From contig CAMAPQ010000019.1 of the NCBI GenBank assembly GCA_945860125.1, positions 1-37,174 of the forward strand: 37,174 nt of DNA. The letters run 5' to 3'. Each line of letters starts with the position of its first letter. Within the stretch, counting starts at the first letter, position 1. This DNA is from Klebsiella pneumoniae (GTDB lineage Bacteria; Pseudomonadota; Gammaproteobacteria; Pseudomonadales; CAMAPQ01). Positions 1 to 37,174 of the stretch are shown here, one piece after another. The translations under genes and the position numbers were made by a program. The notes under the pieces are model-generated. The model saw only the letters and a program-made list of their open reading frames with translations, did no database searches and had not been told where the DNA came from.

Positions 1-36
1 ATTAATAGTATGAGCTAATCGTATGAGGGTATTCAG

Positions 37-264
37 ATGACGTATAGAACAACTATTACTATTGAGAATGATAATTACGACTTTCTCAATACCGTGGCTT
101 GCGATAATCGTAGCGCTTACATTAATGCCCTGTTAACGCAGGCACGTAAAGAAACCCTAATCAGCAAATTCGTCAAAGCAAATAAAGAAGAGGCAGATAT
201 GGCGTATCAAGAGGAGCTACAAATATGGGATAACAGCTTATCTGATGGTTTAAAGAATGATTGA
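37..264 (+). CDS. MazE-like ribbon-helix-helix antitoxin
   Basis: A 75-residue protein that probably neutralises the toxin encoded directly downstream and autoregulates the pair. It begins with a short beta strand (YRTTITIE), followed by two helices and a charged tail (roughly residues 40-75). This is the layout of ribbon-helix-helix antitoxins, in which the strand pairs in a dimer and binds DNA and the tail wraps the toxin. A GAGGG ribosome site lies about 8 bases before the ATG. Its last eight bases overlap the toxin start (ATGATTGA), which indicates translational coupling. The family assignment rests mostly on the partner, because antitoxin sequences are poorly conserved. Confidence 0.75.
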   Translation: MTYRTTITIENDNYDFLNTVACDNRSAYINALLTQARKETLISKFVKANKEEADMAYQEELQIWDNSLSDGLKND

Positions 265-598
265 TTTCAAACAACTTGATATTTATTGGGTTGATTTAGA
301 ACCAACTAAGGGTGCTGAAACTCAAAAATTGAGGCCGTGTGTAATTATTCAAAGTGATTTAGTTAATGCACAGTCTAAAACGCTTATTGTGGCGCCTTTA
401 CTTCCTAGTCATAAAGAATGGCCTTTTGCAGTAAATATTACGCCCACAAAAAAAAATGGCCTCGATAAAAATAGACATGTGAATCTTAAGCAGCTACGGG
501 CAATTGATGTTTTACGTATAAGCAAAAAGCAGGGCAGATTAGAGGATAAATATATTAATAGCATCAAGAGTACGCTCATGATTATATTTGATTTATGA
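257..598 (+). CDS. MazF/PemK-type mRNA interferase toxin
   Basis: A 113-residue protein of the usual MazF length, expected to be a ribosome-independent endoribonuclease that cuts single-stranded RNA at short motifs. The N terminus carries the family signature: IYWVDLEPTKGAETQKLRP followed by CVIIQSD, where the Arg-Pro after the S1-S2 loop belongs to the catalytic region. A later stretch (KNRHVNLKQLRAIDVLRI) matches the conserved D/N-x-x-Q-x-R-x-x-D region. The start overlaps the antitoxin stop. The gene looks intact. Cleavage specificity cannot be read from the sequence. Confidence 0.88.
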   Translation: MIDFKQLDIYWVDLEPTKGAETQKLRPCVIIQSDLVNAQSKTLIVAPLLPSHKEWPFAVNITPTKKNGLDKNRHVNLKQLRAIDVLRISKKQGRLEDKYINSIKSTLMIIFDL

Positions 599-720
599 TT
601 GCTTTTTTCTTTGCTAAGTCGTCAAATTTTCTCTCTTATAAATAATTAAAAAAGCCAATTATTTGACGGTTTTTTTAATTGATTTTGTTTGATCTAGAAA
701 GCTTTTTATACAAAAAAATA

Positions 721-757
721 AAAAACGCAATAATACCTTGGTATGTCGTTTTTTTTT
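721..757 (+). terminator. Rho-independent terminator between the toxin gene and the outer-membrane protein gene
   Basis: An inverted repeat (ATACC at 733-737 with GGTAT at 740-744, extended after a bulge by AAAAACG at 721-727 with CGTTTTT from 747) is followed by an unbroken run of T to 757. It probably ends the toxin-antitoxin transcript. A longer, weaker inverted repeat (CGTCAAAT 620-627 / ATTTGACG 661-668) lies upstream, followed by a seven-T run; its 33-base loop makes it less convincing. Confidence 0.55.
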
Positions 758-857
758 ATCCTAGCCTAAAAGGTAGGGTGAAAAATAAACGCATACTTTT
801 GCTTGCGCTGTTTTTCCCTATTCAGTTATTTCGTTAATGATTAATAGGACGATTGGC

Positions 858-2177
858 ATGCACACAAAAAAAATACCGCTGGTTATTTTAGGTTTTTTAT
901 CTCCGCTTATAGCCTGGGCCTCCCCTAATTTTTATTCTTCTGGTACCTCATCAACCATGGGGCATTCAAGTGTTGCGCATCATCTTTTATCTGTTAGTAA
1001 TAACCCTGCCGCTCAAGAATTAGTTTTGGCAAAAGGCGATAAATTTCGGATGGCGTTTCTTGGTTCTGCTGGTTTTAATATCGAATATGGCGACATTGAT
1101 AATTTTCAAGATGAGCTAGATGATGTTTTAGATTTATTGGACGAAGGCAATGTAACGTTACAGGATGCTGATTCTACCGTTGATCGTTTTAATGCTGTTT
1201 TAGTTTCAATGGGCAATGCCGGCTATTTTCGTTTTGGCGGTGATGTGCGTGTTCCTGGTCTACCCATTGTTTTTAGATCAGAGCTTTTGCGTGGGACAGT
1301 AAGTCTTGATGCTTCTTTGGATTTTTTGGCAAAGGGTAGTGTGTTGGATTCTCCTCTTTCCTTTGCTTTTAATGGCTCGGATGTTGATTTCCAAACAAGT
1401 TCTGCGCTTTATCTCAAGGGCGCTTCTATGACGCGTATCGGCTTGGGTTATAGCCGACCTGTTTGGGAGCAAAGGTCAGGGAAATTCCAAGGAAAATTAC
1501 TTGCCGGTTCACGCTTAAATGTTTACAGCATGAAATTAAGCAAACAGATTATTGGCTTTGATACGATTGGTGATAATGAGGTTTCTGATATCGTTAAAGA
1601 TGAATACGATAAAAATGAAACAGCAACGACGGCCGCTGGTTTGGATGCAGGTGTAATTTGGCAGGCATCTAGATATCAAGTGGGTTTGACCCTATCCAAT
1701 ATTAATCAACCCTCTTTTGCCTATGGCGCTGTGGGGCTGAGCTGTGAAACCTTAACCAGTACTGCACGAGATAATTGCTATGTTGCGCAAACAAATGTGA
1801 ATTCAGGGCGAATTAAAGCCAATGAAGAACATGAAATGAGTGCAATTAGTACGGTAGATGCCTCTTTGCTTGTTACCTCTAATTGGTCTTTGACTTCATC
1901 TGCGGATCTTGCGAAATACAACGATCCCGTCGGAGATGAAGTTCAATATTTTTCACTCTCAACAACACATACGCCTTCTATGCGCTGGATACCCGCCTGG
2001 CGTGTGGGATATCGTGCCAATTTAGCAGGAGAGAAGTTAAGTCAATTGGGATTAGGAACGACATTGTTAGGGATTGTTAACATGGATGTTGCCTATGGCC
2101 TGCAAAGCACCACAGTCGATGGATCCAGCGTGCCAAGAGCTTTGGGTTTCAACGTTGGGTTTGAGCAGAGATTTTAA
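858..2177 (+). CDS. Predicted outer-membrane beta-barrel protein, TraF_2-like ('conjugal transfer protein TraF')
   Basis: A 439-residue protein with a clear Sec signal peptide (MHTKKIPLVILGFLSPLIAWA, cleavage before SPNF) and a C terminus ending in aromatic F (GFNVGFEQRF), typical of outer-membrane barrels. The mature part alternates hydrophobic and polar residues in many short strands. Near the N terminus it has the 'SVSNNPAA' stretch seen in FadL/OmpP1-type and TraF_2-type barrels. I chose the ATG at 858 because AGGA lies eight bases upstream; the in-frame ATG at 837 has no ribosome site and would give an extended signal sequence. Despite the family nickname nothing here points to conjugation, as no transfer genes are nearby. 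It is followed by a lipoprotein 44 bases downstream, so the two probably act together at the outer membrane. Function unknown. Confidence 0.7.
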   Translation: MHTKKIPLVILGFLSPLIAWASPNFYSSGTSSTMGHSSVAHHLLSVSNNPAAQELVLAKGDKFRMAFLGSAGFNIEYGDIDNFQDELDDVLDLLDEGNVTLQDADSTVDRFNAVLVSMGNAGYFRFGGDVRVPGLPIVFRSELLRGTVSLDASLDFLAKGSVLDSPLSFAFNGSDVDFQTSSALYLKGASMTRIGLGYSRPVWEQRSGKFQGKLLAGSRLNVYSMKLSKQIIGFDTIGDNEVSDIVKDEYDKNETATTAAGLDAGVIWQASRYQVGLTLSNINQPSFAYGAVGLSCETLTSTARDNCYVAQTNVNSGRIKANEEHEMSAISTVDASLLVTSNWSLTSSADLAKYNDPVGDEVQYFSLSTTHTPSMRWIPAWRVGYRANLAGEKLSQLGLGTTLLGIVNMDVAYGLQSTTVDGSSVPRALGFNVGFEQRF

Positions 2178-2221
2178 GATAAAAAGGCATTAATTTAAGT
2201 ATCGACTGAGGTAAATCGTTT

Positions 2222-3856
2222 ATGAAACCAGTACGTTCCAAAATGGCAGTGATTTTGAGTTCTTTGTTTTTAGTTTCTTGTGGTGGAACAGGGCAGGATG
2301 AGGGCTCTGTCAATAACAATACCTCTACCATTAGTGGTGTCGGTATAGATGGTTATCTTGCCAATGCAACCGTGTGTATGGATACCAATGAAAATGATCA
2401 GTGTGATTCATGGGAGCCCACGACCACCACAGATAATGACGGTAAGTTTTCATTCACCACCGCAATTTCAGCAAAAAATGCCGTGATTCGTATTAAAGGT
2501 GGTTACGATGCACAAACGAATGAGCCGTTTGTGGGGCAGATTAGTACGCGGGTTGATGTGCAAAATGGGCAGGGTGTATCAGGTACCGTTATAACACCTA
2601 TAACGACAATATTAACGCATGCGGATACGGCTGCAAAAAGACAAGAACTAATGAGCGCGCTTAGTGTCACAGAGGCTGATCTTAAAATAGATTATTTAGA
2701 TTCAGCAAGTGATGGTAGCGCCAATGTAGATGAGATTTTACTTAAAAAAGCCATTCTCATTCACTCTGTTAGTAAATATCTTGCCGATCAACTGGAAGAT
2801 CAATATACCGACATGGGCGAAGAAGATAGTGCAGATAACGCAACAGGGCTTGTTTATCAAGCTTTAGCGAACGTTATGCTGGATAACAATTCAACTGATT
2901 TATACACAACGCTAACAGACTCTGCTTTGCTTTCTAAAGTGTTAGAAAAAGCTGAAGATAAAGTGATTATTGAATATGGTAATGCTGAATTAACATTACC
3001 CGCTCGTATTACCGCAGGGGGTGGGATTGTACCGCAAAGTGATACAGGTGCGGCACGTGCTGTTGAGTTAGCAAAGAGTATTGCTGAGTCTATTAATACT
3101 GTTTTTGATACCGCTGGAGGGAATGTTTCTGTTCTAGAAGCAAGCTCTGGGGTGAGATCAATCGAAGTATTGCTACAAAAAGCATTGGAAGAAGTGAAAG
3201 GACAAGAAGATGCTTCAATTACAAGCTATACCAGCCTACTCATGGATAATACCAAGTTAGATCAACTGCTTGTTGAGCTACAAAAACCTGCTTTTGATGT
3301 CGCCTCTTTGGTTGAAAATCAGGATTTTAGTAATATTGAAACAGTTAAGGGCTTGGCTGTGATTGCCGATAGTGCAACGCTGTTAACGAGTCTTACAGGG
3401 AAAAGCATCTTGGTGGACGATCCTGATAATGCTGATTCTTCTAAAAATAAACATGCCCGGCTTGAGCTTTATTTTGGTGGGGCGGCAGGTGCAACTTCAG
3501 GCGCCTTAACAGCTTGTATTCGTTACATTGAAGGTGATGCTTCAAAACTACCTAATAGCACTAGCGATAGTGACTTAGATGATGGTGATACACGTGGCGC
3601 CTATGTAAAAGGTAGCTGGAAGAAGTTTGGTGATTACGCAACATTGCTCTCACTTAAAATCACCGATAATGGCCAACCTTATGAAGCAATTATCAAAAGT
3701 GCTGGTAATAAAGACAGTAAAAAAGTCTTTCGTTTTGACTTTGGTGACAAACTTGAAAACTGGACCAGTACGTCTGGTTTAACCACCGCGCCTAGTGATA
3801 AACCAACGAGTGATGAAGGATGCAGAACGAGATTCAATAACGTTTTAAGTAGCTGA
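2222..3856 (+). CDS. Large predicted lipoprotein of unknown function
   Basis: A 544-residue protein with a lipoprotein signal: a hydrophobic stretch ending LFLVSCGG, so Cys20 would be lipidated. A linker rich in Asn/Ser/Thr follows. Residues about 37-80 form an immunoglobulin-like or carboxypeptidase-regulatory-like segment with Asp-rich motifs (DTNENDQCD, TDNDGKFSF) that could bind calcium. The remaining 450 residues are mostly helical with no family I recognise, and a Cys-containing C-terminal part (ACIRYIEGD ... GCRTRF). A GAGGTAA ribosome site precedes the ATG. It lies 44 bases after the barrel gene and ends just before a terminator, so the two form a two-gene operon. Confidence 0.7.
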   Translation: MKPVRSKMAVILSSLFLVSCGGTGQDEGSVNNNTSTISGVGIDGYLANATVCMDTNENDQCDSWEPTTTTDNDGKFSFTTAISAKNAVIRIKGGYDAQTNEPFVGQISTRVDVQNGQGVSGTVITPITTILTHADTAAKRQELMSALSVTEADLKIDYLDSASDGSANVDEILLKKAILIHSVSKYLADQLEDQYTDMGEEDSADNATGLVYQALANVMLDNNSTDLYTTLTDSALLSKVLEKAEDKVIIEYGNAELTLPARITAGGGIVPQSDTGAARAVELAKSIAESINTVFDTAGGNVSVLEASSGVRSIEVLLQKALEEVKGQEDASITSYTSLLMDNTKLDQLLVELQKPAFDVASLVENQDFSNIETVKGLAVIADSATLLTSLTGKSILVDDPDNADSSKNKHARLELYFGGAAGATSGALTACIRYIEGDASKLPNSTSDSDLDDGDTRGAYVKGSWKKFGDYATLLSLKITDNGQPYEAIIKSAGNKDSKKVFRFDFGDKLENWTSTSGLTTAPSDKPTSDEGCRTRFNNVLSS

Positions 3857-3880
3857 TTTTAATCATTTTTTATCAGTGAG

Positions 3881-3904
3881 AAGCCGCCTTCGGGCGGTTT
3901 TTTT
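3881..3904 (+). terminator. Strong rho-independent terminator after the lipoprotein gene
   Basis: A GC-rich stem (CCGCC 3884-3888 / GGCGG 3893-3897) with a TTCG tetraloop is followed directly by seven T. It lies 25 bases after the lipoprotein stop and should end the barrel-lipoprotein transcript. Confidence 0.9.
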
Positions 3905-4174
3905 ATGGGGGAAGCACTAGAAAAAATGGTGTGTTTTAAGTAAAGAGATGATTGCAATAAAACATAACAAAAAATAAGTGGATGCCTTTTGATATACTGT
4001 ATAAAATCACTGCATGCCTGAGGGAAGACAGAATAAAAAATAAAAATAAGCACAAAATAAAATGGGAAGAATAAGAAGAAGACGATCAGAAATAAAAGGG
4101 CGGTAGTGAGAAATAAGAAAAATAACAAAATAAAAATAAAAGGGATGCTAACGTTTATAAGCTTCTGACATTGA
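3905..4174 (+). other. Gene-poor A-rich stretch; possible small RNA
   Basis: No credible protein gene is seen. The plus strand is very rich in A, and a minus-strand reading frame here is only poly-Phe/Leu low complexity. The stretch lies between one strong terminator (3881-3904) and a second one (4175-4204) pointing the same way, which implies a separate plus-strand transcript starting in between. A TATAAA-like sequence near 4000 (within ATATACTGTATAAAATC) could be a -10 element, but no convincing -35 is visible. A small non-coding RNA of roughly 170-200 bases is an inference from this layout only. Confidence 0.3.
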
Positions 4175-4204
4175 CCCCCTTGTGAAAACAAGGGGGTTTT
4201 TTAT
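4175..4204 (+). terminator. Strong orphan rho-independent terminator
   Basis: A perfect nine-base stem (CCCCCTTGT 4175-4183 / ACAAGGGGG 4187-4195 region) with a GAAA-type loop is followed by a T tract. It reads in the plus direction, yet the nearest plus-strand gene ends about 320 bases earlier behind its own terminator. It also faces the convergent ctpA gene. Confidence 0.85.
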
Positions 4205-4207
4205 TTC

Positions 4208-4326
4208 TATACCCTTCGTACTGGGCGGATCACCTGCTTTCTATACCCTTCGTTATTGGAATCACTGTGAGAGCTGCCAACAATGCCGCGTGTTCAAGTG
4301 TGATAGAGTCAAGTACGAAGGGTATA
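4208..4326 (-). repeat. Palindromic intergenic repeat A, internally rearranged copy
   Basis: It starts with TATACCCTTCGTACT and ends AGTACGAAGGGTATA. Inside is the reverse complement of the repeat seen at 34615-34742 (TTGGAATCAC ... GAGAGCTGCCAACAATGCCG ... TTCAAG), with the middle deleted. A second TATACCCTTCGT end lies at 4242, suggesting one element recombined with another. The right end touches the ctpA stop codon. Confidence 0.75.
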
Positions 4327-4327
4327 A

Positions 4328-5776
4328 TTACTTTTTATAAGATAAGGTGATCCCTTTTAATAAGCTTAAGGCTTCATATAATTGATAGTCTTCTTCTGCC
4401 AACGATTTTTTGCCCGTGCTATTTTTTTCTTTCTCGTTGTTGGTTTGAGTCCCTTTACTATCCTTACCCGCGTTATTCTTTACCGCGTCTTCAGTGTTTT
4501 CGCCGCTTTCATTAATAAGGTGACGAGTTAAGTCTGACTCTCGGTAAGAAACATTATCATTACCTACATCGGTCAATTTGGCGGTTTCAACAACAATATC
4601 TGGCATAATGCCTTGCGCTTGAATAGACCGACCATTGGGCGTGTAATATCTTGCCGTTGTTAGTTTAAGGGCACGATCATTACCAATTGGTAAGACCGTT
4701 TGTACAGAGCCCTTACCAAAGCTGCGTGTGCCTATGACAACCGCGCGCTTATGATCCTGTAGGGCGCCTGCCACAATTTCTGAGGCAGAAGCAGAACCTG
4801 AGTTGATCAGGACAATCATGGGAATACCATTAATGAGATCACCATCCGTGGCTTCATAACGTGCTTCCGCATTTTTAATACGACCTTGTGTATAAACCAC
4901 AAGCCCTTTATTAATAAAGGCATCTACCACATCTACCGCAGACTGCAATATGCCGCCAGGATTATTTCTAAGATCAAGAATAATGCCTTTTAGTACCGTT
5001 TCTTTTTTAACTTTAGCGAGTGCATTGGCAAGCTCATTGCCCGTATTTAGCTGGAATTGTGCAAGCCTGATATAACCATAGCCCGGCTCAAGGATGCTTT
5101 GTTTAACACTTTTAACTTGAATAACAGCGCGTTTTAATTTGAAGGCCAAGGGATGATTAACAGCCTGTCTCATCACGGTAATTTCAATGTCGGTTCCTGG
5201 CTTGCCGCGCATCATATTCACAGCTTCTTCAAGCGACATTCCTTTGATAGGTTTATTGTTTAATTTAATAATCAAATCACCTGTCTGAATGCCCGCTTTT
5301 TGTGCTGGTGTATCATCAATAGGGGTGATTACTTTGATAAAACCACCCTCTAAACCTACCTCAATACCCAAGCCACCAAACTCACCGGTTGTATTTACTT
5401 CAAGATCAGAAAATGCTTCCGGATCAAGATAGGCGGAGTGAGGATCAAGTTCAGAGAGCATTCCTTTTATTGCATTATTGAGCAATGTTTTATCGTCAAC
5501 AGGTTCAACATAGGCCTGCTTAATACGATCAAATATATCTACAAAGGTACGAATTTCTTCAATTGGTAAAGTAGCCGGTGGAAACGGTGAGGCTTTGGGC
5601 TGTTCTGTTTTTAGGACAGGTTTAGTGGGTGTATCGTTAGGCGCTGCAAATAATAATGTAGGTGCGGTACAGAGTGATGTCACTATGGCGCATGAGGTAA
5701 GAAAAGTGGCGCGAGAGGTAAGAAAATAATTTTTTTTCTTCTGTATTAATTTGCTAGAGGTTAGTTCACCTTGCAT
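4328..5776 (-). CDS. ctpA: C-terminal processing peptidase, S41 family (CtpA)
   Basis: A 482-residue periplasmic serine protease that trims the C termini of exported proteins and, in other gammaproteobacteria, degrades cell-wall hydrolases. An N-terminal signal or anchor (hydrophobic residues about 20-45) precedes a PDZ domain (about 125-205: GGLGIEVGLEGG ... AGIQTGDLIIKLNNKPI) and the S41 core. The catalytic pair is Ser330 in SGSASASE and Lys355 in SFGKGSVQ; the 25-residue spacing matches the Prc/CtpA dyad. The last 80 residues are Lys/Asn/Glu-rich and probably disordered. An AGGAG ribosome site sits six bases before the ATG. It lies downstream of gpmI and envC in the order common in gammaproteobacteria, and its stop abuts a repeat. 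Confidence 0.95.
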   Translation of the reverse strand: MQGELTSSKLIQKKKNYFLTSRATFLTSCAIVTSLCTAPTLLFAAPNDTPTKPVLKTEQPKASPFPPATLPIEEIRTFVDIFDRIKQAYVEPVDDKTLLNNAIKGMLSELDPHSAYLDPEAFSDLEVNTTGEFGGLGIEVGLEGGFIKVITPIDDTPAQKAGIQTGDLIIKLNNKPIKGMSLEEAVNMMRGKPGTDIEITVMRQAVNHPLAFKLKRAVIQVKSVKQSILEPGYGYIRLAQFQLNTGNELANALAKVKKETVLKGIILDLRNNPGGILQSAVDVVDAFINKGLVVYTQGRIKNAEARYEATDGDLINGIPMIVLINSGSASASEIVAGALQDHKRAVVIGTRSFGKGSVQTVLPIGNDRALKLTTARYYTPNGRSIQAQGIMPDIVVETAKLTDVGNDNVSYRESDLTRHLINESGENTEDAVKNNAGKDSKGTQTNNEKEKNSTGKKSLAEEDYQLYEALSLLKGITLSYKK

Positions 5777-5873
5777 GTAAATCTCCTATTTTGCTGTAAC
5801 GCATCATGTTATTTGGTGCAAGACTGTGAAATGAAATAATTAAAAAAGCTGAGACATAAGTCTATGCGAGTGT

Positions 5874-7145
5874 TTATCGTTTAGCTATCCAGTTCAGTGG
5901 GTTTTTTGCTTTTCCATTTTGTCTAATTTCAAAATATAGCCCTCCTGTGGGCGTTCTACTTTCATTTCCGAGTATTGCAATGGTTTCTCCGGTTAATACC
6001 CATTCACCTTCTCTTTTAAGTAACGTTTCGTTTTGTCCGTATAAACTTAGAAAGCCTTCGCCATGATCGATAATGAGCATCTGGCCAAAGCCTCTTAGCC
6101 AGCTAGAAAAAACAACTTTTCCTTCGTGAATTGCCTTTACACGTGAATGCGGTTCGCCTTCAATCACAATGCCTTTGCCTTGTGTATTGATAATGGCTTC
6201 TTCTAAATGATTAAAAGAGTTTTCTGCTAACTCATCTTCTAATGGCCATAATAATTTGCCTTTTTGGGCGGTAAAAGAGTGTTTTAAGCTTTCAATTCGA
6301 GCGGCTCTTTTTAACAGCTGATCAATATTTTCCTCCTCTTGTTGGAGCGTAATTAAAGATTGATTCATCTCATTTAAGGCATTATTGAGCGCCTCAATCA
6401 TTTTTTTATTTTGAGCAAGGGTTTTTTCTTGTTCGAGCGTGTTTTTTTGCTGTTCACCTTGAATAAGGGCGAGCGCTGCACTTTCTTTTTTCAGCGTTTC
6501 ATCTAGCTCTAGTAGCTTATTTTCAAGCGTAGAAAGTTGATTTAACTTGCTGATGCTCGCCTTATGAAAATACTGCTGAAACACTTTGTAACGCTCTGCA
6601 TCTTGGATATTTTCTTGGTTAAAAATAAGTTTAACCTGACTCCACTTGCCCATTTGATAAGTCTGTCGCACTTGAACAAGTAAGCTTTGATATAAGGCAT
6701 CATATGAAAGTTGTGCTGATTCGAGATCTTGCGTTGTTCTAGCATGCTGATCAACGAGTTGTGTAATTGCCACATCTGTTTTAGCAATCAATAGACGACT
6801 TTGCTGAAGCGCTTTTTGATTGAGGGTAATTGCTTTTTTTTGCGCTTGTTTTCGGCTTTCAGCTTCGGTAATTTTTGTTTGAATATCTGCAATTTTATTG
6901 CGAGCTGAAATCAGGTTATCTTCACTAAACTCAACGGGCGCAGAGGATTCTTCTGATGTCCCTGTATTGGCGTAGCCAATCAATGGAGGCAAGAACAGCG
7001 CAAAGCTTAAAAGCATATAAATAAGACGATCATTAAGCCTTGCTTTTTGCAATCCCACACTTATATAAGACACGCAAGAGATGCTTGCCGCGCAAAGTGG
7101 ATTTACTCTTTCAATTTCAAACATTTTTGTGGGAGAGACGTCCAT
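5874..7145 (-). CDS. envC: Murein hydrolase activator EnvC
   Basis: A 423-residue periplasmic activator of the division amidases AmiA/AmiB. After a signal sequence (hydrophobic MLLSFALFLPPLIGYA, residues about 44-59) comes a long coiled coil (about 75-280) of the kind that contacts FtsEX, then a LytM/M23 domain (about 310-423). That domain has lost the zinc ligands of true M23 peptidases: the usual H-x-H near the end reads YFEIR, as in activating, non-catalytic LytM factors. The start is uncertain. The longest frame puts about 43 residues before the hydrophobic segment with no ribosome site, so a downstream start (for example the GTG or TTG shortly before KARLNDRLIY) is likely. It lies between gpmI and ctpA. 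Confidence 0.92.
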   Translation of the reverse strand: MDVSPTKMFEIERVNPLCAASISCVSYISVGLQKARLNDRLIYMLLSFALFLPPLIGYANTGTSEESSAPVEFSEDNLISARNKIADIQTKITEAESRKQAQKKAITLNQKALQQSRLLIAKTDVAITQLVDQHARTTQDLESAQLSYDALYQSLLVQVRQTYQMGKWSQVKLIFNQENIQDAERYKVFQQYFHKASISKLNQLSTLENKLLELDETLKKESAALALIQGEQQKNTLEQEKTLAQNKKMIEALNNALNEMNQSLITLQQEEENIDQLLKRAARIESLKHSFTAQKGKLLWPLEDELAENSFNHLEEAIINTQGKGIVIEGEPHSRVKAIHEGKVVFSSWLRGFGQMLIIDHGEGFLSLYGQNETLLKREGEWVLTGETIAILGNESRTPTGGLYFEIRQNGKAKNPLNWIAKR

Positions 7146-7180
7146 GTTCTGTTCACCAAAAGCGATAGATCAAAGTTCAG

Positions 7181-7207
7181 TGGGATTTACGCAAATGCAT
7201 AAGTCCT
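7181..7207. repeat. Short palindrome made of two GGAYTTAYGCA arms
   Basis: GGATTTACGCA and TGCATAAGTCC face each other with two bases between. The arms match the tips of repeat B found at 15082 and 30190. It lies between gpmI and envC and has no T tract, so it is not an obvious terminator. It looks like a minimal remnant of an interspersed repeat. Confidence 0.5.
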
Positions 7208-7221
7208 ATTCAGGTGTTAGC

Positions 7222-8787
7222 CTATTTTAGTAAGATTTTCCCGGTCATTTCATGGGATGGGGTGATTCCCATCATACTTAACAGTGTAGGCGCTACATCC
7301 GAAAGTATACCTCTTCCCAAAAATTCTGCCCGTTTTTTACTCACAAGCACTAAAGGCACTAATTCGCAAGTATGTTGGGTATGGGGTTGATGGGAGACAT
7401 AATCAATCATTTGTTCAACATTACCATGATCTGCTGTAATAAGGCATTCGCCGCCTTCCGTCAGCAAAGTTTCTGTTATTTTACCAAGACAAATATCCAA
7501 AGCTTCGACCGCTTTAATAGCCGCTTCAAACTTTCCTGTGTGACCCACCATATCCCCATTAGCAAAGTTAACAATGATGCAATCATACGTATTTGATTTA
7601 ATCGCTTCAATGAATTTATCAGTCAATTCAAAAGCGCTCATTTCAGGTTGTAAGTCGTAAGTTGCAATATTAGGCGAAGGAATCAAGATACGATCTTCTC
7701 CTGTGAAAGGCATTTCTTTTCCACCATTAAAAAAGAAAGTAACGTGTGCATATTTTTCGGTTTCAGCTATTTTAAGCTGCGTTTTGCCAAGAGAAGACAA
7801 AGTTTCACTTAAACCATTTTTAAGGCTGCTGGGCAGAAAGGCAATCTGTGTTTTTAAGCTTTCTGCGTATTGCGTCAGCGTGACAAAAAATTTAAGACTA
7901 ACTTTTTTATGTCTTTTAAAACCGGTAAAAGCATCATCTACAAAACATTGTGTTAATTGTCTTGCTCTATCCGCTCGAAAATTCATAAAAATAATGCTAT
8001 CGCCTGATGCAAGCGTAACGGGTTGAGTCTCGCCATCTCTTAAGATCAGCGTCGGTTTATGAAACTCATCTGTTTCACCTCTGGCATAAGCATCACTTAA
8101 CGCGATTAATGGATCAGTTGCCATATAGTCAGCAATACCTTCGGTAATAAGCCGATACACAGGTTCCACTCTGTTCCATCGTTGATCACGATCCATTGCA
8201 TAATAACGTCCGCTTACTGTAATAATTTGACCAATTTTCAGTTCACTATAGAGTGCTTCAAATTTTCTTAGTGACGGCTCAGCACTTTGTGGGGGTGTAT
8301 CACGACCATCAACAAAGGCATGCAAATATACTTTTTTAGCGCCTTTTTGGGCGGCCAGTTTAATAAGGCTTATAATATGATCTTCGTGAGCATGCACGCC
8401 GCCTTGTGAGATAAGCCCAAAAATATGTAGTGCTTTATCCTGTTCAATCACATTATTAATTGCATTGTTAATGATTGTGTTTTGTTCAAATTCGCCTGTG
8501 CGCATCGCCTGATTAATGCGCGTAAAATCTTGGTAAACCACACGTCCTGCGCCTAAGTTTAAATGACCTACTTCAGAGTTACCCATTTGACCGGCAGGTA
8601 AACCGACATCTTCACCAGAGGCTGAAATTAACGTGTGGGGATAGTGTTGTAATAGCCCATCCCAAATCGGGGTGTTAGCGTGATAAATGGCATTGTGATC
8701 TGTTTCTTCGCGATATCCCCAGCCATCTAAGATAATCAAAGCAAATGTTTTGCGTTTTGGGCTTTTAGAGGGGGATATTGTATTCAT
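7222..8787 (-). CDS. gpmI: 2,3-bisphosphoglycerate-independent phosphoglycerate mutase
   Basis: A 521-residue cytosolic glycolytic enzyme that interconverts 3- and 2-phosphoglycerate with two Mn ions. The N terminus has the metal-binding ALIILDGWGYRE motif (Asp21), and the catalytic serine is Ser71 in GQMGNSEVGHLNLGAG. HAFVDGRDTPP, RYYAMDRDQRW and the C-terminal metal site (NFANGDMVGHTG ... TADHGNVEQM) are all present. Length is normal for the family. It is the first gene of gpmI-envC-ctpA; the 76-base gap to envC allows co-transcription. Confidence 0.97.
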   Translation of the reverse strand: MNTISPSKSPKRKTFALIILDGWGYREETDHNAIYHANTPIWDGLLQHYPHTLISASGEDVGLPAGQMGNSEVGHLNLGAGRVVYQDFTRINQAMRTGEFEQNTIINNAINNVIEQDKALHIFGLISQGGVHAHEDHIISLIKLAAQKGAKKVYLHAFVDGRDTPPQSAEPSLRKFEALYSELKIGQIITVSGRYYAMDRDQRWNRVEPVYRLITEGIADYMATDPLIALSDAYARGETDEFHKPTLILRDGETQPVTLASGDSIIFMNFRADRARQLTQCFVDDAFTGFKRHKKVSLKFFVTLTQYAESLKTQIAFLPSSLKNGLSETLSSLGKTQLKIAETEKYAHVTFFFNGGKEMPFTGEDRILIPSPNIATYDLQPEMSAFELTDKFIEAIKSNTYDCIIVNFANGDMVGHTGKFEAAIKAVEALDICLGKITETLLTEGGECLITADHGNVEQMIDYVSHQPHTQHTCELVPLVLVSKKRAEFLGRGILSDVAPTLLSMMGITPSHEMTGKILLK

Positions 8788-8802
8788 ATATTAAGTCTCA
8801 TT

Positions 8803-8822
8803 AAATTTGCGTAAGGCCTAGG
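8803..8822. repeat. Single tip of repeat B (TTTGCGTAAGGCCTA)
   Basis: The reverse complement TAGGCCTTACGCAAA matches the end sequence of the elements at 15082 and 30190. It lies upstream of gpmI. No full element surrounds it, so it may be a remnant or chance. Confidence 0.3.
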
Positions 8823-8872
8823 AATTAAAAACAAGGCGCATTTTACTGGCTTATTTAATTTTTTGCACTTTT

Positions 8873-10639
8873 CTAAAAAGTGTATTTAGCGCTAATCGGC
8901 ATTTGTCGCCCTAACCCAAAAGCACGTGCGCGTAATTTTAAAATGGGTGGCGTCTGCCGACGTTTGTATTCATTACGGGCAATTAATGTCTTAATTTTCA
9001 CAATGAGCGCTTGTCCTTCTGATGTAAGTGATAGCGCATCGAATACTTTTAAGGCTTCTGTTTTTTCATCACTTTTTTCATTAACTAAGAGGCAGTCACC
9101 CTCTATTAAGATTTTAAGCAGGGCATCTAATATAGGGTAGGGCGGCAGGCTATCGCTATCTTTCTGATCAGGCGCTAATTCAGCGGAAGGCGGTTTTTCA
9201 ATAATCGAGATAGGAATAAGCTCACGTCCGTTTTGTTGGTTAAGATACAAAGATAAGGCAAAAATTTCGGTTTTATATAAGTCGCCAATAAGCCCAAGCC
9301 CACCATTAGTATCGCCATATAGTGTGCAATAACCCACAGAAAGCTCACTTTTATTGCCCGTTGTTAATAGTAAATGCCCAAAACTATTTGAATAGGCCAT
9401 TAAAATTGTGCCGCGTATTCTGGCTTGTAAGTTTTCAAGTGCAATGCCTTGCAGCGGCTTTTCAAATGCTTCTGTAAAGCTTTGCTGGTATTGATCAACC
9501 AGCGCATTGATTGGATGTTCATATAGTTTAATACCAAGATTGCGGCACAAGTTTGCTGAGTCACTCACACTGCCTAAACTCGAAAAACAAGAAGGCATCG
9601 TAATGCCTGCGACGTTATCAGCTCCTAATGCTTCTGTCGCAAGCGCTAAAGTAAGCGCGCTGTCGATTCCCCCTGATGAGCCAACAATGACACGCTGAAA
9701 CCCACAGCGTCTCACATAATCACGCAGGCCTAACACAATCTGGCGACGGTAAAATTCCATTGTCGACATATTCAGTTCAGGGCGTTTTTCTTGTTTCTTG
9801 TCATTTGTGCTGAACATACTGAAAAGTAAGGGGGCATCTTGATCAAATTGTACAGTTAGCAGGTCTTCTTCAAATGATTTTGCCTCTACGACAACCCCTT
9901 TTTCTGGTGTAACGATAAAAGAAGCACCATCAAAAACAATTTGATCATGCCCGCCTATTTGATTAACAAATATAATGGGCACTTGGTAGCGTGTACTTGC
10001 TGCAGAAAAAAGGGTATGACGTTGTTCGCGTTTTCCTAAGTTTGAGGGGCTAGCATTGATAGAGATAATAAGCGCCGGTTTTTTTTCGGCAAGCTGTTTT
10101 AGGGGGTTAATCGCATAGGATTGCTCATCATCATTCCAGCTATCTTCACAGATTAGAAAACCAAGGCGATGATTTTTAATCGTTAGAATTTTTCCTGTTT
10201 CTAAGCCAGGCTCAAAATGCCGGTGTTCATTGAAAATGTCGTAGTCTGGTAAAAGCTGTTTTGCATAAGATAATACGATCGTACCATTCACGATAACGAG
10301 TAAACCATTGTGCTGTTTTTTTTGAGGCTGTTTTATGTGAGGTTGTTTTTTTTGAAATTGTGAAGGACGAATGGGCGTACCGATCACCCAGTATAGATTT
10401 TTTGTCAGCAACGTTAAGTTTAAGATTTTTTGAATGCCCGCTTCGATTTTATGCTGAAAATCAGGCTCATTAAGTAAGTCTGCTGGATAATAACCCGTAA
10501 CACACAGCTCAGAAAAAACAATCATATCCGCCTGTTTTGCTAATGCTTCATTTGCAGCCGCCGCCATGCGCACGATATTATTTTCAATATCGCCTATCGT
10601 AAAATTAATTTGAGCAAGCGTGATTTTAAGGGGTGGCAT
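8873..10639 (-). CDS. nadE: Glutamine-dependent NAD+ synthetase
   Basis: A 588-residue two-domain enzyme making NAD+ from nicotinate adenine dinucleotide, ATP and glutamine. The N-terminal nitrilase-like glutaminase domain carries the Glu44-Lys127-Cys164 triad (FSELCVTGY, SYAKQLLPDYDIFNE, FLICEDSWN). The C-terminal synthetase domain has the ATP pyrophosphatase loop GSSGGIDSALTLALA (about residue 320) and the conserved TGNKSELSVGYCTLYGD. It is some 40 residues longer than many homologues, partly through a Lys/Gln-rich insert around residues 93-110 (QFQKKQPHIKQPQKKQ). Glutaminase-carrying NadE can use glutamine instead of free ammonia. Confidence 0.96.
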   Translation of the reverse strand: MPPLKITLAQINFTIGDIENNIVRMAAAANEALAKQADMIVFSELCVTGYYPADLLNEPDFQHKIEAGIQKILNLTLLTKNLYWVIGTPIRPSQFQKKQPHIKQPQKKQHNGLLVIVNGTIVLSYAKQLLPDYDIFNEHRHFEPGLETGKILTIKNHRLGFLICEDSWNDDEQSYAINPLKQLAEKKPALIISINASPSNLGKREQRHTLFSAASTRYQVPIIFVNQIGGHDQIVFDGASFIVTPEKGVVVEAKSFEEDLLTVQFDQDAPLLFSMFSTNDKKQEKRPELNMSTMEFYRRQIVLGLRDYVRRCGFQRVIVGSSGGIDSALTLALATEALGADNVAGITMPSCFSSLGSVSDSANLCRNLGIKLYEHPINALVDQYQQSFTEAFEKPLQGIALENLQARIRGTILMAYSNSFGHLLLTTGNKSELSVGYCTLYGDTNGGLGLIGDLYKTEIFALSLYLNQQNGRELIPISIIEKPPSAELAPDQKDSDSLPPYPILDALLKILIEGDCLLVNEKSDEKTEALKVFDALSLTSEGQALIVKIKTLIARNEYKRRQTPPILKLRARAFGLGRQMPISAKYTF

Positions 10640-10725
10640 AATTCATTAACCTAAGATTTAACAGAGCAAGTAGATTGCTCTGTACGACAGCTTTTCTAAA
10701 AATGAGTTTTAATGATGATGATTAA

Positions 10726-11850
10726 TTATTTGAGCTTCACGCCCAGAACAGAATGATCGGCCGCTTTTTCAATAATTAAATCTGCGTGTATTTTGGAAGG
10801 TTCAATGTGTTCTTGCAAGTTTAAGCCATTAATTGCATCCCATATTTCGCCGGCCTTAGCGGTGGCTGCTTCTTCGGTTAAGGTTGCATAATGTTGCCAT
10901 CGGCTACTAGTATGCGGAAAACTACTGTTTCTAAAGGCTAGAAAACGTTGAATGTACCATTCTTTAATATCATGGCTTGGCGCATCAACATAAATAGAAA
11001 AATGAAGATGTTCAGAAAAATGGTGGGTTGTTTCAATATCATCTTCTATGACGTTGTAGGGTTGTAACACGTTTAAGCCTTCAAGCACCATCACTTGTGG
11101 GTGAGAAATAATTTGGGTTTTATCTTGTAAGATATCGTAGGAAATATGATCGTATATCGGTATTTCAATAGAGTCTTGATTGTTTTTTAGCTGCTCAAAA
11201 AAAGTTAACATAGCCTCTTGATTAAAGCTCTCAGGAAAACCTTTTCGGTGCATTATTTCGTGTGCTTCTAGATGCTTATTAGGATAAATAAAATTATCAG
11301 TTGATACTAAACTTACGCGCTCAAATTGCTTGGCAAGCAGTGCGTGAATAACACGTGCTGTTGTGCTTTTTCCCACAGCAACGCTGCCTGCAATACCAAT
11401 CATAAAAGTTTGTTCAGGGTAGGTTGTGAGGTGCTCTGTTGCTTTAGCAGAAAGCTGTTCTATGAGAGGAATATAAAACTCATGTAGTTCGCTAAACGTG
11501 AGTTTTTCATTAGTGCCTAATAGATTATTGAGGGCGTCTTCTGTTAGCACAAAATGATGGTCAGGTTTTGAAAACAGGCGCATAAGTTGTCCGCGAGTAT
11601 AATGCTGGTAATGATGTTCTTCTAAACTGGTAAGACTTTTTGCTACACGCAATAGAAGCGTATCATCACTTTTTTTACGCATATTTTCAGTGCTACGACA
11701 TTTGGCGCGTTCTGTAATAGGAATCGTTTCTATTTTGCCCCAATGTGCGCTTAATTGTTCAGAAAATTCAACTGAATTTTTTTCAGTTGAAACGTTTTCG
11801 GTAGCAGGAGGGGTAATAACAGTTTTATCATTAATATTGTTTGTATTCAT
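10726..11850 (-). CDS. coaA: Type I pantothenate kinase
   Basis: A 374-residue CoaA-type kinase that phosphorylates pantothenate as the first and controlling step of coenzyme A synthesis. The P-loop GSVAVGKS (residues 155-162) and flanking IAGSVAVGKSTTARV are diagnostic. RKGFPESFNQEAM, MVLEGLNVLQP and the C-terminal NGLNLQEHI region also match the family. About 55 N-terminal residues (Asn/Thr-rich, before RKKSDDTLLLR) go beyond the usual 316-residue enzyme. They may be a real extension or a start called too far upstream. It is probably monocistronic, with the broken kinase gene 63 bases upstream. Confidence 0.95.
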   Translation of the reverse strand: MNTNNINDKTVITPPATENVSTEKNSVEFSEQLSAHWGKIETIPITERAKCRSTENMRKKSDDTLLLRVAKSLTSLEEHHYQHYTRGQLMRLFSKPDHHFVLTEDALNNLLGTNEKLTFSELHEFYIPLIEQLSAKATEHLTTYPEQTFMIGIAGSVAVGKSTTARVIHALLAKQFERVSLVSTDNFIYPNKHLEAHEIMHRKGFPESFNQEAMLTFFEQLKNNQDSIEIPIYDHISYDILQDKTQIISHPQVMVLEGLNVLQPYNVIEDDIETTHHFSEHLHFSIYVDAPSHDIKEWYIQRFLAFRNSSFPHTSSRWQHYATLTEEAATAKAGEIWDAINGLNLQEHIEPSKIHADLIIEKAADHSVLGVKLK

Positions 11851-11913
11851 TCGGAACTCGTTTTATGTGAGCAGTGCTTTTTATATTCCCCAACTTTTTT
11901 ATTATCTAGCTAT

Positions 11914-12549
11914 CTAGCCAGTTTGTTGGAGTGACTCACTAATATTCAATCTAAAGTAAAAACGACTTCCTTGCGTGCGCGTTGTATCTACTCCAATAGT
12001 GCCGTTATGCATGTCAATGATTGATTTGCAAATAGAAAGACCCAGTCCCACGCTGGCCTCGCCTGCGGTTGTTTTAGAGCCTACGGTTTGAAAGCGATTA
12101 AATAATTTCTTTTGTTGTTCCAGCGGAATGCCTTTCCCTTCATCCGTAATTGAAACTTCCACCGTATTATGGTCAATCATAGCAACACGTATGATAATTT
12201 TACTGCCTAATGGCGAGTACTTAATCGCATTACTTATTAAGTTATCGATTACTTGTTTGAGCCTGTTGCGATCAAAAAAGAACGCAGGAAGCGAATTCAT
12301 TTCACTTAATATTTCCAACTGTTTGTTATGTGCAATCGACTGAAAATATTCAATACGATTATTAATGAGATCAATCAGATCATCTGACGCAAAATCCATA
12401 TATAACTTACCTTCTTCGATCGCGGTGGTATAGAGTAAATCACTTAATAGCACGAGTTGATCTTTAATAATGGTGCGTATTTTATGCAGAAAGTAATGCT
12501 GTTTTTCTTTGTTATAGTCATTTACCAATGAGGAGCTGGCAGGCACCAT
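11914..12549 (-). pseudogene. Histidine kinase, C-terminal fragment (end of HisKA + HATPase_c) of a frameshifted gene
   Basis: A 211-residue reading frame holding the second helix of a dimerisation domain (KIRTIIKDQLVLLSDLLYTTAIEEGKL) and a complete ATP-binding domain: N box DNLISNAIKYSPLGS, G1 DEGKGIP, F box LFNRFQT, G2 VGLGLSICKSII. It has no phospho-accepting histidine. That residue lies just upstream in another frame (see 12521-12620). The nominal start (MVPASSSLV) is therefore an artefact of the break. With the two-receiver ORF upstream this would rebuild one kinase of roughly 510 residues. Confidence 0.75.
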
Positions 12550-12620
12550 CTATTGCCCCAAGTGGGCCTCTAACATCATGCGCAATCATGCCTAAAATAT
12601 TGTTTTTTTTCAAGATTCAA
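12521..12620 (-). other. H-box of the broken kinase in a third frame, between two frameshifts
   Basis: Read on the minus strand with one base fewer in the A8 tract (12603-12610), the sequence continues the upstream ORF as EKNNILGMIAHDVRGPLGAI, then DGACQLLIG: a textbook HisKA H-box with the phospho-accepting His. Dropping one more A from AAA at 12521-12523 continues into NDYNKEKQHYFLHKI of the downstream ORF. As written, the frame ends at TGA after LLIGK. Both breaks are extra A bases in A runs. Confidence 0.8.
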
Positions 12621-13478
12621 CTTTTGTAAAAAATGATATTGCTCAAGCCTGTTTGCAATGCTATTAACGCGACAAATAAACTCTTCTGGCAAAAAGGGTT
12701 TAATGATGAAGTCATCAGCGCCATATTTAATCATATCGGCACTCATGTGATGGCTGCCGTAGGTTGACATACCAATAATGCCTAATGTTTCAAGCGCATA
12801 TTTACTACGAAGTTGAAGCACTAATTCTGCGCCTGTCATATCGTGTACGAAGTAGTCTGCAATGACAATTTTGATGTTTTCATTTTTTTCTAATAAATCA
12901 CGCGCTTCTTTTCCATAACCTGTTTCATACACAATAAAACATTGGCTTTCTAGTAATAGTCTAACTAGTTTTCGAGTAGAAGGGGCGTCATCTACAATCA
13001 GAACGCCAATTTCTTTATTGGCTTCAAGACGTTTTATCATTTTGCCAATATGCGGAATACTATTGGTGGTTGATTTAAGTACGTAGTCTGTTACACCATG
13101 TTGTAAAATAAGATCACGTACGCTATTTGAAACGTTGCCTGTAAAGACAATGGTGGGAATGTGTTTGGTGACGGTGAGTTTAACCGCTTCTTCTGGTGTA
13201 CAGTCCGGTAAATGCAAATCAACAATGGCTGCAATAATATTATGATGTGCTTTTTTTGCTAAGAAAGCGCCTGCCTCACTATAGGTGTCAAAAATTTTGC
13301 ATGTAAATTGATGCGTTTCCTCAAGATAGCGCGCCAAAAGATTCGCAATGGCGGGGCTATCTTCTAAAATGAGTACAAATTTTTCAGGTGACATATTTTT
13401 TGTATGAGTATTTGTATGAATAATCGATTGCTTTTCTTTAGTATAGATAGATAAATTCGTTGTGTTTATTCGAAGCAT
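12576..13478 (-). pseudogene. Two tandem receiver domains, N-terminal fragment of a frameshifted histidine kinase
   Basis: A 300-residue frame with two response-regulator receiver domains. REC1 covers about 32-150 (LILEDS, phospho-acceptor Asp87 in AIVDLHLPD, VFTG, Lys135). REC2 covers about 156-280 (LIVDDAPSTRKL, Asp208 in VIADYF, GMSTYG, Lys260 in IIKPF). All catalytic residues are present, so the receivers themselves look functional. It continues into HisKA only if an A8 tract is read one base shorter. Unbroken, this would be an inverted hybrid (receivers before the kinase), an uncommon but known order. As it stands it could still act as a truncated double receiver. No ribosome site supports the first ATG; a later start at MSPEKFVLILED is equally possible. 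Confidence 0.75.
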
Positions 13479-13522
13479 CTTATTGGTGTATTTTTTTAAT
13501 TTTTTTAAGGGTAGATTTCATT

Positions 13523-13708
13523 ATGCAAGTCAATACTATGGCGTTAAAATCCGCATTAGAAGATGCAAAGCAAGTGCAAAAAGGCTTGTTTCTTTTGGGT
13601 CGAAATCGTATGGCAGCTTTGCCTGCGCATTCTCAGTGGGATTTAACCGATGATCTCGAAGGGCGCATTAAACGTATCATTAGTGCTTTAGAAAAAGCAG
13701 AAGGTTGA
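13523..13708 (+). CDS. Small protein of unknown function (61 aa)
   Basis: I do not recognise the family. I start it at ATG 13523 (MQVNTMALKSALEDAKQVQ...), which follows AAGGGTAGA. The longer frame from 13460 overlaps the divergent receiver gene and adds an unlikely hydrophobic leader. The protein is predicted helical, charged and soluble, with no signal peptide or membrane segment. It reads convergently into yggU, ending 19 bases before that gene's stop. The coding potential is plausible but unproven. Confidence 0.45.
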   Translation: MQVNTMALKSALEDAKQVQKGLFLLGRNRMAALPAHSQWDLTDDLEGRIKRIISALEKAEG

Positions 13709-13727
13709 TAAACCGCAATCTGTTTTA

Positions 13728-14030
13728 TTACTCAAGCAAAACCGCGACATCTGGTGGGAATTTCATAGGTCGCTTAATAAGGAATGTTTTCTCTTTTGAG
13801 CTAAGCCCTTGTTTGAGTAATACAGCAGATTTTTTAACACCAAACAGATCTGCTAGTAATGCGATGAGGTATAAGTTTGCTTTGCCGTCAACCGGCGGGG
13901 CTTTTATTTTTACTTTAAAGGCATTGCCATGCGGCCCTACCCATTCATCTTTTTTACTGCCAGGATGTACGTGCAGATGAATGATTAGGTTTTCATCTTG
14001 TTTGTAGCATGGATGGGGCGGCAAACTCAT
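13728..14030 (-). CDS. DUF167 / YggU family protein
   Basis: A 100-residue protein of the small conserved DUF167 family (YggU in E. coli), of unknown biochemical role. Diagnostic stretches are [21 protein letters not shown] and [21 protein letters not shown], followed by [11 protein letters not shown]. The start codon overlaps the folD stop (ATGA), so it is translationally coupled to folD. Confidence 0.9.
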
Positions 14031-14905
14031 ATTTTGCTTTCAATGGTTTCAAGGCACTTTAGTGTATTTTCAAGCAAGCAGGCTACCGTCATAGGGCCAA
14101 CACCGCCTGGAACAGGCGTGATCCATGCTGCCTTTTCTTTTGCGCTTTCAAAATGCACATCGCCTGCTAACTTACCATTAGGTAATCTGTTAATGCCTAC
14201 ATCAATGACAACTGCGCCTTGTTTGATCCACGCGCCTGGAATAAAGCCAGGTTTTCCAATAGCAACCACCAAAATATCTGCTCTTGCAACATGAGAGGCT
14301 AAGTCTTTCGTTTTACTATTGCAGACAGTAACCGTTGCATTTTTCATCATTAATTCGAGTACCATGGGTTTTCCCACAATATTAGAAGTGCCAATAATAA
14401 CGGCTTCTTTTCCTGCTAAATCAATACCGGTTTTTTCAATAAGCAGCATGATGCCTTTAGGTGTGCATGGTCGTAACACAGGCTTTTTAAGCGCTAACAG
14501 GCCAATATTAAACGGGTGAAAACCATCAACATCTTTATCTACTCTAATTGTCTCGATTACTTTGTCGGTTGATAAATGAGCAGGTAAAGGCAGTTGAACT
14601 AAAATGCCGTGAACCTTGGGGTCGTTATTTAATTGTTGAATGAGCGCTAATAAGCGGTCTTCTTCCACATCATGAGGTAGCTGGTAGAGGGAAGATAAAA
14701 TACCAACTTCTTCGCAAGAAGATTTTTTCTTGGCAACATACACTTTTGAGGCAGCATTTTCGCCGACTAATAAAACGGCTAAGCCTGGAATCGTTTGTTT
14801 ATTCGCAATGCGTTGTTGAATTTTTTGCTTAATCATTTCTTTAATTGCAATAGAGGCTTTATTGCCATCTAATATTTGAGCCGTGTGTTCAAGTGAGTGT
14901 GTCAT
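14027..14905 (-). CDS. folD: Bifunctional methylene-THF dehydrogenase / methenyl-THF cyclohydrolase
   Basis: A cytosolic enzyme interconverting methylene-, methenyl- and formyl-tetrahydrofolate with NADP+. The catalytic Lys lies in [44 protein letters not shown], the nucleotide-binding [13 protein letters not shown] and C-terminal [19 protein letters not shown] are all present. I start it at ATG 14905 ([14 protein letters not shown]), where AAGGA lies six bases upstream. The open frame continues to a TTG at 14923 with no ribosome site. Length is 292 residues, normal for FolD. yggU overlaps its stop. Confidence 0.96.
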
Positions 14906-14986
14906 AAAGGATCCTTTGTGCAAGTTCTAAGGGAAGAACAATGGATCGACAGAATAATCAAAGCCAAATCATGATGCAAAAGAATT

Positions 14987-15050
14987 TATACCCTTCGTAC
15001 TTGAAACCGCAGCGTTGTTGGCTGCACTCATTCACCCCAATCACATAGTT
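14987..15050 (+). repeat. Palindromic intergenic repeat A, left-half copy
   Basis: TATACCCTTCGTACTTGAAA, then a GTTGTTGGCTGCACTC ... TTCACCCCAATCACATAGT core, matches the left half of the full copy at 34615-34742. The right half is missing; repeat B sequence begins at 15051. Confidence 0.75.
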
Positions 15051-15098
15051 TATGCGAGGCAGGACAACAAAGCTTAAGCGATTTTGCGTCAGTCCTAT
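15051..15098 (-). repeat. Partial repeat B abutting repeat A
   Basis: The reverse complement (AATAGGACTGACGCAAAATCG, then CTTAAGCTTTGTTGTCCTGCCTCGCA) aligns with the left part of the element at 30190-30275 (TTAGGGCTTATGCAAAGTTG, then CCTAGCTTTGTTATCGCGCTTCGCA). It replaces the missing half of repeat A and reaches the stop of the hybrid kinase gene. Confidence 0.55.
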
Positions 15099-17884
15099 TA
15101 AGCAGACTTTTTAATATACTCATCTAACGAAACTAATACGTCTTTAATAGCTTCATTAAAGGGCAGCATAAGATGCTCAATATCAATTTTATTTTCTTTC
15201 AGTGAATGTTCAATTGCCGCGGCTGTTTCAACTAATTTAGGGGCAGCAAGATTTCCGGCTGATCCTTTTGTGGTATGGGCAATACGCTGAGCATTACTAA
15301 TATCGCCTGAATCAAGCGCTGCTTTTAGCCGAACGGAAACATCGCTAAAATCATTGATAAAAAGACGTGATAATTTTAGTAAAAGCGGTACGCGGCCACC
15401 AAGCATTTCAAGCGCTTTTTGAATATTAATCGCTTCATCAGCGCTTTGATTGGTTTGATTAAAAGAACGTGTAGGATTATTGGGTGCATCCTGAAGAGGC
15501 TCTATTTTGTTTTCTGTCAAAGGAGCTGTATTTTGTGGTTCAGTTGGCATGTTATCGCTTTCTTTTTCTTCATAAATCTCGCTCAAGGCTTTAAAGAGTG
15601 CTTTCACCGTGTAAGGTTTAGTAAGAAAAGCAGTCATACCCGCTTTTAAACATTTCTGCTTTGTTTCCTGTTGAATATCAGCGGTTAAACCAATAATAGG
15701 CACTTGCGCTAAGTTAGGAATAAGGCGCAAGCGTTCTGTTGCTTCAAAGCCATCCATAACAGGCATATGAAGATCCATAAATATACCGGTAAAGCTAAAA
15801 ATACAGGCTTTTTCTACTGCTTCTTTACCATTGTCCGCAAGATCATAGTCAATCTCTGCTTCCTTTAATATTTCTATAATAAGCTCTTGGTTAAATAAAT
15901 TATCATCGACCACTAAAAACTTTTTATTTCTTAGCAGATTTTTAACCCCTTGATAGGGATCAGGAAAAGATTGAGGCGCGCTAGATAATATTTTATTATT
16001 ATTCGTTTTAATTTTAATGAGTAAAATTACTAATTCTGAATGTTTAATTGGTTTTTCAAGATAAAATTGAACGGGTAAAGGCGTTTCTTTTTTCGATAAA
16101 TTATTGGTGTAACGTAGTAATGCAATCGGTGGCCAGTTTTTTTCAGGCATTTGTATTTGTGCAAAGAGTTTGCGTAGTAGATTCCAGCTTTCTTCTTTGG
16201 TGGAGCAGAAAATTGCAGAATATTTTGGAACTTTCTGGGCAAAATAATTAATGTTAAAAACAACAAGTTCTTTTTTCGATAAAATATCAATATCAAGCCC
16301 GTAAGCTAGCATCATTTTTCGTAAGTTATTTTGGGTAGGGCCATGCTCTTCAACCACTAAAATTTTAATGCCACTTAAAATAGTGAGAGATCTTTCATAA
16401 TAGTTTTGCGTGCCTTTTTGGCTAATACCAAACCAGGCGGTGAAATAAAAATCGCTACCTTCACCGATGGTGCTCTCTACGCCAATTTGTCCATCCATCA
16501 TTTCAACTAACGATTTTGTAATGCTAAGCCCTAAGCCTGTACCCCCAAACTTTCTTGTCGTAGAAGAATCCACTTGAGTAAAACTTTTAAAAAGATGAGG
16601 GATGCTTTCCTTAGGAATACCGGTTCCTGAATCACGCACAGAGCAATATAAACAAACTTGATCGCCCACTAATTTTTTAAATTCAACCGCAATAATCACT
16701 TCCCCTTTGGCTGTAAATTTTATGGCATTACTACCGAGGTTAATTAAAGCTTGTCTGAAACGAAGTGAATCACCCATTAACCTACTAGGAATGGCGGGAT
16801 CAAAAAAAACGACTAATTCAATGCCTTTTTCTGCTGTCATTTCTGCAAATAAATCGCAGATCTGCTCAACATGTTCACGAGGATCAAATTCTATTTTTTC
16901 AATAACAAGTTTTCCTGCTTCAATTTTTGAGAAGTCTAGAATATCGTTAATAATTTCGAGCAGAGCCTGTCCTGACGTTTTTATTTTTTGCAGAAACTGA
17001 TTTTTTTTAGGAAGATTATCAAATCTTAAGCCCAAATCAGCAAAACCAAGAACAGCATTCATGGGTGTGCGTAATTCGTGAGACATATTAGCTAAAAATA
17101 AGCTTTTCGCTCTTGTTGCTGCTTCAGCTTCTTCTTTTGCTTCTTTAAGTTCGATACGGGTTTTATTCAGATCAGTAATATCATTACCAATAATTTTTAC
17201 AAATTGAGTGCCCCTATTAGCTTGAGGATATAAATTCCACGCAAAACAAGCTTTTTCAAGTGCATTGGATGTATGGTAAACAGTTTTGTTTGTTTGAATA
17301 CAATTTTCAATCAGGCTATATAAATCAGGCGGCATAATGGCCGGTGTTCCTTGATCATTAAAACCATGCTGTAGCAGTAAATTAGTCATGGCAGGATTGG
17401 CATATAATATGTTGCCGGAAACATCCATATCGGCCACAGGAATATCTAATTCAAAAACAAAAGAAGCTAAGCGGCGCGTAACACTTTCACTTGGTTCATC
17501 GCCATTGTTTTCACGAATAGATAAAATATGCTTCCATTTTTCATCTGTCACACTGGCTATTTTTTTCACATCAAGATGTAAGAATTCACCATTATTTTTA
17601 ACCCATTTAGCCTCAATACACTCAAACGGTGCACCATTATTTAATAATTTTACAATCGGACAATCATAAGCTGCATGCACATAATCCGAAGCATGGGCAC
17701 ACAGAAATTCATGCACATTTTTGCCTATGAGTTCTTCTGTTTTCCAGCCCAGCATGGACCATGTTTTTGTATTAACAGATTCAATTATCATATTACTATT
17801 GACGAGAAGAATTCCCTCGGGCCATACAGAAAAAATGTTTTTGGCATAGCTTAAAAAAAGGGGAGGGGTGTCATTATAAGTCAT
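15098..17884 (-). CDS. Tripartite hybrid sensor histidine kinase (PAS-PAS-HisKA-HATPase-REC-REC-Hpt)
   Basis: A 928-residue multistep phosphorelay kinase. Order: PAS1 (about 12-125), PAS2 (about 138-240), HisKA with His269 in FLANMSHELRTPMNAVLGF, HATPase_c (about 375-490; GLGLSITKSLVEMMDG), a degenerate receiver (about 505-625), a full receiver (about 654-770; VVDDN, Asp704 in FMDLHMPVMDG, Lys756) and Hpt (about 835-925) with His870 in IAHTTKGSAGN. The first receiver has lost the acceptor Asp (IFCSTKEE), so it should be structural. There are no transmembrane segments, so sensing is cytoplasmic, perhaps of redox or a small ligand via PAS. The layout is that of BarA/ArcB-type kinases. It lies 15 bases after the HD-GYP gene, so both are co-transcribed. 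Phosphate could pass to the HptB/HsbR-like proteins or orphan receivers nearby, but that is inference. Confidence 0.93.
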   Translation of the reverse strand: MTYNDTPPLFLSYAKNIFSVWPEGILLVNSNMIIESVNTKTWSMLGWKTEELIGKNVHEFLCAHASDYVHAAYDCPIVKLLNNGAPFECIEAKWVKNNGEFLHLDVKKIASVTDEKWKHILSIRENNGDEPSESVTRRLASFVFELDIPVADMDVSGNILYANPAMTNLLLQHGFNDQGTPAIMPPDLYSLIENCIQTNKTVYHTSNALEKACFAWNLYPQANRGTQFVKIIGNDITDLNKTRIELKEAKEEAEAATRAKSLFLANMSHELRTPMNAVLGFADLGLRFDNLPKKNQFLQKIKTSGQALLEIINDILDFSKIEAGKLVIEKIEFDPREHVEQICDLFAEMTAEKGIELVVFFDPAIPSRLMGDSLRFRQALINLGSNAIKFTAKGEVIIAVEFKKLVGDQVCLYCSVRDSGTGIPKESIPHLFKSFTQVDSSTTRKFGGTGLGLSITKSLVEMMDGQIGVESTIGEGSDFYFTAWFGISQKGTQNYYERSLTILSGIKILVVEEHGPTQNNLRKMMLAYGLDIDILSKKELVVFNINYFAQKVPKYSAIFCSTKEESWNLLRKLFAQIQMPEKNWPPIALLRYTNNLSKKETPLPVQFYLEKPIKHSELVILLIKIKTNNNKILSSAPQSFPDPYQGVKNLLRNKKFLVVDDNLFNQELIIEILKEAEIDYDLADNGKEAVEKACIFSFTGIFMDLHMPVMDGFEATERLRLIPNLAQVPIIGLTADIQQETKQKCLKAGMTAFLTKPYTVKALFKALSEIYEEKESDNMPTEPQNTAPLTENKIEPLQDAPNNPTRSFNQTNQSADEAINIQKALEMLGGRVPLLLKLSRLFINDFSDVSVRLKAALDSGDISNAQRIAHTTKGSAGNLAAPKLVETAAAIEHSLKENKIDIEHLMLPFNEAIKDVLVSLDEYIKKSA

Positions 17885-17899
17885 TATTATTTCTCTTCA

Positions 17900-19162
17900 T
17901 TATTGGGTTTTAATCTCAAAATCCTGTGGGCTTAAAATCTGAGCTGGATCATCTTTTTTATTATTACAGTTTAAAGCGGAGGTTATTTTTCGCTTTAATT
18001 CTGCTTGGTCTTGTTTAGCAAGATTAACAATATGTGCTTTAAACATAGGATTACCTAAGCGGTTATAGTATATTTTTATAATAGGATTTAATGGCGTATC
18101 ACGATTAAGCTCAATAACAATTCCCTTTTCACCCGTATTTAGTTTAACCGCGCATCCAATAGGATAAATGCCGACTGCGCTTACAAATGCCTTGCACATG
18201 GTTTCATCAAGTTGTTGTTGTTGAGCTAGCTTAAATAAATTTGAAATAGCGAGCGATGAAATCATGCCGGGTTGTTCGCCGATGCCCTGCATCATTTCAT
18301 CATAGGTATCAGCAATCATCATTATTTTTGTCAGTGGATGAATATTCGTTGAGGTAAGTGAAGAGGGGTAACCTGTTCCATTACATCGCTCATGGTGTTG
18401 TGAAATAATGGTTGCAACGATATTGGGTACAGAAGAGCTTTGCTCGAGTATTTTTAAAACAATTTTAATATGCTCAGTCGTTAATTTTTTTTCAGTGCTG
18501 GTATAGGGTTTACCTTTAGAAAATAAATTGCCAGGTAGCCTTGCCCAGCCGCTATCATGCAGTAAGCTTGCAACACCCAGCAGCTGCTGATCTTCTTCTG
18601 AAACTTTTAATTTTGTGGCAAGCATTAAAGATAATGTAAAAACATTAAAAGTATGGCTGGTAAGTTTACCCTGACTTTTTGAATGCCTTAAAAGAGAAGT
18701 GAGTGCTTGATCATTTCGGCATAGGCTTGAAATTGTTTTATCAATAATGGGTGTAATATCCTGCATATTTACAGGCTCATTATTCTCAATAGCGCAATTT
18801 ATTTTTTCACCCAGCTGATTAATTTCTTTTTTTAATTTGCACGCTTCTTGTAATTCTACTGCTAATTTTACAACTTCAGAGAGTGGTTGTTTTACCGCTT
18901 CAGCAGGGTTACTTTTTTCATCTCTTTCTTCGCTAATCAGCTGAGTCATTTCTTCTGTTTCTTGTTCAAAACAGGCTGCATCACTTTGGTTGAGATCAAT
19001 TGTTATTTTTTTTGCCCCAGACCTCACTAACACCTCAATCTCATTTTGAGATTGAATTCTTTTTTTTTTCATTAAAAAAGGACTGTTGAGCCAGGAAATA
19101 TCTAATTCAGTAATAAACATTCCCGGCTTTAATTCAGAAATAGAAATAATTCGTAGCGACAT
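17900..19162 (-). CDS. HD-GYP domain protein, putative c-di-GMP phosphodiesterase
   Basis: A 420-residue protein with an N-terminal DUF3391-like segment (about 1-65: ISISELKPGMFITELDISWL) and a central HD-GYP domain (about 165-330). Visible ligands are His170, His202-Asp203, His231, His256-His257 and Asp285 (IADTYDEM), plus GTGYP at 262-266. Known HD-GYP enzymes hydrolyse cyclic di-GMP to pGpG or GMP. Two deviations occur: HDIGK reads HDSGW, losing the conserved Lys, and D-G-x-GYP reads N-G-T-GYP. Activity is therefore likely but not certain. It is first in an operon with the hybrid kinase; the divergent FliJ-like gene starts 79 bases away. Confidence 0.9.
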   Translation of the reverse strand: MSLRIISISELKPGMFITELDISWLNSPFLMKKKRIQSQNEIEVLVRSGAKKITIDLNQSDAACFEQETEEMTQLISEERDEKSNPAEAVKQPLSEVVKLAVELQEACKLKKEINQLGEKINCAIENNEPVNMQDITPIIDKTISSLCRNDQALTSLLRHSKSQGKLTSHTFNVFTLSLMLATKLKVSEEDQQLLGVASLLHDSGWARLPGNLFSKGKPYTSTEKKLTTEHIKIVLKILEQSSSVPNIVATIISQHHERCNGTGYPSSLTSTNIHPLTKIMMIADTYDEMMQGIGEQPGMISSLAISNLFKLAQQQQLDETMCKAFVSAVGIYPIGCAVKLNTGEKGIVIELNRDTPLNPIIKIYYNRLGNPMFKAHIVNLAKQDQAELKRKITSALNCNNKKDDPAQILSPQDFEIKTQ

Positions 19163-19241
19163 AACATTCTCTTTCTATAATAAGTAAGAATCATTTCTGA
19201 TGTGATGCATCATTGACCTTATTTTCAGTATAGAGTCTGCC

Positions 19242-19700
19242 GTGAAAAATAAAATAAAATTAAAAAAAATTCAGAAAATTGTTGAATATTATGAACATAT
19301 CGAAAAAAAAAGCTTAAAAGAATTAGCGGATGCTCAAAATAAACTGGAGGCGGAAAAAGGCAAGCATTCAATGTTGAATCAGTATTATTTTGAATATGAT
19401 GAGGCGCATAAAAAGCAAATTAATGTTAAAGGCGTGAGTGTTACCATGCTCGCTAATGCCTCTTTTTTTTCTGGCCAATTACATCAAGCAATTGCTGATC
19501 AAGTTGGTAATGTTGCAAAAAAAGAGGCGGAGTGTGAGGCAAAAAAACAGGCGTGGCAAAAAGCTTATATCGCAAGAAATAAAGTGCAAAAAATTTTAGA
19601 AAAAGAACAAGCGAAGCTCGCTATTTTAGAAGACAGGCTTGAGCAGAAAAAGTTGGATGAGTTGGTTAATGTGATTAGTAATTTTAATAATCAGCACTAA
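19242..19700 (+). CDS. FliJ-like flagellar export chaperone (orphan)
   Basis: A 152-residue, almost entirely alpha-helical protein of FliJ length and heptad pattern (KLKKIQKIVEYYEHIEKKSL ... QNKLEAEKGK; C-terminal KEQAKLAILEDRLEQKKLDEL). FliJ is the stalk of the flagellar type III export ATPase complex and escorts chaperones. The family has little invariant sequence, so the call rests on length, helical pattern and signalling context. No fliI or fliH is nearby, although FliJ is normally encoded directly after fliI. The start is GTG at 19242 with a weak AGAG upstream. An unrelated coiled-coil protein is the alternative. Confidence 0.5.
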   Translation: MKNKIKLKKIQKIVEYYEHIEKKSLKELADAQNKLEAEKGKHSMLNQYYFEYDEAHKKQINVKGVSVTMLANASFFSGQLHQAIADQVGNVAKKEAECEAKKQAWQKAYIARNKVQKILEKEQAKLAILEDRLEQKKLDELVNVISNFNNQH

Positions 19701-19744
19701 TTTTAATCCTAGCGCATTAACTAAAACAAAAATAGGATGCCCAC

Positions 19745-21646
19745 TTAAGGGATGGTTTTACCTAACCAGTTACGAGGCAATTCAAGCCACTGAAAATGGT
19801 CCTTTACTACACTAAATAAGGCTTCAGACTTTGAGGTGTTATCAGCATAATATAAGGCTGGAAATTCAATAGACATCTGTAATTTTATGGCAGGCTTAAT
19901 GAGATCCAATACATGCTGGGCTGAAATCTCCTTGTTTTTTGAGATGAGCATATGCTCGACGAATTTTTTTATTTCAGGATTACTGGCGATTTTTTCTAAG
20001 AGATTATTTGCTACCTCAGTAAATTTGGCAGAATAATCCCCTTTGGGTGGTGGGGAAGGTGCCAGGCTGATTAATGATTGCGTCGATAGCACAACACGCT
20101 CAATTGCGCCTTCATAGCAGGTTGGTTGATCGCCATTAGCGATACGGCAATCTGAAAATTTAGTGATTAAAGCGTTCAAAATGCACTCATATCGCTCACC
20201 GCTATTTGATAGGCTATCATTCCAATTTAGGTTGTCATACTGTTCTGACCCTAATGCTGTAATAGCAACAACGGCTTCTCTTAAGTTTAGATTGAATAAT
20301 CTAGCATCGCTTGAGAAGTGTTTGTTATCCATGAAAGAGAGGGCAAGCTCGTACGTCTGTTTTTGTGCGTGCTGAAGGCTGTTGCCTTGTAAGCCGTTTT
20401 CAATTTTTCCCTTTATTTCTGCCATGACTTTGTTAAATCGGATATCAATATCGCTATCACTCAATTTTTTAACATTTTCAATGACGTTTACAAGGCCAAG
20501 ATCAACGATCAGTCGTTGCGCAGAACTTCTTTCCTCCAGTATCGCTTCTGAAGAGGTCGCGATTGTGCCAATCTCGCCATTTGTATCATCAATATTATGG
20601 GTGTATGCCGTTAATAGTGTGCTGCTAGTTTGTCTATCTAAACTTATCCATTCAGCGGGGAAAAATGTAGCAAATGAGGCGAGTTCTTCTCGGCTTGATA
20701 ACGCTTGAATAAATTTGTCTTTTCCCTGATCAGTACAGTTATAAAACGTATTAATTAAGAGGGATGTGCGCTGTTCCTCAACCTCTTTAGTCTTGCTAAG
20801 TAGGCTTAGAAACATGTCAATAGTTTCACTTTTTCCCTCAGTCAAAGAGGTTGCAATTTGCTCGCGTTGAGTGGTGTTCAATCGATTGAATAATTGCACT
20901 AATTCGAATATTTGTTTGGGGTCTGCTTGGAAAGTGAGCTGGCTTGTTAGAAATGTATGAAGTGAAGGTTGTGTTTTTATAAAACCGATGAATGTGCCAA
21001 GATTTTCTGGGTTCTGTTTGAGGGCAAGCCCCAACTTGATAAAACTATTTGCTTGCTCAAAATCTAAAGAATCGAAGAATTGAGCCCCATCATTAATAAT
21101 AAAGTCTGCAAGATCACCCTCACTTATTAGGCCTTTTAAAGTAGAGGTTATTTGATAATCATGAAAGTTATCCCATCTATTGCCTGGATTTTTAATGACG
21201 AATTGTTCTGTTTCGCTGCCGTGTTCCAATGCCATAATCATAGCCGTTTGACGAGTCACAGAAGCGCTATTGAATCGTGTTACTAAATTAGTTATATCGG
21301 TAACGGTATAGTTTTGTCTTGCCTTTTGAGTAAACAAACGCATCACTTCTTTTCGGTTGTGTAGATTAACATCCAAATTTTTCAGCGCTTGATTTTTGAG
21401 TCTTCTGTTGTTTGTCGCGCCCTCACTATTTTGAATGTGCCCCATTAAATGGGTCGTAGACGGAGGATTTCTCAAGCTGGTTGCTGAAATCTGATCTATT
21501 GTGGAATGCCGCAAGGCTTTTATTGGGTTTAATCTGCTCAAAATACGGGTAATTAGTCTTTCTGACTTATGCTCAGCTTCGGTAGCCTGTTGAGACTGAA
21601 CAGAAAAGGAATGACTAACGTTCGGATTGGTATTGCTTGGGCTCAT
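19745..21646 (-). CDS. Protein of unknown family (633 aa)
   Basis: I do not recognise it. There is no signal peptide and no transmembrane segment. A polar, Ser/Asn-rich N terminus of about 80 residues (MSPSNTNPNVSHSFSVQSQQ...) is followed by some 500 residues that look like irregular helical repeats (for example FVIKNPGNRWDNFHDYQITS, FIKLGLALKQNPENLGTFIG), and it ends LELPRNWLGKTIP. A good ribosome site (TGGAGG) precedes the ATG, and the gene starts 24 bases after the receiver gene at 21671-22807, so both are on one transcript. The disordered start plus large helical body resembles secreted effectors of intracellular bacteria, but no secretion signal can be shown, so this stays speculative. 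A scaffold for the receiver protein is the other simple idea. Confidence 0.6.
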   Translation of the reverse strand: MSPSNTNPNVSHSFSVQSQQATEAEHKSERLITRILSRLNPIKALRHSTIDQISATSLRNPPSTTHLMGHIQNSEGATNNRRLKNQALKNLDVNLHNRKEVMRLFTQKARQNYTVTDITNLVTRFNSASVTRQTAMIMALEHGSETEQFVIKNPGNRWDNFHDYQITSTLKGLISEGDLADFIINDGAQFFDSLDFEQANSFIKLGLALKQNPENLGTFIGFIKTQPSLHTFLTSQLTFQADPKQIFELVQLFNRLNTTQREQIATSLTEGKSETIDMFLSLLSKTKEVEEQRTSLLINTFYNCTDQGKDKFIQALSSREELASFATFFPAEWISLDRQTSSTLLTAYTHNIDDTNGEIGTIATSSEAILEERSSAQRLIVDLGLVNVIENVKKLSDSDIDIRFNKVMAEIKGKIENGLQGNSLQHAQKQTYELALSFMDNKHFSSDARLFNLNLREAVVAITALGSEQYDNLNWNDSLSNSGERYECILNALITKFSDCRIANGDQPTCYEGAIERVVLSTQSLISLAPSPPPKGDYSAKFTEVANNLLEKIASNPEIKKFVEHMLISKNKEISAQHVLDLIKPAIKLQMSIEFPALYYADNTSKSEALFSVVKDHFQWLELPRNWLGKTIP

Positions 21647-21670
21647 TGATGACTTCTGCCTCCACGAACA

Positions 21671-22807
21671 TTAACAATTCTCAATCAGTTTATGAAAACG
21701 ATTTGAAATTTTAGAGATGTCTTCATATACATCTGCCCCTATATTGGCAATTTCGCTTATTTCTTTCATGCTACTTTCAATCATGAGCATAATTTTTTCT
21801 TCCTGCCTCTGACTAAGCGATAAGCCAAAAAGGGTTTCTTCCATATCTTCGCGCAAAGTGCCCATAGTTTGTTTTGTCAGGGTGCTATTTCTTTTCGCTT
21901 TTTCTGTGATGTGATCGAGGCTTTCTTTCGCTTCAGCAATAGCAGATCTTAAACCATCGACTCTTTCTTGTTGAACCTGCATTTCTAAACCAATTGATTT
22001 TATTCTGTTATCTGCTGAGTTAATAAATATAGCAAGGCTATCTTTTATTCTGCCATAAAATAAAGGGTTTTCAATTGGCATATTTTTAATGAGTATTGAA
22101 ATACGGTTTGCATTTATAATACAGCGGTTTTGTATTTCAATCAGTTTGCCTTTTTCTTTTGCAGCCAAAAGCAGTTTGCCTTCAATCTCACTTTCAGAGC
22201 TATTGCTAAAAGTGTGTTGAAAAAAACCATTTCGTATTTGTATGGTTGCAATTAGCCCCATTTCTTTGAGTGAATTAATGCATTCTTGCGCTAAGGCTTC
22301 ATAATTTTTAGCTGTCATGCTGCGCTCCATAAAGCGCACGAGAATGCCCATTTCACTATTGCTATTCATCGCTTCATACGCAGCAGTCACTGCATTTTTT
22401 GCATCTTCTTCTAAACGTTGCAGCTCTTTTTTAGCGCGTAAGCGTTCCTGAATTTTTGCGTGTAGCTGTTTATGATCAATGGGTTTGGTAATGTAACCCT
22501 CACCGCCCATTTGATAGGCTTTGAGCTGATCTTCTGCGCCATCTTCTGCTGAGATAAATATCACGGGAATATCGCGTGTTGCTTTATTTTCTTTTAGTTT
22601 TTGGCAAACTTGATAACCATCCATGTATGGCATATTCACGTCAAGCAAAATAATATCAGGTTTAAAAGAATTAACAGCAACCAGTGCAGATATGCCGCCA
22701 TCTACACAATGAACATTAAAATCATCTTCCAGTAGTGCTTCAATAAGCAAACGAATACTTAACGTATCATCAACGACCATTATTTTATTTTTTGGGTTAT
22801 TAGGCAT
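21671..22807 (-). CDS. Response regulator with long helical C-terminal region
   Basis: A 378-residue protein. The receiver (about 7-125) has MVVDD, phospho-acceptor Asp56 in ILLDVNMPYMDG, FISAED and Lys108 in YITKPID. A helical linker (about 125-160) leads to a roughly 120-residue domain without known motif. A second coiled coil follows (about 275-378; MQVQQERVDGLRSAIAEAKE ... SQRQEEKIMLMIESSMKEIS). There is no DNA-binding, GGDEF or phosphatase domain, so output is probably by protein contact. AGGAATAAA precedes the ATG. It is transcribed away from the chemosensory operon and in front of the 633-aa gene. CheA or the hybrid kinase is the obvious candidate donor. Confidence 0.85.
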   Translation of the reverse strand: MPNNPKNKIMVVDDTLSIRLLIEALLEDDFNVHCVDGGISALVAVNSFKPDIILLDVNMPYMDGYQVCQKLKENKATRDIPVIFISAEDGAEDQLKAYQMGGEGYITKPIDHKQLHAKIQERLRAKKELQRLEEDAKNAVTAAYEAMNSNSEMGILVRFMERSMTAKNYEALAQECINSLKEMGLIATIQIRNGFFQHTFSNSSESEIEGKLLLAAKEKGKLIEIQNRCIINANRISILIKNMPIENPLFYGRIKDSLAIFINSADNRIKSIGLEMQVQQERVDGLRSAIAEAKESLDHITEKAKRNSTLTKQTMGTLREDMEETLFGLSLSQRQEEKIMLMIESSMKEISEIANIGADVYEDISKISNRFHKLIENC

Positions 22808-22996
22808 GTGATGTTTATTCCTGCTTTTTTATTTTTAATGGCATAACAGCAAACTAATTTTTTTAAAGTTAATTTTATATAGTGTAGTAAAAAAAATCAG
22901 ACTTCAATTGTCTTTACCTTTTAAAAAATCAACTAATCTTAAATTTTGGATTAATTATTAAAATAAGCAAGAGCCTTTTAGTTTAAGGAAGAGAGG
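22808..22996. promoter_or_regulatory. Divergent intergenic region, presumed promoters of the chemosensory operon and the receiver gene
   Basis: 189 very AT-rich bases between two outward-reading operons must hold both promoters. A TTGAAG ... TATAAAAT-type arrangement can be read on the minus strand (about 22875-22906), but spacing is poor. I saw no clear sigma-28 (TAAA-N15-GCCGATAA) or sigma-54 (GG-N10-GC) promoter. Confidence 0.35.
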
Positions 22997-23608
22997 ATGA
23001 GTTTCAGTATTAATAATCCCGGTAGCCGTGTATCAAACCCTGACTTGGATTGGACGCAGTTGCAAGAAACGATTGTGATGCTGTGCTTAGCTGCGACACA
23101 AATTGAAAGTTCAATGACGGAAAGTGATAGTTCTTTTGAGGAAATTACCGGCAATTCTTTGACAGCATCAATGCGCGTACAAAGTGTTATTGAAAGCCTT
23201 AATGAATTACGTGTTTTGCAAAAAGACAATAACCTTAGCGGTGCAGACGCGAAGTTACAACAGCTTATTAATAACTCTGAAGAAACCTTAACGTTAATGC
23301 AATCTACTTTTATCGCTTTACAATTTTATGATCGTTTTATTCAGCAGCTTGCGCATGTAAACGGTTCTATTCAAGGTTTGGGAAAATTAATGGGCGATGT
23401 TTCTCGTTTATCGCAACCTAATGAATGGCTGATTTTACAACAAAAAATTAAAGCTTCTTATTCAACAGAAATAGAAAGAGAAGTATTTGATAAAGTGGTT
23501 AAAGGCGTTGCGTTGGATGATATTGTTCTCGAATATAAAATGAAAAAGAAAAACAGCCAATTAAATGAAACAAATAAAGCATGTGAAGAAGATGACGAAC
23601 TTTTTTAA
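22997..23608 (+). CDS. Chemosensory-cluster protein of unknown function, possibly CheZ-like
   Basis: A 203-residue soluble, mostly helical protein, first gene of the operon. The central segment (LMQSTFIALQFYDRFIQQLA, then HVNGSIQGL) resembles the 'Q-x-x-D-R/x-x-Q' helix found in CheZ-type phosphatases and in several chemotaxis-associated coiled-coil proteins. The C terminus is acidic and ends ACEEDDELF, which could mimic the CheY-binding tail of CheZ. Overall similarity is too weak to name it. No other CheY phosphatase is encoded in the cluster, which makes the idea attractive but unproven. A strong ribosome site (AAGGAAGAGAGG) precedes the ATG. Confidence 0.6.
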   Translation: MSFSINNPGSRVSNPDLDWTQLQETIVMLCLAATQIESSMTESDSSFEEITGNSLTASMRVQSVIESLNELRVLQKDNNLSGADAKLQQLINNSEETLTLMQSTFIALQFYDRFIQQLAHVNGSIQGLGKLMGDVSRLSQPNEWLILQQKIKASYSTEIEREVFDKVVKGVALDDIVLEYKMKKKNSQLNETNKACEEDDELF

Positions 23609-23640
23609 GCTAAATAATAATACAGCGCAGGGGGAAGAAG

Positions 23641-23901
23641 ATGGATAACTTTCGCATTGAAATGAAAGAATGGTCTGATGTCAGAAGAATACAATCTTTC
23701 TATAGCATGATTAAAGAAAATAATAATAAGTGTATTGAATTTAATTTTGAAGGGGCCGCTTTTATTGACAGCGCTGTTTTTCAGCTACTCTTATCTTTAA
23801 GGCAATCTAAAACTTGGGCAGAGCGCGTGCGTTTTTTAAATGTGACGGACAATATAAAAGAAAATGCCGCTCTTTTGGGATTGAATACTTTGTTTGCTTA
23901 A
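23641..23901 (+). CDS. STAS-domain protein (anti-sigma-antagonist type), first copy
   Basis: An 86-residue single STAS domain. The core motif AFIDSAVFQLLLSL places Ser44 at the position that partner-switching kinases phosphorylate in SpoIIAA-like proteins. GGGGGAAG precedes the ATG, and it lies between the 203-aa gene and cheY. Compared with the second STAS protein at 34305-34610 it is shorter and diverged. It could be a competing substrate of the downstream kinase/phosphatase or an adaptor of the CheA array. Confidence 0.82.
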   Translation: MDNFRIEMKEWSDVRRIQSFYSMIKENNNKCIEFNFEGAAFIDSAVFQLLLSLRQSKTWAERVRFLNVTDNIKENAALLGLNTLFA

Positions 23902-23964
23902 AAAAATACCGATAAAAAAGCAAAAAAATAAAAGAATTTTTAGTGTGAGAAGTGGAGCGATAAA

Positions 23965-24327
23965 ATGGCAAAAATATTAAGCGTCGATGACTCAAACTCG
24001 GTAAGGCAAATGGTGGCTTTTGCGCTTAAAAGTGCAGGCCATGAAGTAGAGCAGGCAGAGGATGGCGTCGAAGCTTATACCAAAGCAGTAGCAGATCAGT
24101 TTGATCTTATTTTATCTGATGTAAATATGCCTAATATGAATGGAATAGAGCTTACTAAAAAACTAAGGGAAACAGAGCAGTACAAGTTTACACCCATTAT
24201 TTTGCTTACCACTGAATCTGGCTCTGATATGAAGATGCAAGGGAAAGAAGCGGGTGCCACGGGTTGGATTGTCAAACCGTTTAATCCTGAAAAACTCTTA
24301 TCAACGATCCAAAAAGTGATTTCTTAA
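23965..24327 (+). CDS. cheY: Single-domain response regulator CheY
   Basis: A 120-residue stand-alone receiver, the expected output or phosphate sink of the adjacent CheA. VDDSNSVRQ supplies the acidic pocket, Asp52 in LSDVNMPNMNG is the acceptor, and Thr82 (LLTTES) and Lys104 (IVKPFN) complete the site. GGAG lies eight bases before the ATG. It directly precedes cheA, as in Che2/F7-like clusters. Whether it acts on flagellar motors or another target cannot be told here. Confidence 0.93.
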   Translation: MAKILSVDDSNSVRQMVAFALKSAGHEVEQAEDGVEAYTKAVADQFDLILSDVNMPNMNGIELTKKLRETEQYKFTPIILLTTESGSDMKMQGKEAGATGWIVKPFNPEKLLSTIQKVIS

Positions 24328-24394
24328 CGTTTATTAAAATAATGAAAAAAATAGAATTTGAATGACCAAGGAAGAATAAAAGGGAATAAAAAGT

Positions 24395-26443
24395 ATGGCA
24401 ATTGATATTTCTCAATTTATGGATGCCTTTGTTGAAGAGAGTATTGAAGGGCTTGATGTTATTGAAAGCACGTTAGTAGGCGCAGATACAAAAGCGCTTG
24501 ATAACGATACCATTAGCGTCATTTTTCGTGCTGCTCACTCTATTAAAGGTGGGGCAGGTACGTTTGGTTTAAATGAAATTTCACAATTTACCCATGTTGC
24601 TGAAACATTGCTTGATCAAATTCGTTCAGGTGCACGTATTTTTGAACAAAGTTATGTCGAGTTATTATTAGAATCAGTCGATTGTTTACGCGAAATGTTT
24701 GGCTGTGTTCAAAATAAAAAACCGATTGAAGTGCCGCGTTCTAGTAAAATTGTCGCTGATTTTGAGCGGGTGCTTGCTTCTAATACCGTGTCTTTAGCAG
24801 AGAATGCAGAAATTACAAAAGATAAAAATAATATAGTCGGTTGGAATATTAGTTTTAAACCTGATATTGCTTTATTTAAAACAGGTAATGATCCTTTACG
24901 TCTTTTTAAGCAATTAAAAAGTTTGGGCGTTGTGACGGTGAGTGCAGATGATGCTGCCTTGCCTGATTTTGACTTGCTCGATCCCTTAGCTTGTTACCTT
25001 ACTTGGACGATTAAAGTCGTTTCTGACAATGGTATTCCCCTTAGTGAATTGAAAGAAATATTTGAGTGGATTGAAGATGAATGTGACATTCAGTATGAAC
25101 CGCTTGTAAATATATCGCTTGTCTCTTCTGTAGCTGATGTTGTCATGACAAAAGCTGCGAAGCCTGTTGAGCATGTTGACGATAAAAAAGAAGCAAAATC
25201 AGGCATGGAAAGCTCTTCTATTAGAGTCGCCATTGAAAAAATTGATCAGCTCGTTAACTTGGTGGGTGAGCTAGTTATTACGCAATCCATGTTGGGTGAA
25301 GTAGGCGAAAATTTTGATTTATCTAAGCTATCAAAATTAAGAGAAGGTTTAGCCCAGCTTGAATTTAATACGCGTGAATTACAAGAAAGTGTGATGCGTA
25401 TTCGCATGGTTCCTATCAGTTTTATTTTTAGTCGCTTCCCAAGAATGGTGCATGATTTAGGGAAAAAACTAGGTAAGCAAGTTGAGCTTAAATTGTTAGG
25501 TGAAGGCACTGAATTAGATAAAACGGTAATGGAAAAATTAACAGATCCTTTAGTGCATATTGTTAGAAATTCATTAGATCATGGCTTAGAAATGCCTGAT
25601 GTAAGGCAGGATAATAATAAAGAGGCCACAGGCTTACTAACGTTAAATTCTTATCATCAAAGTGGTCATATTGTGATTGAAGTGAGTGATGATGGGAAGG
25701 GCATTGATACCATGCGTTTACGCGCTAAAGCAATTAAAAATGGTTTAATTACTGAAGAAGATGCCTTAACTCATCAAGAATTAGTCGATCTTGTTTTTCA
25801 CCCTGGCTTATCAACCGCAGAAGCCGTAACGGATCTTTCAGGCCGAGGCGTGGGTATGGATGTCGTGAAGAAAAACATTCAAGGCATTGGCGGCTCAGTT
25901 GAAGTTAATTCAACCACGGGTGCGGGCACGATGATTCGTATTCGTTTACCACTAACGCTTGCCATATTAGAAGGGCAGTTAATTTGCTTGGCAAATGAAA
26001 TTTTTATTATTCCCCTTGTTAATATTATTGAGTCGCTACAATTAAATGCCAGTGCTTTAAATAAGGTGGTGGGTAATTGGGATGTCATGCAGTTACGCGA
26101 AGAATATGTGCCGATTATCGAACTTGCTGAAGTGTTTCGTTTAAATGGTGCACGGTTACAATCAAAAAATAAATTAATTGTTATTGTTGAGAACGAGGGT
26201 AAAAAATTTGGGCTGGTCGTTGATGAATTATTAGCACAGCAGCAGGTGGTGATTAAGAGTTTAGAAGCCAATTATCAACAAGTCTCTGGCATTTCAGGCG
26301 CAACGATTTTGGGTGATGGAACTGTATCACTTATTTTGGATGTGCCTAGTATTTTAAAAATGGCAGATTTAAAAATGTTAGAAAAAGAAAACAGCAATTT
26401 TGCTGGAAAAGAAACAGAAATCAATACGCCACAAGCGGCTTAA
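24395..26443 (+). CDS. cheA: Chemotaxis histidine kinase CheA
   Basis: A 682-residue kinase. P1/Hpt domain (1-115) with His48 in FRAAHSIKGGAGTFG; a P2-like region (about 145-240); P3 dimerisation (about 270-335: SIRVAIEKIDQLVNLVGELV); P4 ATP domain (about 335-520: HIVRNSLDHGLE, DDGKGID, GRGVGMDVVKKNI); P5 CheW-like domain (about 525-660) that couples it to receptors. All phosphotransfer residues are intact. It phosphorylates CheY and CheB encoded in the same operon and sits in a membrane or cytoplasmic receptor array. Confidence 0.97.
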   Translation: MAIDISQFMDAFVEESIEGLDVIESTLVGADTKALDNDTISVIFRAAHSIKGGAGTFGLNEISQFTHVAETLLDQIRSGARIFEQSYVELLLESVDCLREMFGCVQNKKPIEVPRSSKIVADFERVLASNTVSLAENAEITKDKNNIVGWNISFKPDIALFKTGNDPLRLFKQLKSLGVVTVSADDAALPDFDLLDPLACYLTWTIKVVSDNGIPLSELKEIFEWIEDECDIQYEPLVNISLVSSVADVVMTKAAKPVEHVDDKKEAKSGMESSSIRVAIEKIDQLVNLVGELVITQSMLGEVGENFDLSKLSKLREGLAQLEFNTRELQESVMRIRMVPISFIFSRFPRMVHDLGKKLGKQVELKLLGEGTELDKTVMEKLTDPLVHIVRNSLDHGLEMPDVRQDNNKEATGLLTLNSYHQSGHIVIEVSDDGKGIDTMRLRAKAIKNGLITEEDALTHQELVDLVFHPGLSTAEAVTDLSGRGVGMDVVKKNIQGIGGSVEVNSTTGAGTMIRIRLPLTLAILEGQLICLANEIFIIPLVNIIESLQLNASALNKVVGNWDVMQLREEYVPIIELAEVFRLNGARLQSKNKLIVIVENEGKKFGLVVDELLAQQQVVIKSLEANYQQVSGISGATILGDGTVSLILDVPSILKMADLKMLEKENSNFAGKETEINTPQAA

Positions 26444-26458
26444 TTTAAGAGGTGATGT

Positions 26459-27010
26459 ATGGACGAGCGGCAGGCTGGTGCAGAAAAAAATAAGCAAGCG
26501 CAAAATCATGCGATGAATAAAAAAGAAATTAGCGCGCAGTACCTCACTTTTATTATGTCAAACGAAGAATATGGCGTGGATATTTTACGTGTAAATGAAA
26601 TTCGTGGTTGGGAAAAAACAACGCCGTTACCCAACTCAGCAAGTTACGTAAAGGGTGTTATTAATCTTCGTGGGGCAATTATTCCCATTGTTGATTTGCG
26701 TGAAAAATTTGGCATTCAAAATTTAGAGTATGGTCAAACAACGGTTGTGATCGTGTTGCAAGTTGAAAGTAAGACGGGTGAGCGTGTGATGGGCATTGTT
26801 GTTGATGCGGTGTCTGACGTTTGTTCAGTATCAGAAGAAGAAAAAAAAGCAGCGCCTGAAGTAGGGGGTGGCGGGGCTAATTTTATTTCTGGTCTTGTCG
26901 CTGTTAACGAAAAAATGGTGATTTTGCTCGATATTGATCAGCTGTTGGGCATGGATGATATTAATGCTGATTTATCTCAAGCCCTAGCACAAATTAAAAC
27001 AATTCATTAG
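26459..27010 (+). CDS. cheW: Chemotaxis coupling protein CheW
   Basis: A 183-residue CheW-domain scaffold linking CheA to receptors. Conserved features are YLTFIMSNEEYGVDILRVNEI, the PNSASYVKGVINLRGAIIP motif with its receptor-contacting Arg, and GIVVDAVSDV. A polar N-terminal extension of about 20 residues (DERQAGAEKNKQAQNHA) and an acidic C-terminal extension go beyond the minimal domain. An AGAGGTGAT ribosome site is present, and the gene starts 15 bases after cheA. Confidence 0.96.
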   Translation: MDERQAGAEKNKQAQNHAMNKKEISAQYLTFIMSNEEYGVDILRVNEIRGWEKTTPLPNSASYVKGVINLRGAIIPIVDLREKFGIQNLEYGQTTVVIVLQVESKTGERVMGIVVDAVSDVCSVSEEEKKAAPEVGGGGANFISGLVAVNEKMVILLDIDQLLGMDDINADLSQALAQIKTIH

Positions 27011-27055
27011 GCCTTATTTTACAAAGAAGATTTAAATAACAAGGAGAGAAAAAGA

Positions 27056-30000
27056 ATGATTTCAAAAATACTCAATAAAATGAGCATAAAACAGAAGCTA
27101 TTTACGTTATGTTTTTTAATGTCACTGCCAACCATCGCACTATTGTCGATTTATGTAAAGAATCTAAATGATGGGATTGAATTCACTAGAATTGAAAGAG
27201 CTGGCGCTGAATATATTCATCCGGGCACAATGCATCTATATACCGCATTGGTTAATCATCGCAGTTATTACAATGTGTTTTTTGTTGGTGGCCCTAATAT
27301 ATTTCCTGGGAAAATCAGTGAAACAGAATCACAAATTAATAAAGGTTTTGATGAGCTTGAAAAACAAATTGCGATCTATCATAAAGACGTTGATGTATCG
27401 AGTGAATTTAAGCAATTAAAGCAAGATTGGCAAACCTTGCAACAGGAAAATGCAAAAATTACTCAATCAGCTTCTTTGATTCGCCATAGTAAATTAATTA
27501 AAGATGTTGCATTTTTTGTTGCTAAAGTAGCAGAAAAATCCGGTATGGCGCTCGACCCACAAGCCGTTTCTTACTACACCATTAATATTGCAACAGAAAA
27601 ACTCTTCAAATTACTTGATCGCCAAGGTCGTATTCGTTCGTTATCTTTTGAAGTGCAATCAGATCCAGCTAAAGCCAGTGATCAGGTGAAAAGTATTATC
27701 TTTGGTGCAGCGGATGATATTAAAGATCTGAAAATATTTATCAATGATGGTTACAATGTTATTTTAAACGCTGATCCCACTTTAAAGGCTGAAATACAAC
27801 CAGAATTAGATAAGCTCAATGTAGGTATAGATGATATAGCTCAGATGGCTAACGAAGTGCTGTCGCAAACGTTCAAAGGTTCTCCTGAAGATGTGTTTAT
27901 GCGTGGCCATAAAGTGGTAACCCAAGCAGGCGATTTTTTGAATTTAGCAATGGAATCGTTAGATACGACTTTAGACAACCGCGTTGCACATGATACGAGA
28001 GCTAGAAATTTATCTTTGGCTTTTGGCCTTGGCATAATGGGTTTAGTATTTTTCTTTGCTTTTGTCATGCAACGTCGCATTCAGCTGGCCATTAAAACTT
28101 TAGAGCAAGGCTTTAAAAATATTGAAAATCGCGAGCTAAATAATGTGTTACCTGTGGTATCACAAGATGAATTAGGGCAATCAATTATTGCCTTGAATAG
28201 TGTAACGGCGATGCTTGCAAAATCAACTCATGAAATAGACGAAAAAAATAAAATTGCTGCTCGTTTTATTCAAGCACTGAATGCCTGTGATACCCCTGTC
28301 ATGATGGCTGATAAAGATTTTAATATTATCTTTATGAATGAAAATGTGAAAAAAATGTTAGAGAAAAGAGAAAAACAACTTCAATCTGTACTCCCTATAT
28401 TTAGAATGGATAAATTAATGGGGGCATCGATTGATCAGTTTCATAAAGTGCCTTCTCATCAAAGAAATCTTATCAGTGGTTTAAAAGGCTCTCATAAAAC
28501 AGAATTAAAGCTAGCAGGTCTTACGTTTGGTTTAATTGCAACGCCGCTTTTCTCTGAAAATAACGAGTTTTTAGGTGCGGTGGTTGAGTGGTTAGATAAA
28601 ACTGAAGCACTTGAAATTCAAAACAAAGAAAGAATGATTGCTGAAGATAATGCCCGTGTTAAGCAAGCGTTGGATAACGTTACCAGTAACACCATGATCG
28701 CCGATATTAATTACAACATTGTTTATATGAATCATTCCTTGAAAAAAATGTTAGGTGATGCTGAGGCAGATATTCGTAAAGTGCTTACAAGTTTTGATGC
28801 AAAAACTTTAATGGGTAGAAATATGGATGTGTTCCATCGCAGCCCGCAGCATCAAAGAGCATTAATGGATAACTTAAAAGCAGCACATAAAACTGAGCTT
28901 TCGATCGGCGGCCGTACCCTTGCGTTAATTGCAAGCCCTGTTAATGATGAAACCGGTAAACGCATTGGTAGTGTGGTGGAATGGTTGGATCGCACCCAAG
29001 AAGCGGGTATTGAAAAAGAAATTGGTGAGCTTGTCGGTTCTGCTAGTAAAGGAGATTTAACCAGCCGTCTTTCAGAGCGTGGTCGTGATGGATTCTTCTT
29101 ACGCTTAAGTCAAGGTTTAAATCAGTTAGTGGGCGTGATGGAGCATGTAGTAGAGGATACGACGCGAGTATTAGCTGCTTTATCACATGGTAAATTAACC
29201 GAAACCATTGACTCTGATTATCAAGGCGCATTCTTAAAACTGAAAAATGATGCCAATAATACGGTTGATCGCTTAACTGAAACGATTAGCAGTATTCGTC
29301 AAATCTCTCGTGAAGTTTCTAGCGGTGCCCAAGAAATTGCGCAAGGTAATGCAGATTTAAGCCAGCGTACTGAAGAACAAGCCTCTAGCCTTGAAGAAAC
29401 GGCTTCTAGCATGGAACAGATGACGGCGACGGTTAAACAAACCGCAGAGAATGCGCAGTCTGCAAAAGCCTTAGCGGTCATCGCAAAAGATACCGCACAA
29501 CACGGTGGAAATGTTGTTAGCGAAGCAGTTACGGCGATGTCTGGCATTAATGAATCCAGCAAGAAAATTGCCGATATTATCGGTGTCATTGATGAGATTG
29601 CCTTCCAAACTAATTTGCTGGCCTTAAATGCAGCGGTAGAAGCGGCAAGAGCGGGTGATCAAGGGCGTGGTTTTGCGGTTGTTGCCGGTGAAGTACGTAA
29701 TCTTGCCCAACGTTCAGCGGCGGCGGCTAAAGAGATTAAAGAGCTGATTCGAGACAGCGTGGGTAAAGTGCAAAATGGTACGGAGCTTGTTAATAAATCC
29801 GGCACCACTTTAAACGAGATCATGAAATCTGTTGAAAAAGTAGCAGGCACGGTGGCAGAAATTTCTAATGCCGCGCAGGAGCAACGATCAGGTATTGAGC
29901 AGGTTAATACCGCAATTACGCAGATGGATACGATGACTCAGCAAAACTCAGCATTGGTAGAAGAAGCGTCTGCTGCAAGTGAGGCAATGGCAGGACAAGC

Positions 30001-30184
30001 TAAAAAATTGCTTGAAATGGTCAGCTTTTTCACCCTTTCTGCTGAAGATGAAAAAATGGTAGCAAGCGCCGGTGGCGCTTCTTCAAGAAGCAAAGCAAAT
30101 GCTGGGGGAAAAAGTGGCGCTTCAAGAAAAAGCAGTAAAGTCATGAAGCCTAATGAGGGTCAGGATGAGTGGAGTGAGTTTTAA
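27056..30184 (+). CDS. Methyl-accepting chemoreceptor with two PAS domains and a C-terminal CheR/CheB tether
   Basis: A 1042-residue receptor. TM1 (about 13-33), a periplasmic helical sensor of about 285 residues, TM2 (about 319-340), HAMP (about 341-395), PAS1 (about 400-520), PAS2 (about 530-655), a second HAMP-like linker (about 660-735) and the MCP signalling hairpin (about 740-1000). Methylation-helix sequence [17 protein letters not shown] and the tip [22 protein letters not shown] are canonical. The two PAS domains are clearly duplicated ([19 protein letters not shown] versus [19 protein letters not shown]; both end EWLD-x-T). The last five residues, EWSEF, fit the W-x-x-F pentapeptide that binds CheR/CheB. 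It combines a periplasmic input with two cytoplasmic PAS inputs; no haem or flavin ligand can be named from sequence. Confidence 0.95.
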
Positions 30185-30186
30185 TT

Positions 30187-30285
30187 TTCTTAGGGCTTAT
30201 GCAAAGTTGCCTAGCTTTGTTATCGCGCTTCGCAGTACGAGTTGTACTGTTTTCATCGCGATGCCTTGCTGGGACAATTTTTTGT
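30187..30285 (+). repeat. Intergenic hairpin repeat B inside the chemosensory operon
   Basis: It begins TTAGGGCTTATGCAAAGTTG and contains a nested hairpin: ATCGCG (30222-30227) with CGCGAT (30257-30262), and GCAGTAC (30232-30238) with GTACTGT (30244-30250). It fills the unusually long gap between the receptor and cheR. Part of it recurs at 15051-15098 on the other strand. Confidence 0.6.
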
Positions 30286-30335
30286 TTTTTATGTCGTGAA
30301 GAAGTAGAAAATCAATGTTTTAAAGGTAAGGCAGT

Positions 30336-31187
30336 ATGGGCTTGAATAAAAATATTCCTCAAGCTAGTGAAGCAGAAAAAGAGTTTTTACTCACAGAAAA
30401 AGATTACCAGTTTATTCAAAAGCTTGCTTATGATGAAACGGGTATTGTTTTAAGTGATCAAAAGCGCGATATGGTTTATGCGCGACTTGTTCGCCGTTTA
30501 AGAAAATTGCAGTTTAAAAATTTCTCTGAATATTGTGAATATTTACAGAAAAATTTTGCGATCGAGCTGACTGATTTTGTAAATAGTATTACAACAAATT
30601 TGACGTTTTTCTTCAGAGAAGAGCATCACTTTGAAATGCTCGTTAAATTAATTATTCCTGAAATACAAAAAGCGAATAAAACTGAAAAAAGGATAAGAGT
30701 GTGGTCTGCGGGTTCTTCAACAGGTGAAGAACCTTATTCAATTGCAATGACGCTCTGTGAATTAACGCAGCTTAGTAACTGGGATGTGAAAGTCTTAGCA
30801 ACGGATTTAGATTCAAATGTTTTAGCAACAGGGATGGCGGGTATTTATAGTGAAGAACGCATTCAATCTATAGATAAAACGCGTATTAAAAAGTTTTTTA
30901 AACCGCATGATACTGACTTTCAAGTGGTGGATTCTGTTAAATCAATGATTTCTTTTAAGCAATTAAATTTGATGCAAGAATGGCCCATGAGCGGCAAGTT
31001 TGATTTAATTTTCTGTAGAAACGTTGTGATTTACTTTGATAAAGAAACCCAAAAGAAACTGTTTAATCGATATGCTGATTATTTAAATGAAAATGGTTAT
31101 TTGATTATTGGTCACTCTGAGAGTTTGCATGGTGTGAGTGATCGCTTTAAGTTGGTGGGAAAAACGGTATATAAAAAAATAAAATGA
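30336..31187 (+). CDS. cheR: Chemoreceptor glutamate methyltransferase CheR
   Basis: A 283-residue S-adenosylmethionine-dependent enzyme that methylates receptor glutamates during adaptation. It has the N-terminal helical domain (about 20-80: GIVLSDQKRDMVYARLVRRL), the SAM motif VWSAGSSTGEEPYSIAMTL (about 120-140), LATDLDSNVL, and FDLIFCRNVVIYF before the C-terminal strands, where the beta subdomain contacts receptor pentapeptides. A TAAGG ribosome site lies upstream. The partner receptor's EWSEF tail fits tethered binding. Confidence 0.96.
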   Translation: MGLNKNIPQASEAEKEFLLTEKDYQFIQKLAYDETGIVLSDQKRDMVYARLVRRLRKLQFKNFSEYCEYLQKNFAIELTDFVNSITTNLTFFFREEHHFEMLVKLIIPEIQKANKTEKRIRVWSAGSSTGEEPYSIAMTLCELTQLSNWDVKVLATDLDSNVLATGMAGIYSEERIQSIDKTRIKKFFKPHDTDFQVVDSVKSMISFKQLNLMQEWPMSGKFDLIFCRNVVIYFDKETQKKLFNRYADYLNENGYLIIGHSESLHGVSDRFKLVGKTVYKKIK

Positions 31188-31210
31188 CTTAAGCTTTAAG
31201 GCTATTTATT

Positions 31211-31867
31211 GTGAAATTAATTAAAGACTCATTAAAAACACCTGCGTCAAAGAACTTTGAAACCATTCCAGGTTTCGAGCACATCAATCGTTATTATGAT
31301 CGTACGCTTGATATTCCTGCGGCTAAAATTTTACCTGGTGAACTATTTGTTTCAATGCAAAATGAGGTGATTGTGACGGTGCTAGGCTCGTGTGTTTCAG
31401 CTTGTATTCGTGATACAGAAAGCGGCATTGGCGGTATGAATCATTTTATGTTGCCCATTCAAGAAAGTTTACAAAATAGAGTGGGCGCTGATTTAAGTGA
31501 CTCTACGCGTTACGGTAATTGGGCAATGGAATATTTAATTAATACTATTTTAAAATTCGGTGGAAAAAAACAAAATCTTGAAGTAAAAATTGTGGGGGGC
31601 GGGCGTGTTATTTCTGCCATCAAAAATATGGATGTGGGCAAAAAAAATGTTGAATTTGTAAGAGAGTATTTAAAAAAAGAAAGGCTTTTTATTGTTGCTG
31701 AAGATGTTGGCGATATTTTTCCACGCAAAGTTTACTATTTTCCAAAAACGGGCGTTGTAAAGGTGAGAAAAATACATACCACCTCAAACGATACAATTTA
31801 TGAAAGAGAAAAAGAATATGCGGAGAATATTAAGAATCAAAATGGCAATGATGTTGAGTTGTTCTAA
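31211..31867 (+). CDS. cheD: Chemoreceptor glutamine deamidase CheD
   Basis: A 218-residue enzyme that deamidates receptor glutamines and, in some bacteria, regulates CheC. Catalytic Cys61 lies in VTVLGSCVSACIRD and His78 in GGMNHFMLP; DSTRYGNWAMEYLIN and the GGGRV motif match the family. It starts at GTG 31211 with TAAGG nine bases upstream. A 40-residue N-terminal extension (SLKTPASKNFETIPGFEHIN) precedes the usual domain. It lies between cheR and cheB. Confidence 0.95.
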   Translation: MKLIKDSLKTPASKNFETIPGFEHINRYYDRTLDIPAAKILPGELFVSMQNEVIVTVLGSCVSACIRDTESGIGGMNHFMLPIQESLQNRVGADLSDSTRYGNWAMEYLINTILKFGGKKQNLEVKIVGGGRVISAIKNMDVGKKNVEFVREYLKKERLFIVAEDVGDIFPRKVYYFPKTGVVKVRKIHTTSNDTIYEREKEYAENIKNQNGNDVELF

Positions 31868-31901
31868 AAGGGAATAAGTCACTTGTTAAAGGAAATTTAG
31901 T

Positions 31902-33002
31902 GTGCCTAAGAAAATAAAAGTATTAGTGGTTGATGATTCGGCGATCATGCGTGCACTACTGTCTGAAATTATTTCTTCTGAGAATGACATGATTGTTGTG
32001 GATACCGCAGAAGATCCTTTTGATGCCAGAGAAAAAATAAAAAAATATAGTCCAGATGTTATTACGCTTGATATTGAAATGCCGAAAATGGATGGGCTTT
32101 CTTTCCTTAAGAATTTAATGCGTTTACATCCTATGCCTGTGATTATGATTTCAAGTTTGACTCAGCAAGGTGCGCAAGTAACGTTAGACGCGCTTGCTTT
32201 TGGTGCGGTTGATTATGTTCCTAAACCGGTTGTTGATGTCCCTGAGCGTTTAGAAGAAATTCGTTATGAAATTACCGATAAAATACGCGCTGCTGCAATT
32301 GCTAATATAAAAGCACTTGAACGTAAACACGAAAGTGAAGTAAGAAAGACAATAGATGATGCAACGTCTAATGATTTTTTAACCCAAAAAAAGAAAAATA
32401 ATACGACCTATTCATGCCGAGCAAATGAATTAATTGTCATTGGTGCTTCAACCGGTGGTACAGAAGCAATTCTCGAAGTGCTAAAAGATTTACCTGAGAA
32501 TTCCCCACCTATTGCAATTGTTCAGCATATTCCGCCGAATTTTAGTTCATCTTATGCAAAAAGATTAGATCGTTTTTGTGCGGTTAAAGTTAAAGAAGCT
32601 GAAAATGGCGACATTTTAAAGCCCGGTTGTGCTGTTCTAGCCCCCGGTGATTTCCATTTAAAATTGGCTAGAAAAAAAGAGACGCAAGAATTAATGTGTG
32701 TTTTAACGCAGGATGAAAAAGTAGGGCGTCATCGCCCTGCGGTTGACGTGTTGTTTGATTCGGTTACGAAATTGCTAGGGCTTAATGTGACAGCCGCTTT
32801 ATTGACAGGTATGGGAAAGGATGGCGCTACAGGATTACTTAACTTAAAAAATAGCGGCGCTTTTACCCTCATTCAGGATGAAGAGAGTTGCGTGGTGTGG
32901 GGTATGCCACAAGCTGCTTTTAATTTAGAGGCGCATTGTGAAATTTTGCCATTAAATAAAATTGCTTCTCGTCTTATTACCCTTACTAACCGCATGAAAT
33001 AA
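31902..33002 (+). CDS. cheB: Protein-glutamate methylesterase CheB
   Basis: A 366-residue adaptation enzyme: a receiver (about 1-125; VVDDSAIMR, Asp57 in TLDIEMPKMDG) joined by a linker to the methylesterase domain (about 175-366) with catalytic Ser183 (IGASTGGTEA), His209 (IVQHIPP) and Asp307 (GMGKDGATG). Phosphorylation by CheA should activate it. It starts at GTG 31902 after AAAGGA. Confidence 0.97.
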   Translation: MPKKIKVLVVDDSAIMRALLSEIISSENDMIVVDTAEDPFDAREKIKKYSPDVITLDIEMPKMDGLSFLKNLMRLHPMPVIMISSLTQQGAQVTLDALAFGAVDYVPKPVVDVPERLEEIRYEITDKIRAAAIANIKALERKHESEVRKTIDDATSNDFLTQKKKNNTTYSCRANELIVIGASTGGTEAILEVLKDLPENSPPIAIVQHIPPNFSSSYAKRLDRFCAVKVKEAENGDILKPGCAVLAPGDFHLKLARKKETQELMCVLTQDEKVGRHRPAVDVLFDSVTKLLGLNVTAALLTGMGKDGATGLLNLKNSGAFTLIQDEESCVVWGMPQAAFNLEAHCEILPLNKIASRLITLTNRMK

Positions 33003-33017
33003 CTTTGAGGGGTTAAA

Positions 33018-34202
33018 ATGTTATCTCACGAAATTAAGCGTTTTTTTCTTTCAAATTGGATTTTTGTTGTTGGTTTAAGTGTGATTTTTATCATTTGTGT
33101 TAGCTTAACAGGCATGAGTCAAATTGCTGCTTTTTCTGTTTTGCTGTGCGTCGTTATTTATTATGTTTTTGCCATATGGCGTATGAATACTTTTTTATTG
33201 GCGCTAGAGAAAAAAAATCAAGCACATTGTGTGCAAGAAGTAACAGAGTCAACTGAAGTGGCGAGTCTTTTTACGCAATTAATTCCAGATGTATCAACTG
33301 TATTAACACAGACACGACCAGAAGAAAAAAAAGAAGAACAATCGTTAGAAATGCCTGTTTTACCTAATTCTGCCTTATTAAGATCTTTTGTTGATAAAAG
33401 AGTCAGTCATTCACGAACATCTGATCTCATCAGGGTAATTATTACAACACTAAATGGCCAGAAAGAGCTTTATTCTGTTAATGATTTTTCTATTCTTGTC
33501 GCAGGTATTACTTTTCATTATGTGAAGTTTGTTTCTGAAATTAGTCAAGTGAGTGTGACGCATCAGCTTAAAATTAATCAGTTTGTCGATCAGTTTAAAA
33601 ACATGGATGATCATTTATTTGATGTGAGATTTGCAGCGGCTGAGTCCGCTTTATTAGCGTTAAATAATCTGTTTGATGCCAGTATGGTTGGTATGGGTGG
33701 GCAAGGGATTTCAGCGATTGCAAAACAAATATATGGTTTTTCAGTGCAGTCTAACAAAGCGACGCATCGTATGCGCTCAGGGCTGGAAGAAACGGAAAAA
33801 TCATTGCGTGATTTACAGGAAAAATTGAAGGGTAAAATTGATGAAGAAATCAATAGCGCCCTGCTTGAGAAAGGAAAAATAGATAGCTTTTTAAGTGAAT
33901 TTACGGCCTTAAATAGAATGAATATCATGTTTAATCGACCTGAATGGGAGGGGGGGAAAGAGCGTGATGAACTTATTGCTTTTGCGGCCCATCGTTGCCA
34001 TGAATTAGTACAAAATATTGAAGGTGCATTCTTTGATATGGCGCGTCATTTTCAGCTGATTAAAAACATTTGGAAAAAGAAATTATTAGGCGGTAATAAG
34101 CATGAAAGTTATCTTGATGATTCATTGTTATTAAACTGTCAAAGCATAGAGTTAGAAAATAATAAAAATTTTACGCCACATTTCACCAGGGTTGAAAAGT
34201 AG
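33018..34202 (+). CDS. Two-TM, receptor-like membrane protein of the chemosensory cluster
   Basis: A 394-residue protein with two adjacent N-terminal transmembrane helices (about 13-30 and 36-56) and almost no periplasmic loop. A soluble region of 330 residues follows. Part of it (about 185-275: VDQFKNMDDHLFDVRFAAAE ... SALLALNNLFDASMVGMGGQ) is a long helical pair that looks like a shrunken receptor or coiled-coil module but lacks the canonical MCP tip. Comparable proteins sit near F7-type che clusters, often annotated as receptor-like. It starts 15 bases after cheB, so it belongs to the operon. Function unknown. Confidence 0.65.
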   Translation: MLSHEIKRFFLSNWIFVVGLSVIFIICVSLTGMSQIAAFSVLLCVVIYYVFAIWRMNTFLLALEKKNQAHCVQEVTESTEVASLFTQLIPDVSTVLTQTRPEEKKEEQSLEMPVLPNSALLRSFVDKRVSHSRTSDLIRVIITTLNGQKELYSVNDFSILVAGITFHYVKFVSEISQVSVTHQLKINQFVDQFKNMDDHLFDVRFAAAESALLALNNLFDASMVGMGGQGISAIAKQIYGFSVQSNKATHRMRSGLEETEKSLRDLQEKLKGKIDEEINSALLEKGKIDSFLSEFTALNRMNIMFNRPEWEGGKERDELIAFAAHRCHELVQNIEGAFFDMARHFQLIKNIWKKKLLGGNKHESYLDDSLLLNCQSIELENNKNFTPHFTRVEK

Positions 34203-34304
34203 TCTATCTTTAATGTGTTAGGAGAAAAAATAAGCAAAGGTTCTTTCTTTAGTAAGAACGCAAAGTTGCTAATAAAATTAGATTGTTTCATTTAGGAGTG
34301 AGTT

Positions 34305-34610
34305 ATGGCTATTTGGTCAAATGAATCTGCAAACTCAAAAGAGCTTGTGATTAAAGTTCAAGGCCGTTTTGATTTTAGTGCCCACCAAGAATTTCGTGAT
34401 GCTTATGAGAAATCTCGCGATAAACCAGAATGTTACGTTGTTGATATGAAAGAGGCGACTTACCTTGATAGTTCTGCTTTGGGTATGTTGCTTTTATTAA
34501 GAGATCACGCAGGCGGAGATAATTCACAAATTAATATTATTAACTGTAATAGTGAAGTTAAAAAAATATTAACCATTTCTAATTTTGAGCAACTCTTTGG
34601 CATTGCTTGA
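34305..34610 (+). CDS. hsbA: STAS anti-sigma factor antagonist, HsbA-like
   Basis: A 101-residue single STAS domain, the length of Pseudomonas HsbA. In YLDSSALGMLLLLRDHAGGD, Ser56 follows Asp55, the position phosphorylated in this family. In Pseudomonas the unphosphorylated form binds an anti-sigma factor (FlgM) and the phosphorylated form a diguanylate cyclase, so switching sets motility against biofilm. The next gene encodes the matching kinase/phosphatase and the next an Hpt protein, the hsbA-hsbR-hptB set. TAGGAGTGAG precedes the ATG. The symbol is by homology of sequence and order. Confidence 0.82.
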   Translation: MAIWSNESANSKELVIKVQGRFDFSAHQEFRDAYEKSRDKPECYVVDMKEATYLDSSALGMLLLLRDHAGGDNSQINIINCNSEVKKILTISNFEQLFGIA

Positions 34611-34614
34611 GTTG

Positions 34615-34742
34615 TATACCCTTCGTACTTGAAAACACGGCATTGTTGGCAGCTCTCGTTCACCCCAATCACATAGTCTATCTATGCTCATGGGGTTCTC
34701 TCCCTTGCCGCCTCCCCGTGATTCCAATTACTTTGGGTATAT
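34615..34742 (+). repeat. Palindromic intergenic repeat A, full copy
   Basis: 128 bp with imperfect terminal inverted repeats (TATACCCTTCGTACTTGAA / TTCCAATTACTTTGGGTATA) and nested arms: CACGG 34636 / CCGTG 34716, GGC 34648 / GCC 34707, ACCCCA 34662 / TGGGGT 34691, CATAG 34672 / CTATG 34682. No ORF. It lies between the hsbA-like and hsbR-like genes, so its transcript would fold into a long hairpin. From memory, similar elements of this size and sequence are scattered through Yersinia, Serratia and Photorhabdus genomes. Confidence 0.8.
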
Positions 34743-34792
34743 AAAAAATGAAGTGAGATAGTGAAAATGGTGTAGATGAATGGGGTGATGGG

Positions 34793-36532
34793 GTGATTGT
34801 GAACGACGATAGTCTGGATATCTTAATTGCGGATGACAACGATTCAGATCGTTTTATTTTAACCACCATACTAAAAAAATTAGGGCATAAAGTTCGTGCA
34901 GCTCAGGATGGTGTTGAAGCGCTTGTGCTGTTTGAAGATAAAAGACCAGATCTTATTTTGCTCGATGCTCTCATGCCAAGAATGGATGGTTTAGATTGTG
35001 CTCGTCAGATGAAGAATTTATCTGGCGATAGTCTTATTCCTATTATTTTCCTCACCTCTTTAAAAGATGCCAGTTCTCTTGCTGATTGTTTGGAGGCGGG
35101 AGGCGATGACTTTTTAAGTAAACCGTATAGTAAGGTTATTTTGCAAGCGAAAATACAGGCTTTCATCCGCATGAGAAAGCTGCATGTGGTTGTGCAAAAT
35201 CAGCGTGATCAGATTAGTCAGCACAATGATCATTTAGTGCATGAGCAAGAAATTGCAAAAATGGTATTTGATAATATTGCCCATCCTGGCTGTATTAATG
35301 CTAAAAATATCACCTATCTTTTATCGCCTATGGCCGTTTTTAATGGTGACATGTTGTTAGCTGCAAGGGATCCTTCCGGTGGCATGTATGTTTTACTAGG
35401 TGATTTTACCGGCCACGGTTTACCTGCTGCAATTGGTGCGATGCCCGCTTCTGAAATATTTTATGGAATGACCAATAAAGGTTTTTCTATGGAAGAAATT
35501 TTAAGAGAAATTAATAAAAAATTAAAAACTATTTTGCCGGTTAATGTTTTTTGCTGTATGTGCATGATCAGTATGAATTTCCGTGAAAAATGGGTAAAGC
35601 TTTGGGTGGCAGGTTTACCTGATATTTTTATTTATCGCGTTAAAAATAGAGCGATTGAGCATATTAAATCAAGAAGTTTGCCTTTAGGCGTTTTATCGGA
35701 TGAACGTTTTAAAGTTGAACCTGAAATTTATGAGCTTGAGTATGGTGATCGTCTTTATTTATGGTCTGATGGTATTCATGAGGCTAAAGATGATGCAGGT
35801 GAGATGTTTAGCACCACAGAGTTACAGCGTATTTTTAAACAGAATGTGGTACCTAATCGGTTATTTGAAGAGATAAAAACAGGGGTGCGACAGTTTACGG
35901 GCGGCAAAGCGCAGGATGATGATTACACAATGGCTGAGGTAATTATGTTAACGCCGGAAATCATGGAAGACGAAGCAGGCCAAGAGATTAAAACAAAAAA
36001 AATTACTAATAATCAGCCTATTATGGACTGGACGATTAGTTGTGAGCTGCGTACCGATACATTAAAAACATTTAATCCTTTGCCTTTAATGACCCATATT
36101 ATTATGGAAGTGCCTGGGCTAAAAGCCCACAGTGGAAAACTTTATACGATTCTTGCGGAGCTTTATTCTAATTCATTAGAACATGGTATTTTAGGTTTAA
36201 GTTCAAATCTTAAAGAGTCTGCGGCAGGTTTTTCGCAGTATTATCGAGAGCGCGATGAGAAGCTAAAAGCAATGAACTTTGGTACGTTAACGGTTATTTT
36301 AACCCATACGCCCAGTAAAGACGGTGGCCAATTATTTATTCGTATTGAAGATTGTGGCGTTGGTTTTGACTATCAAAATAAAATGGCAGGGCTTTCACCA
36401 ATAGACGGTTACTGTGGACGAGGTATTCCTTTGGTGCGTACTTTATGTGAGCGACTTGAATACAAAGGAAAAGGCAATATTGTCGAAGCTGTTTATGCGT
36501 GGGCTTATCGTCCAGTAGGCAGCGCTAATTAA
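34793..36532 (+). CDS. hsbR: HsbR-like response regulator: REC, PP2C-type phosphatase, serine kinase
   Basis: A 579-residue switch protein. Receiver (about 5-125: ADDNDSDRF, Asp58 in LLDALMPRMDG, Lys110 in LSKPY), linker coiled coil (about 125-160), SpoIIE/PP2C phosphatase (about 165-390; metal-binding GDMLLAARD, GDFTGHGLPAA, LWSDGIHEA, DDDYTMAEV) and a C-terminal GHKL serine-kinase domain (about 430-570; ELYSNSLEHGILGL, IEDCGVGFD, GRGIPLVRTL). In Pseudomonas HsbR phosphorylation via HptB flips it from kinase to phosphatase toward HsbA. The start is GTG at 34793 or GTG at 34799; GGGGTG upstream suits the first. It follows the repeat and precedes the Hpt gene. Confidence 0.87.
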   Translation: MIVNDDSLDILIADDNDSDRFILTTILKKLGHKVRAAQDGVEALVLFEDKRPDLILLDALMPRMDGLDCARQMKNLSGDSLIPIIFLTSLKDASSLADCLEAGGDDFLSKPYSKVILQAKIQAFIRMRKLHVVVQNQRDQISQHNDHLVHEQEIAKMVFDNIAHPGCINAKNITYLLSPMAVFNGDMLLAARDPSGGMYVLLGDFTGHGLPAAIGAMPASEIFYGMTNKGFSMEEILREINKKLKTILPVNVFCCMCMISMNFREKWVKLWVAGLPDIFIYRVKNRAIEHIKSRSLPLGVLSDERFKVEPEIYELEYGDRLYLWSDGIHEAKDDAGEMFSTTELQRIFKQNVVPNRLFEEIKTGVRQFTGGKAQDDDYTMAEVIMLTPEIMEDEAGQEIKTKKITNNQPIMDWTISCELRTDTLKTFNPLPLMTHIIMEVPGLKAHSGKLYTILAELYSNSLEHGILGLSSNLKESAAGFSQYYRERDEKLKAMNFGTLTVILTHTPSKDGGQLFIRIEDCGVGFDYQNKMAGLSPIDGYCGRGIPLVRTLCERLEYKGKGNIVEAVYAWAYRPVGSAN

Positions 36533-36572
36533 TAAAGGCTAAGCTTTTCTATCGAATAACAGGAAGAATGTG

Positions 36573-36920
36573 ATGGAACTAGAACATTTAAATATGGCCG
36601 CACTTAATGAGTTAAAAGAAGTCATGGAAGATGATTTTAATTTGCTTGTTGACACTTATATTAGTGATTCAATAAAACGAGTGGCAGACATTAAAGAAGC
36701 TTTTAAACAGGCGGATGCTGATCGTTTAAGTAAAGCGGCGCATGGCTTAAAGGGTAGTTGCAGTAATATTGGTGCGACTTGTCTTTATGAGATATGTAAG
36801 GAAATTGAGGTTTTTGCCCGTAATAATGAGCTACAAAAAACGGAGTCTTTTGTAAATAGTTTGGATAGTGAGTTTGTTGCAGTGAGCAGTATGCTGGCTG
36901 CTTTTATTAAGGCCTCTTAA
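36573..36920 (+). CDS. hptB: HptB-like histidine phosphotransfer protein
   Basis: A 115-residue Hpt domain, the size of Pseudomonas HptB. The acceptor is His57 in KAAHGLKGSCSNIGA. MEDDFNLLVDTYISDSIKRV and CLYEICKEIE form the surrounding four-helix bundle. I start at ATG 36573, six bases after AGGAAG, rather than the in-frame GTG at 36570. It should carry phosphate from hybrid kinases to the receiver of the HsbR-like protein encoded directly upstream. The 928-aa kinase in this window already has its own Hpt, so the donors are probably other hybrid kinases. Confidence 0.88.
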   Translation: MELEHLNMAALNELKEVMEDDFNLLVDTYISDSIKRVADIKEAFKQADADRLSKAAHGLKGSCSNIGATCLYEICKEIEVFARNNELQKTESFVNSLDSEFVAVSSMLAAFIKAS

Positions 36921-37017
36921 ACCTTGTTTACGGCGTTATTTTAGCGCCCATTCGTTATTTATTTTTTTTCAGTTTGACAAGGTAATATCAGCATCTAGCT
37001 TAAAAATATGAGTGGAA
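36921..37017 (+). other. Downstream end of the operon
   Basis: No gene is seen. A weak stem (GGCGTT / AGCGCC, about 36932-36952) followed after some bases by eight T at 36962-36969 may be a poor terminator. Confidence 0.25.
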
Positions 37018-37164
37018 CGTCATCCTCGCGAAAGCGGGGATCCAGATTTAATCTGGTTTTACTTAAAAATGCACCCTATTATTCAATAAGAAAGTGAAAT
37101 ATGAAGAAAGTTTGTCCTGGTTTTAATATTTAAAAACTGGATCCCCGCCTTCGCGAGGATGACG
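37018..37164. repeat. Inverted-repeat element with 28-bp ends
   Basis: The arms CGTCATCCTCGCGAA... (37018-37045) and ...TTCGCGAGGATGACG (37137-37164) are reverse complements with one mismatch and enclose 91 AT-rich bases with no ORF. A smaller inverted repeat CCAGAT/ATCTGG (37042-37056) extends the left arm. It is GC-rich at the ends, unlike its surroundings. Elements with this 'GTCATCC-CGCGAA-GCGGGGATCC' end are widely dispersed in many proteobacteria. Confidence 0.85.
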
Positions 37165-37174
37165 AATTCTATGC

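Follow-up and report, generated by a model that had tools for sequence, protein, structure and literature searches.

A variant F7 chemosensory operon joined to a complete HptB-HsbR-HsbA-type switch, probably with separate phosphate inputs

The window (the whole stretch of DNA analysed, 37,174 nucleotides, which is an entire contig, probably from a member of the Pseudomonadales, and ends 254 bases past the Hpt gene) carries 13 genes, all on the plus strand between positions 22997 and 36920, that closely match the described stage 1 type of F7 chemosensory cluster, in a variant form that includes an HsbA-HsbR-HptB switch. We consider it fairly probable that the two modules are co-expressed and serve the same swim-or-settle decision, each with its own phosphate input. 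Seen in the sequence itself are the genes, their catalytic residues, the F7 class of CheA, the conserved synteny and, in relatives, the siting of the block within the flagellar operon.

From the open reading frame list and Pfam and NCBIfam matches, the gene order is an unnamed ORF, STAS, cheY, cheA, cheW, receptor and cheR, followed by cheD, cheB, a divergent receptor, a second STAS, a REC-PP2C-kinase and Hpt. The original prediction of a one-strand series from cheY, cheA, cheW and an MCP through cheR, cheD and cheB into STAS, REC-PP2C-kinase and Hpt genes was confirmed in full and in that order. Two genes of the operon, 22997-23608 and 33018-34202, were absent from it. The chemosensory genes proper are as follows.

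23965-24327, plus strand: cheY of the F7 cluster (PF00072, E 4.1e-29)
24395-26443, plus strand: cheA, F7 class (Hpt, H-kinase_dim, HATPase and CheW domains)
26459-27010, plus strand: cheW, the sole copy in the cluster (PF01584, E 4.4e-37)
30336-31187, plus strand: cheR (PF01739, E 4.2e-66)
31211-31867, plus strand: cheD (PF03975, E 4.4e-30)
31902-33002, plus strand: cheB (PF01339, E 6.1e-60)

The intergenic gaps across the operon range from 15 to 182 bases, a spacing from which we infer co-transcription; internal promoters are possible, because the widest gaps measure 151 bases (receptor to cheR) and 182 bases (second STAS gene to hsbR). A candidate terminator follows the Hpt gene, found by a consensus scan only; over the region the scan picked out 19 such sites, compared with 11.0 in shuffled sequence.

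36932-36948, plus strand: terminator-like hairpin, 3′ of the Hpt gene

In the CheA tree, the window protein falls with E. coli CheA in a clade of 24 rows (support 98/95), outside of which lie six F6-locus CheA proteins, the CheA of contig C58 and the pilus-type CheA; this places it in the F7 class, in a tree where several long branches, its own among them, were flagged. The genome also has a second, F6-like system, with CheZ and a piece of CheA on contig C67. Contig C92 has a cheA, and its translations further read as a cheB, two ORFs of motor type and two of cheW type; its CheA groups with five F6-locus CheA proteins (100/100). With this F6-like system and its CheZ in the genome, the F7 array need not be the one that controls the motor. 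It therefore seems highly improbable to us that the F7 array is the cell's swimming control, with the HsbRA part confined to adjusting the expression of flagellar genes, even though the Tsr-like signalling domain and periplasmic part of its receptor resemble those of later, motor-running F7 stages (as described in PMC7184735). The F7 operon proteins scanned also gave no Pfam match to CheZ.

Two receptor genes lie in the operon.

27056-30184, plus strand: Aer2-like chemoreceptor (Pfam and structure-entry matches)
33018-34202, plus strand: divergent receptor, probably McpA-like (a decayed MCP tip and, at the N-terminus, two hydrophobic segments)

A simple hydropathy scan predicts two membrane segments in the first, at residues 16-34 and 319-337 and thus about 285 residues apart; its further domains are HAMP, two PAS, HAMP, a Tsr-like signalling domain and a C-terminal EWSEF. 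Residues 532-741 match the Aer2 entry 3vol (E 3.8e-64), both PAS domains have FH and EW motifs, and residues 739-1001 align without gaps to chain 3zx6 (chemoreceptor I). The signalling domain of Tsr is of the 36H class, and that of the window receptor is probably so too. In the second receptor, residues 181-266 match 4jpb (E 1.8e-4), PF00015 reaches 15 bits, below its cut-off, and 6 of 21 relatives have a McpA-like gene in this slot. The alternative that the gene encodes an unrelated membrane protein was rejected, since the 4jpb match gives moderate support to a decayed receptor; it is probably a divergent McpA-like one.

Among the closest described systems is the F7 cluster that Ortega et al. 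2020 (PMC7184735) assign to stage 1, in which STAS genes bracket the array. As set out there, the window shares with it the order STAS, cheY, cheA, cheW, aer2-like receptor, cheR, cheD, cheB, a receptor that in the window is only probably mcpA-like, STAS and serine phosphatase, the Aer2-like PAS-HAMP repeats and probable 36H signalling domain of the receptor, and an F6 system elsewhere in the genome. However, the published cluster has two cheW-like genes and the window has one, so the window cluster is not strictly stage 1. It further differs from the published description in its added Hpt gene and added front ORF, in the predicted membrane segments of a receptor described there as lacking a periplasmic domain, and, in relatives, in the siting of the block inside the flagellar operon.

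The front STAS gene, which the original prediction had placed before cheY, is present, although its STAS match is weak.

23641-23901, plus strand: STAS1, a single-STAS protein with Asp43-Ser44 (PF13466, 20 bits, below the cut-off of 29.2)

It occupies the slot in which a STAS gene precedes cheY in all 18 relatives with that side visible, 4 of which helped to build the profile used. A profile comparison with the family of the second STAS protein (STAS2) is no more than suggestive (hhalign E 2.8e-4, probability 41%). In 21 of 22 front STAS proteins, the window's included, the residue after the invariant Asp is a Ser or Thr. The predicted bracketing of the array by STAS genes is borne out, as a feature already described for stage 1 clusters (PMC7184735).

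The ORF at the front of the operon, which we call P2, was left as an unnamed family.

22997-23608, plus strand: P2, 203 amino acids, a helical-hairpin protein (family alignments and AlphaFold hairpin)

P2 had no Pfam or NCBIfam match at 0.01. It has a module in common with a short chemoreceptor encoded on contig C58, at the C-terminus of the latter (E 3.3e-7, against 0.0047 for the best reversed decoy). A structure search with the AlphaFold model (pLDDT 78.8, pTM 0.58) returned generic helical hairpins of many folds; CheZ was not among the matches listed, which excludes nothing. CheZ was suspected from three features: residues Q109, D112 and Q116, invariant in nine sequences, which we presume to resemble the CheZ motif; an acidic-hydrophobic C-terminus that is conserved; and the kinship with the C58 receptor, which reaches 20 bits against Pfam CheZ (cut-off 30.7) and whose C-terminus matches one CheZ locus ORF (E 1.9e-5). 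This identity was rejected when it failed the decoy control: the P2 profile scored CheZ proteins no higher than reversed decoys, and a CheZ profile scored the C58 receptor no higher than decoys. Nor did P2 alone match CheZ PF04344, direct hhalign profile comparison with CheZ gave nothing, and CheZ was not among the best 25 of 103 Pfam families listed for 38 P2 members. In the copy from Chromatiales (L149) the sequence is QFYGRQSQ, and the Asp is missing. The idea that P2 is a fixed part of F7 operons was likewise dropped, on the basis of 47 named P2 loci: F7-like che genes occur in 3 (L142, L143 and L149) and a CheV-like ORF adjoins P2 in 5, while the other 39 have a receptor-type match (9), a receiver-type or related match (9) or a match to none of the queries (21). 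P2 and hsbR lie on different contigs in G021, G016, G006, G048, G037 and G011.

The three last genes make up the switch.

34305-34610, plus strand: STAS2, an HsbA-like anti-sigma antagonist with Ser56 (PF01740, E 6.9e-12)
34793-36532, plus strand: HsbR-like REC-PP2C-HATPase (PF00072; PF07228, SpoIIE/PP2C; PF13581, HATPase_c_2)
36570-36920, plus strand: HptB-like Hpt with His58 (PF01627, E 2e-13)

A single cluster thus holds a REC-PP2C-kinase, a STAS protein with Ser56 and an Hpt protein with its His, as in the HptB-HsbR-HsbA switch. STAS2 is 67-79% identical to five relatives and its Asp-Ser is found in 28 of 28 sequences; six catalytic positions of HsbR are conserved in 27 of 27, except for the receiver Asp (26 of 27), and the HptB His in 23 of 23. 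The likeness to the Pseudomonas system (Valentini 2016, PMC5085249; PMC6482189) lies in the three proteins, their single cluster, the HsbA Ser56 and, outside P. aeruginosa, a flagellar neighbourhood with fliK. Candidate downstream partners are encoded in the genome, with matches over cut-off for RpoS (467.5 bits) and FlgM (43.8 bits). A sigma-factor match of 89 bits, with one stop codon inside it, lies upstream of cheZ on contig C67 and may be FliA.

The linkage of array and switch was surveyed in genome neighbourhoods, with CheD as a proxy for the array, and is conserved as predicted: cheD lies within 10 kb of hsbR in 29 of 97 hsbR genomes, from ten families, the 68 without it being an upper bound, as contig ends (e.g. 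in G292 and G150) can hide linkage. The window is not counted among these 97 genomes, whose hsbR matches score at least about 486 bits; lower rows (second, CrsR-like copies and fragments) were left out. Twenty-two of the 29 linked genomes were fetched and array genes were found in 21; the remaining one, L044, has only cheD and a cheY-like gene and looks like a partly lost che block. Gene order was examined at 28 loci. Since 16 of the 21 array-linked loci were chosen for the closeness of cheD to hsbR (L043, L045, L046, L047 and L050 came from an hsbR-only choice), these loci tell of gene order and not of how frequent the linkage is.

In relatives, the block has fliJ immediately 5′ of it, before STAS1, in all 18 loci with that side visible, and fliK was found 3′ of it in 17 of 21. 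By this gene order, the F7 block of relatives is inside the flagellar operon, a placement for which we found no earlier report in the article listings searched. The block of the window genome lies outside this usual fliJ-fliK neighbourhood and may for that reason be regulated differently; FliJ has a single match in that genome, the one in the window.

19242-19700, plus strand: fliJ (PF02050, E 5.6e-21)

One could argue from this placement that array and switch merely accumulated between fliJ and fliK, sharing expression and not signalling. The hsbA, hsbR and hptB genes also lie in a fliK-bearing flagellar region in non-aeruginosa Pseudomonas (PMC5085249), and HsbR persists where no cheD is nearby. 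On the other hand, a STAS and PP2C pair stands beside F7 arrays in two subtypes, the flagellar-operon one (21 loci) and loci L168-L171, as well as in stages 1 and 2 as described in PMC7184735, and we regard mere co-location as rather unlikely. The account of the Pseudomonas cluster in PMC5085249 mentions nothing of an F7 array in the interval from fliJ to hsbA, unlike what is seen in relatives; the neighbours of the P. aeruginosa cluster include one cheR-like and one cheW-like gene (PMC5085249, PMC6482189).

The original prediction went further and proposed one closed circuit, with CheA phosphorylating the HsbR receiver directly and HsbR acting on both STAS proteins. The tight and conserved linkage fits this, as does the Ser or Thr that follows the Asp of both STAS proteins at nearly all loci. 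A precedent is found in Shewanella oneidensis, where Che1 and CrsA/CrsR form one transcription unit proposed to control RpoS (PMC9855816) and F7 che genes are likewise combined with a STAS protein and a REC-PP2C-kinase (PMC9855816, PMC6482189); Che1 is a stage 2 system, however, and no Hpt is among the ten genes listed for its locus, whereas the window has one. Direct transfer from CheA to HsbR is nonetheless not favoured here. The hptB gene is beside hsbR in 21 of 21 array-linked loci, and in a first search it followed hsbR in 17 of the best 20 non-window hsbR loci. Linked and unlinked HsbR proteins interleave in a tree rooted on CrsR-like rows, and their receivers agree in majority residue at 99 of 120 columns, a likeness that is partly phylogenetic; HsbR is thus kept without the array. 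Because HsbR persists in genomes without a nearby cheD, with a receiver much alike, HptB rather than CheA is favoured as its phosphate donor, and the closed circuit seems to us decidedly unlikely; what stands of that proposal is the linkage. The receiver likeness is compatible with CheA as a second donor, which it may be. A CheA-CrsR link would be more plausible at loci L168-L171, because they have no hptB match; they lack a flagellar gene match as well, and their CrsR-like proteins are only 29-34% identical to the window HsbR, which scores 244-365 bits there vs. 543-813 at complete array-linked loci.

A recent insertion of the che block was also considered and is not favoured, given the interleaving and a common insertion point; repeated loss fits better.

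Under the preferred reading of shared expression and separate inputs, and by analogy with known families, the membrane-anchored Aer2-like receptor, with its two heme-type PAS domains, would sense oxygen or redox state and control CheA, which would phosphorylate the F7 CheY and CheB. Separately, hybrid kinases would charge HptB, which would pass phosphate to the HsbR receiver; HsbR would then toggle phosphorylation and dephosphorylation of HsbA Ser56, whose state would decide between release of FlgM/FliA (swimming) and of RpoS-type programmes. If the modules meet physically, STAS1 or CheY, rather than the HsbR receiver, would be the likeliest meeting point.

PMC7184735 describes the function of F7 systems at stages 1 and 2 as unclear, and the 2020 papers PMC7184735 and PMC7534058 say the same of the output of ancestral F7 arrays. 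A more speculative reading, which we hold to be rather unlikely, is that these operons form a distinct Pseudomonadales F7 lineage, encoded in the flagellar operon from fliJ to fliK. In it, a heme-PAS array spanning the membrane would control a two-STAS switch and so set the FliA/RpoS balance, with P2 as an undescribed CheY-P phosphatase-like family for this array; if true, this would supply the output that has long been sought for ancestral F7 arrays. The Aer2-like receptor, being membrane-spanning, is also relevant to the membrane anchoring of F7 arrays, an open question according to PMC7534058. In relatives, a switch of the HptB-HsbR-HsbA type selects either swimming or a biofilm or stress programme. 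The presence of F7 genes and a complete HptB-HsbR-HsbA set in a flagellar operon makes for a testable proposal, that the array may feed the swim-or-settle decision through sigma factors rather than through the motor.

Thirteen open reading frames (ORFs) on the + strand span positions 22997-36920 of the window. ORF calls and domain searches confirmed the gene list and coordinates of the original prediction, which had a complete cheY-cheA-cheW-MCP-cheR-cheD-cheB set preceded by one STAS gene and running into hsbA, hsbR and hptB. Two ORFs had no name there: the first of the block, and one in the interval between cheB and the second STAS gene. The ORFs most relevant here are:

22997-23608, + strand, front ORF
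23641-23901, + strand, front STAS gene (STAS1)
27056-30184, + strand, Aer2-like chemoreceptor
33018-34202, + strand, ORF in the slot of an McpA-like gene
34305-34610, + strand, HsbA-like STAS gene (STAS2)
34793-36532, + strand, hsbR
36570-36920, + strand, Hpt gene (hptB)

The window is one entire contig (C19) of a 2.58 Mb genome in 125 contigs. Its fliJ, the single FliJ match in the genome, lies 3.3 kb upstream of the block with two opposite-strand genes intervening, and a terminator-like hairpin is found 3′ of the Hpt gene; the block therefore seems to be separated from the flagellar operon in this genome. The fliJ/che interval encodes, on the - strand (19745-22807), a 633-aa protein that matches no Pfam family and another whose sole Pfam domain is a receiver. 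A PAS-HisKA-HATPase-REC-Hpt hybrid kinase (15098-17884, - strand), encoded upstream at a distance of about 5 kb from the che block, is a possible source of phosphate for HptB. Further away (11914-13478, - strand), a REC-REC ORF is followed after 26 bases by one in which HATPase was matched but HisKA was not; the pair may be one interrupted hybrid kinase gene or two genes. The contig end (37005-37174) is hairpin-rich and resembles an interspersed repeat, which is perhaps why the assembly stopped there.

We searched for the same neighbourhood in genomes of the same order (probably Pseudomonadales). Among 293 genomes, window included, hsbR was matched in 128 (E up to 1e-60) and cheD in 93 (E up to 1e-10). 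In the 97 genomes whose hsbR match scored at least about 486 bits, window left out, cheD lay within 10 kb of hsbR in 29 (hereafter linked), only elsewhere in 29, and had no match in 39. The linked genomes are distributed over ten families, showing that the association of array and switch is conserved. Gene order was analyzed in 22 of them. One locus, L044, has fliG-H-I-J, a cheY-like gene, cheD, STAS2, hsbR and hptB, with cheA, cheW, cheR and cheB not matched. In the remaining 21, hptB always follows hsbR, and fliK lies 3′ of hptB in 17 (it was not found in L157, L158, L172 and L173). STAS1 precedes cheY, and fliJ precedes STAS1, in all 18 linked loci with cheY in view, and cheW is single in the 19 where it is in view. 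With fliJ before it and fliK after it, the block in relatives is part of the flagellar operon. An McpA-like gene was found in 6/21 linked loci, and an Aer2-type receptor gene between cheW and cheR is present in some and absent in others. Most linked loci matched one receptor type or the other, and rarely both, as in the window and L165; L043, L157, L158, L172 and L173 contrast in this respect with L046, L047, L050, L160 and others.

Much of this organization has precedents. In the available text on stage 1 F7 chemosensory clusters, STAS genes already flank the array on both sides, and both a serine phosphatase gene and this gene order are reported (PMC7184735). The Shewanella Che1 cluster and the CrsA/CrsR switch are reported, in the sections available, to form one transcription unit, with a proposed action on RpoS (PMC9855816), and hsbA/hsbR/hptB occur with fliK in the flagellar region of Pseudomonas other than P. 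aeruginosa (PMC5085249). No published description of the combined fliJ-F7-HsbA-HsbR-HptB-fliK block was found in the literature searched, some of it available as partial text. Compared to stage 1 as described in that portion of PMC7184735, the window has a single cheW and a receptor whose predicted membrane segments delimit a periplasmic part; because of these departures, we file it as a variant, outside stage 1 proper.

The window belongs to an HptB-containing subtype, distinct from a CrsR-like one. At four CrsR-like loci (L168-L171), the CrsR-like proteins are 29-34% identical to the window HsbR and hptB had no match. L168 reproduces the stage 1 order as published, two cheW genes included, and L169 that of stage 2; L170 is truncated by its own contig end, and L171 carries array and switch genes on opposite strands. 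HsbR proteins from linked and unlinked genomes interleave in the HsbR tree.

The original prediction also raised, as one option, that CheA could phosphorylate the HsbR-like receiver; no result supported this, and three lean against CheA as the donor. HptB is the constant partner beside HsbR, the hsbA/hsbR/hptB trio survives without cheD nearby, and the receivers of 21 linked and 14 unlinked HsbR proteins share their majority residue in 99/120 columns (9/12 in the first helix), a likeness that is partly phylogeny. The same comparison with the four CrsR-like receivers gave 49/120. CheA may nonetheless act as a second phosphate donor to HsbR.

STAS2, 67-79% identical to five relatives, carries Asp55-Ser56, a pair kept in 28/28 loci, window included; Ser56 is the HsbA phosphorylation site in the available text of PMC6482189. 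HsbR combines a receiver with PP2C and kinase domains, and the catalytic positions are conserved, the receiver Asp being missing in only one of 27 proteins (L171); the Hpt His is present in 23/23. The genome encodes RpoS (467.5 bits) and FlgM (43.8 bits). Another sigma-factor match (89 bits, one stop inside), upstream of cheZ on contig C67, may be FliA.

A tree was built from 32 CheA proteins, with several long branches flagged, the window's included. The window CheA falls in a 24-row clade (98/95) that also holds E. coli CheA and the other F7-type loci; the smallest starred group containing it (98/96) includes loci in the flagellar operon from families f29 and f22. The second PAS domain of the receptor and the HAMP part that follows match an Aer2 entry (E 3.8e-64), and its signalling domain aligns without gaps to a chemoreceptor I entry. 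The FH and EW motifs are retained in both PAS domains. His and Trp residues of this kind mediate heme binding by Aer2 PAS domains of Shewanella, Vibrio and Pseudomonas in the portion of PMC9855816 available, making heme binding by the window receptor putative, by likeness to Aer2. It departs from described Aer2 receptors in having two predicted membrane segments, separated by about 285 residues. Among the other receptors examined, a similar pair occurs in the L046 receptor and one L149 (Chromatiales) receptor; the second L149 receptor has a single segment, and the L047 and L050 receptors have none.

The CheA proteins outside the 24-row clade include those of F6 loci, of contig C58 and of a pilus-type system. 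The C58 operon (L070, 10536-16359; cheA-cheW-short receptor-cheY-cheR-cheB) was read from translations and is cut by the contig end. A pilus-type CheA frame of 2217 aa (L182, contig C40) and an F6-like system divided between contigs C67 and C92 (L071) add to the F7 and C58 operons, bringing the 2.58 Mb genome to four chemosensory systems.

The front ORF is a member of a predicted helical-hairpin family, present in 47 named loci and in 10/56 genomes of the order, its own included. It shares a related module with the C-terminus of the short L070 receptor (E 3.3e-7; best decoy 0.0047); that receptor (408 aa, 13288-14514) matches Pfam CheZ weakly (20 bits, cut-off 30.7). Direct similarity of the front ORF to CheZ failed the decoy control. 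From motif and position, our guess is that it could be a CheY-P phosphatase. In L149, a copy without the conserved Asp comes after a STAS gene where both an F7-like cluster and the contig end, and in Methylomonas L142 and L143 the copy is separated from such a cluster by about 3 kb. In L142 (1186-7080) and L149 (1355-9951), a ParA-like gene lies between cheW and STAS in the F7-like cluster. The LQFEDMARQ stretch of a Methylomonas McpA-like receptor aligns weakly with the front-ORF family, at E 0.01 for the domain and 0.49 for the whole protein.

Globally, the gene observation stands, and the idea of array and anti-sigma switch as one circuit is partly supported, through their linkage and not through direct CheA-to-HsbR transfer. 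The block is a conserved and informative variant of a known system, of modest novelty.
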